Assembly: GCA_944472135.2 (NCBI GenBank)
Contig: OX235263.1
Coordinates: 1,905,517 to 1,969,516 of the forward strand
Direction of reading: 5' to 3'
Length of the DNA stretch: 64,000 nucleotides
Source: Trichobilharzia regenti
Taxonomy: Eukaryota; Platyhelminthes; Trematoda; Strigeidida; Schistosomatidae
Within the stretch, counting starts at the first letter, position 1. Each line of letters opens with the position of its first letter. Shown here one piece after another: positions 1 through 64,000 of the stretch. The notes beneath the pieces were generated by a model, which did not search any database, was not told the origin of the DNA, and was given only the letters and a program-made list of their open reading frames with translations. The translations under genes were made by a program, and so were the position numbers.

Positions 1-300
1 GTATGGGGTCGTTCTGATCCTCTTGATGCCCAGCTGTTGCAAACGGGAAGTAAACTCTTCACTCTCGAAACAGGGACCTTGGTCTGTCAGTATTGTCTTC
101 GGTACGCCGTGGTCTGCAACAATGTGTCTAACTACTGCATCTGTCACGGTTCTTGCACGTTGGTCTGGGATTGCTACGGCGTCTACCCATCGTGTCGCGT
201 GTTCCGTCATCACCAAGAGGTACTGATTACCATTGGATGTCTGAGGAAATGGACCCATGACATCTACGGACCACAAGTCACCTATCGCGGTAACTGGAAT
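1..300 (-). pseudogene. Gypsy integrase core, out of frame with upstream pol
   Basis: The minus strand encodes a retroviral-type integrase core with the stretch LWSVDVMGPF (first catalytic Asp) and, further on, ILTDQGPCFES (second catalytic Asp). The third acidic residue lies beyond the left edge. This frame differs from that of the long pol ORF, whose reading ends at 278, so a one-base shift has occurred around 300-325. No stop is seen in the integrase frame up to position 1. Confidence 0.8.
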
Positions 301-2734
301 CGACTGAAGTGGTGGTCGTATACCGGTCACCTTTCATCAGCTGGCACCGTGGACATCCAAGTACGTATCTTGCTACGTCTTCTCTCATACCTGGCCAGTA
401 CATACTTTGTCTTAGGAGGTCGGTCGTTCTGGCCACGCCTGTATGCGCTAGCTGGTGACATTCTTCTATCATGTCGTGGCGCGACGATTGAGGTATGACA
501 GCCAGCCAGCTTCCGTCGTTCTCTCGCCAGGTCAGAGTCCCGTAGGCATTCACTCTGAGTCGATCCCTCTGTCTGAGTAGTGTGGTTAGCTCCTTACTCG
601 CCGTAGTTTGATCCACTTCTATTCCGTTGGTGATCACCTGTATTACTGTATTCAGCGTATCGTCCAACCTCTGCCTACGTGCAAGTCTTAGTGGGTCTTG
701 TTCTACTGCATGCACTCCGTAAGCGACCTCGGGCAACTCAGACTCATCTTCTGGTCTCGATAACAAATCTGCCAAGACATTTTCACTTCCAGGAACGTGT
801 GAGATCGTAAAATCGTACTCCTGAAGACGCAACATCCACCGTGACAACTTCCCCCGTGGGTCTCTCGCTGTCTTCAAAAATTGTAGCGGCTTATGATCAG
901 TTTCGATGTGGAACCGCCGGCCGAGTAAATAAGGTCTCCATTTGTCGACTGCCCATACCATTGCTAAACATTCTTTCTCTATCGTTGAATACTTTCTCTC
1001 TGTGAGTGTCAAAACCCTACTGGCATACTCAACGATTCCCTCGTCCTGTCTTAGGACCGCACCTATAGCGTAGTCACTGGCATCTGTGCACACTGTGAAC
1101 TGTCTTCCTGGCACAGGTAGTTTTAGCGTCATTTGTTGGTGGTCGAGCAGCTGTTTAATTCTGTCGAATGTCCTCTGCGATTCTTCCGACCAAACAAACT
1201 TTGGCTCACCTAGTAGCCTGTATAGAGGGGCTGCTATCTCATTGAAGTTCTTCACGAAGCGACTATAAAACGCTGCTCTACCCAAGAATTGTCTCAGTTT
1301 TCTCTTTGAATTCGGGGCTGGAATCGTTTTAATCGTCAAAATTTTCTCCGGCAGTGGTTTAATCTCACCATTTCCCACTTTATGTCCCAACAGAGTAACA
1401 TTCTTTTTGGCTATCTGGGACTTGGTTTTGTTGACGCGTAGTCCAAACTCTTCGATGCGTCGCAGCACGGCTTCTACATGGTTGACGTGATCGTTTTCGT
1501 TTTGACTGTATATGACGAGATCATCACCATAAACCTCCACGTTTTTCAAGTTCCTAAGTAATAGCTTCATCAGTCGTCTGAACGTAAACGGTGCACCTGC
1601 TAGTCCAAACGGCATGCGTTTAAATCGATATTGTGTCTGACCCACGATGAAAGCCGTCTTATCTCTATCACCTTGTTTTATCGGTATCTGCCAGTATCCT
1701 GAGCGAAGATCGAGAACCGAAAACACATTCGCACCTTGTAGGCGATCTAAAGTTTCTACCACTGTTGGCATGGCACACGGTCTTAACTCTGTCATACTGT
1801 TTAACTGTCGAAAATCAACACAGAATCTATACTTCCCATTCGCTTTTTTTACTAACAGCACTGGAGAGTTGTACGGGCTATCAGCTTCCTCAATAATATC
1901 ATCTTTTAACATCTCTTGCACTTGTCGCTCCACTTCGCCTTCCAGATGACATGGAACTCTTCGCGTTGTAAATGACCTTACTTTCGGATCACTTAACGGA
2001 ATTTCATGATTCACCTTATCGCAATAACCGTATGGGTCGCCATCTCCAGTGAACAGATGATCGTATTTATTAATTAACTCTGTCACATTGTATACCGCTG
2101 CTATCTCGCTGGTCTCATACATGTTGATATGCCCGTATTTCGTGACCACCACGTTCGCTTGCGTGTCGATTATTGCACCAATCTCACGCAGAAAATCCGC
2201 TCCTAATATCGTTCGCTGTAGTTCGGGTACAACAATGAAAGGAAACGTCACCTCGCAGCCACCAACAACGACCGTACAGTTCGATCTACCCGTGATACGC
2301 AACACATACCCGCCTACTGTTTGTACTGTCAATGAACACGGACTAACACTCTTACATAAATTCTTATCTATTAACGACACGGCCGCTCCTGTATCTATCA
2401 AACATACTACTTCTCGATCATTCACTCGCAACTTCGAATACAGAGCCCCTTTCTCAATAGCCCCCACTAAATCTAGGTTCATACGAAAGAAAGAACAAGC
2501 ATTATACCGTCTGAAATTTTTTCTTTTCCGCCTTTCTGGGCAGTATCTTCTCCAGTGTCCCGGCTTACCGCATTCAAAACACCGGTCTTTTCTATCAGCC
2601 AACTTTAACGCCGCCACTTCCCGCTGCAATGCTTCAATTTTCTGCTCATATTCGTTTGGTTTTGGTTGGTCTATAGCGGCTACCGTTGTGCTCAGCAGCT
2701 GTCTGGTCACCTTCGCCAGCTCACTAATATCCAT
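278..2734 (-). CDS. Gypsy pol polyprotein: zinc knuckle, protease, RT, RNase H, integrase N-terminus
   Basis: An 818-codon open frame. A CX2CX4HX4C nucleic-acid knuckle lies at residues 52-65. The aspartic protease signature LIDTGAA is at about 112-118. The reverse transcriptase has CVDFRQLN near 315, LDLRSGYWQI near 341-350 and the catalytic YGDD at 402-405. RNase H begins with CTDASDYAIG (about 549-558). The HHCC zinc-binding head of integrase (HQLAHTG to CPRC) lies near residues 750-800. The protein would reverse-transcribe and integrate the element. The frame stops early in integrase because of a frameshift, and the upstream gag is in another frame. The first Met is only the first in frame, not a proven start. 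Confidence 0.9.
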   Translation of the reverse strand: MDISELAKVTRQLLSTTVAAIDQPKPNEYEQKIEALQREVAALKLADRKDRCFECGKPGHWRRYCPERRKRKNFRRYNACSFFRMNLDLVGAIEKGALYSKLRVNDREVVCLIDTGAAVSLIDKNLCKSVSPCSLTVQTVGGYVLRITGRSNCTVVVGGCEVTFPFIVVPELQRTILGADFLREIGAIIDTQANVVVTKYGHINMYETSEIAAVYNVTELINKYDHLFTGDGDPYGYCDKVNHEIPLSDPKVRSFTTRRVPCHLEGEVERQVQEMLKDDIIEEADSPYNSPVLLVKKANGKYRFCVDFRQLNSMTELRPCAMPTVVETLDRLQGANVFSVLDLRSGYWQIPIKQGDRDKTAFIVGQTQYRFKRMPFGLAGAPFTFRRLMKLLLRNLKNVEVYGDDLVIYSQNENDHVNHVEAVLRRIEEFGLRVNKTKSQIAKKNVTLLGHKVGNGEIKPLPEKILTIKTIPAPNSKRKLRQFLGRAAFYSRFVKNFNEIAAPLYRLLGEPKFVWSEESQRTFDRIKQLLDHQQMTLKLPVPGRQFTVCTDASDYAIGAVLRQDEGIVEYASRVLTLTERKYSTIEKECLAMVWAVDKWRPYLLGRRFHIETDHKPLQFLKTARDPRGKLSRWMLRLQEYDFTISHVPGSENVLADLLSRPEDESELPEVAYGVHAVEQDPLRLARRQRLDDTLNTVIQVITNGIEVDQTTASKELTTLLRQRDRLRVNAYGTLTWRENDGSWLAVIPQSSRHDMIEECHQLAHTGVARTTDLLRQSMYWPGMREDVARYVLGCPRCQLMKGDRYTTTTSVDSSYRDR

Positions 2735-2757
2735 CGGTTGCGTTGCGTTAACCAGTT

Positions 2758-2967
2758 TTAATTGCTGTGAAATGTGGTCTGGGACACTCTCGATGACCTG
2801 TCTATGCTGTCATATGCCGCCTTCGCTCGGCCTCTCAACAGGGTCCCCAGAACAACTGTCTTCGCTGCCTGCTCCTTGACACCCACCAGCTCAGCGACGG
2901 CCTCTAAGCCACGTAAGAAGCTCCGTATGTCTCCTTCTTCAAACGCAGTTGGCCACGGGATCTTCAT
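2758..2967 (-). CDS. Gag N-terminal fragment of the gypsy element
   Basis: A 69-codon ORF beginning 25 bases inside the LTR boundary. Its sequence (MKIPWPTAFEEG, FLRGLEAVAEL, AKTVVLGTLLRGRAKAAYD) resembles the N-terminal gag region of gypsy elements, where capsid helices carry a run like LRGRA. It stops in a frame different from the downstream ORF that carries the zinc knuckle, so gag is broken or internally deleted around 2735-2800. Confidence 0.65.
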   Translation of the reverse strand: MKIPWPTAFEEGDIRSFLRGLEAVAELVGVKEQAAKTVVLGTLLRGRAKAAYDSIDRSSRVSQTTFHSN

Positions 2968-2971
2968 TTTT

Positions 2972-2989
2972 CAGGAGGCAGCGACACCA
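2972..2989 (-). promoter_or_regulatory. Candidate primer-binding site of the gypsy element
   Basis: On the minus strand, two bases after the LTR end, the sequence reads TGGTGTCGCTGCCTCCTG. It starts with TGG, as expected for complementarity to a tRNA 3' CCA end. The gag ATG follows within a few bases. The matching tRNA was not identified. The compact LTR element at 44101-45930 has a related site (TGGCGTCGC). Confidence 0.5.
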
Positions 2990-2991
2990 AA

Positions 2992-3313
2992 TGTAACAAC
3001 AGAAGACAAGGGCCAGGCAAGAGATCCTTTTATTACGAAAATCAACGCGTATTTATACATATTTTATGTACATTAACAAGGCTTATGCAAGCAGAAAAAG
3101 GCAGACTTCTAATTGGTTGTTTCTCGGAAGACAAACACAGTCTCCTGATTGGTTGTTTTAGATATTTCTCGGAAAGTAGATCCATTTATCTGCGAATCAT
3201 ATTTGCCCACGTTTAAGTCTGCTGTGATTAGTTGTTGAATCAGCCTAGATTAATATCTACCAATCAGCGTCGATTAATGTCTACCAATTGGCTAGCAGCC
3301 TGCTATCACCACA
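2992..3313 (-). repeat. 5' LTR of the gypsy element (TG...CA, about 322 bp)
   Basis: The block starts TGTAACAACAGAAGAC and ends CACCACA on the + strand. It aligns along its length with solo LTRs at 33930-34479, 40247-40560 and 56518-56722. Ends, length and position next to the PBS-like site support an LTR. The flanking duplication cannot be tested because the other end of the element is outside the window. Confidence 0.8.
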
Positions 3314-3460
3314 TGTATATGTCAGATATCTAACTGTTGAAACATTATTAACTTGTAGACAATCTACGATTTGATATTATATCATACTTGATCGTGCATG
3401 CATTTTCATGTAAATTTATGTTTATATGGAAATATAAATTAATTTTATTTTATGTTGTAT
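3314..3460. repeat. Dispersed AT-rich repeat, copy 1 of 2
   Basis: A stretch containing TCTAACTGTTGAAACATTAT, then ATACTTGATCGTGC and CATGCATTTTCATGTAAATT, recurs at about 4765-4915. No coding potential is seen. The two copies bracket the SINE-A and CR1-like remnants between them. Confidence 0.55.
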
Positions 3461-3512
3461 GAAATCCAAATCCTCACCGAGGAATAACATCAGGTACAGA
3501 GCTGCCGAGGAT

Positions 3513-3711
3513 TATTTTTTTATTTTTTTATTATTGATTACAGCTTGATTCCACACCGTATTTTTGGTACAAGTGTGGAATTTTCAGCGTGGATATCGGT
3601 AGCCCGAAATTCGCAGGCCGACCATAGATATCAGATGGGCGTCGGCGTGGGCTTGAACCCTGGACCATGTGCATGGTCGGCGAGAGTCCTAACCACTGTG
3701 CCACCGACGCT
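3513..3711 (-). mobile_element. SINE-A copy (tRNA-headed SINE)
   Basis: On the minus strand there is a tRNA-like head with an A box around GGCACAGTGGTTAGGA, the palindromic GACCATGCACATGGTC and a B-box-like GGTTCAAGCC. A body follows (CCACGCTGAAAATTCCACAC, TGGAATCAAGCTGTAATCA), then a T/A-rich tail. The same unit occurs at 12631, 13333, 31112 and 54925. These are pol III SINEs, not tRNA genes. Confidence 0.8.
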
Positions 3712-3724
3712 CTGCCGTGAGTCA

Positions 3725-5640
3725 TAGCGCGTGGGCTTAGTGACAGTTGGACCAGGGCCTGTGAAATGCTGGATTCCAAAAGCTGATAATTAGGAGCTGT
3801 CTGTATATAACATCGTAAGGCTTGTCCAGTCAATTGTTGAGGCGTTGAAGTCTTCACCTTCGAGACTTCGCTTTTCCGATGTCCAGGAGCCTAGCTTCTA
3901 TATCAGGGAGTCATCTGCACTGCAGTCAAGACTGCAATATTTAGCAATGAGGTCAGTATCTTGGCCTATGCATTTAAGTCTGCGTCGAAGTTCGCACGAT
4001 TCACTTTCGTGAGCGAGTGCTTCGATGCCACCCATAGTGAAGAATTTCCTGAGATAGATGACTACGCCACTTCCTATGCGGCTCAGTTAGTTCACCCTAT
4101 GCACTTCGAAGTTCATCAGGTTAACTTCGTTGTAAGTGACATCGGGTGTGAGCCATATTTGTGGTGTGATAATTACATCCTGATTTCCGGAGTCTATCAT
4201 ATTACCCAGCTCAGGCCTTTTGTTCAACGGGCTGCGAGTGTTCGGGTATCAGTCATTTCAGTTTCGCGCTTTCGTGGCCTGCCCACAGAGGTTTCGGGAT
4301 CATCAGACTTCGAATTGTGACAACCCAAAACCTTTATTCTTAAGGTTTCTTGCCATTTTAGCGTCGTTGATTCATTCCCGCAGGTTGTCTTTTGACATGG
4401 TCTGCTAGGCATAAGTCAGCACGGACGTGTATACCTGATATTTAAGGGTTCGAGAGTTGCTTAAAATGGCGCCCCTCTCTTCATTGCAGTTTAGTACGAC
4501 TTTGAGAAGGCCTACCGGCTGATTTACTATAAAGTCAGGCTTTGAGCCAATCCTATACGATTCGTGTATTGTTATGCCTGATACTGTTTTGAGCAGTAGC
4601 CTATCTAACAACGGCTTGATCAAGCTAGGGTCATGCTGGAATCTGACCTTTGGATCGGAGGCCGATGATTCTTCGGGATGAAAACGAAACGAAGTCGATT
4701 TTCCCGCTCAACCTGGAGGACAACTGTACAATTGAATAAGTATACGGCCTGGTTCAGACAATGAGTGTAATTATATGTATGTATCAAATATTTAACTGTT
4801 GAAACATTATTAACTTCTAGAAAATTTAAGATTTGACATTATAACATACTTGATCGTGCCTGTAAAAATGGCATGCATTTTCATGTAAATTTATGTTGAT
4901 ATGAAAATAAAAATTATTATTATTATTATTGTCAGGGAGATCAGGTTTGCTTGCCGTAGCATTCCTGCTCTGCGGCGTAAATGTCTCTGTCCTTCGTAAA
5001 CAGGGTGGCCATTATATCGCGCCTATCTCTTTTTGCGAAAGACTACATTACGCCATTCAGTGGCGACCTCCCCACTAACCGTAGTCGATTGTGTGTGCCT
5101 GCTATCTACCGGTGTGGATGAGGCTTGGTCTACATGTCCCTGGGCGACTTAAGCTGTGGGTTTTCTATCCCTGGTACTCCCATTCTTCGCGCCACTCTTT
5201 CCGTTACTGTTACTGGACGGCTTATCCAGTATCGTAGAGGCAGCATTGGTGTCTGGAGTATGGTGGGTGCATTTCTGAGCTGAAGGGTACCCACTCCCTG
5301 ACAGAGACATGTCACGAGCTTTTATTGTTTTGTCGATGATGCTAGTCACGACATTGGTGTCTGAGTAATGGTCGCTCTTCTCCTATGGTGGAAGATCCTT
5401 GCAGTCTAGGAGCTTTAGAGCCCCAATGAGAGTGACTGTGGCTTCCGTTATACGAAACTTGGTCATACTACAGCGGTCGTTGCACAGACAGTTGGCCAGT
5501 GCCTGTATACCGCAGGGGTTAGGCTTGTGTAAATACTATGAAACCACCTCTTGTGGTCACCACACTGTATTCCTTCTTCAGCAAGATATCGGTACATCAC
5601 TATTCCAAAGCACTTCCCTCTGGTAAGCATGCTTTTCAGA
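3725..5640 (-). pseudogene. Decayed CR1-like LINE: PHD-like ORF1 and endonuclease remnants
   Basis: Broken minus-strand frames read in LINE order. Around 5450-5600 a PHD-like segment reads CGDHKRWFHSIYTSLTPAVY. At 4405-4623 there is an ORF1-like stretch with PVGLLKVVLNCNEERGAILS. At about 3730-4330 a degraded endonuclease contains IDSGNQDVIITPQIW, GSGVVIYLRKFF and EDFNASTIDWTSL. The last two recall the YVR and GDFN(A)P..DW motifs of APE-type endonucleases. Stops interrupt it many times. The assignment is by pattern only, and the boundaries are approximate. Confidence 0.55.
4765..4930. repeat. Dispersed AT-rich repeat, copy 2, ending in (ATT)n
   Basis: Matches 3314-3460 (AACTGTTGAAACATTATTAA, then ATACTTGATCGTGC and CATTTTCATGTAAATTTATG) and ends in a short ATT run at 4911-4930. 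Confidence 0.55.
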
Positions 5641-6607
5641 GTGAGTTGGGACAGAGAGATGCAAACAGGACTTCATTTATACATATATATATATATATAT
5701 AAAATATGTGATTTTTATAGATCAGTGATAAAAAATCAGAGTGCAGAAAAATGAATATATATATCTATTAATTTATAAGAACACAACTTTGTATAATTAA
5801 GTAGATTCAAGACTGAAATGTAAGCCAACTTCGATCAGAATTAACTGATCTGAAGTTAATCTATAGGCTTAAGGGGCCAAAAGTCAAAAGGAAACAAGAG
5901 TGTTTAGAATTCATTCCCTTTTCAAAGTTCTATTTCCACGGGAAATAACATTCGTCATGAATATAATTCTTCGGACATCTGGATAACTTCACTCACAATC
6001 GTGACTTTATTTCTTCACCGGACTTCACAGAAATCAGTCAACTGAGTAAATGCTTCACAATGGATAAGATTTTATTTTGATAAATCACGCAGTGTTGTGG
6101 AGTGATATTAATGGTGTAGCACCGTGTGATTTATCAAAATAAAATCTTATCTATAATGAAGTTATACTCTACCACAGTGCCCAGGTTTTCTACTTATATT
6201 AAGTAAATGCTTCATTCACTCATCTCGGAACAAGGTGAGTATTACCGTGCACTTGTGTTTTGAAAAAAGCTCTACAATACCACATAAAAGCAAATGTAAT
6301 GGGGGGGATACTCGCCATACTATGTCTCACACAGAAAAATACTCCGTCAATAAACACTGATAATTAGCCCTGGACATGTTGAACGATTTTGTTTTAATGC
6401 CCGGACATCCGCATCGTTATCTGCACTTTACGTTGCTCTCATCCGGACTCCGCTTCCAAGTTTTTATGTAAGTTGTTGAGTGGTGGTTTGGGTATGCAAA
6501 ATTGGTCGGAAATACTAATTAGTGTGTCTTTAGACTGGGTGCCCATCCTGTTTCATGGTTGAAGGCTGTAATCATCCACAGGCAGATGGTAGTTGGTGTC
6601 ACCGAAA
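5641..6607. other. Non-coding upstream region of eIF5 with a hairpin
   Basis: No recognisable gene. There is an (AT)n run near 5682-5700, a PLE-B-like terminal hairpin at 6063-6151, and then the putative promoter and 5' leader of eIF5. No TATA box or splice-leader site could be fixed with confidence. Confidence 0.4.
6063..6151. repeat. Hairpin of PLE-B terminal sequence
   Basis: GATAAGATTTTATTTTGATA at 6063 and its complement ending near 6151 form 26-bp arms around a loop of about 37 bases. The same sequence with CACAGTGTTATACAGTAAT marks PLE-B ends at 19815, 39100 and 57421, so this is a remnant of two inverted PLE-B tips. Confidence 0.6.
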
Positions 6608-8144
6608 ATGGCTATCAACATCAATCGAGAGGTTGAAGATACCTTTTACAGGTACAAGATGCCGAAGCTTGCAGCCAAGGTAAAGCTATACACGACAACC
6701 ACAAGTCATAATCTTGTAGGTGGAGGGAAAAGGAAATGGTATAAAAACAGTCATCGTTAATGTCTCAGACATAGCGAAGGCATTGTACCGGAAACCCATA
6801 TGTATGTCGCAAAATCTACTAATTTGATGGCTTAGATCTCACGAAGTTCTTTGGATGCGAGTTAGGGGCACAGATCCACGTAGACGAGAAAAATGAACGC
6901 TATATAGTCAATGGAGCCCATCAAGCAGATAAGCTGCAAGAACTGTTAGATGGTTTCATCAAGAAGTTCGTATTGTGTCAAAGTTGTGGGAATCCGGAGA
7001 CCACTATGGTTAGTTCTTTGAATTAGTAATCACTAACTTTCATAGCATGTAAACAAAAGAGGCGGTACGGTTGCTACCACTTGCAAAGCGTGTGGCAGTC
7101 AGGGACAGCTAGATGTCACTCACAGACTGACCCAGTTCATTGTGAAAAATCCTCCAGAGCCAGAGGTTACCACAGCCAAGTCAAAGCAGAAAAAGGGGAA
7201 AAAGACCAAAGGCGAGAATGAAAAGACTTCAGGTAACGATGCTTAGTTAACCGTTACGTTTCCAGATGACGACAACGAGGGCAACGCCGGTGGTGGTGAT
7301 GAGAACAATCGCAACAGTCCAGTTAACGCTGACGAAGAAGATGAGGATGAAGACTGGCTGGAAGACACTACTGAAGAAGCACGGCGTCAGAGGATGAGTA
7401 CCTTGTCAGCTATGGCGAAGTCGCTAGCTCTGTGTGACGATGTAGAACGCTCTGAAACTGAGAGAGCTGACATATTCTTCAAACATTTATCCCAAATGTA
7501 CCAGTCTGGCGAAGTCCTGTCACGTCGTAAAGAGCTGAAGTTGGAGGCTGATCGTCTTAGTCTCGGTCCACGTGCTGTGTTGGTTATTGCCGAAGTGCTA
7601 TTCAACAACCCTTCTACCATACTAGGTGATATTAAAGAGTATTCTCCACTACTACTGCTCTTCACGCGGTCTGGTGAAGACCAGAAACGAGCTCAGATGT
7701 ACACGTGGGGTGCAATGGCGAAGCTCATCGAGAGGCACGCAGATCAAAATCTGATCAGCAAAGCGTGTCATCTCCTGAAAGCTTTGTATGATAATGACAT
7801 AATTGAGGAGGACGTTATTCTAGCATGGTACGACAAAGGGGTAAGTTGCATATATGTGATATTTGACAAAATACAGCCGTCTAAAAAATTCGTATCTCGT
7901 GAATTGAGTGCCAAGATTCTGTCTCGTTGCGCTCCCATGGTGACGTGGTTGAGACAAGCAGAGGAGGAAGAGTCAGAAAGTTCCGAGGAAGAGACAGAAA
8001 CCAGCAGCCCGAAGGTATGTGTCTTCCATTATTTTCTAATCTCCTTAGGTGCCACAACCAACTAATGGTGTGAACGGCTCAAGTGCCGTTGCTACCAACG
8101 GGGTGGACGCTGAAGAAGACGATGTTGACATCGATGCTATTTAA
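6608..8144 (+). CDS. EIF5: Eukaryotic translation initiation factor 5 (eIF5), complete, 7 exons
   Basis: Exons: 6608-6679, 6720-6801, 6836-7008, 7046-7232, 7266-7840, 7877-8014 and 8049-8144. Together they give 1,323 nt, 440 residues plus stop. eIF5 is the GTPase-activating protein of the eIF2-GTP-Met-tRNAi ternary complex in the cytosolic 43S/48S initiation complex. The N-terminus ([20 protein letters not shown]) keeps the GAP arginine finger at Arg15. A C2-C2 zinc domain has CQSC at 99-102 and CKAC at 122-125. An acidic linker (DEEDEDEDW) precedes the W2/HEAT domain at about residues 225-395, which ends in an acidic box ([12 protein letters not shown]). The C-terminus DDVDIDAI matches animal eIF5. 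All introns are 33-40 nt with GT-AG ends, and length and domains fit the family (about 430 residues). Confidence 0.96.
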
Positions 8145-8234
8145 ACACTGCCCACGTGTTGCAGCATTATTTTAATTGACGTGCTATCTGCGGCTCTCTT
8201 CGGCTTTTCTTTTATGTTTTCACTGGTTTATTTG

Positions 8235-8240
8235 AATAAA
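8235..8240 (+). promoter_or_regulatory. Polyadenylation signal of eIF5
   Basis: AATAAA lies 91 bases after the eIF5 stop codon, the expected place for 3' end formation. Confidence 0.7.
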
Positions 8241-9140
8241 CGTACTCATAACCCCATGACTGTCATTTTGCCTTTTGGTTTGAGGTAGGTTGTTCGGTCT
8301 GTTTGCGTGACAGTTATTGCGGTATGTATCTGGTGTCAGGCAAGCGTCCCTCCCGAGACTGTTTAGTTGCGTACAATGAGTGGTGTATCTCGTGATCGCT
8401 CGCAGTCTAGCTGCTCCATGTTGATATACTGGACGGATTTGTGATTGAATGTTTTAGCACATGGAGACTGTTGATGTATACATTAGCTCTGAACGAATGG
8501 ATTTTTCAAGTTGGTAGTTCATAAACCTCGGTTTCTGCTGTTGCCGTATCGAGCAAGGGATTTATAGGTGTTCGTATGTATTCAGCTTGGAAGTTAGTTG
8601 ACGATGTCTCGTGAGGCTGGTTATGTGCAACTTTTGTTATTCCAATGCATGGCTACTCCAAGGTAGCAAAAATAGGGTCCTTGTCATTTTTATTTGCTCA
8701 TGGAGCTGCTCCAGGAGTCTTCCAATGTCTACCACGTTTGACGATTTCCATGTTAATTGCCTTCCGTGTTTGTTTCTCGGCAATAGCTAGATTATTTGCA
8801 GCAGAATGCCTACTGTGATGTTTCCGGAATAATATGGCGTTCTCGTTGATAGCCCTGAAGTTTTAAGTCTGGTATTCTCTCCTAACTCTTCTTTGTTTCC
8901 TGTTGAGCGTTGATGTGATACTGACCTGAGAAGTTTCAGTCTTTGGAGTTCGTGGTTTCAGTGCACTTGTGAGGGATCTTGGCAGAAAGAAGGGGGACGG
9001 AGCATGTAGAAGGGAAATGTGGCTTGTGAAGATAGCGCAGTATTCTGTCACTGTTTCCTTTTCTTAACTTCCGCGCACCAGACTGTTTGGGTTCCGGCTC
9101 ATTGGAATCCTTGGAGATCAATGCTTACAATATTTATTTG
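8241..9140. other. Intergenic region without recognised gene
   Basis: I see no conserved ORF, repeat family or RNA signal here. Short ORFs on both strands have no recognisable motif. Confidence 0.4.
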
Positions 9141-9347
9141 GCGTAGTATATGCAGTCTTATTGATGTCAGATTGAAATACGTATGGCTCTTTAACAATAA
9201 ACTTGATTGTATACTGATGTCACGAGGTCCTCCTTCCCTAACTGAAGTTACTAAAGCTGTCATCAACCTGAAATAAGGCAAAGCAACGGGACCTTATGGA
9301 ATAACTCCAGAGGTATTTAAGTACGGTGGAGACAGTTTACTACCTGC

Positions 9348-9662
9348 ATTAACTGAAGAATTGAAAACATTTATTTCCCGATACGAATTTAAAACAAGCA
9401 ATAAAGGTTAATAAAGCAGGATTTAATGAATTCATCAAATTTCGGTGGAACTCGTCAGCTGAATACTCTACATACACGAATACATATACTTTTGAAATTA
9501 CATTGGGAGATATAAGACTGTCATATATCTCTCAATGTAATTTCAAAAGTATATGTATTCGTGTATGTAGAGTATTCAGCTGACGAGTTCCACCGAAATT
9601 TGATGAATTCATTAAATCCTGCTTTATTAACCTTTATTGCTTGTTTTAAATTAACTGAAGAA
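9348..9662. mobile_element. Foldback insertion with 13-bp target duplication
   Basis: Near-perfect inverted arms of about 124 bp (about 9390-9513 and 9524-9649) are separated by about 10 bases. The direct repeat ATTAACTGAAGAA at 9348-9360 and 9650-9662 brackets the insertion. It interrupts the LINE-A RT region. No ORF lies inside. It may be a hairpin MITE or an inverted dimer left by a retroelement end. Confidence 0.75.
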
Positions 9663-9812
9663 CTAGGCAGCGTCTGGGAATCAGAAGTCCCATCGGGTTG
9701 GTGTAAGTCACTGATTATCCCTATATACAAGAAGGGAGACAAGTCTTCCTGTGATAATCACAGAGGGATTAGCTTGACTGATATAGTAGCCTAAGTCTTA
9801 GGCTCAATAATC

Positions 9813-10226
9813 ATGCGTAGACTGAGTGGTGCTCGGGAGGCACAAACACCAGAGAGCCAGGCAGGCTTTCGACCAGGAAGAGGGTGTATTGATAATATCT
9901 TCACCCTCCGACAGATTCTAGAACATAGGGACTCCTACCGGCGTCCAACAGTCATTATATTTCTTGACCTAAAGGCAGCATTCGACTCTATCGATCGAGA
10001 AGTTCTCTGGAGATGCTTGACTGTAAAGGGAATTCCGAGAAAATATATTGCACTGATTAAGGCACTCTACTCGTACTCAAGCACTAAGGGAAGGCTTACG
10101 ACGAGTTGTCATCTGAAGTGGTGTGCGTCAGGGATGCCCATTACCCTCATTCCTATTCAATTTCATCATAGATGTACCGATGGACTTAACCCTAACGCAC
10201 TTCAGAGACTTGCTACCAGGGAATAA
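9813..10226 (+). pseudogene. LINE-A reverse transcriptase fragment
   Basis: A 137-codon frame with AGFRPGRGCIDNIFTLRQIL and FLDLKAAFDSIDREVLW, the latter holding the motif A aspartate of the RT palm. After TSCHLKW the frame departs from the family sequence, and the continuation is in the next frame (10123-10488). Confidence 0.8.
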
Positions 10227-10488
10227 TCTCTCCGTCTTAGAATATGCAGACGATATAGTCCTTCTAGGCGAGGACACTGACAAAATAGAGCAGAGTCTTC
10301 TAATCACCTTGAGCTGCAATCTACGAATGTGTGGCATGCGATTCACTCCCGCCAAATGCAATATGATGTTACGAGAATGGACCACTCTGACTCCTAGTTT
10401 AGATATAGGGAATGAAGTCGTAGAGCACGTTGACCGCTTCACTTACTTGGGAAGTACCGTCTGCCAGTGCCAATGGGTTGATCTCTGA
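10123..10488 (+). pseudogene. LINE-A reverse transcriptase fragment with YADD
   Basis: Continues the RT after a frameshift: MRQGCPLPSFLFNFIIDV (motif B), LEYADDIVLLGED (motif C, catalytic YADD) and FTYLGST (motif E region). It ends at a further frame break. Confidence 0.8.
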
Positions 10489-11344
10489 CGAAATCTCAGC
10501 ACGGATACAGAGGGCTAGTTTCGAATATGCCAGTTTCCGCCGTCTCTGCCGTAGATGTGATACCCGGCTATCGACCAAAGGATGGGTGTACTGCTCAACA
10601 GTTCGCTCCGCCCTCCTTTATGGCTATGAGTTAAACCTGGCCATCGAAAGTGGAAGATATGGAAAGACTGGATGTCATTGATCATAGTTGCCTGCGTTCT
10701 ATCTCCCGTGTGAAGTGGTACAATAAGGTGAGCAATATTGAGGTTATGCTTCGGTCGAGTGCTAGGTAAGGAGGGGAAATCACTCGACGAGGCTGTGAAG
10801 CTACATCGACTCAGATGGTTATGATGTGTGTTACGTATGCCAAGTCATCGCCTTCCTCGACGGGCAACGTTAGCTGACATAGGGTCAGGCTGGAAAAGAG
10901 CTAGCGGTGGTCAAACCGAGACATGGCTTCATCAGTCAATGAAATCTACAACAGTTAGTTTAAGCCATGTAGGAAGGTATAGACTTCTTATCTGGTTGGT
11001 GTCTTCGGGACGGTAAAAACCAATGGTTGGATACAATCGGTGATATGGCTCAAAATCGTTTTCAATGGCTGGCGCAGATGCATCCACTCCTTGTGACTTA
11101 TGATTTCCAATGAAACTATATTCTTCGTTATTACTATTCTTTTGTTTCATATCCTTGTCTACTTTCTCTAATATGCATCTCTTCTTTTTTCTTCTCTTGC
11201 TCTGTGTGCTACATGGAGTGTGGCGACTCGAACTGTCGCACATCAGTGCAAAGTTTTATGTCAAAAACAGACAGACGAGGAACATGGGTAGAATATTATT
11301 TATCTACTCTATCCTTTTACTTCAAGCTAGAGAGCTGAGGTTCC

Positions 11345-11497
11345 GGTAGGAGTAATTTATTATTCTGACGGGATGCAGTTGCTAGCCTCGCTCAATCTTC
11401 CTTCTCTACCTGCTTAGTGTGGTGTAGCAGTGCGTCGTCCGGGGATTGAACCGTGGACTGCATGCGTTCTGGCGAGCAGTCCATCGACGCACTGGAT
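11345..11497 (-). mobile_element. SINE-B fragment (tRNA-headed)
   Basis: On the minus strand the tRNA-like head (GTGCGTCGATGGACTG) and body reaching GGATGCAGTTGCTAGCC (+ strand) match the SINE-B unit at 34016-34247. It is degenerate and lacks part of the tail. Confidence 0.6.
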
Positions 11498-11874
11498 AGG
11501 GTATCAAGACTTAGTTATATCGTGGTGTTATATTGCAGACTATGTTGACTCTGTAAAGTGATTATTCTCCTCCCAAGCGACTCAGTATTTAGAAAGCCAG
11601 CTCTTGCAGCCGATTCACAGTGGATGCGTGTTAACCATTGTGCATGCGACCGTATATATAATTGGGTTTGGTCTCTTACGTGGTGTGAGAGTTGTATGCT
11701 GATGGAGTACCAGATGGGTGTTTGAGCTTGGAGAGGAGTTTTATTTGTTAAGGTGATGCTGTGAATTGTTTCATGTCTTTTCTTAACTTTGACTGTAGGA
11801 GATAACCGGTCGCGGAGTGAAAACATTTATCACATCGATTCTTTATTAAGTCAGTACTTCAAATATCTCCAAAC
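11498..11874. other. Non-coding stretch before candidate exons
   Basis: No recognised repeat or gene. It could be promoter or 5' leader if the ATG at 11875 is real. Confidence 0.3.
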
Positions 11875-12108
11875 ATGAGTGTCCACGATGAAATTTCAGA
11901 GTTGCAAGAGCTTGTTACAAAGGTGCATATGTGTTAATTTTCGCACTTTGGGAAAGCTTTAGAGCCTAGGGGATAGCAAAGTCTTCTACGATTCTGACCC
12001 ATATCACTGATATTCTCTAAATATTTTTAATGCCATCTCGAGGTCCACAGCTATGTACACAGACTTAAGTCAGCCAATGAGACCAATAGTGAAAATCTTA
12101 ATGAGTTG
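11875..12108 (+). CDS. Candidate host gene 5' exons, coiled-coil-like
   Basis: ATG at 11875 opens 16 codons (MSVHDEISELQELVTK) ending at a possible donor after 11922. A second open stretch at 12043-12108, preceded by AG and followed by GT, continues in frame with SYVHRLKSANETNSENLN. Together they show a heptad-like pattern of Leu, Val and Ile. Both donors (GTGCAT, GTGCCA) and the acceptor are weak. Product unknown. It may be the start of a gene whose later exons lie beyond large TE-filled introns, or a chance pair of ORFs. Confidence 0.3.
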
Positions 12109-12550
12109 GTGCCATGTTTTGGCTCTGCCATTCCCAACTCTTAAAACCTAATCGTACATCAACTAACGTTGGCCATCGAAGGAAGTATCGCCTCTGCATG
12201 CATACATACTTTACAGCCTCGTCGATTTACTTTCACTTCTTTTCTAAACTCTCCAGACGAACCTCATAATTCGTTATCAAGTCACCTGTCGTAAAGTGAG
12301 CGTTTGAATGGTTGCACCTATTGTCAAGTGCCTTTGAATTCGTTCATTTCTACTATAAAGTGGTCATTTCTCATAACCGTAAATTTGGATTGAGCGAATC
12401 GCTGGACGCCGTAAGCATCCTGTGATGGATAGTCAGATATAAGATGCTCTGAAGATGATGCTGGCTGGCTAGAGATAGCCAGACAAGCATTTTGTATCCA
12501 CGTTGACAATTTGTTATTGACTACTGCATTACGGCTGATATAACTAACTT
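12109..12550. other. Possible intron, no recognised feature
   Basis: Nothing recognisable on either strand up to the LINE-A 3' end at about 12555. Confidence 0.3.
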
Positions 12551-12554
12551 GATA

Positions 12555-13320
12555 AGCGAAGTGAACTACAGACTCCGTCTCAATGTAGAGCTTTGCACAG
12601 AAGTGCAGCGATTCAAGCTCCCACACTTCATGTGCGTCGGTGGCACAGTGGTTAGGACTCTCGCCAACCATGCACATGGTCCGGGGTTCGAGCACACGCC
12701 GACGCACACCTGATATCTATGGTCGGCCTGCAAAATTTGGGCTACCGATATCCACGCTGAAAATTCCATACTTGTACCAAAAATACAGTGTGGAATCAAG
12801 CTGTAATCAAAAATTAAATTAAATTCATTTAGCACGCAAAGGTAGATAAAAAAGTCCCAGACCATTGGTTCTCATCATCCAAAGGGCTTCAGCAAGAGTA
12901 ACAGTCTGCTCACCTCCCTGAATGGCTCAAGCAAACTGCCAAGGATTTCATGGACTGATACCAGGTTTTGGTTTGACCATTCTTCTAAATTTAATCCAGT
13001 CTAATTCGGCAAAAACTGCCCGTCGAAGGGAATAATGGCTTGGTATGCCCAACACATGTCCTAGCCATTTCAATCGGTGTAACTTCACAGCTCCATTGAT
13101 TGCCTTATCTAACATTACGCCCAACTTCAGTATTGCTTATCGTGTTATATCAGTTAGTATGAGAGATAGATCGCAGACACCTCTGACCAAAAATAGCTTC
13201 CCTTTTCACATCTTCCACTTTCACTGGCCATGTTTCACCGACGGATCAAACTATAGCACAATATACACGTCATTTAGCCGACAGCTGGATATCATGTTTA
13301 CATTAGAGGTGATGTCAAGT
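12555..13320 (-). mobile_element. LINE-A 3' fragment, split by SINE-A
   Basis: On the minus strand the LINE-A 3' end (AGCTTTGCACAGAAGTGCAG on +) and the C-terminal coding region (complement of ATGCCCAACACATGTCC and CGCAGACACCTCTGACC) match the copies at 14905-15640 and 25700-27010. A SINE-A at 12631-12830 interrupts it. Coding frames are destroyed. Confidence 0.65.
12631..12830 (+). mobile_element. SINE-A copy inserted in LINE-A
   Basis: Head GTGCGTCGGTGGCACAGTGG, palindrome ACCATGCACATGGT, B box GGGTTCGAGC, then the body through TGGAATCAAGCTGTAATCA and an AAATTAAATTAAA tail. It is full length compared with the other four copies. Confidence 0.8.
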
Positions 13321-13332
13321 GGCATATGCCAT

Positions 13333-13523
13333 ATTTTTTGTTTTTGATTACAGCTTGATTCCACACTGTATTTTTGGTACTAGTATGGAATTTTTAGCAT
13401 GTGATATCGGTAGCCCAAATTTTGCAGGCCCACCATAGATATCAGGTGTACGTCGGCAGCGGATCGAACCTCGGACCATGTGCATGGTCTGCGAGAGTCC
13501 TAACCACTGTGCCACCGACGCAC
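13333..13523 (-). mobile_element. SINE-A copy
   Basis: Complete on the minus strand from the head (GTGCGTCGGTGGCACAGTGG) to a tail starting AAAAACAAAAAA. It is closest to the copy at 31112-31306, sharing CCACCATAGA on the + strand. Confidence 0.8.
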
Positions 13524-14490
13524 AGTATGCCTTATGCATCAGTGTTGAGATTCTGTCAGCAATCAAGTGAACTATACATTCGCCCATTTCACTCGCGTTA
13601 TCCTTGTATTGTAGGAAACAAAGAAGACAAATCCTGTGGCATCATTTCACATTTGATATGGCTGAATTGAATGCCAATCACGCTCAGATTTTTACTGAGA
13701 GGAAGTTCATGTGGCTCTTTATTATGTTAGCCTCTTTACTTCAACGGACTAGGGTGGTATTTGCCTGCCTTTAGCCAACTTAGACTTTTGAATATAAAAG
13801 TAGGATAAAGTGTATTTATGTTTTATTCCGCCGGTATCTTATCATTTTGGTGGGTGGTGATGAGTGTAAAGAGCTGCAATATACTTTTGTATGTTGGACG
13901 ATAATTAAGAATAGTGTTAAGTTAGCAGAGTATAACGAATTGCTGTTATTATATTTATTATGCGATTGAAGTTCCATGAAAAAAAGCAAAGGTAGTGAAA
14001 TTGTACTAATGGGTAAAGTTAAACTAAGCACCAGTAAGTGCCAACGGGCAAATTACGTCGACCTCAGTAATCATCATATGATAGAGATGATTTCTACGAA
14101 TATAAACTACACACCTTCATGAAAATTGTGAATTAAAAGGCATGGAAATGTCTGACGTGTGACAAAAATGGCTCACACTTCTGGATGAGAGTATCAAGAG
14201 AGTAATTTAACCACAATCTCAGTGCATCTACCTATCTAGTTCTCCTAAGGCTAACTTTAACCCTAATCTTTCTTTCACCTAATGTGAAAATATTCCTAAA
14301 CCAACCGTAGTCTAACTCGAACCGACCATAATGTCACCCTTATTAGGTTAACCTAACCGTAACGCGTCTTCGCTTAGCCTAAGTCTTAACTTAATCTTTG
14401 CCAAACTTAACCTAAGATTTATCAGATATCCGGTTTTTAATATCATATCATTTCACTAAGCATGCTTTATTCATGATTAAAATGTTGATT
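13524..14490. other. Non-coding, with degenerate CCTAA-rich stretch
   Basis: No gene recognised. From about 14230 to 14420 the + strand is rich in degenerate CTAACC/CCTAA words without a regular period. Confidence 0.35.
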
Positions 14491-14499
14491 TGTAGAGAT

Positions 14500-14720
14500 T
14501 TGATTGGTTATAGGATTTTATAATGAGCTGATATCGGTTAGAAAACCATTGGAAAGCCTGGGAGTACGAGACAGTTGTTTCTTTAGCCTAGTGTGGGACT
14601 CATCGCCAATACTCGCTCACCGGGGTTCGGACCGACGACCTTCCAGTTACGAAGTGAGCTCGCAGACTATTAAGCCGTTTAAACCCAATCCAATGGCTCA
14701 TAGATTCCAACTTTTACCAT
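14500..14720 (-). mobile_element. SINE-C copy (tRNA-headed, hammerhead-derived tail)
   Basis: On the minus strand: tRNA-like head with B-box-like GGTCCGAACCC, then CGATGAGTCCCACACTAGG and a GAAAC motif, then the conserved tail (complement of GCTGATATCGGTTAGAAAAC). The core is mutated relative to the copy at 18843. Confidence 0.7.
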
Positions 14721-14904
14721 TTCACGGTATAGTGCCACCACTGACCAATGTCATCGGTGACAACTATTTGTCTTCACACCGGACCTATTGTACCCTACTG
14801 ATCAGGACTTCCCACCAGAACTCAGGTGACTTCCTACCTGAATAGGGCCAATCACTAGTGAGTATCAGATTCAAGTGTCGGTTTGTTTGCAGAGATTTGA
14901 CTGG

Positions 14905-15640
14905 TTATCTGTCTCTGTCTGTCTGGATTCAACATAGAGCTTGGCACCGAAGTGCAGCAGTTCGAGTTGCCACGTTCCAAATAGCACACAGAGGTAGACA
15001 AGAAGATGAGTGAAGAGAATCAATTGAGTTTGACAAGTATAAGAGTGAAATAGAATGGGTAATGGTAGAAAGGAATATGAAAGATTACAGAGACTGAATA
15101 CATCTGCGCTGGCTATTGACAACGATTTTGAGCCATGTCACCTATTGTCTCCAGCCATTGATTCCTAGAGTCCCGAGGGCCCCAACCCGGAAGTCTGCAT
15201 CTCCCTACCTGACTCAGTTTAACTGTCAAGGATTTCATGGATTGATGAGGCCATGTTTTTGTTTGGCCACCACTGGCTCTTTTCCAAGCTGCACCTATAT
15301 CAGCTAGCAATGCCCGTCGGGGGAGGCGATGGTTAGGCATGCGCAGCACGTGATCTAGCCATCTCAGTCTATGTAACTTTATAGCCTCGCCGATTGATTT
15401 TCCATCTTTGCCCAACACTACGCCTAACGTCAACATTACTTACCTTATTAAACCACCTAACGTGAGACAGAGATCGCAGTCATCTATGATCGAAAGCAGT
15501 CAACCTTTTCATGTCTTCAACTCGTATTTGCCATGTTTCAGAGCCATGGAGAAGGACGGAGCGAACTGCTGAGCAGTACACACGTCCCTTGGTTGATAGC
15601 CAGCCGGATGTCACGCCTACGCCAGAGATGGTGTAAGTCA
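14905..15640 (-). mobile_element. LINE-A 3' copy
   Basis: Minus-strand copy with a CAGACAGACAGAGACAGA-type end at about 14908 and the C-terminal coding region at 15113-15436 (107 codons: [41 protein letters not shown]). This is the characteristic end of the LINE-A protein. The upstream RT is missing (5' truncation). Confidence 0.8.
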
Positions 15641-15649
15641 GCGAAAGCA

Positions 15650-15790
15650 GCTCGAGCTTTTGACTGGTTATAGAGTTTCATCATCTGCTGACATCGTATG
15701 GAGACCGGAGGTTCCTGGGTTCGAACCTAGATCGTGGGCGCATACTGCCGTAAAGTTCCGAAATATGATTTTCCAGGTTTCACTAATTTG
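15650..15790 (+). repeat. Partial SINE-C-like repeat
   Basis: Holds a tRNA-like B box (GGTTCGAACC) and CGCATACTGCCG, as in SINE-C, but the ribozyme-like half is lost. Confidence 0.4.
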
Positions 15791-15870
15791 CTGACTCAGA
15801 ATTTCAGCATCATTGGTCCAGTCACAATCCATTGGTACTTACTAGTGCTTAAAGTTTAACTTGACCACCA

Positions 15871-16077
15871 ATGGATCTGTTTTATCTAACTTCATTTGTT
15901 CTTGTTGTTATCGCATTATTTGAAAACGTTGATGGAAATTGGAGTATGAACTTTCTTAACCGACTAAATTTTTCCCCAGATAAAGTATCAATCCCTATGA
16001 CTTCAACAGTCTTCCAAAGTGGCGTTTATGAGTTACAATCTCACAATCTTAATAGTGATTTACCTCTTACATATTGA
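15871..16077 (+). CDS. Small putative secreted protein or first exon
   Basis: A 68-codon ORF. Residues 1-19 (MDLFYLTSFVLVVIALFEN) form a convincing hydrophobic signal peptide, followed by VDGNWSMNFLNRLNFSPDK. No cysteine pattern or known domain is seen. Schistosomes have many small secreted proteins encoded in short exons, so this could be the first exon of such a gene or a chance ORF. A downstream splice donor is not clear. LINE-A remnants begin about 75 bases later. Confidence 0.35.
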   Translation: MDLFYLTSFVLVVIALFENVDGNWSMNFLNRLNFSPDKVSIPMTSTVFQSGVYELQSHNLNSDLPLTY

Positions 16078-16149
16078 ACGCATCGTTGAAAGCTTCATTT
16101 AGAGCTAAAGCCTGTCCGTCAATGACGCTTGAAGTTGCATCCTTTGAAA

Positions 16150-16553
16150 TGGCCAGGCCAAAGCAATCTTCGAATGTTTGCCATGCGGTTCGCTTCTGTC
16201 AAATGTAAGATGATGCTACATAGACTCCTGGCTTAGAGATAGGTAAGAGTGAAGTGGTTGAGTGTGTTGACAACTTCACTTATTTAGGAAGTTGCATCAC
16301 CCCCAACGAGTTGATCGCTGATGAGATCTAAGCATGGATACAGGAGGCACGTTTGTCATTCGCCAACTTTCGCCACCTTTGGCGTAGACGTCATGTCCGG
16401 ATGGCTGTCGACCGAACGATGTGTGTACTGCTCAGCAGTTCTTCCCGTCCTCCTCAGTGGCTGTGAGTGAGACTTGGCCATTGGGAGTGAAAAACATGAA
16501 AAGGCTGATTGTCTTTAATCATAGATGTCTGCGTCCTACCTCCCAATTTAAGT
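16150..16553 (+). mobile_element. LINE-A RT/C-terminal fragment
   Basis: Decayed plus-strand fragment containing sequence equivalent to FGMRFAPAKCKMM, VEHVDRFTYLGS and the LLYGCETW region, broken by stops and frameshifts. It ends where LINE-B starts at about 16560. Confidence 0.6.
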
Positions 16554-17570
16554 GAGCTGGTGTAATAATAATAATAATAATAATTATTGTCCCCTTGGGA
16601 TCCGAGTGGAACATAGGGCTTCAACAACACATCTCCACTTTGTTCTATTTTCTACTGCCCTCTTTAGCTGGATCCACGATTGCCCAAACTCTTTCTACTC
16701 TTCCTCGCACGATCTCCTCGATGTAACTCGCATTGACGACCAACTCGTCGCTTACCATTCGAATTCCACTCGAGCGATGGCCAGCATTGAGCTCGATGTC
16801 ATTTGACGGTCTCCTCGATGTATGGCCGATCCATTTCCATTTTCTCCTACATATTTCTTGAGTGATCGGCCGTTCGTTGGTTTGTTCCCACAGTTTCTTG
16901 TTACTTATTCTTTCTAGCCAGCTTGTTGATCTTCAGTATAGATCCAGCGAAGACAGCTGTTGATGAAAGTGTTCAACCTGTTGGAAATCCTTCCCTTGAC
17001 GAGCTGGCAAGTTTCTGACCCGTATAGAAGGAGTTGACTGACTGACTTCACATTGATGTTGAAAATCCGAATCTTGTTCTATTTACTGGCTGATTGCTGC
17101 AGAAGATTTCCGAATTGGTTTCAGGTCGATGAAGGCATATCTCGCCTTTCCGATTCTGATTTTCACAACTTCCGACTGTCTGTGGTTGAAGTCATGCTTC
17201 CTAGATAAGTGAAGGAAGTAACCTCTGTTAAATCTCTCTCGTTGATGGTAATTGGTGCTCGTTGTTGTTGTTGTTGCTGTTGCTGTTGCTGAGGTTCGTT
17301 GGTTATCTCCATCACCTTTGTCTTCTGAATTTTCACCTGAAATCTATTCTGTTTTTGCTACCAGCTTCAGCCAGTTTGTTGGTTTTCACCTGCAAGTCTT
17401 CAAGTTTGTGTGACAACATTGGACATATATCATCTGCGAAATCCGGATTATATAGATGGAGTATTCTTTTCGTTCCAACGTGTTCCTGACTCCTTACTCC
17501 CCACACACAGTCTGACGCATAATCCAGTCCACCACAATTAAGAATATCATGGGTGGATGGTGGCTAGCAG

Positions 17571-17630
17571 TGGAATCCAGGATGCGCATTTCGTCCTATT
17601 TGGGACTCGTCAGCAGGATGTACCTGCATT
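17571..17630 (-). ncRNA. Hammerhead ribozyme, Smα type, unit 1
   Basis: Minus strand: CTGACGAG, stem II TCCCAAATAGGA, CGAAA, a minimal stem III (TGCGCA), cleavage site ATC, then CTGGAT. Stem I of this unit has one mismatch (CATCCTG instead of CATCCAG). The motif matches the well-known schistosome hammerhead. Confidence 0.85.
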
Positions 17631-17900
17631 TCTCAGTGAGTGATGATGTTCCCACCGAGGCTCGAACCCAGTACCCATAGTTTTGAACGCCAAAGCGTTA
17701 TCCACTAGACCACTTGGGCCACGAGAGCCACCTCTTGTGCAACGGGTCTTATTAATTATTGAATTGAATTTTTGATTTTCCCGTCGATTGATTGGACCGA
17801 AGTGCTCGGTCTCAGGTTGACATGTCGCCTTCTTGTGCAGATGCTTCGACGATGTCCGGGCATTTAGTTAGTATACAATTGGTGGATGGTGGTTAGCAGT

Positions 17901-17960
17901 GGAATCCAGGATGCGCATTTCGTCCTAATTGGGACTCGTCAGCTGGATGTACCTGCATTT
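17901..17960 (-). ncRNA. Hammerhead ribozyme, Smα type, unit 2
   Basis: Minus strand: stem I strand CATCCAG pairs fully with CTGGAT. Core CTGACGA and GAAA are intact, with stem II loop CAATTA. It is expected to be active, given the catalytic core and the known family. Confidence 0.88.
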
Positions 17961-18229
17961 CTCAGTGAGTGATGATGTTCCCACCGAGGCTCGAACCCAG
18001 TACCCATAGTTTTGAACGCCAAAGCGTTATCCACTAGACCACTTGGGCCACGAGAGCCACCTCTTGTGCAACGGGTCTTATTAATTATTGAATTGAATTT
18101 TTGATTTTCGCGTCGATTGATTGGACCGAAGTGCTCGGTCTCAGGTTGACATGTCGCCTTCTTGTGCAGATGCTTCGACGATGTCCGGGCATTTAGTTAG
18201 TATACAATTGGTGGATGGTGGTTAGCAGT

Positions 18230-18289
18230 GGAATCCAGGATGCGCATTTCGTCCTAATTGGGACTCGTCAGCTGGATGTACCTGCATTT
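18230..18289 (-). ncRNA. Hammerhead ribozyme, Smα type, unit 3
   Basis: Same as unit 2, with perfect stem I and intact CTGACGA / GAAA. It sits in the truncated third unit, which ends inside its tRNA-like head at about 18360. Confidence 0.88.
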
Positions 18290-18540
18290 CTCAGTGAGTG
18301 ATGATGTTCCCACCGAGGCTCGAACCCAGTACCCATAGTTTCAAACGCCAAAGCGTTATCAAAAATTGAATTCAATAAGAATATCATCGGTGATAATAGA
18401 CAGCCTTGTCTTGCTCCTGAATGTACTTCGAACGCCTCACTGAGTTTTCCGCTGTAGATCACCTGACATGTGGCATTGTCATATAGCCACATGTTGAATG
18501 AAGTTGATAAAGACTCGAGGTACTCCGTATAAATAGGGTG

Positions 18541-18612
18541 TGTGATATTGAGGTGAGGCGTCGACTGCTAGGTAAGGACTGGAAATCAGTCGACGAGGTT
18601 GTGAAGCACTCA
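18541..18612 (+). repeat. LINE-A fragment
   Basis: The sequence gatattgaggtgaggcgtc... to gacgaggttgtgaag matches the LINE-A region encoding EVRRRVLGK and SIDEVVK. Only about 70 bases remain. Confidence 0.5.
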
Positions 18613-18744
18613 TATCGACTTCCCACTGGAACCCAGGTACCTGGGTTCGTGACCAGTAGGGTGCAGCAGGTCGGGTGTGAGGACAAATACTCGCCGAAGA
18701 CATTGGCTAGCGGTCACGCTATGTCGTGAATTGGCAGAAGTTAG

Positions 18745-18945
18745 AATTCATAGGCTGGCCATTGGATCGGGTCCCAGTGGCTTAATGCTATACGAGCTCG
18801 CCTTGTAACCGGAAGGTCCTAGGTTCGAATCCCAGTGGGTTCGTACTGCTGATGATTCCCAAACTGGGATGAAACGGTAGCTGTCCAGTACTCCCTGGTT
18901 TTCAATGGTTCTCTAACTAATGTCAGCTCATGATGAAATCCTGAA
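18745..18945 (+). mobile_element. SINE-C copy with intact-looking hammerhead
   Basis: A tRNA-like head (GGTCCCAGTGGCTTAATGC A box; AGGTTCGAATCC B box) is followed directly by a hammerhead architecture and the tail TCTAACTAATGTCAGCTCAT. Other copies lie near 14500, 20000, 20200, 32300, 32500, 43000, 50450, 51400 and 51600. Confidence 0.8.
18843..18891 (+). ncRNA. Candidate hammerhead ribozyme in SINE-C
   Basis: Stem I: GTACTG (18843-18848) pairs with CAGTAC (18886-18891), 6 of 6. Core CTGATGA at 18849-18855. Stem II TTCCCAAACTGGGAT at 18856-18870 (five pairs, closing U-U mismatch). GAAA at 18871-18874. Stem III CGGTAGCTG at 18875-18883 (C-G, G-U, G-C, loop TAG). Cleavage triplet GTC ends at 18885. 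All conserved hammerhead positions are present. Sequence outside the core differs from Smα. Confidence 0.7.
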
Positions 18946-19760
18946 ATAATATTAGTATTCATAATACAAAATTATAAGATAATGGGGATAGTAAGTTTCA
19001 GCATAGAGTTACATATATGGGAGAATAAATCAGCCATTTTTCATGCTAATTACTCAGGAAGTCGGAAGTTTCATGTTTTACACTACTTTTATCACATAGG
19101 ACGTAGGTGGGTGAGTCAAATAGGGTATCGTTGAGTTTTTATTCTTGGTTGTGCCATCGAGCATGTAATCGTTTATACTGACTTCTATTCTTACCAGATG
19201 AGATGCTAGGCGGGGAGAGCTGTGAATAAAGAGGGTGTGTTGAGAGTCAGGCAATATGGATTTAAATCATTTCTCAAATGAGTTTGGGTGTCTGTCGACT
19301 ATGAAAGTAAAGACCCGACTCAGTAGTGGTACACCACTTTCCTTGCTAACTATACCTTTAATACCCTTCTCCTCATTATGATACAGTCATTTTTGAGTAG
19401 TCCTGGAAAGACTCAGGAGGGGGGGGCGGTAAAGTACGATAGGTAAGATGCAAGAGTTAATAAATCGTAAAAGTAGAGGTTGAGTGTTACTCACCAGATT
19501 GTCTTAAGTTCTTAGTGTAGTAGGTTAAACGGAGTATTTTCTTAGAAATAGACTGGATATGAAGAGACCAAGAAAGGTCGGAGGTATTTCATGCTTAACT
19601 TATTCTCTATATCAGTGTCCTCTAAGCTACAAGCACCATGTGAAGTAATAACTGCGTTAAGATCATGTTTATTCCTGACGATGAAATTGACTGTCTCACA
19701 TTTGGAGGGATTTGAGGTAAGACCATTAAGCTTAAGCTCAACTAATTAGTTGTCAGCGCT
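18946..19760 (-). mobile_element. LINE-D (CR1-like) 3' coding fragment
   Basis: From about 19050, minus-strand frames carry broken versions of the end of a CR1-like RT (SNPSKCETVNFIVRNK; FPGLLKND; a decayed LKVVSRIS block). Better copies are at 46020 and 48300. Stops are frequent. 18946-19050 holds nothing recognised. Confidence 0.55.
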
Positions 19761-19814
19761 TTTGATTACGTAAGACTATTCTTAATTCTTCAAAAGTAGT
19801 TGTTACTCATTATG

Positions 19815-20790
19815 GATAAAATTTTATTCTGATGAAATCACACAGTGTTATACAATAATATTTACTGATGATGTTTCGAGCACAAATTGTTACTGCTCAT
19901 AATCATATCAAAGCACTACTCACATAAATTTCTTACTTCATTTATGTACACATATTGGATTTGGAGGGATTTTTGTTTGTTTGATTGGATGGAGGACTTC
20001 ATCATGAGCTGAAATCAGTTAGAGAACCACTGGAAAACCTGAGAGTACTGGACAGCTGTTTCGTCTTGGTTTGGGACTTTTCATCAGTACGGTAGGTAGC
20101 TCGTCGACCAGTAACCCACTGGGACCTGATGAAGTCTACGAGATCGCCTTGCAACCAGAAAGTCCTGGTTTCGAACCCCTGTGTGTACTGACGAAGAGTC
20201 CAAAACTAGGACGAAACAGCTGTCCAGTACTCCTAGGTTTTCCAGTGGTTCTCTAACTGATGTCAGCTCATAATGAAATTCCCCATCCAATCATTTATAT
20301 ACATGAGTAAAAAATGACGATTAGATATTTGAATAAAATAAATATAAGTTAAAGTACATTCGGAAATTATATTAGTGTTATCAATTATATGGGAAATAAG
20401 ACGAGTATTGTTAATCACTAAGATGGGAAATGAGATGTTTTTATAGTAAAATAAATAACTTAGAATATTATAATATGAAATGAATTGAATACATTTTTAG
20501 CATTATTTATTATCCTCTGATTTGACTGGTAATAATATTCTCCATATCTCTGGTATTTGCATTGAGTCATCTCTGTTGCATGTGTTGGGTGTAGACTCTA
20601 TGAATCAGGATTCATGTATATAAATGAAGCAAGAAAGTTATATGAGTACCTTGATATGAATATGAATAATAAATTGTGCTCGAAAAGTTATTAGTAAATA
20701 TCTCTGTATAAAAACACAGTGTAATTTTATGAAAATAAAATTTTATCCACAATGGAATTATACTCTGCCACAGTGACCAATTTTTATACT
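19815..20790. mobile_element. PLE-B ends in inverted orientation around SINE-C pair
   Basis: Left end 19815-19930 (GATAAAATTTTATTCTGATG, CACAGTGTTATACAATAAT, TTACTGATGATGTTTCGAGC) recurs inverted at about 20640-20760. The inside holds no RT, only an inverted SINE-C pair and AT-rich DNA. It looks like a gutted PLE-B or two solo tips. Confidence 0.5.
19985..20295. mobile_element. Two SINE-C copies, head to head
   Basis: A minus copy (about 19985-20105) faces a plus copy (about 20106-20295). Both carry CTGA(T/C)GA and GAAAC with CAGTAC, but have lost one CTG before the core and three bases of stem III compared with 18843, so the hammerhead fold is compromised. Confidence 0.7.
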
Positions 20791-20945
20791 TATATCAATA
20801 GTTATTACTCAAGCACTTTGATTCACCTTGTTACTAACTAACAATAATTTCCGACGTGTGTTGTAAATCTACACTGTATATATAAGCGCCACCTCGACCG
20901 CCGAAAAATTGTGAGGTGAAGTTATGAGAAGAATTGATCTTAAAA

Positions 20946-22167
20946 CTAAAATGTCTGTGATTATATTCATAGTTAAATGTCAAGTGGCAAAGCAAATTAA
21001 TGTCATATATAGAATAATTCATAGGAGGAATAGAACTTGAAAAAGGCTGCGCAGCTATAAGATTAGTAGACAAATCGAATAAAATAAAATAAAAACGTTA
21101 CGTAATATTGTGTGAAATTTAATAGCATAGAGTTGAACGTTCTGAAAAAGAATTGATTTAGAATGACGAGTGGAACAAGTGAAATAATACCGGGGACAGT
21201 TCAAAGTGAAAATAGTAATAGTAACAATTGACATAATAAGCAAGAGACTACAAAGTGAACAGACAAAATGAAAAATTGATAGAGCTAACATATGAGTGGG
21301 GACTACCATACTTTAGCATAGAGAGATTAAGACCATGAAAGTTGGAGGGGTTGAACAAACTTTTTCTGAACACAGAAATCTGGCTTTACTCTTTCTATAG
21401 CCAAAGATGGCTTCAGTCATACAAATGGGTCGGGTACGTAGGGATTTGGGTAAATTACTGTTTGCATTGTAGATGACCTTAAAGGTGGAGGCTATAGGCA
21501 TGGGGTGATCATTATCGACCAAATGTTCAATGATCGCGCTTCTTATTGCTCCACTCCCACCTTTTCGTAGTCATGCAGGATAGTGTTCTTGCACCCTCTT
21601 GGACAAAACTCGAGTCGAACGACCGATATATCTAGCTCCACAAGAGCAGGTGAATTGATGAACGCACATAGAGTTGGTCAACAGTGGGATCTTGTCCTTC
21701 AGGTTACTAAACAATAATGGTCGGTTAGTAAAGGCTATTCTCAGAGATGCAACAGGGAATGTTCTTTTCAGGGACTGCGATATCGTATGCTAAAATATGG
21801 TAATCCCTAATCATATTTTAGCTCTAGCAATTTTTCATTTTTCATCTTGTCTATTCAATTTGTATACTCTTCCCTATTACGTCAGTTGTTACTATTACTA
21901 TTTTCACTTTGAACTGTCCCCGGTATTATTTCACTTGTTCCACTCGTCATTCTAAATCAATTCTTTTTCAGAACGTTCAACTCTATGCTATTAAATTTCA
22001 CACAATATTACGTAACGTTTTTATTTTATTTTATTCGATTTGTCTACTAATCTTATAGCTGCGCAGCCTTTTTCAAGTTCTTTTCCTCCTATGAATTATT
22101 CTATATATGACATTAATTTGCTTTGCCACTTGACATTTAACTATGAATATAATCACAAACATTTTAG
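20946..22167. repeat. Inverted repeat of about 287-bp arms with PLE fragment inside
   Basis: Arms 20946-21232 and 21881-22167 are reverse complements (for example CCGGGGACAGTTCAAAGTGA versus its complement). The spacer holds a GIY-YIG fragment of a Penelope-like element. Arm sequence is non-coding. Confidence 0.75.
21313..21790 (-). pseudogene. PLE-D GIY-YIG endonuclease fragment
   Basis: Minus-strand frames read CVHQFTCSCGARYIGRSTRV, then KRVQEHYPA, then a 69-codon ORF (VDNDHPMPIASTFKVIYNAN, FLCSEKVCSTPP). This is the GIY-YIG nuclease end of a Penelope-like element. There are frame breaks and no RT. Confidence 0.7.
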
Positions 22168-23230
22168 CTTTTAATTGCATTTCATACTACTACTATTATT
22201 ATTATTTTATGCATTCACACCTAAGATTCAATTCCCTCACCTAATATAACTTCTTAAAAAAACCCGTATTTATATACGATTGTACAGCTTGATGATAAAT
22301 TCGTTGTTGAAATCAGTCTCTTCGCTGGATCACTTGTTTTGACTTTCTCTATGTGTTACAATGGGAATTTTCCACGAACTAAAAAATAGACTCATATTTT
22401 CTCAACAGACAGATTACAAAGGAAGCAAGATGCAGCATTTGAACATTGTACTGAATGAGTTAATACTCAATGCCTTTTGCCTCCCAACTCCTTCCAATTG
22501 ATACCATCATTGAGAGTATCAGTCCCTCCCTACACCTAACTCAGTATACTCACGACTCCTCATGAAATGTCCAGGAAAAAGCAATGAACACTGACTCGTA
22601 CACATATCAAAATATGGAAATGCAAACATCAGTTCTCACAATGAGCACTCGTGCCCAATCGAAATATCTATTCTGCGTGCTAAAATACCCCAAGTGTGAA
22701 CTCGTTACTCACACTATTGTGTTAATGAACCGAGAAAAAATCTATACAGTTAACGAAGATTAGTACGAGTCGAAAACGGCCATTCTCGTCGATATATTGA
22801 TTTATTTGAACAGCATTCTATATACCATACAAAACATAATCAATGATACTGAGGAAATTTTATCAATTAGGTCTCGAATATAGTCAATAAGTTGGCCTTA
22901 CTTAACGTATTAATGTTCTAAATTAGGTCAACACAACTTGGTTAACACTTTTCTTTAGTATGGTTGGAAGTTCTTCGAGATGGTACTCCGTTTAGTCTCC
23001 ACTCAACAGACAAGTTAGTAATAATAATAATAATAACTGTAGATATAATAGAAAAGATTTGTAGCCCAGGTGGATGATTCTGGTGTAGGTATGTTCTCTC
23101 AGTTGGATGGCTTAGTCAAATCCCCAAACAATCCAACTCACAGAACGCACCTATACCAAAAGAGCGGCTTTATTCCAAATAGTTTTTCTCATACAAATAT
23201 GTAATTTTTCGTATGTAATACAATATTGCA
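22168..23230. other. AT-rich region without recognised gene
   Basis: Short (TTA)n and (AAT)n runs near 22190 and 23020. Near 23045-23075 a remnant of the foldback-associated sequence (AAAGATTTGTAGCCCAGGTG) can be seen. Otherwise nothing. Confidence 0.4.
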
Positions 23231-23278
23231 TCAAATTCTATCCTCGCATAATAATTATTATGCGAGGATAGAATTTGA
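23231..23278. repeat. Perfect 48-bp palindrome
   Basis: 24-bp arms with no spacer: TCAAATTCTATCCTCGCATA is followed by ATAATTAT and then the exact complement. It adjoins the LINE-B 3' end. Confidence 0.85.
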
Positions 23279-23282
23279 TTTA

Positions 23283-23945
23283 GAATTTAGTTCCTAGAAG
23301 AACATAGGGCTTCAGTCGAACGTCTCCATTGCGTTCGGTTCTCTGCCAACGTTTTCACCTGGCTCCACCTCTGCCCACATGCCATCATCTTCACCAACTT
23401 GCCACTTCCCACTCGGCTTCCACTCGATTGATGGCCTGGTGTGTGATATCACTCACTTGATGATTTTCTTAGAGTATGACCAGCCAATCCACTTCCATTT
23501 CTTCCTGCATATTTGTTGGACAGTTAGTTCCTTCTGGGTTGGTTCGTTCATTGTCAGAGATCCATGTTGCTGATATCTTCTGGCTGACCACCTGATCTTG
23601 AGTATTGAGCGAAGACAACTGTTGATGAAGGTGTGTAGTTTGTTCGAAGTGCTCTTTGTGACGCGCTAGCCAAGTCTCTGATCTGTATAGTAGCACTAAC
23701 TTCACATTGGATTTGAAAATCCGAAAATTTCTTTCATTCATGCTGATTGTTGTCTGTTGTTGTTACTGTTGGCCAGTGATCTTCATCACCTCTGTTTTCT
23801 CTATGTTCACCTGCATTCCAATCTTCTCTGGATGCTTCTTCTGCCAGCTTGTTGCTTTTTACTTGCATATCTTCCAATTTGTGGGAAGTCAGACATATGT
23901 TATCGGCCAAGTCCAGATCCTCCAAGTTTTATCGTTGCATAATAC
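23283..23945 (-). mobile_element. LINE-B 3' copy
   Basis: Minus-strand remnants of the LINE-B C-terminal region (FKSNVKLVLLYRSETW; QQLSSLNTQDQVV; QEEMEVDWL) and upstream (DNICLTSHKLEDMQVKSNKL). Broken frames, truncated before the RT core. Confidence 0.7.
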
Positions 23946-24009
23946 AGAGGTAATAATCAAACAGGGCATTTATTATTATTATTATTTCAAACAATTAGTT
24001 CCCTTTATG

Positions 24010-25184
24010 AATTTAGATAAAGCAATAAGAAGACGTAATTTGTTTGAATCGTGTAATGTATTTGCGCAACACATTTCGAACAATCTGATCACACACGGAC
24101 TTGTCATAGGAATATATATATAAAAAATTAATAAAGAGGTAAGAGGTGAGAAAATAGACCACTTAGGTCAAGTTAAAAGGACATATTCAAGGTCAAAAAA
24201 TAAAAATGAAGACCACTAAACCAAATAGCAGAGGTAATAGTACATCTGCTATGGTATCAAAACAAAATTTACCAAGGAAGGTTTAATGTGATGACGAATT
24301 GTTTTTGAACGCATAACGGTGGCTTGAACTTTCTAATTTCTAGGGCTTCTACAAACTTTAGGATACGCCCCAAACACATTTTATAGATAGGTTTAAAAGA
24401 TCTGTTAACATCAATTTTATGACCTGTCTCTATAATATGTTTCGCAATAGAAGAGGTAGGTATCCTGTTCTCACCGTTAATAGGTTCTGATAATTCCATT
24501 TGTTTCTGGAGCCATTTTGGAATATGCTCTGAAGCCAGCCCTTACTTGCAGAGATCGAAAAATGACGTCACATCCCACTGTATTTACCAATTTGAATGTA
24601 CGTGTGGACACACATACATAGGGAGGACTCATCGATCTCTGCAAGTAAGGGCTGGCTTCAGAGCATATTCCAAAATGGCTCCAGAAACAAATGGAATTAT
24701 CAGAACCTATTAACGGTGAGAACAGGATACCTACCTCTTCTATTGCGAAACATATTATAGAGACAGGTCATAAAATTGATGTTAACAGATCTTTTAAACC
24801 TATCTATAAAACGTGTTTGGGGCGTATCCTAAAGTTTGTGGAAGCCCTAGCTGGCAATTAGGAAGTTTAAACCACCTTTATGCGTTCAAAAACAATTTGT
24901 CATCACATTAAACCTTCCTTGGTAAATTTTCTTTTGATACCATAGCAGATGTACTATTACCTCTGCTATTTGGTTTAGTGGTCTTCATTTTTATTTTTTG
25001 ACCTTGAATATGTCCTTTTAACTTGACCTAAGTGGTCTATTTTCTCACCTCTTACCTCTTTATTAATTTTATATATATATATTCCTATGACAAGTCCGTG
25101 TGTGATCAGATTGTTCGAAATGTGTTGCGCAAATACATTACACGATTCAAACAAATTACGTCTTCTTATTGCTTTATCTAAATT
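24010..25184. mobile_element. PLE-A 3' ends as a large inverted repeat
   Basis: Arms of about 550 bp (24010-24557 and 24633-25184) are near-perfect reverse complements. Each holds the PLE-A protein end (SSIAKHIIETGHKIDVNRSF, PPLCVQKQFVITLNLPW) and the terminal sequence TTCGAACAATCTGATCACAC. The spacer (24558-24632) encodes the GIY-YIG stretch FECTCGHTYIGRTHRSL. It sits in an (ATT)n run of LINE-B. Confidence 0.8.
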
Positions 25185-25189
25185 ATTAT

Positions 25190-25505
25190 TATTGTCCCAC
25201 TGGGTTCCAGGTCGGACATAGAACTTCGATATCATTTCTCCACTTTATCTTGTCTAATGTGGTCCTCTATAGTTGCCCAAATTCTATGATCTCCTCGCCA
25301 CACAATCTCTTCCATGTCAGTCTCGGACGCTACCGTCAACGTAAAACTCATAGTTTCGCATTCACCTCCCACTCGAACGATGGCCTGGACGTTCTATATT
25401 ATTTGACAGTCTCCTCACAGTATGTGTCCGATCCATCTACATTTTCTTCAGGATATTTGTTGATCAATAGGTTCTTGGTTAGTTCGTTCCCTATTCTGCT
25501 AGCCC
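25190..25505 (-). mobile_element. LINE-B 3' end fragment
   Basis: Minus-strand match to LINE-B 3' ends at 16590 and 59600 (complement of GTCCCACTGGGTTCCAGG through AGGATATTTGTTGATC). The PLE-A pair seems to have landed in its ATT tail. 25506-25665 has nothing recognised. Confidence 0.6.
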
Positions 25506-25667
25506 TCTAGTCTTCTAGTCGGTCCCAAACCCGGGGAAAGAGGAAGGTTTGGGAGTGGGACTGGTGACCCTACCTCGAGAGATCAATTCATTTACTAAAG
25601 TAAACTTCAAAACACAAGAAAAATATTTAAAAAAAAACTTATTCTTAGCTGGATTCGGACAGATGAT

Positions 25668-26420
25668 ATGATGTGGGCTGGTGAAAGCCTACGGAAAGCC
25701 AGTCAGCCCATGTGTCTTCATTCAATGAAAGCACAAGTAACGGTAGGGACTTGGGAAGGAAAATATATTGCACTGATTAAGGCACTCTATTCGTACTCAT
25801 ACAGCCAGGTGAGGGCTTACGGCGAGCTGTCATCTGAACTGATGACGACCAGTGGTGTCCGTCAAGGATGCCCATCATCCCCTTTTCTATTCAACTTCAT
25901 CATAGATGTGTTAATGGACTTAACCCTAGGTGACTTCAGTGACTCAGGGATTGACTTGCTACCTGGGAATAATCTCGTTGACTTGGAATATGCAGACGAT
26001 ATAGTCCTTCTAGGCGAAGACGCTGACGAAATGCAGAGTCTTCTAAACACCTTGAGCCGCAATCTACGAATGTTTGGCATGCGATTCGCTCCCGCCAAAT
26101 GCAAGATGATGTTACAGGACTGGACTACATCGACGCCTAGTTTAAAAATAGGAAGTGAAGTGGTAGAGCACGTTGACCGCTTCACTTATTTGGGAAGTAC
26201 CATCAGCCCCAACGGGCTGATCTCTGACGAAATCTCAGCACGAATACAAGGGGCTCGTTTCGCATTTGTTAGTTTACGCCGACTCTGGCGTAGACGAGAT
26301 GTTCGACTATCGACCAAAGGGCGGGTGTACTGCTCATCAGTCCGCTCCGTCCTCCTTTATGGTTGTGAGACCTGGCCACTGAGAGTGGAAGACATGAAAA
26401 GGCCAGCTAGCTGTCTTTGA
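25668..26420 (+). pseudogene. LINE-A reverse transcriptase, partial
   Basis: A 250-codon frame. GVRQGCPSSPFLFNFIIDVL is motif B, LEYADDIVLLGEDADEM carries catalytic YADD, and VEHVDRFTYLGSTI is motif E. RSVLLYGCETWPLRVEDMKR ends the RT part. Motif A is absent because of truncation. The frame continues as the ORF at 26467-26820 after a shift. Confidence 0.85.
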
Positions 26421-26466
26421 TCATAGGTGCCTGCGTTCTATTTCCCGTGTAAAGTGGCATAATAAG

Positions 26467-26820
26467 GTGAGCAACATGGAGGTTAGGCGTAGAGTTCTAG
26501 GTAAACAGGGGAAATCAATCGACGAAGTCGTGAAGCTACATCGACTGAGATGGTTAGGACAGGTGTTACGTATGCCAAGTCATCGCCTCCCTCGACGAGC
26601 TATGTTAGCGGATATAGGGTCAGGCTGGAAAAAAGCTAGCGGCGGTCAAACAAAAACTTGGCATCAGTCAATGAAATCCACAACAGTTGGTCTTAGCCAC
26701 GTAGGAAGGTGTAGACTACCAGGCTGGGGTCCTCGGGACGGCAAAAATCTATGGTTGGAAACAATTGGTAACATGGCTCAAAATCGTTCTCAGTGGCGCA
26801 GATGCATCCACTCCCTGTGA
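26467..26820 (+). pseudogene. LINE-A C-terminal domain
   Basis: 117 codons ending MAQNRSQWRRCIHSL, with LHRLRWLGQVLRMPSHRLPR and GRCRLPGWGPRDGKN. It is the natural C-terminus of the LINE-A protein, seen in less intact form at 10828, 15113, 52200 and 55200. Confidence 0.8.
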
Positions 26821-27229
26821 CTTATGACCTTCAATGAAACTGTTTTGTATTTCTTTATTACTCCTTTGTCTCACACCTCTGTTCACTGTTTCTATTATGC
26901 TTTTCTTGTACTTTCTTCTCTTGCTTCGCGTGCTACACGGAATGTGGCGACTTGAACTTCCGCACATTTGTGCAAAGTTCTATGTCGAAAACAGACAGAC
27001 AGACAGAGGGACTTGGGAAGTTTGCATGATATACGAAGCTACGATCGTTGCCCAGATTATCAAAGAAATGAAAAATACGGTATAGAAGTGATAAAAAGCT
27101 GGGCATTTACACCGATAATATTTTTAAAGAAAAATATGAATATAAAATTACAATTTAGGTGGAAATATTAACAACAATGTATGAAAGAAAGAAAGATTAA
27201 AAAGGCCGTTAACTTAAGGTTCCTCCGGA

Positions 27230-28060
27230 AGTTGGCAGTGTCATGCATTACACTTTTCTTATCACATAAAATGTGTGCCTGATAAATAAGGTATTGTGCA
27301 GTATTTATGCTTAGTCTTACTATCACATAGGGTGCGTCGGTGGCACAGCGATAGAATGCTATCTAACCATGCAGGCGATCCCGGGTTCGATCCCTGGCTG
27401 ACGCACCCCTTTACCTCTCTAAGCCAGTAGTAAGTTAGACCAGTGAAGAGCAATGGTTGGGCATGAGGTGGCTAGCAACGCCATCCTGTAAAAATGAACA
27501 CTACTGCTACAGAAACTTAAAGCCTCTAGTTTAAAGCCCTATGTTCCACTGAGAACGTAAAGGAATAAAAGAAACTACCACATAGTCCTCTATAGTTACT
27601 CTTAGTTCCCATACCTGAAAAGATGCAAGGAGAGAGTTGTGCATTGAGAGGATACTCATGGTCTGACAAGATAATATTTATTGATTTCTTACAAGAGTCC
27701 ATGTGTCCATCTACCACACTATCAATTAGTTCGTTTAGCGACACACCACTTGCCCTATTGACGACATTTAAGTAACCTTCTCAGTGTAACTAAGTCTTTC
27801 TTAACTAGCACAGGAAAGATTAAGTAGTGAGGAGCAGTAAAGAAGGATAATTACAATACAAGAATTAGCAAACTGTAACAGTAGAGACGGAATGTTAGCA
27901 GATCTTAAATTCCTTGAGTGGACCGTATAATGATACATCTTTCTGAAAACTAACATTATGTAGGAAGACCAGGAAAGGTGATCACATAAGACACACAGTC
28001 CAAGGTATGTATTTAGCATTCAACTTGGTTTCAACTTCTGTGTTATCTATGATAGTGGAA
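27230..28060 (-). mobile_element. LINE-D (CR1-like) fragment with nested SINE-B
   Basis: Minus-strand 27526-27744 reads ELIDSVVDGHMDSCKKSINI and HEYPLNAQLSPCIFSG, and 27801-28019 reads YLGLCVLCDHLSWSSYI. These correspond to the last part of a CR1-like RT. The SINE-B at 27331-27573 splits it. Confidence 0.65.
27319..27585 (+). mobile_element. SINE-B copy with 12-bp target duplication
   Basis: The element is at 27331-27573. Its head GGTGCGTCGGTGGCACAGCG folds like a tRNA (7-bp GTGCGTC/GACGCAC acceptor), with B box GGGTTCGATCC. The body ends at GGAATAAAAGAA. Duplication ACTATCACATAG (27319-27330) versus ACTACCACATAG (27574-27585), one mismatch. Confidence 0.8.
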
Positions 28061-28079
28061 GAATTTGAACTAACTAATT

Positions 28080-28495
28080 AACTTATGTTTAAATCAATTT
28101 TAGATTTTTCCGTCGATTAATTGATTGGATTGAAGTGCTCGGTCTCAGGTTGACATGTCAGCTTTTTGTGAAGATGTTTCGTCGATGTCTGGGTGTGTAA
28201 TTAGAAGCCGATATGTCAACCTGAGTCCGAACACTTTAGTCCAATCAATCGATGGGCAAATCTAAAATTGAATTAAATAATTAATATGACCTATTGCACA
28301 AGAGGTGGCTGGCTCTCGTGGTCCAAGTGGTCTAGTGGATAACCCTTTAGCATTTGAAACTATGGGCACTGCGTTCGAGCCTCGGTGGGAACATCATCAC
28401 TCATTGGGGAATGCAGGTGCATCTAGTGACGAGTCTCAGATAGGACGAAATGAGCATCCTGGGTTCTACTGCTAGTCATTATCCACCAATTAACG
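28080..28495. mobile_element. Smα-type repeat, inverted partial dimer
   Basis: 28086-28200 (CGGTCTCAGGTTGACATGTC on +) faces a plus-strand unit from about 28200 to 28495 that contains a tRNA-like head (GTGGTCTAGTGGATAACC, GCGTTCGAGCC) and a hammerhead. Compare the direct array at 17551. Confidence 0.75.
28414..28473 (+). ncRNA. Degenerate Smα hammerhead (C3 to G)
   Basis: Core reads GTGACGAG instead of CTGACGAG. Stem II GTCTCAGATAGGAC and CGAAAT are kept, and cleavage site ATC with CTGGGT follows. Change of C3 without a matching change of G8 should abolish cleavage. Confidence 0.75.
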
Positions 28496-29300
28496 GCGAA
28501 GTTAGGGAAGAGTGTCCCAGGAGTGAGAACGTTCAATTGACCTGGAACGCATGCTAGTGGTTGGCTGAAGAAACTCACGATTACTCTGGTGCGAAAATTA
28601 AACGCTGTTCATGAGCTCAGGTGCGAATTTCACCCAGATCACGTTTTTAAATACTGTCTGGATAATGGATTGAAAGGACGTACTCGTATATGTAGTTGTG
28701 GTGCTTCAATGAGCCTGAAACCGTATTCACACGTCATTGATATATTTAGATGTACGGAGTGTAGGAAACGAACGAATGTTCGTACTGGTAAATGGCACTC
28801 TCAGTTAATCGTCTTTTAGGAACTTTCTTTGCAAAATCGAAAATTTCTTTGTCATTGCAGGATTTTGAATTCCGGAGTGAGGTCAACAGCCGCTCAGACA
28901 GAAATTACGTTGATGTCTACTGTACAGTAGTTCCAGTTTTATCGATATTTAGCATCATGGAAAATGAGCAATATTACACAAGAGTTGGGAGGAGTCTGTG
29001 TTATCGTTCACATCGACAAAACAGTGCTGATAAAGAAGAAATACAATCACGGTCGTGCTGCAGCTAACAACATTTGGGTATTGGGAATTTGTGACACCCG
29101 AATTCAGAAGGGATTCATTGAACTTATTCTAGGCAGGACTGCCAAAACTCTTCTGCTTAATATTCAAAGATTCGTTTCGCCTGGCACTACTATCTGGACG
29201 GGTGAATGGGCAGGATATAACCACTTATCGGATTTAGGATGTATACAAAATCGAGTTAACCATTCGGATGATTTCGTCGATCCCACAACAGGACTCCAAG
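28496..29300 (+). pseudogene. Merlin-type DNA transposase, interrupted
   Basis: The N-terminal zinc-binding region (28589-28787: CRCxx-like ICSCGASMSLK, FRCTECRKRTNVRTG) is followed by a likely 32-nt intron (28788-28819), then TFFAKSKISLSLQDF. After a frame break the DDE core follows from 28964: LGGVCVIVHIDKTVL, KKYNHGRAAANNIWVLG, GTTIWTGEWAGYNHL and VNHSDDFVDPTTG. This is the IS1595/Merlin layout. The second catalytic Asp (normally TIxxDxW) is Gly and the ID(E) acid is altered, so it is dead. Terminal inverted repeats not found. Confidence 0.8.
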
Positions 29301-29725
29301 TGAACATAGACAAGACGGAGGTTATGAAAATAACCAACCAACCAACAACAACAGCAGCAACATCCAGCGTCAATCACCATCCACAGGAGGGATTTGAAAG
29401 AGGTTACTTCATTCACTTATCTAGCATTGAGCATTGTCTCAACTACAGCCAGTCGGAACGGACGAGGATGTCAAATCGAGCGAGAATCGGGGGGAAGGCG
29501 AGAAACACATTCATCAACCTGAGACAACCAATCTGGAAATCTTCGTCCCTCAGCCAGCATCAACAACAAAATCCATTCGGATTTCCAATACAAACCACGT
29601 CAAGTCAGTCAGTTCTTCTATACGGAACGGATGAGAAACTTGGCGGGCGGGTCACAAAGAATATTTCCAACAGCCTGTTGCAGACCTTTATCCACCAACA
29701 ACTGTCTTCGCTGGCTCTATACTGA
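28964..29725 (+). CDS. Chimeric ORF: Merlin transposase core joined to LINE-B
   Basis: One 253-codon frame. Residues 1-about 113 are Merlin DDE sequence. From LQVNIDKTEVMKI onward it is LINE-B sequence as at 36615, passing into a non-native frame downstream (SRARIGGKARNTFINLRQ). The join lies at ACAGGACTCCAAGT (about 29291-29305). The fusion may be chance; expression is unknown. Confidence 0.6.
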   Translation: MSNITQELGGVCVIVHIDKTVLIKKKYNHGRAAANNIWVLGICDTRIQKGFIELILGRTAKTLLLNIQRFVSPGTTIWTGEWAGYNHLSDLGCIQNRVNHSDDFVDPTTGLQVNIDKTEVMKITNQPTTTAATSSVNHHPQEGFERGYFIHLSSIEHCLNYSQSERTRMSNRARIGGKARNTFINLRQPIWKSSSLSQHQQQNPFGFPIQTTSSQSVLLYGTDEKLGGRVTKNISNSLLQTFIHQQLSSLALY

Positions 29726-30125
29726 AGATCAGATGACCTGGCCGGAGAAAATCACCAACCATGGGAAACTATGGGAACAAACAAACAAACAAAACAAGAA
29801 CCAATCGCCAACCAACAAGTATGCAGGAGAAAGTGGATGGAGATGGATTGGACACTCGCTCGCTGGGGAGGCCGCTGGGTGACATCGCGCACGCGTCAGG
29901 CCGTTGCTCGAATGGAAACAGGCCGAAAAGGAAGCCTGCGGCGAGTGTGACGTCAGTGCAAGGGTGACATGGAGGAGATCGTGTGAATAGAAGGAGGAGT
30001 TGAAAGAGCATGGACTTCCATGGATGCAGGCGAAAAGTACAGCAGAAGGAAGACAGAAGTGGCAAGTGTAGACGTGCAGTTGAATCTCTATGATGTTCCA
30101 CTAGGAACCCAAGGGAACAATAATA
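29293..30125 (+). mobile_element. LINE-B 3' copy
   Basis: Highly similar to 36610-37425 over the whole 3' half (GGAGGGATTTGAAAGAGGTT, GAAACTTGGCGGGCGGGTCA) and ends in ATAATAATAATATAATA. The RT core is absent. Confidence 0.8.
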
Positions 30126-31080
30126 ATAATATAATACGACAGGCACTCATACTAATTCAAAAGAGAGTTTCTGGGGAAGATTAAAACAGTAAAATAAGAG
30201 CAATAAATGGCTCTCAAAACGTAATTATTTTCAGTTACCTGGATGAATACATGTATAGAAATTGACCTTATTTCAAAACTGACACTCCCCATTACAAATG
30301 GAACTTATTTATAATTCATATAAGAGAAAAATACCCTGTTTAATGTTTTTTTCATGCATTTTTATGTAAATATACGTCATATTTTGTGCAAAAATCCCTC
30401 ATTTTTCTGATCGGTCGAATCAAGGTCACTCGTGCGTTCGCATCCCTTGGGACACCGTTGTAGAACTTTACGCAATCAACTAACTAACCAGTTCGTGTAA
30501 ATCGCTCTCGCGTCCGCAAGTGAAATTAGCAAGCTGACATTTGGGTGGGTGGGGGGCTTTGGCTGAGGACAATTTGACAAGGACCACCGACTAATTTAAA
30601 ATAAGAATTTATTCATTTTGGAGCAGTCTGAGAACTAAATAGCAACCCTCGACATGGAATACTTAACAAGATTGGTTTCTTCAGAATGAGACAAGTATTT
30701 GATGTAAGAATAAAGAAAACAGAAAAGGTGAAGGAACAGCACTGCCCGAGGGACACCAGCTAGAGTAATTGAAGCGGTGGAGGACTTTCGATTAAATATA
30801 CAATATTGGAAGAGATCGGTTTTATATCAATCAATAGGCCAAATACCAGGTCAATAGAGTAAATATTGATGCCAATACAAATTAACCCAAGGATTGTTAA
30901 ACATTTTTGAAAGTGCCCAGTCCCTGATGAGGTCATCAGGAGAAGTAGACATGACATTTTCATAGAGAATTCTAAGTATCTCAGTTCACATTCAAGTAAG
31001 CACTGACGATGCTGTCTGTAGGATGATAATAAAACCTCCTCAATTAAACTATCCAACTAAAAATACGCAACCAAACCAAA
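30126..31080. other. Non-coding; contains a repeat shared with 58080-58260
   Basis: Around 30335-30465 the sequence (CCTGTTTAATG, ATACGTCAT, GGTCACTCGTGCGTTC) matches 58120-58250 in inverted orientation. The rest is unrecognised. Confidence 0.4.
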
Positions 31081-31306
31081 ATGATCCACCTGAGGTACCA
31101 ATCTTCTCCATTATTTTTTATTTATTTTTGATTACAGCTTGATTCCACATTGTATTTTTGGTACTAGTATGGAATTTTCAGCACGGATATCGGTAGCCCA
31201 AATTTTGCAGGCCCACCATAGACATCAGGTGTTCTTCGGCAGGGGATCGAACCTCGGACCATGTGCATGGTCTGCGAGAGTCCTAACCACTGTGCCACCG
31301 ACGCAC
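31081..31306 (-). mobile_element. SINE-A copy next to foldback tail
   Basis: SINE-A spans 31112-31306 on the minus strand, full length. 31078-31112 (CAAAATGATCCACCTGAGG) matches the tail beside the foldback insertion at 38131-38369. Confidence 0.75.
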
Positions 31307-31744
31307 AGTGGTAGCGCTAGCACTTTGATCTGTAAATCGATGTTATGCGGTAATTGCTGTGGTTATACTGTTGAATAATTCAAGTAGGAGTCAGTTTCGT
31401 ATTGTCTGCTCCTCCCCGTTAGTAGATAATCTATGTTTTCATGAATACTGACAGATAAGGAGTCCATAGATTAGTTAGGAGTTTTATGTAGTCTTTAATC
31501 ACAGCCGTTACAATCCACCTCCATTTATGCAGAAGGAAATAAAGTTGGGTTGGACATACGCTGGTGAGACAGACCTCCAAGTGAGGTCAGACATGCACAT
31601 GCAACAGGTTGTCGAATATAAAAGGACGGGTTAGGTGTTCGAAGGTTACACTGCAGGGTTAATTTAGAGAGAAAATGAAATGAAATTGTTAGTCTTGTGG
31701 CCTGGTGGCAGTGATTTCAGAGATCATAGTGCAATAGAAATATG

Positions 31745-31972
31745 CGTTGGTGGCACAGAGGTAGAATGTCCACCGATCATGCATGTGGTTTGGGGTTCGA
31801 CCCTCGACCGATGCACTCCTTTACCTTACCAAGTCAGTAATAGGACTTGTAAAGAGGAAAGGTTGGGCACAAGGTGGCCAGCAACCCCATCCCGTAAAAA
31901 TAAACACCGCTGCTACCGAAACTTCAAGCCTCCAGTTTGAAGCTCTATGTTCCACTGGAAACTTAAAGGAAT
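31745..31972 (+). mobile_element. SINE-B copy
   Basis: Starts GCGTTGGTGGCACAGAGGTA with B-box-like GGGTTCGACCC, and follows the SINE-B body to TTAAAGGAATAAAAAATC. More diverged than 34016. No clear target duplication found. Confidence 0.75.
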
Positions 31973-32227
31973 AAAAAATCTGAAGCCCAATATAATTTTT
32001 ATAATAATATTAATAATGATTATAATCACCTTATTCCAAATAGCAATAATGATTATAAAGAATGGAATTTTCAGTGTTCTTTTAGTACATATTGCAACAA
32101 TGTAGCTCCTTTTATAAGTATGTACATGCGTAAAATTAAATAAAAAAACCACAAAAACTGAAAGTTGGTGAAAAGATAATGAAGTATATAAGTAGATAGT
32201 TTCATAGATAATACATGTAGTTTTTAC

Positions 32228-32590
32228 GAATTGATCACGGATTGTTATCAGTTAGAGAACCATTGAAAACCAGCCGGGGAGTACTGGACAGCTGCTGTTT
32301 CACCCTAGTTTGGGTATCATCGGCAGTACGCACCCACTAGGATTCGAACCCAAGACCTTCCGGTTACAACGAAAGCTAGCTCGTTTACCATTCAGCCACT
32401 GGGACCGATTCAATGGCTTATGAATCCTAACTTCTACATTCATGAGCCATTGAATAGGGCCCGAGTGGCTGAATGGTATACGAGCTTGGCTTGTAGCCCC
32501 AGAAGGTCTCCCAAACTAGGATGAAACAGCTGTCCAGTACTCCAGTTCTGGTTTTCAATGGTTCTCTAAGTGATATCAATCCGTGATCAA
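32228..32590. mobile_element. Two SINE-C copies in inverted orientation
   Basis: A minus copy (32228-32435) and a shorter plus copy (32440-32590) meet around AATGGCTTATGAATCCTAAC. The plus copy has lost the 5' half of its hammerhead core. Confidence 0.75.
32281..32329 (-). ncRNA. Hammerhead-like fold in SINE-C, one core change
   Basis: Minus strand: GTACTG pairs with CAGTAC (stem I, 6/6). Core is CCGATGA (U4 to C). Stem II ACCC/GGGT. GAAA, stem III CAGCAGCTG (three pairs, loop CAG) and site GTC follow. It supports the family-wide architecture, although the core change probably blocks catalysis. Confidence 0.6.
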
Positions 32591-32754
32591 CTCGTAAAAA
32601 CATAACTAACCCTTACAAACCAAACTATAGAAAATACATGTAGTAATAATAATAGTCTTCCTTGATACTTTGTAGTTCACTTACTGAGTTAAAAAGTTTA
32701 TAAGTTCTTTTCTCACATCTGACTGTCTTTTCATACAAAACCCACTGCTAAATA

Positions 32755-33090
32755 TGGCGGTATAGTGGAATTTTTATTTTTAGTAGTTGTACGAACATAA
32801 ATTCTTATGAAATTTCTTCTGATTACATCCCCGAAGGGATACAAGGCAAAAGTTGAGAATAAAGAGGAGGATGTTCAATATGAGACAGGATAACTTTAGC
32901 CAACTATTTGCAAGAATTGAATTGAAATGCCTATTGACTACAGTGTTAGTTAATTGAGTCAAAGGCACATCACTAACCATGACTGCTTACAGTCCTCAGT
33001 GTTCTACGTAGTATGATATAGTCCTTTTTGAGAGATCCATGAAAAACAGCTGTAGAGAACAATAAGTGTAACTTCAGAAAACTGTACGCT
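32755..33090 (-). mobile_element. LINE-D (CR1-like) remnant
   Basis: The minus frame at 32780-32980 (VPLTQLTNTVVNRHFNSILA) aligns with the C-terminal LINE-D block SQLVTTLVERHLNTCEK at 46200. Strongly decayed. Confidence 0.5.
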
Positions 33091-33929
33091 CACACGTCTA
33101 AGTGTAAAAATTCTATGATACCATACTTGGCACGTATTTTATGTGATGAAAATAGCGTCAGGCAAGAATTAACTTACCTTTTTTCATCTAGTAAATAAAC
33201 AATATCCTCCATCCATCCATCCTTATATACCTTCAAGTTTTACTTTTATTATTTCTATCATATTTATGGTCCTGTTGCTTCATCGCTTGTTTTACTTTCA
33301 TAATTGCAAACACCAACGTATCTCTATGACTGCTGTAATCTCTGTTTTTTCCCTTACCATATCATGTAAAGAGAACATTATATATTCAATATTTTTAAAC
33401 ATGCTAGGATTTCTATACCACATCGACAGTACTGTGTGTAACAAGCCCACGGCAATTTTCACTCGCACTATTATTATTATCTTGGCGGTTATCATTATTA
33501 TTATTGCAATTTTATACGCTACATGTTTTTGACATTACCCCTATTGTAAATGTGGAAGATTTTCTGCGTGATTAATTTCTATTTATAATTTGAGGAAATT
33601 AGATGCAATATTGTGTGTGATTAATGCTGAAAATTCCATTCTGTATCACAAGTACTGTTTTTGGGATAAAGTAAATCATTACTGCTGTTATTAAAGAAGG
33701 TGAATGGGTAGAATACATGAAGTGATAAATTGTAAGAGAAAAGGTGGGTTGACTTGCGCCAGCAGGGAGTCTCAACTTCTTGATGTATTAAGTCAAACGA
33801 AAAGTTTTCCTAGAAATCAACAAAATATGAAACAAACAACAGAGATTCAAAGAGAAACTGATACTGAGATGAGAGATGATATTCGATTTACTGCCTATTA
33901 CAGTGCTGTAAGTGTTACATAAATTATGG
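33091..33929. other. Non-coding; SINE-A-like tail near 33625-33675
   Basis: GCTGAAAATTCCATTCTGTA and CAAGTACTGTTTTTGGGATA resemble the body/tail of SINE-A relatives at 43420 and 47908. Other ORFs here show no motif. Confidence 0.4.
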
Positions 33930-34479
33930 TGGAACAACAGAAGACAAGGGCCAGCCAAACAGATCGTTTATCAACACATATTTATAGATTTTCATGTACA
34001 TTAATATAGATTATTAGTGCGTCGGTGGCACAGCGGTTAGGACGCTCGCCGACCATGCACATGGTCTGGGGTTCGACCCCGGCCGGTGCACTCCTTTACC
34101 TCGCTAAGCCAGTAGTGAGACTGGTAAAGAGGGAAGGTTGGGCATGAGGCTGGCAACCCCATCCTGTAAAAATCAACACTGCTACGGAATCTTCAAGCCT
34201 CTAGCTTGGAGTCCTATGTTCTACTGGGAACGTGAAGGAAAAAAAATATATAGATTATTGTTAGTAGAAAAACACAGTCCTATGATTGGTTGTTTCTCAC
34301 AGAAAGTTAACCTTGCATCTCTTTGTGACTGTTCCTTGAATGTCAGGTCATCTATATGCTAGCTGTATCCGTCTACGCAAAGCCTTTGCTGTCATTTTTC
34401 TCACGACCAATATTGGGGACATAAACATTGACGTAAATTACTGTCCACCAATTTCGACTAACAGCCAGCTCTTACCACA
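33930..34479 (-). repeat. Solo gypsy LTR interrupted by SINE-B
   Basis: Begins TGGAACAACAGAAGACAAGG and ends TTACCACA. It matches the LTR at 40247-40560 once the SINE (34016-34247) and one 12-bp duplicate are removed. Flanks ATGG / ATGA are at best an imperfect duplication. Confidence 0.75.
34004..34259 (+). mobile_element. SINE-B copy with perfect 12-bp target duplication
   Basis: ATATAGATTATT occurs at 34004-34015 and 34248-34259. Between them lies a complete 232-bp SINE-B: head AGTGCGTCGGTGGCACAGCG, B box GGGTTCGACCC, body with TCAAGCCTCTAGC, tail GGAAAAAAAAT. This defines the exact ends of the family. Confidence 0.9.
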
Positions 34480-35157
34480 ATGAGACTGAACCGGTCCACG
34501 CAAATCTTTTTCGTATCTGTAACTTAAATTAACAATATGACATCAACTGAAGACCGTTTAAGTGAAATCGGATAAGATTCTCTTCATATAAGAACAATCC
34601 AATGCAAAAGCTACTGGGACAGAAATGGTTAGATCATCGGCATATTTAATGAATGTACCACTGTGAGCACAGTGTTACTTTAATAATCAATATCTCGTCA
34701 GTTTTTGAGATGCTGTATTTACCTATCTACAGACTTCACCACATATATACACAAGCACACATCAAAGATTGTTATAATACGCTTAACTAATTTGATACTA
34801 TGACAACACGGATAATAGTTGTCTAGGTAATTTCTTATTGATCAATTGATTTGTGTCTCTCTCTGTGTGTGTAGTCATCTATTATTAGTACAATCAATAC
34901 ACAACATTATTTTTGAGTGTTGCTTTCGTAAATATCTCATATCGATTATATTCAATAAAAAAAAGCACATAAAATCAATATTATCATAGTAGCTGAGGTA
35001 AAAAGGCAGCTGGGGGAGTTGAACGATCAATAACTACTGATTCAATCTGTCCTCAATATGAATAGTGCAAATATAAAAGTAGTTTATGAAGAATAAGATG
35101 GTAACATCGTTTATTTTGTCAGCTTCTCATCAGCTGAGCACAGTCTAAAGAAAAAGT
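34480..35157. other. Non-coding region
   Basis: No recognised feature. A short CT/GT-rich run is near 34855-34872. Confidence 0.35.
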
Positions 35158-35217
35158 TTTTTTGATTATAGCTTGATTCCACATCGTAGTTTTGATACAA
35201 GTATGGAATTTTTCATA
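35158..35217 (-). repeat. SINE-A tail fragment
   Basis: GATTATAGCTTGATTCCACA and TTTTGATACAAGTATGGAAT match the 3' part of SINE-A; the tRNA head is absent. It abuts LINE-B. Confidence 0.55.
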
Positions 35218-35962
35218 CTTGAAACAGGAAACACTACGCGACATCACTGAAGAATCATGCGTGGAAGAACATTGGAAGTTTCTGAAGGCGACTCTCAACA
35301 AAACGTGTTCAACGGTTCTAGGAAGAAAGAAGAGACAAGACAAGGAATGGGTCTCAACGGACACTTGGAAATTAATAGAAGAGAGGAGAATGGTGAAAGA
35401 GAAAATGATTCAATGCAAGGACGGACAAGAGAAAGAGACGATGAGCTCAACTCACACAACACTGGACAAATAAGTGAAGAAGAGTGCTAGGAAAGACAAA
35501 AGACGATACTACAACAACCTCGCCACTGAAGCTGAGAAGGCAGCAGGCAAAACGGACCTGAGGACACTATATCAGATAACTAAATCTCTATCCGGGAAGA
35601 GACCAACACAAGCGAAACCTATAAAAGACAGCCAAGGGAACCCAATTACCAAGGAAGAAAGACAGATTAAACAATGGGCGGATCACTTCAAATGACTTTT
35701 GAAACGACCATCACCTGCAACCTGTCCAGAAATACCAACAACAGCGCGCACACAAGTGCAAGTTGACACCAATCCTCCAATGAGAGCTGAAGTCTTGAAC
35801 GCAATCAAGCTTCTGAAAGCTGGAAAAGCAGCCGGACCAGATGGAATACCCCCTGAAGCACTGAAAGCAGACCCAGAGACGACAGCAGACATGCTGACTC
35901 CATTATTGCAAAAGGTCTGGAAGGAGGGAAAGGTGCCTACTGACTGAAGGAAAGGTTACCTC

Positions 35963-36484
35963 GTGAAACTACCAAAGAAGGGCGACTTAGGACTCTGCAA
36001 GAACTGGCGAGGAATCATGCTCCTATCGACGCCAAGTAAAATCCTGAGTCGCATCATCCTGGAGAGACTAAAGGACGCACTGGAGACAGAACTCCGACCA
36101 GAACAAGCTGGATTCAGGAAAGGCAAATCATGTACTGACCAAATTGCAACTCTACGCATCATCATCACAGAACAAAGCATGGAATGGCAATCAAACCTCT
36201 ACCTCAACTTTATAGACTTTGAGAAGGCCTTCGACAGCGTTGATCGTGAAGTAATTTGGAAATTACTTGATTACTATGGCGTACCCCAAACATTCATCAA
36301 CATTATTCAACAGCGGTACGACAACGGCACCTGCCAAGTGATCCACAACAGAAGACTCAGCGAGGCGTTTGGAGTAAACACAGGAGTCAGACAAGGGTGC
36401 TTACTACCACTAATGATATTCCTAATTCTGGTGGACTGGATCATGCGTCAGACAGTGGGAAACGAGAAGACAGGAATATCCTGA
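35963..36484 (+). pseudogene. LINE-B reverse transcriptase palm
   Basis: 173 codons: NWRGIMLLSTPSKILSRIIL (motif 2-like), EQAGFRKGKSCTDQIATL, the motif A Asp in FIDFEKAFD, and motif B in GVRQGCLLP. The catalytic FADD lies in the next frame (36495-36713), so a small indel near 36484 separates motifs B and C. Confidence 0.85.
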
Positions 36485-36494
36485 ACCGACCGAC

Positions 36495-36713
36495 GTGAAG
36501 AACCTAGAAGACCTGGATTTCGCGGATGACTTATGTTTGATGTCACACACAATCGAAGACTTACAAGCGAAAACCGACAAACTGGTCGAAGAAGCAGTCG
36601 GCGAAGACAGGACTCCAGGTAAACATAGACAAGACGGAGGTTATGAAATTAACCAACCAATCAACAACAACAGCAACATCCAGCGCCAATCACCATCCAC
36701 AGGAGGGATTTGA
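36495..36713 (+). pseudogene. LINE-B RT motif C fragment
   Basis: LEDLDFADDLCLMSHTIEDL holds the FADD catalytic pair and is followed by the linker AKTDKLVEEAVGEDR. It continues the RT after the break. Confidence 0.8.
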
Positions 36714-37437
36714 AAGAGGTTACGTCATTCACTTATCTAGCATTGAGCATTGTCTCAACTACAGCCAGTCGGAACGGACGAGGATGTCAAATCGAGCGAG
36801 AATCGGGGGAAGGCGAGAAACACATTCATCAACCTGAGACAACCAATCTGGAAATCTTCGTCCCTCAGCCAGCATCAACAACAAAATCCATTCGGATTTC
36901 CAATACAAACCACGTCAAGTCAGTCAGTTCTTCTATACGGAACGGATGAGAAACTTGGCGGGCGGGTCACAAAGAATATTTCCAACAGCCTGTAGCAGAC
37001 CTTTATCCACCACCAACTGTCTTCGCTGGCTCTATACTGAAGATCAGATGACCTGGCCGGAGAAAATCACCAACCATGGGAAACTATGGGAACAAACAAA
37101 CAAAACAAGAACCAATCGCCCAACCAACAAATACGCAGGAGAAAGTGGATGGAGATGGATTGGACACTCGCTCGCTAGGGAGGCCGCTGGGTGACATCGT
37201 GCGCACGTTAGGCCGTTGCTCGAGTGGAACCAGGCCGAAAAGGAAGCCTGCGGCGAGTGTGACGTCAGTGCAAGGGTGACATGGAGGAGATCGTGTGAAT
37301 AGAAGGAGGAGTTGAAAGAGTATGGACTAAGATGAATACAGGTGAAAAGTACAGCAGAAGGAAGACAGAAGTGGCAAATGGAGACGTGCAGTTGAATCTC
37401 TATGATGTTTCACTAGGAACCCAAGTGTTATACAGTA

Positions 37438-37842
37438 ATGTTTACTGATGACGTTTCGAAACGTCAAGGGAATGATGAAACAATGGTTAGTTTTGATATA
37501 ACTAGTCTTTATAATAATATATCAGTTAATATGGCCTTAGAAGCAGTTAAAAAAGAATTAACTGCGGATCCGGAACTCAGTCATAGGACAAAGCTGTCCA
37601 TTGAAGAAATTATTTTAGGGATTCAGTTATGCCTCACATCTACTATCTTTAAGTTCCAAGGCAAAATATATAGACAAACAGAAGGTGTAGCAATGGGATC
37701 ACCAATATCCCCTATCGTAGCAGACATATTTATGGACAGCTGGGAAAATAGTGCCCTCAATACATTTAACCCTACTCCGAAAATATGGTGGAGATATGTG
37801 GATGACACTTTCACAGCGGTTAGAAACAGAACACATCTCTAG
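37438..37842 (+). pseudogene. PLE-B reverse transcriptase
   Basis: 134 codons: MVSFDITSLYNNISVNMALE (motif A), EGVAMGSPISPIVADIFMDS (motif B) and WWRYVDDTFTA (motif C, YVDD). This is the Penelope-type RT pattern. A frame break follows; the continuation at 37751-38011 has LDCKIKRIEEGKLHTSVYRK. Confidence 0.85.
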
Positions 37843-38130
37843 CTTCTTGACACATATAAACTCACAAGTTGAGGGAATAAAATTCACATTTGAATCAGAA
37901 AATGAATCAGGAGAATTAGCTATGTTAGATTGTAAGATAAAAAGAATAGAAGAAGGCAAACTACACACTAGTGTTTATAGAAAACCAACGCATTCTGCTA
38001 ATAGATATTAAGACTTTAATTCGTCTCATCCTTTAACTGTTAAGGCGGGCTTAGTTAAATGTTTAACAAACCGAGCAGTGGCACTAAGTAGCACAAAAAA
38101 AGACCTAAATGATGAATTAAAACAGATAGA

Positions 38131-38369
38131 AGAAGCGTTGGTTTTGATGTGGTTTTGTTCTCTGAGCTGGATGGTTAGTTTGCGAAGCTTTCATCACTTT
38201 ACTGGGTGACATCTTCAGCGCATACTTCAATTTGAAGTATGCGCTGAAGATGTCACCCAGTAAAGTGATGAAAGCTTCGCAAACTAACCATCCAGCTCAG
38301 AGAACAAAACCACATCAAAATCATCCACCTGAGCTACAAATCTTCTCTATAATATCTAGAAGCGTTGGT
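38131..38369. mobile_element. Foldback insertion with 12-bp target duplication in PLE-B
   Basis: AGAAGCGTTGGT occurs at 38131-38142 and 38358-38369. Inside are perfect inverted arms of about 90 bp meeting at CTTCAATTTGAAG (about 38226-38238), plus a single-copy tail with TCATCCACCTGAGCTAC. The PLE-B reading resumes exactly after the duplicate (EALVLNNYPIKF). Confidence 0.85.
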
Positions 38370-39022
38370 GTTGAATAACTATCCTATAAAATTCATTAGG
38401 AAGATCATTAAAGGCCAAAAACAAAATAAAAATAATTGTGAAACTAGTAATAATAACATAATTAAGAAAGAATATAAGTCATCCACAGTTATACCATATA
38501 AAGAGGGGACATCTGAGACACTACGTAGGATTCTGAATAAAATAGGAATTAGGGTGGCATTTAAACCTACAAACTCACTCAGGGACAAGCTCTGTAGGTT
38601 AAGGGACCCAGTTGACCCAATTAGACAAAATAATATTATTTACAAAATACCATGCAATGACTGTGAGCGAGGTCAACTACATAGGTCAAACTAGTAGGTC
38701 AGGGATAGTCAGATTGTCAGAACAATAGAATTTAGCTAAGGTAAGAATGGTTGACCCCGAGAAGATAAGTAATTTAGAAAAAAGCTCAGCAATTGCAATG
38801 CATGCGCTAACACACAACCACACAATAGGATGGGAGAGGGTTAAAATTCTAAAAAGTAATGTAGGTAGATGGAGAGAGAGGTTGATTACTGAATCCTTGT
38901 TCATCGAGTCTACACCAAACACATGCAATAGGAATGACTCGTCACTCATACCTGAAATATGGAAAATACTATTACCAATCAAATCAAGTGAAAATCAAGA
39001 GAAAAACAATGGAACTATATAA
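38365..39022 (+). pseudogene. PLE-B linker and GIY-YIG remnants
   Basis: The first ORF (38365-38694) ends in NIIYKIPCNDC, the lead-in to a GIY-YIG domain. In another frame EVNYIGQTSRS follows (about 38668-38700), showing a frameshift in the nuclease. The C-terminal part is at 38747-39022 (AIAMHALTHNHTIGWERVKI). Confidence 0.75.
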
Positions 39023-39304
39023 ATGAAATTAGGAAGTCGTGTGATTACCTTGATATGATTATGAGCAATAAATTGAGCTCGAAACGTCATCAGTAAACAT
39101 TACTGTATAACACTGTGAGACTTTATCAAAACAAAATTTACCCATAATGAATAACTCAATGATAGCAAAGCATTTTGATCTGGGTTCGAATTTCATGAGG
39201 GACATTAGTTCCTTCAAGAGTGAAGATACGCCTTCCTGACGAGCCCCTACAACTATTTAAGCCGTTTGTTGTGACATTGTTATAACGATAATATAATTCG
39301 AACG

Positions 39305-40450
39305 GTCAATTCATTATAGTCATAACTATTCACTAGCTATTTTGATAAGTATTACTGGTTGGTGCCAGCCTATAAAGCAGTTAACGGTGGTCAGAAATAT
39401 GAACTGACGCATGTAGCTGATAGCCAACAGTAAACCCGTTGTGTAATAGAATGCCAGCTTGACTAACAGGGCTCACAAGACAGTAAAAAAGGCTAATGCA
39501 TGTAAGTATTATGCAACATGTTGTTAAACTGTACATGAACGACCGCTTTTGATGTTCTTGTGTTCTGTGTATCCCTTGCTCTAATTTCTCATCTCCCTTC
39601 CAACGAAATGCCTTCCAACCTGAAACAGTCAGCTGTCAAACAAATTTGCAAGTTTGAACAATGACATCGTAAGGAGAGACTTCTTTCAACTAGTAGCTTC
39701 TCTGACCGCGCAGACGGTCATTTAGTCTTTACTATACCTACAACATGAACTAGTCATTGTTTCCGATGCTTTTGATTTCTGTGGTATTTATAGTCGATTC
39801 ACAAGGTCATCAAATAGAGTAAAACTAACTGTCGAATGTATAAACTTGGTAACCATAGTGAGGATTTGTTTAAATTAATGTTAGTAACGTAACCTAATGT
39901 ATTCTTATACTCTTTCTAGTAAAACTTCGGGTGAAGTTAAAGTATCACAGCCAAATTCAAGGTCTTCCGAAAGTTGACCTTCAAGAAACCATCAGACTCA
40001 GCGAATGCTATAAGACATCATTCCAAATCAAATCATACCTGCCTTTTTGGACTAGGAGTGGGCAGATATAGTATTCTGCCTATTTACTGGGTACTTTATC
40101 TGCAAATCTATATTGTTAGGTAGGGTTATGGCTTTTAAGATTAAGGATTTTGGGTTTAGTTTAAGATCAGAAGCTAGGATTATGGTTAGAGTTATGGGTA
40201 GGTTGAAGTTTAGTGTTAGAAATATCAACGGACCTCAAAGTACTATTGTAACAACAGAAGACAAGGGCCAGGAAACAGAACGTTTATTAAGTAAATCAAC
40301 ACATATTTATAGATTTTCATGTACATTAATATAGATTATTGTTAGTAGAAAAACACAGTCCTATGATTGGTTGTTTCTCACAGAAAGTTAACCTTGCATT
40401 TCTTTGTGACTGTTTCTTGAACGTCAGATCATCTATACGTTAACTGTATC
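39305..40450. repeat. 1.15-kb duplicated segment, copy 1
   Basis: Nearly identical to 55582-56722, from GTCAATTCATTA through the first 200 bases of an LTR. It carries exon-like frames (+): one starting MPSNLKQSAVKQICKFEQ that is stopped here by TGA but open in copy 2, and one resembling LKYHSQIQGLPKVDLQETIR. Function unknown; possibly pieces of a duplicated host or element gene. Confidence 0.75.
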
Positions 40451-40560
40451 CGCCTACGCAAAGCCTTTGTTCTCATTTCTCTCACAACCAATATTGGGAA
40501 CATAAACACTGACGTAAATTACTGTCCACCAATTTCGGCTAACAGCCAGCTCTCACCACA
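40247..40560 (-). repeat. Solo gypsy LTR with 4-bp target duplication
   Basis: Begins TGTAACAACAGAAGAC and ends CACCACA, flanked by CTAT at 40243-40246 and 40561-40564. No internal sequence lies beside it, so it is a solo LTR from recombination between LTRs of an element related to the one at the left edge. Confidence 0.85.
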
Positions 40561-40564
40561 CTAT

Positions 40565-41214
40565 GATCTGCAGTCACCTGGATGAATGGGTATGTCATGC
40601 ATGGTAGGATTTCTCTATAGATCATCTGTGTATTAACTGGGAAACATTCTTCCAACATTATGAGCTACAACTTCACAGTGTCATATCAAGTCTGCAATTA
40701 TTTTTTAGTGTAATTTTCATCGATTATGCTACTTTTTTGCATCCTAATTCTCATTGGTTGATCAAGGTGACTGTGTGGTTTTGGCTATGATACTTTAAAT
40801 TTGCAAACTTTGTGTCAACCCAAAAATTGTGAACCTTATTCTCATGAGTGTTGGGCTAATTATCCTATAAATAGTCAACAACTTCTGGACATCATTCTGG
40901 ACTGATATTACTCTTAGCTCCTAGCGGTTACTCCTTGTTATGGCCAAGAGAGTGTATCCAAATCTTTATGAAATTTATACTTTTCTGGTATTGTTCAGGT
41001 TGTAACCAGTTGCGAACAATCCCCGAAATATTTAAAAGATGAACACATGTTTCTCAAGTACATTTGTCGTTCTTACTTTGTTCAAGTTTACTAATGTGTA
41101 TTTCCCTTTGATTGATTCTATTCAGATTGGAACTGATCGGTCTTGATGCTGGCATATTAGCTACAAGTATGGATGGTTTGACGATGCTTTGCGATTACTA
41201 TGATGTTGCTTAGT
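40565..41214. other. Non-coding region
   Basis: No repeat family or gene recognised on either strand. Confidence 0.35.
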
Positions 41215-41390
41215 TGATGGTGTATAACAGCGGAATCCAAAAGGTGGGAGGTAGAACCATTTAGTCCTACTAGAAACTCATCACCTGGATGCACCTAAAT
41301 TTCCAGTAACTGATGGTGTTACCACTGAGAAACGAACCTACCACCATCATTGAAGCATTTATCCTAGTTTGGTGTGTGTCACTGATAAAA
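41215..41390 (-). repeat. Degenerate Smα-type repeat
   Basis: The minus strand holds GTGATGAGTTTCTAGTAGGA followed by CTAAAT, where CTGACGAG and CGAAAT are expected, with the neighbouring CACCTAAATTTCC on +. Core residues are lost. Confidence 0.55.
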
Positions 41391-41619
41391 TTCATCAGTA
41401 TCATTTGAAGAGGCGTCCATAGGCACGTTAAAATATCAAATAGCAGAGAGAAAGATTAGATATCAAGGAGAGCAAATAAACCAGCATATTGCAGCTAAAC
41501 ACTGGAGATACGAAAGGAAGACAAAAGTAGAAGACAATACGAAGGGTAGAAGTTGCACAACAATACAGAAAATCTGTGTAAATGACTATTTTTATATTAT
41601 TATTATTATGTTATTATTA

Positions 41620-42590
41620 TATCCTTTAATTCCTAGAGGAACACAGGGCTTCAACCAAACGTCTCCACTGCATTCGGTTTTCTGCTAACGTTTTCACCCC
41701 GCTCCAAGTATGCCCACACGCTTTCATCTCCTCTTCACATCACCTCCTCCAAGTCAACCCACACTTGCACTCACGACCAACTCGCCGCTTCACTCGAGCT
41801 ATGACTTGCCTAATGATGTCACTTGATGGTTTTCGCAGCGGATGGCCAATCCATCTCCATTCCTTCCTGCCTATTCGTTTCACAATCGGATCCTGGTTGG
41901 TTAGCTCATTGCCAGAGATCTTTGTTGCTGATCATTTTTCGCTGGTCATCTGATCTTGAGTACTGAGCGAAGACGAATTTTAATGAAGGTCTGAAGTTTG
42001 TCTGAGATGCTCTTCATGACGCGCCAAGTCTCTGATTCCTATAGTAGTACTGACTTCACATTGGAGCTGAAAATAAAAATCTTATTTTTCATGCTGAGCG
42101 AAGTTGATTTCCACACAGACTTGAGAGTAATGAAAGCTTGTCTTACTTTCCAAATCCTCGTCTCGATGATACCCTCATCACTTTCGCTGGCCTGTAGTTG
42201 AAACGATGCTTCCCAGGTAGGTAGGTGGAGTAGGTTGTTTCTTTCAGGTTGCTCCTATTAATGATGGCTGATTGTTGTCTGTTGTTGTTGTTGCTGTTGG
42301 TGTTGGCCAAGTATCTCCACCACCTCTGTTTTCTCTATGTTCACCTGAAGTCCTATCTTCTCTGGGTACTCCTTCTGCCAACTTGTTGCTTTTCACTTGC
42401 ATATCTTCCAGTTTGTGGGAAATCAGACACTTAAATCATCGGCGAAGTCCAGATCCTCAAAGATTTTTGTGTGGGTCCATTTTATGCCTGTTTCCTCGCT
42501 GATCGCCGCTCTCTATCGCATTATCCAGTCTACTGCAATCAGGAATATCATTGGCGATAGTAGACAGCCTTGCCTTTTTATATAAGGCTT
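41620..42590 (-). mobile_element. LINE-B 3' copy
   Basis: Minus-strand LINE-B with an (ATT)n end at about 41595-41620. The upstream end (42535-42580, complement of CAATCAGGAATATCATTGGC) lies in the RT just before motif C. Frames are broken. Confidence 0.75.
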
Positions 42591-42954
42591 ATATAATTTC
42601 CCAATATGTATAAATCAAACTCCTAATAAACACTCTGTTAACCAAGTTTTTTCTCTTCTGCCGTTACAAAATAGACTTGACATTTTCAAAATAACATGAA
42701 CAAATCATAAGTAATATCAGTCGCGCAAAAGGTGGCTCAGTGCACTATTGATTATGTGTTAAACTTAAATCTCCGTAGGCATTCCATCAATCAATGAGAT
42801 GAAGGTATGTTCAGCTAGTGATTCCTGTATGAGCAAAGATGCCAGTCTAGTGCTGACCAACATCCACCAAAATACCAGTTAGTTTCTTTTTAGTGAATTC
42901 TAATATACCAATAAAAAAATGGTATAATGTAATATATAATATGAATTCACCCGT
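42591..42954. other. AT-rich non-coding region
   Basis: Nothing recognised. Confidence 0.35.
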
Positions 42955-42956
42955 TT

Positions 42957-43410
42957 GATCATGGACTGACATCATTCAGAGAACTATTGGGAAACGAGGG
43001 TGTACTAAACAGCTGTTTCCCCCCACTCTGGGACTCTTCAGCAGTGTGCACCGACCACCAGTATTCGAACCCAAGACCTTTCGATTACAAGGCGAGATCG
43101 TAGATCATTCAGACACTGGGGCCTGATCCAATGGCTAGCCCATGAATTCCACCTCCTGCCATTTCGTGATAAATACAGCTCAATCTTAACTCAGTATCAC
43201 AGGTGAGTAACTGTTCTTTTGACTGACTTGTTGGACCCTTCTGGTTATGACTTCACACTAGAAAGTCGCAGAAGTTTGAAGTGAACACAGATCCTGTAAC
43301 TGAATGATCTGTGAGCTCGCCTTATAACAGGAAGGCCCTGGGTCCGAACCCCGATGGGTATGTACTGATGACGAGACCGAATCTGAGACAAACACGCTTG
43401 TTCAATACTT
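42957..43410. mobile_element. SINE-C copies (minus, then partial plus)
   Basis: The minus copy (42957-43150) has a tRNA head (complement of GTATTCGAACCC) and a hammerhead-like segment at 43002-43047 with intact CTGAAGA and GAAA. The partial plus copy (43300-43410) keeps the head and CTGATGACGAG but not GAAA. Confidence 0.65.
43002..43047 (-). ncRNA. Hammerhead-like fold in SINE-C, diverged
   Basis: Minus strand: ACACTG, CTGAAGA, stem II around CCC/GGG, GAAA, CAGCTG, site GTT, TAGTAC. The conserved core residues are kept, stem I has about four pairs, and stem III is short. Activity uncertain. Confidence 0.45.
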
Positions 43411-44090
43411 TTAATAATAATAATTTGCTTTATTCCAGAAACAGTACTAGTGGCACAGTCTGGGATTTTCAGCACATATCTATAATAGTGCATCTAATTT
43501 TATCAAACAGTTAAAAGGAGTATTTCGAAAAGTATTTAAAAAAAACAAAAAAAAACACAAAATAGGAAGAAAAATGGGAACATATACCAAGAAGTAGAAA
43601 GGAAAATAAACAACATAATAGTCAATATCTCAGTATTGGGTAGTGGAAGCTATGATATGTTTATGCATGGTGAAAAGTAAAACTATATCCTACAAGAAGT
43701 TGTGAAATGATATTTAGAATGTCTATCACCAGGATGATCAGTTAATTTGATTGAACTACACTAAACAATCATAAAATAAACATTTCAGGGTTTCTTATTT
43801 TTATTGTCAGCACTAATGCAGTGTTTGTCGTGGTAGTGTGAGTAATCCTGAATAATACGAAATTTTTAAGATGGTGATAGTGGCGTTCACAAACAAGATT
43901 GTCAGTTAAATAGTGCCGAACAAAGAACAACTACAAAACTAATATTACATGATGGTTAATGACAGGACAATTTTGTAATACTCATACTGATAAAATAGTC
44001 GGACCCAGTAGATATACAAAAGAAGGAATAGAGTAAAGTACAAAAAATAGTAAGCCAATGTTAATAAATTAGGTATCTAAGTATGTTTAA
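43411..44090. other. SINE-A-like tail and non-coding DNA
   Basis: 43418-43480 (GCTTTATTCCAGAAACAGTA, GGGATTTTCAGCAC) resembles 47908 and 33625, the body of a SINE-A relative. The rest is AT-rich and unrecognised. Confidence 0.4.
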
Positions 44091-44100
44091 GAAGGTGTTC

Positions 44101-44295
44101 TGTAGTAATTTATTGTACTTGAAGTATTAGTATTTCGATCTGACGGAATTATAAGAATCTAAACAAAACACAGAGAGGGCAGCAATCAGGAATTTGTATT
44201 TAGCGGAATTAGAATGCAATTCATATATGAAACATATCAACAGTCAACAGTAAGTATTTTAAACAATACAGAGATAGAAATTGTCAATCACCACA
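44101..44295 (-). repeat. 3' LTR of the compact element
   Basis: 195 bp, TG...CA, paired with 45736-45930. The single difference seen is AAAACACAG here versus AAAACCCAG in the other copy. Confidence 0.9.
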
Positions 44296-44637
44296 TCCGC
44301 CACACCTCGAATATCTCCTTGCGTATTTATAACGATGTCTCGGTTTGCTTGCAAGTAGCTTCGACCTAACTGATTCTGTGATATTATTTTCATCAGTACT
44401 ATCTGGACTTATTTCTGAATTATCTACAAAATCAGGATTATTAGCGGAATCAATAATATTATAATTGGAACGACCTACTTCATTTATTGTCACTTTGTCC
44501 AGGTGTCCGTTATGAACTGAGTGATCTTTGATGTCTAATATCTTCACCACTCGATTTCCCATTTTTTGTAGTATAATTCCAACAGAAGGTCTGTAGTTAT
44601 TATCTTTGTAATAATGTACATTAGAAGTCGTGGACAT
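44284..44637 (-). CDS. Short ORF downstream of gag, possible pol C-terminal remnant
   Basis: 117 codons. RPSVGIILQKMGNRVVKILD and KVTINEVGRSNYNIIDSANN are followed by an acidic stretch and a basic, Cys-containing end (KYARRYSRCGGCGD) that runs into the LTR. No catalytic motif. The basic tail near the 3' LTR suggests the extreme C-terminus of a lost integrase, but this is inference. Confidence 0.5.
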   Translation of the reverse strand: MSTTSNVHYYKDNNYRPSVGIILQKMGNRVVKILDIKDHSVHNGHLDKVTINEVGRSNYNIIDSANNPDFVDNSEISPDSTDENNITESVRSKLLASKPRHRYKYARRYSRCGGCGD

Positions 44638-45722
44638 CAGATGCTTTTTGAGAATTCGAGATTTGAAAGTTTTGCAGGACTTTCACGGGTACTTGTATGC
44701 TCTGCATTCACCAGACGTAGTCTATGCATATGCAGTAATTCCTCAATTTTAATCAGTTGCTCTCTCATCTCATTCAGGTCTTTTCGTGTTTTCGACAGTT
44801 CACATTGCAACTTGGCTACCTCATTTTTGAAAACAGTTGATGCTTGCGTTGCTGAACTTGCAGTGGAGGTTTTCGTTGGATTAGCTTGAGTATTTTGAAA
44901 GGTTGAAAGACACATTGACTCCATTTTACTAGACAGCTTGGGAGAATTATAAGAATGTTGAGCAACATAAGTATTGGAACTTCTGCAAACCGTCTTGATG
45001 TGTCCAACTTTACCACATTTGTGACACTTAGCACCCCGAAAACGGCAAGTGCTTCGTAGATGTAACTTTCCACAGGATAAACACGGTTTAATGTTTTTGA
45101 TCTCTCGCTGCATTCTATTACCTGTGGACGGCAGTTTGGATTGCTTTCCATGAACACTTGTATTTTCGACTTTAGAAAGCATAACATCAGACACTGACGT
45201 AGTGGGAGCAGAGTATTCATTATGGACATCTTCATATGTAATACATAAATCTTTAGCAGTTTGAAACGTACAAGAAGGAATCTGAATTAACTCTTTCTCT
45301 AATTTAGGAATATTGATTCCAGCAATTAGACGATCACGTAGTTGAGTATGCAGCTGATCTCCAAAGTTACACTTTGAGGCTTGAATTTGAAGTTGAAGAA
45401 TGAAGTCTCTAATCTTCTGGTTGGGAGAACGTACCAGTTTGTTGAAGTGAGCCCTCTCTCTGGTCTCAAATGTAGTCACATGAAAGTGATTTGTCAGAAG
45501 TTCACGGATCTTGTCATATGACATAGAAATGGGTTTATCTGGAAATGCCAGATTCTTCACCAGGCTATATGCATCAAGCCCAATAGCGGTGATGAAATGA
45601 GCAGGTATTTTATCATCCCGAACATTCTTGGAAATGCACCACGCATCAAAGCATTCCAAATAATCAGCAATCTCCCGCGGAGAACCATTAAGAGGAAATT
45701 TTCCCAGGTTACTTAGCTCCAT
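44637..45722 (-). CDS. Gag protein of the compact LTR element
   Basis: 361 codons, intact. The N-terminal capsid-like region (FITAIGLDAYSLVKNLAFPD, TTFETRERAHFNKLVRSP) resembles gypsy-type gag. A double zinc knuckle follows in the middle: CX2CX3HX4C (CLSCGKLHLRSTC) and CX2CX4HX4C (CHKCGKVGHIKTVC). A C-terminal coiled-coil-like part (EVAKLQCELSKTRKDLNEMR) may serve multimerisation. The ATG lies within the PBS-like region just inside the 5' LTR. An open gag in a pol-less element suggests recent origin or selection for gag. Confidence 0.8.
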   Translation of the reverse strand: MELSNLGKFPLNGSPREIADYLECFDAWCISKNVRDDKIPAHFITAIGLDAYSLVKNLAFPDKPISMSYDKIRELLTNHFHVTTFETRERAHFNKLVRSPNQKIRDFILQLQIQASKCNFGDQLHTQLRDRLIAGINIPKLEKELIQIPSCTFQTAKDLCITYEDVHNEYSAPTTSVSDVMLSKVENTSVHGKQSKLPSTGNRMQREIKNIKPCLSCGKLHLRSTCRFRGAKCHKCGKVGHIKTVCRSSNTYVAQHSYNSPKLSSKMESMCLSTFQNTQANPTKTSTASSATQASTVFKNEVAKLQCELSKTRKDLNEMREQLIKIEELLHMHRLRLVNAEHTSTRESPAKLSNLEFSKSI

Positions 45723-45733
45723 CGCGACGCCAA
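45717..45733 (-). promoter_or_regulatory. Candidate primer-binding site of the compact element
   Basis: On the minus strand TGGCGTCGCGATGGAGC begins two bases after the LTR. It includes the gag ATG and resembles the site of the left-edge gypsy element. Confidence 0.5.
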
Positions 45734-45735
45734 TT

Positions 45736-45930
45736 TGTAGTAATTTATTGTACTTGAAGTATTAGTATTTCGATCTGACGGAATTATAAGAATCTAAACA
45801 AAACCCAGAGAGGGCAGCAATCAGGAATTTGTATTTAGCGGAATTAGAATGCAATTCATATATGAAACATATCAACAGTCAACAGTAAGTATTTTAAACA
45901 ATACAGAGATAGAAATTGTCAATCACCACA
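45736..45930 (-). repeat. 5' LTR of the compact element
   Basis: Partner of 44101-44295. It is followed by the TGTTC target duplicate. Confidence 0.9.
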
Positions 45931-46019
45931 TGTTCACTATAGAATATAAATAAGAGAGAAATAAAAGAGCCAAAATTATGATATTAACAACAGAGCAAGT
46001 CATAGGTTTCACGCTTAAC

Positions 46020-46610
46020 ATTGTCACTTAGAACACGGACCAAATATGGTAATTGTTGAGTTCCTATACTTGGTTGTATGAGCATATATTATTTTGTACT
46101 TATTTCTGGTTCTACCTGATGAGATGCAAGGAGAGAGTTGGGAACAGAGGGGGTGTTGGGGGTCAGAGAGTATGGTTTTAGACCATTTTTCGCATGTATT
46201 CAGATGCCTTTCTACTAATGTAGTGACGAGCTGACTGAGTTTTACACTGCTAATCCTACTAACTACCTTCAACATCCTACTCAGGATGGTATAGTCAGTC
46301 CTTTCTCAGTAACCCAGGAAAAACTAATGGGGAGCAGTAAAGTAGAATAGGTAAGATAAAAGAGTTGACAAATTGTGAAAGCAGAGGTTGAGTGATTCCA
46401 GTTAGTTTGAGTTTCTTAATGTAGTAGGCTAGGCGGAACACTTTCTTAGAAATCGTTTGGATATGAGATGACCAAGTAAGGTTGGAAGAGAGAACTAGTC
46501 CAAGGTATTTTGCATTAGACTTAGTTTCAATTTTAGTCCCCTCAATGCTACAGGCTTCATAATTGCTTACTTATGTTTGTAGATCTCGTTTATGCCTTAA
46601 AGGAGAAGTC
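46020..46610 (-). mobile_element. LINE-D (CR1-like) 3' coding fragment
   Basis: Minus frame 46024-46275 (LKVVSRISSVKLSQLVTTLV, HPLCSQLSPCISSGRTRNKY, KYRNSTITIFGP) is the C-terminus. Upstream frames give pieces of the RT thumb region. Related copies at 19050, 27230, 32755 and 48300. Confidence 0.65.
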
Positions 46611-46778
46611 AATAGTTAACACTACTTGATATTCATTAGTTCTCTAACTGATACGGATTTATCATTATTACACTTGTAACCAACGACATTTCTACAAATT
46701 AACATTCTTGATAGTTAGTATGAATTTGTAAGAAGATAAATTTGAAAAAAATGGTTAAAAATGCCCATTAAAATTTTC

Positions 46779-47578
46779 AAAAGAATGGAAACTGAACAGA
46801 GAGTACTCTTTTCGATAACTCCTTCATCATCAGGCTCTACATTTATACACACATTGTAGTGAATGAATGAATTAGTGTTATGAACGACATTAATGCTGTT
46901 TAAATAACACCAAATCAATAATGTTGATAAATTACACCTGAATCGCATCAACATAGAATAAGCTGAATGTCAGAAACATTAAGAAGGATAATAGTACGAA
47001 TTCATGAGTTTATAGCTTCTACTGAAGGCCAGGGCAATAGTAGGGTTTGGACTTGCTTCTTTTGGACACAGAGAGAACATCTCCCAGCATGGCTAAGTAA
47101 AGGTGTAGTGAAAACTATTAACAGCTCGATGTTGGAACATCTGGTGCAAACCGGCCACAAAGCCAGCGTAGAAGAATCCTTCTCTATATTATACCGGGTG
47201 CCAAATAAACTACCTAAAACATCGAAGCACCGTAGGCTCCATACAGCAGAGGCTATTGCGATTCGCCTCAAACAACCAGCACTCTGTGTCCAAAAGAAGC
47301 AAGTCCAACCCCTACTATTGCCCTGGCCTTCAGTAGAAGTTATAAACTCATGGATTTGTACTATTATCCTTATTAATGTTTCTGACATTCAGCTTATTCA
47401 ATGTTGATGCAATTCAGGTGTAATTTATCAACATTATTGATTTGATGTTATTTAAACAGCATTAATGTCGTTCATAACACTAATTCATTCATTCACTACA
47501 ATGTGTGTATAAATGTAGAGCCTGATGATGAAGGAGTTATCGAAAAGAGTACTCTTTGTTCAGTATCCATTCTTTTTA
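46779..47578. mobile_element. PLE-C 3' end as inverted repeat
   Basis: Arms 46779-47073 and 47282-47578 are reverse complements. The plus ORF 46967-47407 encodes the nuclease tail (LPAWLSKGVVKTINSSMLEH, AEAIAIRLKQPALCVQKKQV, LLLPWPS) as in other PLEs, and the minus strand repeats part of it. The outer ends carry CTGATGATG and CGAAAAG (47522-47545), which recalls a ribozyme. Confidence 0.7.
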
Positions 47579-47907
47579 AAAACTGATTATTTTTGTGTAA
47601 AACTTGTGTATAACCACTCATCTATAGAGAAAAGTATGCACTCAACTAAAAATAGCTCATTTTGCTTTAAGAGAGCTAAATTAATTTTGCTGTAATGGAT
47701 CAGATGGTTACCTGATAATTTATTTCACCTCATTAATTCTTATTTGGTGCATTTTACTCACAATAGTGTCACTTACTCTCACTGCATACAATTATATATA
47801 TATATACAGTCGCATAGTTGCCCTCATATTTTAAATCATTCAGACATTTTGTTGATTTTATGTAACTGATTCTCTAAATAGAAAGTCATTTCGTAAGATT
47901 CAGTATA

Positions 47908-47975
47908 ATAATAATAATAAGCTTTATTCCAAAACAGTACTTGTGATACAGAATGGAATTCTCAGCATTTCACTA
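47908..47975 (-). repeat. SINE-A-related tail
   Basis: GCTTTATTCCAAAACAGTAC and GATACAGAATGGAATTCTCA follow an AATAATAATAATAA run and match 43418 and (inverted) 33625. No tRNA head. Confidence 0.5.
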
Positions 47976-48299
47976 CAGTATTACATCCAGTTAATACATT
48001 ATCAATAAATAAAATTCTACATAGATTATGGGTAATCTCAGTTCATTATGACAACAACACATTGGCAAGTCGGTAGCAAAGTCAAAATTGAACACAATGT
48101 TTGAAGGTGCTAGAAAAGTAGATATACAAGCATATTTACTGGCGTAAACAGAAGAAAGAAACAAAGTAGCACATAACAAAAATGCGAAAGAGAGAAAAAG
48201 AAAAGAAAGAAGGAAAACGTTGTACCTATAAATGATATGAGTTGGAAAGACGAGATCCAGTTGTTCTACTGACTATTTAATAAGTTATAGGTATCACGC

Positions 48300-48880
48300 C
48301 TAATGCTTTCTTTATCGCACAGAAAACGAACGAGCCAAATAGGTTATGGTTGAGTTTCTGTACTTACTAGTGCCAGCATATAGTTTTCCAAATAGGCTTC
48401 TGGTTTTGCTTGGTGCGATAGATACAAGGGGAGAAATGTGAATGAAGAGGGTGGTGTGAGTTAGATGTAGAATGGATTTAGCCCATTTTTCACATGAGTC
48501 CATGTGCCTGTCAACCAGAATATGAACAAGCTGGTTAAGTAGCACGTAGCTTACCCTGCTGACAACCTTTAACATCCGGCGTAATAAGGTATAGTCATTC
48601 TTCAGTAGCCAGCCCTGGAAAAACTAAGGGGGAACAATAGAGAATAATAGGCAGAATACGGGAGTTAACGAATTGTAGGAATGTCTTAACTTCTTGATGT
48701 AGAAGGTAAGACGGAATATTTTCTTAGAAATCATCAAGATATGAGACGAGCAGGAAAGATGAGCAGATAGAATGACGCTTAGGTATTTGATTTCTGACTT
48801 GGTTTCTATTCCAGTGCCATCTATGCTGTGTGAAACGTAGACACTATTAGTGTTGTATAATTTTACATTACCTAGTTAAT
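48300..48880 (-). mobile_element. LINE-D (CR1-like) 3' coding fragment
   Basis: Minus frame 48312-48575: LKVVSRVSYVLLNQLVHILV, DRHMDSCEKW and KYRNSTITYLARS, matching the copy at 46020. Frames upstream are broken. Confidence 0.65.
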
Positions 48881-48885
48881 TGGGT

Positions 48886-49036
48886 AGAGAGAGAGAGAGA
48901 GCTGACTGCCATTGAAAGCAAGCTCAGTTCAATGATGATCCGTAGTGTTGCTATTTGATCGATGCATGACTTCATATCGCAACACAAAGGATCATCATTG
49001 AACAAAGCTTGCTTGCAGTGGTAGTCAGCTCTCTAC
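48886..49036. repeat. Hairpin with about 50-bp arms
   Basis: GAGAGCTGACTGCCA and GCTCAGTTCAATGATGATCC on the left are complementary to GGATCATCATTGAACAAAGC and TGGTAGTCAGCTCTC on the right, with a loop of about 40 bases. It lies between LINE-D and LINE-B. Confidence 0.7.
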
Positions 49037-50240
49037 CTCACTCAACTCTGTCGACTTTGAAAAGGCCTTCGATAGTGCGGCGTCGATCGAGAGGTGATTT
49101 GGAAACGACTTCGCTACTACTGGGTGCCACTAACAAATATGCATCTTATCCAGCAGTTGTACGACAGTGCTGCATGCCAAGTAATCCACAACGGGAAATT
49201 CACGGAATCTTTCGAAGAAGTGAAGACGGGAGTAAGAAAAGGATGCCTACCATCACCAATGATCTTCCTGATTGCGGTAGACTGGATAATGCGACAGAGA
49301 GCGGCGAGCAGCGAGGAAACAGGCATAAAATGGACCCACACAAAAATCTTTGAGGATCTGGACTTCGCCGATGATGATATATGTCTGATTTCCCACAAAC
49401 TGGAAGATATGCAAGTGAAAAGCAACAAGTTGGCAGAAGGAGTACCCAGAGAAGATAGGACTTCAGGTGAACATAGAGAAAACACAGGTGATGAAGATTC
49501 CTGGCTAACACCAACAGCAACAACCACAACAACAGACAACAACCAACCAGCATAAATGGGAGGAACCTGAAAGAAGCAACCTACTCCACCTACCTACCTG
49601 GGAAGTATCGTTTCAACTACAGGCCAGAGGAAGTGATGAGAATATCATCGAGACGGGGATTTGGAATGCAGGACAAGCTTTCATTACTCTCATGTCTGTG
49701 TGGAAATCAACTTCGCTCAGCATGAAAAATAAGATCCGGATTTTCAACTCCAATGTGAAGTCAGTCAGTGCTACCTACTATACGGATCGGAGACTTGGCC
49801 AGCGCGTCACAAAGAGTACTTCGAACAAACTACACAACCTCATCAACAGTTGTCTTCGCTGAAGATTAGATGACAGGCAGAAATGATCAGCAACAGAGAT
49901 ATCTGGAAATGAAGGAACCAATCCAACCCAGCAGAAGCCGACTGTGCCACAAATAAGCAGGAAGAAATGGAGGTGGATTGGCTGGCCATACTCTGAGAAA
50001 ACCATCAAGTTAGTGATATCACACACCAAGCAATCGCTTGAGTGGAACCCGAATGAGGAACGGTGAGTTGGTCGTCAATGCAAGGGTGACATGGAGAAGG
50101 AGGTGACGTGAAGGGGAGCTGATAGTATGTGGGCAGATATTGAGCTAGATGAAAACGTTTGTGGAGAGACGAACACAGTGGAGACGTGCACATTAAGGCC
50201 TATTTTCCTCTAGGACCTAAAGTTAACAATAATAGTAATA
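49037..50240 (+). mobile_element. LINE-B copy from RT motif A to 3' end
   Basis: Starts at VDFEKAFDS (49048). It includes GVRKGCLPSPMIFLIAVDWI (RT motif B, ORF 49094-49555) and LDFADDDICLISHKLED, where an extra codon sits in the FADD loop. The C-terminal region follows in broken frames and the copy ends in AATAATAGTAATAATAATAA. Confidence 0.8.
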
Positions 50241-50392
50241 ATAATAAGGTATATAACATACGAACGCACGCATAAATGCACACACACAAAGTGAGACAAT
50301 AGTTTAATCAATTAAAGATACTCATTAAAATTCTGAAAGACAGTGATTACATAATAAAGGAAAGTGTAGTGTTGGTTTCCAGAGATTGGATT

Positions 50393-50600
50393 GCTTATAG
50401 AATTAATCGTGAACTGACATCAGTTAAAGAACTACTTGAAACTAGCAGGGAGTACTGGAGAACTGTATCGTTCTGACTCGGGATTCTTCATTACTGAGCA
50501 CTTGCTGGGATTCGATCCCTAGGACCTTTGGGTTACAAGGTGAACTTATAACATGAACTATTCAGCCAGTCCAATGGTCTATGAATTTTAAATTCTGCCA
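50393..50600 (-). mobile_element. SINE-C copy
   Basis: Minus strand: head with complement of GGGATTCGATCCC and tail TGAACTGACATCAGTTAAAG on +. The hammerhead core is mutated (AGTAATGAAGAATCCC). Confidence 0.65.
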
Positions 50601-50856
50601 TTTTGAAACTGTCTGTCAGTGTCATTGGTATCTGAAGAACTAAAGGAAAAGATTCTTCAATGCTGCCTTTATGTCCAATTTATAACATCGAACTGTTGAT
50701 GGTCATTACGACACTTTTATTTAGCCGCATTGGTTGGCCTTACGAACCTCAGAAAACTAAGTTACTAAGGCAACGATAAACGTAACTACCTCCATAGGAG
50801 CAGTTGAGTTGATAAGTCCAGGAAGAGGTGGTTAGCCTAGAACCTTTGTCTATGAG

Positions 50857-51260
50857 TTGGGAAATAACAACCCATCGTGTGGAAATTATGAAATGAAGCA
50901 TAATGAGGCTTTGCTATTGCAAAAATCCAAATTTCAGCTTTCACAAGACAAGTGGGAAATATTGACCAAAGAATACTGGGAACATCATCTTTCATGGTTT
51001 ATCAAGGAACACAAAATGTCTATTCATAGCCCTGTTTCACTTCACCTAGATATTACTGAATATAAAGTTGATGTTAATGGAACATATAAAATTATCTCTC
51101 GTATTCCCTCCCACCAGTCTTAATTACATTTTATGATTTCGTCTTCTGTGTACAGTGTTGAAGCCATTGGAATCCACTTGAAGAAGCCGAATTTATATGT
51201 GTTCAAAAGAAGTTCGTACAACCGCCTTCCTTACCTTGGTCATCGTTACATGATTGTGAA
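50857..51260 (+). pseudogene. PLE GIY-YIG C-terminal fragment
   Basis: ORF 50857-51123 reads EYWEHHLSWFIKEHKMSIHS and DITEYKVDVNGTYKIISRIP, and a later frame reads VEAIGIHLKKPNLYVFKRSS and YNRLPYLGH. This corresponds to the end of PLE nucleases (EHxPxWL, GHxxxVxxSF, xAIxLxxPxLCVQK). The YIG motif is missing. Confidence 0.55.
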
Positions 51261-51304
51261 AATTTGACAATTTTGCCTTCCTCCTAAGTCTTTTACAAGT
51301 TATT

Positions 51305-51655
51305 ATGTACTGACATCGGTTAGTAGACCATTGGAAAACCACCGCGAAGTACTGAACAGCTGTTTCGTCAGCCGAGTTTACGACTCTTCAACAGTACGTA
51401 TCCACCGCCAGGGTTCCAACCCAGGACTTTCCGGTTGAAGGGCGAGCTTGTAGACCGCTAGGCCACTGGGACCCAATCCAGTGGTTCATGAATTCCAACT
51501 TCTGCCTATTCACAATATAGCGCGACCACTAGCGAATGTCACCGGCAAATATTTGTCCTGATGAAGAGTTCCAAAGTAGGACAAAACGGTTGTCCAGTAC
51601 TCTCAGGCTTTCCAATGGTTCTGAAACCTATGTCAGTTCATGATAAAATCCTGTA
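51305..51655. mobile_element. SINE-C pair in inverted orientation
   Basis: A minus copy (51305-51510) faces a plus partial copy (51545-51655) with CTGATGAAGAGTTCC and CAAAAC instead of CGAAAC. This is the third such inverted pair in the window. Confidence 0.65.
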
Positions 51656-51949
51656 AGCGATCAAATCCCAGCAAACAACACTTGAATATTGTTGTTTTAA
51701 TTGTTGCATTAATTGTTTTCTTAATTTTATCCGATAGTCAAAATTTAGTAATACACTTCTAATTTATTATGTATGCACAATTTAGTGTTCATAATGATAT
51801 CGTCGGCTGTAAATAAGGAACTTCAAAACTCGGCTTTTCACAGTCCTCGTTCTTCTTTCCCATTCCGTATAAGCGTAATAGAATTTCTCACAAGAATTTC
51901 CCAGGGTTTATTAATGAGGGAGTATACAGGAAATAATAGTGATTGATTG

Positions 51950-52500
51950 ACTGACTGACTGACTGAGATTCAACATAGAACTCCTCATAAGAAGTGCTAC
52001 ACTGTCTCCATGTAACACACTACGCTAGACAAAGCAAAGGAAAAACGAGATTCGAAAGAACCATGAAAGACAGAAATGTGAGGTAAGGAGAACAGTATCA
52101 TAGAAAAACATGAGGGTTTATTGGATATGGGGGAACACAGACAGTGAATGCATCTGCACCATTTAGAACGATTCTTAGTCATATCGTCAACAGTCTCCAA
52201 CCATTACTTTTCAGCATCCAAGGAACAGTAACAACAAGCACAGCCTACACCTCCCTACGCCGCACAAACTAACTATCCAAGACTCCATGGACTGATGCCA
52301 GGCTTTCATTTGATTCCCTCGAACTGTTCCCCGACCTAATCTCATGTCGGTCAAAATTGTCTGTCGAAAAAGGTGATGCCTCGGCATGTTTAACACATAA
52401 CCTAATCATCTCAATGGATTTACCTTCACAATCCTTTCGATTGACTTGCCCTCCTTACCTAACACACTACGTTTACCTTCAGTGTTATCCACCATATTAT
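51950..52500 (-). mobile_element. LINE-A 3' fragment
   Basis: The (GACT)n end at 51945-51965 and minus frames (METVDDMTKNRSKWCRCIHC; LNMPRHHLFRQTILTDMRLG) match the LINE-A C-terminus. Confidence 0.65.
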
Positions 52501-52509
52501 ACTATTTAA

Positions 52510-53165
52510 CATGGAAGGTAGAACCCAGGTGACTGTAATAGTGTTAACAATTATAATAAGGACGATGTGCATGACAAACGCACACAGAAAGATGACAAAA
52601 CCAAAAATAAAGAAAATAAGGGAAACATCGTTAGTGCTTCCACGCAAAGAAAAAACGTCAGAAACCTTAAGCAGAATTCTTAACAAGGCAGGAATAAAAG
52701 TGGCTCTCATTCAGACCCATAAACTCAATTGTAAACAATCTTTGTCGGTTAAAAGATTAATCCTGTTGAGCCAATTAAACAAAATAATTTAGTTTATCTA
52801 ATACCCTACTGCAATAATTGTCAGGTCAAAAGTAGTGGAACAGGGTCATTCAGATGAGCGGAGAACAAAATCCCATCAAAATATAGATTAGTTGACTCGA
52901 ATAAGGTAAGAGATCTAGAGAATATTTCAGCTATAGCACACACTACATGCAATTACACACAACGATACCATAGGATAGGATAAGATGACAGTTTTGAAGT
53001 TGAACATAGAAAGGTAGAGGGAGAGAGAGATAATAGAATCAATCAAGTGAGAATATATGCAGTCGAAATGATTCGACGCCTCATCATACGGACTTCCGAA
53101 AAATTCTGTTACCCTTACAACAACTGGACAAGAAAGAAGAACGGGAACTATAAAATCCAAGTTTC
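52510..53165 (+). pseudogene. PLE-B linker/nuclease remnant
   Basis: The 93-codon frame (52511-52792) has LPRKEKTSETLSRILNKAGI, matching the PLE-B segment at 38500 (KEGTSETLRRILNKIGIRVA). Decayed nuclease sequence follows to about 53160 (GNYKIQ). Confidence 0.6.
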
Positions 53166-54270
53166 TAAGTTACTAAGTTTGCAGCTGACGGTGTGGTTAT
53201 AAGTAATCAATACTGCTGTTTCACTTTGTGTTTATCATTTATGCAGTGAACAAAGTAATGTGCAAATACATACAATTATAGTGTCTAAGATATACACATT
53301 CTGTTACTCTTTGATTAGACACTAGTCAGTAATTAGTGTAATGTATCTAGTCCTTTCTTTGGTACAGAGTGAATTCTATCAGACAAATTTGCAGTGTGAC
53401 CACCATTGGTAGTTGGCTCACCCTCACAGTGGACTTTAAATTGTTGATATTAGGTGGTTGGTTGGTTGTCAGTAGTACAAGCCACAAATTCATGAGTTAA
53501 TCACCTTCAAGATTTATTTAATCGGTCACAGGTTTAGTAAACAGTAAATGGTAAGAAAGCCTCAAAGATGATTTTCTCACCACATATCTAACCAAATGAA
53601 TCTGGCTGGCATTGTTCTAAGATGACAGTGTGCGTTTTCATAAATATTTCCACTGTATAAGTAGGAGTCGGACGGAGTAGAAACAGTTCACACCACTCCA
53701 ATTACTGGCTTGTTACTTTGGCGAACTGGTAATACTCACAACTGAACTTATAATTTGCAGATTACACAATTAACCACAGTTTCGTTTGGAAACCAAAACT
53801 GTCCTCCCGTGTTAACATAGCTTTGATATGACGGGCAAGCACTACTGTTTGGTGCTACTCATACAGGTCAATCAGTAGTATCTGCATTCATGTTGTAGCA
53901 TGGTACAGATTGATAGGAAGCAGCCATTATTGAAATCAACATTTTAAGTCAATGACTGGAATTATTTCATACATTTATTCCCCTTAATGAATTTGAATAA
54001 AGCAGGAACAAAAGTGGCTTTTGCAGAATAAAATGATACCATCATTGTTTATTCTATTGGCTTTTCATTAGCTGCTTACAGGCCAAAGTTATTAGTAAAT
54101 ATATCTACAGAAACAATTTGAACATAGTGGCATTATATTTTCCAGCCATGTTACATTTGCTACACTTTATCAGGAAATCTCACTTGACACGGATAATATC
54201 TCCACAATGTAATGGATTAAAGCAGGTGGTTGATTCAAAAGTTAAACATATATTATTGAATTTCGATGAA
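53166..54270. other. Non-coding region
   Basis: No gene or clear repeat seen. A few words near 53990 vaguely resemble PLE ends, not enough for a call. Confidence 0.35.
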
Positions 54271-54273
54271 ATC

Positions 54274-54538
54274 ATGCTGGCATAAATAATAATAATAATA
54301 ATTTTTCCTTCACGTTCCCCTGTGGAACATAGGGCTTCAAGCTAGTGGCTTGAAGTCTCTGTAGCAGTGTTTATTTTACAGAGTGAGGTTGCTAGCCTCA
54401 TGCCCAACCTTTCCTCTTTACGAGGATTATTCCTGGCTTAGCGAGGTAAAGGAGTGCGCCGGCCGGGAATCGATCCCCGGACCATGTGCATGGTCGGTGA
54501 GCGTGCTAACCGCTATGCCACCGACGTATGCTGGCATA
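54274..54538 (-). mobile_element. SINE-B copy with 11-bp target duplication
   Basis: ATGCTGGCATA at 54274-54284 and 54528-54538 flanks a full SINE-B on the minus strand, with an (AAT)n-type tail at 54285-54303. Head complement: CACCGACG at 54519; B box complement GGGAATCGATCCCC. Confidence 0.85.
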
Positions 54539-54734
54539 CTTTGGCCTATTTAGTGAAATGCGCTAATATTCACTAGATAAAGTAGGTGGAGCTATTTTTA
54601 GAAAGGCATATATCGTATAATCGCTGAAACTTCACTTTGAACTGTGTCATTTGCAAATTGCGAATTTGAATCTCACATAGTTTCAGTAATGAATCTAAGC
54701 GATCTCACGGAGACATTGGTGATAAGACGCTAAC

Positions 54735-55580
54735 TGACTGACTGGTTTCAACGTAAAAATTTCCACCGATATGCAGCAGTTTGAGTCGCCACGCCGTCTC
54801 TATGTAACACACAAAATAAGACAAGAGAGTAAACACAGGTCCAAAAGATTTATATAATAAATGGATGTATTAGGCGAAAATAAGAGTAATATGGAAGAGC
54901 AATAGAGTTTTATTGAATATTTATATATTTATTTTTTTTATATTTTTGATTACAGCTTGATTCCACATCGTAATTTTGGTACAAGTATGGAATTTTCAGC
55001 ATGGATATCGGTAGCCCGAATTTCGCTGGGTGACCATAGATATCAGGTGTGCGTCGGCAGGGGATCGAACTTCGAACCATGTGCATGGTCGGCGAGAGTC
55101 CTAACCACTGTGCCACCGACGCACACAAGTAGCACCAAAAAATGAATGCATCTGCGCCAGCCATTGAAAATGACGATTTTGAACCATACCACCACCAGTT
55201 GTCTACAGCCTTCATTGGTTCTTACCATCCCATAGACCCCAACCTGAGACAGTCTACACCAGCCTACATGTCTGGCAGGCTTAAACTAACTGTTGTGGAT
55301 TTCATTGATTGATGAGGCCATGTTGGTTTTGGTTTGATCATTACGTACTAGTTCTCTTCTAATTTGATCCATCTTATGTCAGTTAACATTGCCTATCTCA
55401 GTCGATGCAGATGCTTTACAATCTCGTGGGTTGATTTTCCCTCCTCACCTAGCACTTGACCGAGGCCCAAACTCAATATTACTCACCCCGTTATACTACC
55501 TAACCTAACATGGAAGATAGAAAGCAGACACCTATGATCAAAGACAGCTAGCCCGCCTTTTCATGTCTTCTACTCTCAAC
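54735..55580 (-). mobile_element. LINE-A 3' copy with nested SINE-A
   Basis: The 3' end (CTGACTGACTGGTTTCAACG on +) and decayed C-terminal coding region (to 55580) flank a SINE-A at 54925-55126. The second duplicated segment begins at its upstream edge. Confidence 0.65.
54925..55126 (-). mobile_element. SINE-A copy inserted in LINE-A
   Basis: Full-length minus copy; tail TTTTTTTTATATTTTTGATT on +, head complement ending GTGCCACCGACGCAC. Confidence 0.8.
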
Positions 55581-55581
55581 A

Positions 55582-56722
55582 GTCAATTCATTACAGTCAT
55601 AACTATTCACTGGCTATTTTGATAAGTATTACCGGTTGGTGCCAGCCTCTAAAGTAGTTAATGGTGGTCAGAAATATGAACTGACGCATGTAGCTGATAG
55701 CCAACAGTTAACCCGTTGTGTAATAGAATGCCAGCTTGACTAATAGGGCTCACAAGACAGTAAAAAAGGCTAATGCATGTAAGTATTATGCAACATGTTG
55801 TTAAACTGTACATGAACGACCGCTTTTGATGTTCTTGTGTTCTGTGTATCCCTTGTTCTAATTTCTCATCTCCCTTCCAACGAAATGCCTTCCAACCTGA
55901 AACAGTCAGCTGTCAAACAAATTTACAAGTTTGAACAACGACATCGTAAGGAGAGACTTCTTTCAACCAGTAGCTCCTCTGACCGCGCAGACAGTCATTT
56001 AGTCTTTATTACACCTACAACATGAACTAGTCATTGTTTCCGATGCTTTTGATTTCTGTGGTATTTATAGTCGATTCACAAGGTCATCAAATAAAGTAAA
56101 ACTAACTGTCGGATGTATAAACTTGGTAACCATAGTGAGGATTTGTTTAAATTAATGTTAGTAACGTAACCTAATGTATTCTTATACTCCTTCTAGTAAA
56201 ACTTCGGTAAAGTTAAAGTATCACAGCCAAATTCAAGGTCTTCCGAAAGTTGACCTTCAAGAAACCATCAGACTCAGCGAATGCTATGAGATGTCATTCC
56301 AAATCAAATCACACCTGCCTTTTTGGACTAGGAGTGGGCAGATATGGTATTCTGCCTATTTACTGGGTACTTTATCTGCAAATCTATATTGTTATGTAGG
56401 GTTATGGCTTTTAAGATTAAGGTTTTGGGTTAAGTTTAAGATCAGAAGTTAGGATTATGGTTAGAGTTATGGTAGGCTGAAGTTTAGTGTTAGAAATATC
56501 AACGGACCTCAAAGTACCATTGTAACAACAGAAGACAATGGCCAGGAAACAGATCGTTTATTAAGGAAATCAACACATATTTATAGATTTTCATGTACAT
56601 TAATATAGATTATTGTTAGTAGAAAAACAGTCCTATGATTGGTTGTTTCTCACAGGAAGTTAACCTTGCATTTCTTTGTGACTGTTTCTTGAACGTCAGA
56701 TCATCTATACGTTAACTGTATC
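55582..56722. repeat. 1.14-kb duplicated segment, copy 2
   Basis: Matches 39305-40450 and stops inside the LTR (56518-56722), where copy 1 carries on. The plus ORF at 55837-56025 is open here (NLKQSAVKQIYKFEQRHRKE) but stopped in copy 1. A second frame at 56174-56452 contains LPKVDLQETIRLSECYEMSF. The LTR predates the duplication because both copies share the insertion point. Confidence 0.75.
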
Positions 56723-57420
56723 TCGTGGTAACATGTCAATCCCTAGATCGTTAAAATCAGTTAGGATTAAGTCCATTAGTACATCTACTATAAAATTAAA
56801 CAGAAATGGGGACACCATTAGTTGTCACTATTGAATTATCGGGCAAACTGTGTCTGTGTTTTATGCAAGCAACTAGTACTTTCCACTCAGAAATACAGAA
56901 TGAATCAACATATTTATTGACGAAGCCATTCAGTCGTTAGATCAAAGAGGAAGAAATTTACCTATTGATTCGATCTCAACAATGTAGAACCTGAAGTTAC
57001 ACTGTTTTTCAGTTAATATTCAAGTCTCAGAGTTAACGGATGGAGCAGATGAACTTATTCTATCAATCCCTCCATTATACTCCGCATTTTGACAGCTGCA
57101 ATGGCATACCATACTCACAGACTTAGGTTGAGCTAGCTAATCTCCATTTTAATCCACAATAAAACGATATAACTCTAGTGTCCATTGTCAATTAGTTCCT
57201 ATGTGAGCGTCAGGACTGTCTCCAGAATGTCATCAATGACACGTGGTTGTACTACGTTGACAATGACGAAATACCCGCCAACCGGAGTATCATTTCAGAT
57301 ATGGAGAGAGCTTGCTTTTTGTCATTCTATGATCATAGAAAAGTAAGGGGGTTCAGTGTGAAGAGTTACGCTTCTTAGTGATATAAGTATAAAACTTGGG
57401 CACTGTTGTAGAGTACAACT
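56723..57420. other. Non-coding region
   Basis: Nothing recognised. Confidence 0.35.
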
Positions 57421-57640
57421 CCATTATAGATAAGATTTTATTTTGATAAATCACACAGTGTTATACAGTAATATTAACTGATGGCGTTTTGAACACAAAC
57501 TATTGCTCATAATCATATCAAGTCCCTAACACAACTTTTATCTTTCATTTATATACATGTGTGGAATTGACTAGATATTTGAATAAAAATCAATATGGGA
57601 TAATGGAGTTATACTCTACAATAGTGCCCAGGTTTTATAC
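57421..57640. repeat. PLE-B terminal sequences
   Basis: GATAAGATTTTATTTTGATA, CACAGTGTTATACAGTAAT and CTCATAATCATATCAAG on the left and GTTATACTCTACAATAGTGC on the right match PLE-B tips at 6063, 19815 and 39060. Confidence 0.6.
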
Positions 57641-57699
57641 TTATATCAATAATGTGAATTGCCATTACTTCTGAGGTTTAAAGAAGTTTGATTTGTACT

Positions 57700-57970
57700 T
57701 GTTTAGCAAGATCCTCTAGCATTCTTCAGATACCTTTTAAGATCTTTTGTGAGTTAGCCTGGTGACCGAATTCCATCAATTGTCCTAGGATAAAGCTGCG
57801 GCGTGGGGATCTTTTCTCCTTTATAAAACCATGACTGTGGGTAAGTGTTTGATGATACACTTGGATAGCAAACGCTGAGTACGACCGACATACCTAGTTC
57901 CACAAAAGTAGGTGAATTGATAGATACACTTTGATGAGACCAGTAGTGACAGTCCAACCTTCATCTTCAT
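57700..57970 (-). pseudogene. PLE GIY-YIG fragment
   Basis: The minus strand (another frame than the listed ORFs) reads VYQFTYFCGTRYVGRTQRLL with KCIIKHLPT, a degraded GIY-YIG core like the one at 21600. No RT nearby. Confidence 0.6.
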
Positions 57971-58079
57971 GAGTATCACTGGCTTCGTGGATAAATTTAT
58001 TCGAAGTTCAGCTATGAGGAAGGTTTACTTCAATGGGCGGGCAGGTAGTTTCTCATTATTTCCGCTGATGAGTCTCCAT

Positions 58080-58260
58080 TGAATTGTCGATTCGGCAAAG
58101 TTCTACAATAGAGTCCCTAGGCATGGGAACGCACGAGTGACCTTGAGCCAACCAATCATAAAAATGAGGAATGTTTGCGCAAAAAATGACGTATATTTAC
58201 AAGAAAGTGCATGGAAACACATTAAACAGGTTATCCTTCTCTGACATGACTTAAAAATAC
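58080..58260. repeat. Dispersed repeat shared (inverted) with 30335-30465
   Basis: GGGAACGCACGAGTGACCTT, TGACGTATATTTAC and ATTAAACAGG are complements of the 30-kb copy. Nature unknown. Confidence 0.5.
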
Positions 58261-59570
58261 GTCCCAGTTATAATGAGGAGTATCATCTGCTAAGCTAGAC
58301 TAGTTTATCCACATGTCTTCACCAAGGTGACTGAAGATGATCTATTTTTGTGGATCATTTGTCTCTCTTATCTTATTGTGCAGTCTTCCCAAAAAGTCCT
58401 CGGTTGAATTACTATGGTTTCTAGTAAGAGGATCGACGACTACTTACCAGGAAAATATGGATAATAAAACAAATTAAAACAAATGACATCAACTATAAAT
58501 CTATTCCTAATAGTAAACCTAACCGAAATCCTGACCCTAATCATAACCCTTATCCAAACCGTAATTCTAACCCTAAGGAGCTATTAACACATTGTCTAAA
58601 CAGTACTTAAAAACGTGATCTGCATGAAATTTGATCCTTAGTTGGAGAATAGCGTTGATATTTCAACTATGATAATGACAGGTACCGTTAGCTAACGACT
58701 AGCATGCGTTCAAGGTCATTGGAGCGTTTGGACTCCTGGGACGCTATTATTGAACATCGGCGTAGATTCGAGTAGAGAAGTCCTGGTTTCTTTAGTCTAC
58801 ATGGATTTTGTGATGAAACATTCTGGTTAGCTATTTTCAACGAGTTTCAGAGGTGTAAATATTGGGGATTCTGTGGCTCAGAGAACGGATCAGGACTCGT
58901 TTTGTATTATAGAGGTATTCAACTGTGAAAGTTAGTGAGTAGTCTGTTGTATGTTGACTTTCTATAGGTAGACCTTCTTTTGATCTTGATCTTTGATCCT
59001 TGCTTCTTTAATCTTCAACAGCCAGTGAAGAAATAACTGTCAAGATACTGTTCATATAAATCAATATTAAATAGCCTTATGGTTAATCTCAGACTAATTT
59101 TGCATTCTATCAACCCCAGTGATTGCTGTTTTTAAAATAGTTATAATATTTTTAAAACACATAAAGAATATCTCTATGCTTTCTTTAATGACGTACATAG
59201 TAAGATCTACGCAAATATGCTTTTTGTAATGTGAATAATCGATGATAGTCACGTGATATGAGATTACAATTTATCCAATCATATTTCAGCTGAGCTGATG
59301 ACCTAATTAAAATGAATTCTAAATTTAAAAATAGGTTACATCTCCTACCTTGTTCACTCCTCTTGTTTTCGCTTTTTTCCTGAAGTAAAATATTGTTTCC
59401 CTTGACGTAAAATATTAACGTCATATCATTAACAATGTCAATATCAGTATTAAACTAAAGATACTTTTGCTAAGTGTTAAATGTTGACTAGAAATGTCAC
59501 TAGAGAGAGAGAGGCATTTCATACTGTATAGAGATAGTATCTCAGTGTAATCAAGGTAATCAACTTCACA
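58261..59570. other. Non-coding region with short CCCTAA-like stretch
   Basis: 58505-58575 has degenerate AACCCTAA words. Nothing else recognised. Confidence 0.35.
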
Positions 59571-59574
59571 TTCT

Positions 59575-60370
59575 ATTATTATTATTATTGCCTCCTTTAA
59601 TTCCTATAGGATTTAGCTGAACGTCTCCATTGCGTTCCGCTCTCCACCAACGTTTTCACCTGGTTTCACGTCTGCCCACACGCTATCATCTCCTCTTCAC
59701 CTCACCTCCTCCATGTCACCCCATCTTCTCACTGACGATCAACTTTCTGCTTTCCATTCGGGTTCCACTGTAGTGATGGCCTGGCGTGTGATGTCACGCA
59801 CTTGATGGTTTTTTCAGAGTATGACCAGCCAATCCACCTCCATTTCTTCCTGCATGTTTGTTGCTCAATCGGTTCCTTCTGGGTTGGATTGGTTCGTTCA
59901 CTATCAGAGATCCCTGTCACTGATCTTTTCTGACTGGCAATCTGATCATGAGTATTGAGCGAAGACAGTCGTAGATGAAGGTCTGTAGTTTGTTCGAAGT
60001 GTGCCCTTCTTGAAGCTCTGGCCAAGTCTGTGGACCGTAAAGTAAATAACACTGACTTCACATTGGACTTGAAAATCCGAATCTTATTTTTCATGTTGAG
60101 TGCTGTTGATCTCCACATAGACTTGAGAGTAATGAAAGCTTGCCTTGCTTTCCCGATCCGCGCTTTGATATCCTCATCGCTTCTGTCCGCCTGTAGTTGA
60201 AACGGTGCTTCTCAGGTAGATAGATAAATGCGGTTGCTTCTTTCAAACTTCTCCCATTTATGCTGATTGTTGTCTGTTGTTGTAGCTGTTGCCATTGCTG
60301 TTGGCCAGGAATCTTCATCACCTCTGTTTTCACCATGTTCATCTGATATCCTATCTTCGACGCTTCTACT
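59575..60370 (-). mobile_element. LINE-B 3' copy
   Basis: (ATT)n at 59575-59590, then minus frames NKIRIFKSNVKSVLFTLRST, TTDLHLRLSSLNTHDQIASQ and KWRWIGWSYSEKTIK, the LINE-B C-terminal region. Upstream frame: NMVKTEVMKIPGQQ. Confidence 0.75.
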
Positions 60371-60882
60371 GCAAACTCTATCGAGCAATAACTACGAGTG
60401 GGTTACTTTGAGTGAATTCTCCGAAAAAAGACTCTTCGCTGTGCTGTTTATCCCTATATTCATGTCTTTAAAAGTTGGGTGTCTCGAAGAGAAGATGAGA
60501 AGGAAACCCCAGACCTAAGTTTTGTGTTTATCGGTATTCGTCAGCAAGGCTTATCTATAACTTTAAGAGAACTTATGTCTATTCTGAGATTCGAAACAAC
60601 GTGATCCAGTGTTACTAAGCTAGCAGAAGCACTGGTGAAATATACCGAGTTCTTCATTCAATGATTCATTCAAAAAAGTAATTCTAGTACAGAGAACCAA
60701 ACGTCTAAATAAATTACGTTTTTGTATTGTTAAGGGACGAAATTTGTTTATAATGAACTAAAAGTTTCTCCTCTTAGGACTCGTGAAATGCTTCCAGCCA
60801 TGATTATATGGAATAACGAATTTAGGACTCTTAAATTTCAAGCCCAATTTAACACTGTTAAGTTGACAGATTAGAATCTAAT
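60371..60882. other. Non-coding region
   Basis: Nothing recognised. Confidence 0.35.
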
Positions 60883-62775
60883 TTTGATAGCCTTATTAGA
60901 AGACGGAGACTATCTGAAAAATGTGATGTATTAGCGCTATACATTTCGAACAATCTGATCACACATTTACTTGTCAAGTCAATATATATATAGAAAGGTT
61001 AAATTAAACAAAGTGAGAGAAAACGGAATTAAGAATAATTAACACAAACGTTTGGTAATCCAATCAAATAAGGATTACCAAGGTAGGTTAAGAGTAATGA
61101 CAAACTGTTTTTGAATACACAAGGGGGGCTTAAGTCTATGAATAGCTATAGCCTCAGCGTATTTCAGTAAACGCCCTTGACCGTTTTTATAGATGACCTT
61201 AAAGGCTGAGTTAACATCAATCTTATGGTTCATCTCGATTAGATGTTTAGCTATAGACGAATTTGGTAGTCTGCCACCTGCATCTATTAGCTTGTCACAA
61301 TTCATCTGTTTTTCTAACCATTTTGGGATATGCTCTCCCACCCTCACGTGCAAAGCGCGATTACTCCTCCCTATGTATGTATGTCCACACACACACGAAA
61401 ATTGGTAAATTGTATGGGATGTGATATAATCACTTGTGCACTTTTGGGGTTTACAGTGAAGCATATTTTTGGCTTTTTCCACAATTACAAGCTGGGCTGC
61501 ATAGTAGGTTCTACGGATGATTGAATTCAACCTTTGTCTCACAATCCTACTGTTTATTTCCCCGTTATATGGTAATTTGATAAAAACCTTTTTCTTAGGG
61601 ACGGTATGGATTGTAGGTTTAGAGGCTAGTTGACTTCTACACCTGTTTAAAAATTTCAAAGGATATCCGTTTTCAACAAGAGTATCCATTAATATTTCGT
61701 TTTCTCTGTCCATAACATCAGCCGTGCAAATACGCTGAATCCTCTTGAATAGGCACTTCACCAAGCCCCTCTTATACTGTAATGGACAGAAGCTGTGAAA
61801 ATTAAGGTATTGCCCTGTCCAAGTGGGCTTTCTGTAGATAGACCGTCTTATTGAGCCATCATCTCTTCGACTCAGAAGTATGTCTAAAAATGCTAGCTGG
61901 TTGCGACTTTCTTCCTCACATGTAAGACTAATATGATTTTGTACAGAGTTAAGTCTGTCTAATAGGCGACTCGCATCTTCATGATCGTCACATATCAAAA
62001 TGATATCATCTACATATCTCCTATAAAAGGGCAATTTTGAAATTAAATCAAGGGATAAGTTTTCAACATAAGACATATACACGTCCGCTAACAAAGGTCC
62101 TAATGGACTCCCCATAGCAACGCCATCCACTTGTCGAAAATGTTCGCCTTCAAACGTGAAATGGACGTTGTCAGTACATAATAATAATAAATCTTTCAAA
62201 TAAGTTAAAGGGAAAGGGAATGAAAAACAACTAGAAGATATATAGTCACAAAGAATATCAACAGTCTTAATCAATGGTACATTAGTAAACAAAGAATTAA
62301 CATCAAATGAATACATTTTCCTATCTTTTATGTTCATATCTACAAGACAGTCAACAAGTTCAAATGTATCTTTCAAAGTAAACTTACATAATTCATTGCG
62401 TACTGGGCTTAAAATATCAGCTAACCATTTTGCTAGTTTATGTGTAGGAGAGTTACACATTGAAAGAATTGGACGTAATGGATTGTCAACCTTATGAATT
62501 TTAGGTAGTCCATAGAGGTTTGGAAAATCAGATCCCATGGGTTTCAAGGAGTTAAACTCCTGTTTATCGATAACGTTCATGCCACGAAGTTTTACTAAAT
62601 GAGAATTTACTTTTCCTTCCAATTTTCTGATATCATCCGAAGGAACATCGGCTATGAATTTATTTTCGTCATTAAGGATGAATAACATTTTTGTTTTATA
62701 ATCATTTCTGTCCATTACAACTACACCAGATCCTTTGTCAGGTTTCAGAATAACTATATCGGATCTATTACGCTT
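60883..62775 (-). mobile_element. PLE-A Penelope-like element, 5'-truncated copy
   Basis: From 62775 on the minus strand: RT, GIY-YIG, a 3' end with a TGGTAATCC/GGATTACCA hairpin (about 61053-61081), then at 60985-60883 the sequence that starts the head-to-head plus copy (ACAAGTAAATGTGTGATCAG). That terminal segment is PLE pLTR-like. The coding part is open throughout. Confidence 0.85.
61075..62715 (-). CDS. PLE-A reverse transcriptase with GIY-YIG endonuclease
   Basis: 546 codons, open. The Penelope signature YGLPKIHK is at 68-75. Motif A is SFDVNSLFTNVP (136-147), motif B VAMGSPLGPLLADVYM (199-214), motif C YVDD (234-237), and thumb-like KPTWTGQYLNFHSF follows. The GIY-YIG nuclease is at about 437-520 (YQFSCVCGHTYIGR, then HVRVGEHIPKW), ending PPLCIQKQFVITLNLPW. 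The RT copies RNA at nicked sites and the GIY-YIG domain cuts target DNA. The true N-terminus is missing: the plus copy shows about 284 more residues upstream of this Met. Confidence 0.92.
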   Translation of the reverse strand: MDRNDYKTKMLFILNDENKFIADVPSDDIRKLEGKVNSHLVKLRGMNVIDKQEFNSLKPMGSDFPNLYGLPKIHKVDNPLRPILSMCNSPTHKLAKWLADILSPVRNELCKFTLKDTFELVDCLVDMNIKDRKMYSFDVNSLFTNVPLIKTVDILCDYISSSCFSFPFPLTYLKDLLLLCTDNVHFTFEGEHFRQVDGVAMGSPLGPLLADVYMSYVENLSLDLISKLPFYRRYVDDIILICDDHEDASRLLDRLNSVQNHISLTCEEESRNQLAFLDILLSRRDDGSIRRSIYRKPTWTGQYLNFHSFCPLQYKRGLVKCLFKRIQRICTADVMDRENEILMDTLVENGYPLKFLNRCRSQLASKPTIHTVPKKKVFIKLPYNGEINSRIVRQRLNSIIRRTYYAAQLVIVEKAKNMLHCKPQKCTSDYITSHTIYQFSCVCGHTYIGRSNRALHVRVGEHIPKWLEKQMNCDKLIDAGGRLPNSSIAKHLIEMNHKIDVNSAFKVIYKNGQGRLLKYAEAIAIHRLKPPLCIQKQFVITLNLPW

Positions 62776-62789
62776 GTTTATTATAATGG

Positions 62790-64000
62790 CTTGACAAGTA
62801 AATGTGTGATCAGATTGTTCGAAATGTATAGCGCTAATACATCACATTTTTCAGACAGTCTCCGTCTTCTAATAACGCTATCAAAATTTATAAAAGGGAC
62901 TAATTGTTTTAAATTTTTGAAAAGAAGACTCCCTCCATGCACTATTAAACGGTTAGATGGACTTCTTAACCTAAAGTGTAAAGTAGCATCTGAAAAGGTG
63001 AAATTGGATTTTTATAAATCTTGTCTCTCAAGTCACACATTCCCGAAAGCATTTTACAAATCTCTTCGATCTTCTAAACTTCAACCAAATATTTCAAATC
63101 TTATTCGCCTTACGAAATCTCACATTGACAGTTCTAATGAGAAGTTATGTGGATTGATTGAACTCCATTTATCATCATCAAATATATTGTCTGATATCTC
63201 CATAATCTGCCAAATCAAGTTCACTAATTTTTGTAGCTCTGCCGTTAATAAGACGAAAGAGAATACTAGATTGAAACTGCTTGGATCCGGTACCTCTGAC
63301 TTTGAATTAAACCAATTCCCATTAAATCCTGATAAGTATGTGACAAATCTGTCATCGGTTGAACTTTTATTACATGAAAAGGAGGTGTTATCACTTGGTT
63401 TCAATTTTTCTATCCCATTAAACAATATTTCGGACTTAGCAATTGATTCTCAGTTTGAAAATTTGTATGATCAGTTGAGTTCTCTAACTCCTTCCTCGAC
63501 AGATGACCAAAGTTGGCTGAAAGTTAAATTTGTTGATGTTGCACACCAATTCCGTAATTCAAGTCGAAAACAGAGAAGCATTTTAACATCAACCCATTTT
63601 AAAGCCCTAAAGGAATTACGTAATAGATCCGATATAGTTATTCTGAAACCTGACAAAGGATCTGGTGTAGTTGTAATGGACAGAAATGATTATAAAACAA
63701 AAATGTTATCCATTCTTAATGACGAAAATAAATTCATAGCCGATGTTCCTTCGGATGATATCAGAAAATTGGAAGGAAAAGTAAATTCTCATTTAGTAAA
63801 ACTTCGCGGCATGAACGTTATCGATAAACAGGAGTTTAACTCCTTGAAACCCATGGGATCTGATTTTCCAAACCTCTATGGACTACCTAAAATTCATAAG
63901 GTTGACAATCCATTACGTCCAATTCTTTCAATGTGTAACTCTCCTACACATAAACTAGCAAAATGGTTAGCTGATATTTTAAGCCCAGTACGGAATGAAT
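62790..64000 (+). mobile_element. PLE-A second copy, head to head, running off the right edge
   Basis: Begins with the shared PLE-A end (GACAAGTAAATGTGTGATCA) and continues with an open frame. It shares the region 62716-62775 and the RT N-terminus, in opposite orientation, with the minus copy. Confidence 0.85.
62824..64000 (+). CDS. PLE-A polyprotein, N-terminal part, open at window edge
   Basis: From ATG 62824 (MYSANTSHFSDSLRLLITLS) I read 392 codons with no stop up to 64000. It includes VVVMDRNDYKTKMLSILNDE at 63667 and LYGLPKIHK near 63881, the start of the RT core. The first about 280 residues are the N-terminal region of Penelope RTs. An upstream start cannot be excluded. If the copy continues intact it would encode a complete PLE protein. 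Confidence 0.8.
   Translation, partial: MYSANTSHFSDSLRLLITLSKFIKGTNCFKFLKRRLPPCTIKRLDGLLNLKCKVASEKVKLDFYKSCLSSHTFPKAFYKSLRSSKLQPNISNLIRLTKSHIDSSNEKLCGLIELHLSSSNILSDISIICQIKFTNFCSSAVNKTKENTRLKLLGSGTSDFELNQFPLNPDKYVTNLSSVELLLHEKEVLSLGFNFSIPLNNISDLAIDSQFENLYDQLSSLTPSSTDDQSWLKVKFVDVAHQFRNSSRKQRSILTSTHFKALKELRNRSDIVILKPDKGSGVVVMDRNDYKTKMLSILNDENKFIADVPSDDIRKLEGKVNSHLVKLRGMNVIDKQEFNSLKPMGSDFPNLYGLPKIHKVDNPLRPILSMCNSPTHKLAKWLADILSPVRNE

Follow-up and report, generated by a model that had tools for sequence, protein, structure and literature searches.

SINE-C, a dispersed repeat of Trichobilharzia regenti that we analyzed in a 64,000-nt stretch of contig OX235263.1 (the window) and in copies from across the genome, carries a type I hammerhead ribozyme and is often inserted as two arms joined head to head. 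We think it probable, with real room for doubt, that SINE-C is a non-autonomous retrozyme-like element that moves by two-ended target-primed reverse transcription of a hammerhead-bearing RNA. The features that point this way are a canonical majority ribozyme, direct repeats, 3' ends that vary little, truncated 5' ends and the pairing of long with short arms.

The original prediction had assigned every hammerhead element to a single SINE-C copy, which is laid out as follows.
18647-18946, plus strand: SINE-C copy of the short-tail type, corresponding to about positions 69-362 of the monomer (BLAST against 14512-14807, 51302-51559 and the 393-nt monomer).
18771-18842, plus strand: tRNA-like head with an A-box-like stretch from 18776 and the B box GGTTCGAATCC from 18822, the presumed internal Pol III promoter.
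18843-18891, plus strand: type I hammerhead with a U-U at 10.1-11.1 and three additional bases in stem III (core inspection and Rfam).
18892-18946, plus strand: tail of the short type, ending near GAAATCCTGAAA (sequence and BLAST against the monomer).

Base inspection of 18843-18891 bore out the 6-bp stem I, the CTGATGA and GAAA motifs, stem III and the GTC. All core bases are present together with the A15.1-U16.1 pair, stem III consists of four standard pairs (one of them G-U) with a 3-nt loop, and cleavage is predicted after 18885, with the GTC preceding. The claim of completeness was therefore right for the core and wrong for stem II, whose first pair (10.1-11.1) is a U-U mismatch; the Rfam Hammerhead_1 model scored the copy at 30.8 bits, below the gathering score of 34. 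Despite this sub-threshold score, the match exceeds chance, with E-values of 0.0013 for the whole window and 3.6e-6 for 181 bases. Folding alone did not favour the hammerhead (-9.6 versus -12.8 kcal/mol), nor do canonical copies take the hammerhead shape in their minimum-energy folds. A U-U as the first stem II pair is a known natural variant that is more active than other mispairs (PMC3088659), and one axolotl hammerhead family also has U-U where helix II begins (PMC7229834); since the variant is natural and supports activity, the 18843 ribozyme may perhaps not be dead. The element limits of 18745-18945 proved too narrow, as BLAST similarity begins at about 18647. Taken as a whole, the earlier observation of a ribozyme is correct for the SINE-C family, of which copy 18843 is a poor witness.

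Three SINE-C copies had been named previously, all of which are present; a profile made from four copies recovered 11 in the window at 65 bits or more, those four included, and the next match, at 26.1 bits, was Sm-alpha. The copies other than 18647-18946, with their hammerheads and paired units, are listed below.
14476-14807, minus strand: old SINE-C copy with a hammerhead at 14564-14612, core GCGATGA (profile and BLAST).
19951-20290, no single strand: head-to-head unit of two SINE-C arms (inverted arms 19982-20090 and 20185-20293, 89% identical).
20045-20090, minus strand: hammerhead, 38.0 bits, core ATGAAAA (Rfam and core inspection).
20185-20230, plus strand: hammerhead, 46.1 bits, core ACGAAGA (Rfam and core inspection).
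32222-32626, no single strand: head-to-head unit of two SINE-C arms, a single insertion (arms 91% identical, gapless).
32281-32329, minus strand: hammerhead of the minus arm, core CCGATGA, U4 changed to C (core inspection and Rfam).
32498-32540, plus strand: remnant hammerhead of the plus arm, its 5' half deleted (core inspection and arm alignment).
42938-43127, minus strand: SINE-C copy with a hammerhead at 43002-43047, core intact (profile, core inspection and Rfam).
43287-43429, plus strand: decayed SINE-C copy, head to head with 42938-43127 (profile search).
50368-50603, minus strand: old SINE-C copy with a hammerhead at 50452-50497, core ATGAAGA (profile and BLAST).
51285-51559, minus strand: SINE-C copy with a hammerhead at 51349-51397, core TTGAAGA (profile, BLAST and core inspection).
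51552-51687, plus strand: SINE-C copy 5' truncated at the ribozyme, with a hammerhead at 51555-51600, 34.2 bits (Rfam and BLAST).

The entire core is kept in two of the window's 11 copies, in each of which stem II opens with a mismatch, so that none combines an intact core with a standard pair at that position; the SINE-C copies in the window that pass the Rfam cut-off are those at 20185 (+), 20045 (-) and 51555 (+). The copy at 32281-32329 had been put forward as evidence of structural conservation because it retained the fold with different stem bases. The fold is indeed kept, the core is damaged by the change of U4 to C, and the 10.1-11.1 pair is U-U. This copy was absent from the Rfam matches on the whole window, and a search of 441 bases returned it as Hammerhead_HH9 at 25.9 bits, below the cut-off of 52. 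Its U-U pair and three extra stem III bases are common to 18843, so its differences mark a subfamily, and they lose their force as an argument for conservation; the same variant recurs in genome loci L011 and L063. The third copy named, 43002-43047 on the minus strand, keeps CTGAAGA and GAAA as claimed and is otherwise weaker than described, with a G-G at 10.1-11.1, four of six stem I pairs, a U at position 17 and an Rfam score of 27.1 bits.

Several unrelated features lie in the same window. A long, near-perfect inverted repeat at 9450-9588 gives sub-threshold Rfam microRNA matches on both strands, as do 6056-6158, 23221-23288 and 38183-38279, and these sites look like small foldback elements. 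At 26178-26255 (-), mir-3492 scored 53.4 bits, above its cut-off of 44; the frame at 25599-26420 on the opposite strand appears reverse transcriptase-like by eye, and the mir-3492 model may contain retrotransposon sequence. The eIF5 exon at 7247-8062 is closest to Trichobilharzia proteins: it differs from that of T. regenti by one mismatch and two gap openings over 239 positions (the record is without a stretch), and from the T. szidati protein by six mismatches and one gap opening over 257 aligned positions.

The genome searched comprised 954,079,586 bases in 548 contigs and yielded 4971 and 6362 first-look SINE-C candidates with the two queries, all unvalidated. We read 75 non-self loci, 36 recovered with query 18745-18945 and 39 with query 14476-14740, one short fragment row having been left out of each; these are the best matches to two queries and not a random sample, so the set leans to intact and similar copies. 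A complete ribozyme is carried by 119 arms, among which the majority base is canonical at each core position (CUGANGA, GAAA and NUH), with three stems. At C3, 87 arms have C, 29 have A and three have another base or none; at U4, 108 have U and 11 have C; the remaining core positions are canonical in at least 112, and all 119 arms carry C at position 17. An intact core is found in 66 arms, 57 combine an intact core with the 10.1-11.1 pair and sound stems, and 22 match the commonest 46-mer exactly. Rfam scores this 46-mer, a canonical type I hammerhead, at 54.1 bits.

Rfam RF00163, applied to 20 loci chosen from 56, gave 33 matches at or above the cut-off (34 bits), with at least one in every locus, and 16 of them reached the best score of 54.1 bits (E 1.1e-11). 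The notion that the hammerhead is a chance motif or an artefact of the model, to which the sub-threshold score of the 18843 copy could be credited, is ruled out as chance by these genome matches and retains a negligible probability overall. Taken by themselves, the 11 window copies give AUGAAGA as the majority core, with A at C3; this lacks CTGANGA and, judged by the criterion set in the original prediction, would have counted against the ribozyme. The dead consensus that it implied was overturned by the 119 genome arms, which shows how a small sample can mislead. The consensus of many copies and the covariance model, which had been proposed as the means of checking the family, both came out in favour of the ribozyme, and the SINE-C hammerhead should, as predicted from its sequence, be able to self-cleave. 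At least one core departure occurs in 53 of the 119 arms, a few of them possibly through alignment register; together with the A at C3 in 29 arms, this indicates that some SINE-C lineages propagate although their ribozyme is probably inactive.

These departures are also what one would find if the hammerhead were a relic without a role, kept only through the youth of the copies, and in the window copies the ribozyme is no more conserved than the head or the tail (mean pairwise identity 0.710, 0.707 and 0.699). Such a relic is unlikely in our judgement, given that the commonest form is canonical, that exact copies of it stand in loci with different tails (L012, L037), and, as a weak point, that divergence in 85 genome arms is 0.021 for the core without C3 and 0.028 for the stems, against 0.048 for the head and 0.032 for the tail. 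Random column sets were as conserved as the core in 822 of 20,000 draws without C3, which was left out post hoc, and in 8228 of 20,000 with it, so that conservation of the core above the rest of SINE-C is weak. Compensatory evidence in the stems is almost absent: when the six commonest types were considered for each of 12 stem pairs, the sole two-sided change between standard pairs was C-G to U-A at 276-286, in two of 119 arms. With so few pair changes, it is homology and the intact majority form, rather than covariation, that argue for the ribozyme.

The SINE-C monomer, read where the L037 arm runs over into the next unit, is 393 nt long and consists of a 5' region of about 185 nt, a tRNA-like head with Pol III boxes, the ribozyme at 261-306 and a tail that ends at or near ...ACACTTGAA. 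The predicted hammerhead cut falls after position 300, the 3' product starting at 301. The head lies directly 5' of the ribozyme, which agrees with the predicted layout of a ribozyme directly after a presumed promoter. We take the A and B boxes to be such from inspection of the window majority by eye; B-box columns are 0.114 divergent versus 0.191 elsewhere in the window copies. The heads score 14.3 and 18.6 against the Rfam tRNA model, below the cut-off of 29, and ARAGORN reports one of them as tRNA-Tyr, a call that we distrust. Four consecutive T's shortly downstream of the ribozyme (18899-18902 and equivalents) were seen by eye in six of the ten aligning window copies, three T's standing at this position in the L037 monomer; it is possible that the four-T run stops Pol III before the tail, as a weak stop.

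A partner LINE or Penelope-like element would share the 3' end ACAAACCAACACTTGAA; BLAST found no LINE tail sharing this end inside the window. Frames at 61075-62841 (-) and 46967-47407 (+) resemble, by eye, a Penelope-type reverse transcriptase with its end domain, and are candidate machinery for moving hammerhead RNAs. For metazoan non-LTR retrozymes, a review (PMC7761336) states that no conserved motif reveals an autonomous mobilising retrotransposon.

The window contains a further hammerhead repeat, against which the separateness of SINE-C can be judged.
17552-18360, minus strand: Sm-alpha tandem array, 329-bp period, 2.5 copies (three hammerheads, 62.5-65.8 bits).

We presume this array to be Sm-alpha from its resemblance to the Rfam consensus, and a dispersed copy at 28421-28464 (+) has a hammerhead of 36.6 bits. 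Sm-alpha, known from Schistosoma, thus occurs in Trichobilharzia regenti as a tandem array and a dispersed copy. Like Sm-alpha, SINE-C has a tRNA-like head with a type I hammerhead downstream, a short stem III and a unit of 300-400 nt. The two differ in head, stem I, stem III, tail and 5' region; moreover, about 30 nt separate the head from the ribozyme in Sm-alpha, which is in tandem here, whereas SINE-C is dispersed and often head to head. Differences in head, stem I and tail had been predicted and are real, but stem II is nearly identical, SINE-C having GTCC-CAAACTA-GGAC and Sm-alpha GTCC-CAAATA-GGAC or the loop CAATTA. Because this likeness of stem II and loop 2 exceeds what the core demands, it suggests common descent of the ribozyme module. 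That SINE-C is Sm-alpha in disguise was considered and rejected, as the similarity is weak and confined to the ribozyme and the head/B-box region; matches of 100% and of 43 nt between them were artefacts of overlapping inputs. The analysis upholds a second hammerhead family distinct from Sm-alpha. From the original interpretation, this second family and the head before the ribozyme survive; the structural-conservation argument and the plain 200-bp SINE do not, the latter giving way to a 393-nt monomer with a head-to-head pair in 40 of the 75 genome loci.

Hammerheads in schistosome SINEs are established as a class (PMC8490949, PMC2770079, PMC5993326). The S. mansoni W-elements W25.2, W26.2 and W27.2 have type I hammerheads with a short stem III that are weakly similar to Sm-alpha; W25.2/W36.2 variants have been tested, three of five candidates being active in vitro (PMC8490949). 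Sj-alpha of S. japonicum is described as a SINE-like element with a hammerhead (PMC2770079). By description, SINE-C is like the W-elements in its type I hammerhead and short stem III and like Sj-alpha in being SINE-like with a hammerhead; it could be a relative of Sj-alpha or of W25.2. Among the matches listed when we searched freely accessible literature on hammerhead ribozymes, schistosomes and SINEs, no paper described SINE-C, and we found no report of Trichobilharzia hammerhead ribozymes or of inverted-dimer SINE retrotransposition. Pattern scans of a viral contig collection and a genome contig collection gave 0 matches each.

Four head-to-head pairs account for eight of the window's 11 copies, and random placement did not yield four pairs in any of 100,000 trials. 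Direct repeats are convincing at two of the four: the 32-kb unit is flanked by 32204-32221 and 32627-32644, alike at 17 of 18 bp (0 of 400 random pairs as good), and the 20-kb unit by 19938-19950 and 20291-20303, alike at 12 of 13 bp (8 of 400). The flanking repeat is weak at the 51-kb pair (26 of 400) and unconvincing at the 43-kb pair (56 of 400). Among genome copies, outer direct repeats of 9-18 bp were found in 26 of the 33 pair rows examined, without a random control; one of the 26 (L018) is a TA run, and the seven rows without a placeable repeat (L011 twice, L035, L041, L044, L051 and L061) were dropped. Lone copies had direct repeats at six of 20 loci, with at most six of 500 random pairs as good, a seventh candidate (L057) being discounted since its repeat is the element's own sequence. 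The position of the repeats outside 26 of 33 pair rows suggests that pairs were inserted as units, and we take it that each pair probably represents one insertion event.

The two arms of a pair end differently. One full-tail arm is combined with one about 30 nt shorter in 37 of the 40 pair rows, three having another end and none joining arms of the same type; a stricter count over the first 56 loci found one short and one long arm in 27 of 27. The 3' ends of 119 arms longer than 80 nt fall at 380-394 in 73, at 355-374 in 40 and elsewhere in six, and single copies are mostly long-tailed and 5' truncated. At the junction of the short arm, element and target overlap by a mean of 2.38 nt, with at least 2 nt in 18 of 26, against a chance expectation, from a simple formula, of about 0.43 nt and 9%. 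Such overlap is expected if a target end base-pairs with the RNA, in most cases at UGAAACC. In L032, a single case, the subfamily tail is extended and the short arm is extended with it, which preserves the offset of about 30 nt as if it were measured from the 3' end of the RNA.

In a quick tree of 85 arms, made without a shuffled control, short and long arms were intermixed, with 29 changes overall and 24 among the 54 paired arms. Arms were sisters in 10 of 27 units and not in the other 17, which may partly reflect poor resolution, and identity over ribozyme and tail was 0.961 within units and 0.939 between them. We read this as arms probably made anew at each insertion, from one RNA or two. 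A single master inverted element of the foldback type, moving whole with the hammerheads as passengers in its inverted ends, would agree with the uniform end arrangement in 37 of 40 pair rows, many of them with outer direct repeats, but not with short and long arms that fail to form separate lineages, with arm extents, and hence junctions, that vary from unit to unit, or with the prevalence of long-tailed, 5' truncated single copies. This master element was rejected on the quick tree, with its lack of a shuffled control, and we hold it to be very improbable.

The pairs could instead have arisen by snap-back, in which the first-strand cDNA folds back and primes itself. SINE-C would then be a plain tRNA-derived SINE that shares an Sm-alpha-type hammerhead, its pairs being snap-back cDNAs and its arms that cross unit ends template jumps. 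The 10 units with sister arms favour this account, as do the arms of the 20-kb and 32-kb window pairs, which are mutually closest (87%), and a stem II and loop 2 that are nearly those of Sm-alpha. As the only source of pairs, however, snap-back was rejected on the 17 of 27 units without sister arms, within the limits of resolution; arms of some units (L029, L033) differ at marks such as C3, and snap-back alone does not account for a short arm that begins about 30 nt further in, with microhomology to the target. We therefore regard the plain-SINE account as doubtful, though more deserving of attention than the relic.

In the two-ended mechanism that we favour, SINE-C RNA whose hammerhead is either uncut or religated, and which is at least sometimes multimeric or circular, would be reverse transcribed at a nicked target. 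The first target end would prime at the end of the tail and give rise to the long arm, while the second, pairing with only a few bases some 30 nt inward (UGAAACC in most cases), would prime the short arm, templated by the same circle or by a second RNA; the two cDNAs would then meet and be joined head to head. In LINE-1 twin priming, two target ends likewise prime reverse transcription, leaving an inverted part and microhomology. Both SINE-C arms, by contrast, carry the same region, so that one linear RNA of a single unit would be insufficient for the pair. The hammerhead would most likely serve to yield a unit-length, circularisable RNA, as has been proposed for metazoan retrozymes.

Arms that cross the ends of the monomer, running from position 1 into 393, bear on the template. 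They occur in 15 of the 75 loci; among the 119 arms longer than 80 nt, 104 stop before the unit end and 15 cross it. Thirteen arms stop at BLAST position 1, and eight arms, on reading of the sequence, run about 10-18 nt past position 1 into a second ACCAACACTTGAA (L012, L023, L024, L027, L035, L050, L054 and L057). In 11 crossing loci that we read, the end of the tail is joined directly to TACCAAT, and in L016 the join differs by one base. Of the 15 crossing arms, 11 end between 314 and 361. None of the 75 loci (stretches of about 1.4-1.9 kb) held two complete units in tandem, a partial second unit being present in 15.

Crossing arms imply templates that were multimeric, circular or switched. 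They would fit reverse transcription of a circle with some strand displacement, RNAs with short terminal repeats together with template transfer, or tandem transcripts; among these, the circle would best suit a hammerhead. Template jumping between linear RNAs, or rare tandem loci, could also produce such arms. None of the 119 arms longer than 80 nt ends at the cut (301), in a set whose queries favoured ribozyme-holding arms, and the insertions are thus without a clear cleavage footprint. Two independent arms, L013:851 and L080:940, the latter the shorter, begin at CTCCCAGG (monomer position 306), five bases 3' of the predicted cut, and these starts are possibly an inexact footprint of a cut template.

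In PMC7229834, metazoan non-LTR retrozymes are described as non-coding repeats of 150-450 bp with a type I hammerhead, arranged in tandem from dimers upward, whose target duplications, where present, exceed 4 bp. SINE-C, non-coding at 393 nt and with a type I hammerhead, has the size and type so described, but differs in having complete tandems in 0 of 75 loci and common head-to-head pairs. Retrozymes are moreover expressed as circular RNA, as SINE-C may be. We put forward only tentatively, as a possibility we would not bet on, that SINE-C insertions are a fossil record of circular hammerhead RNA returning to DNA, with two primers acting at once, the cDNAs joined, and a self-pairing inverted copy shielding its own transcript. 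With a circle as template, reverse transcriptase might complete one turn and continue slightly beyond it, which would produce terminal redundancy or an arm that crosses the unit ends. If this were true, the inverted copy would pair with itself, both ribozymes would be unable to fold, and the transcript would be protected from self-cleavage.

Collectively, the SINE-C hammerhead family is a further member of the established schistosome class and adds a hammerhead family for a schistosome of birds. The new aspect, and the more interesting part, lies in the two-ended head-to-head insertions and in the arms that cross unit ends. With candidate copies in the thousands, 3' ends that are nearly fixed, a second favoured site of priming, target-site duplications and crossing arms, SINE-C would make the return of hammerhead RNA to DNA, by way of a circular template or not, testable from sequence.
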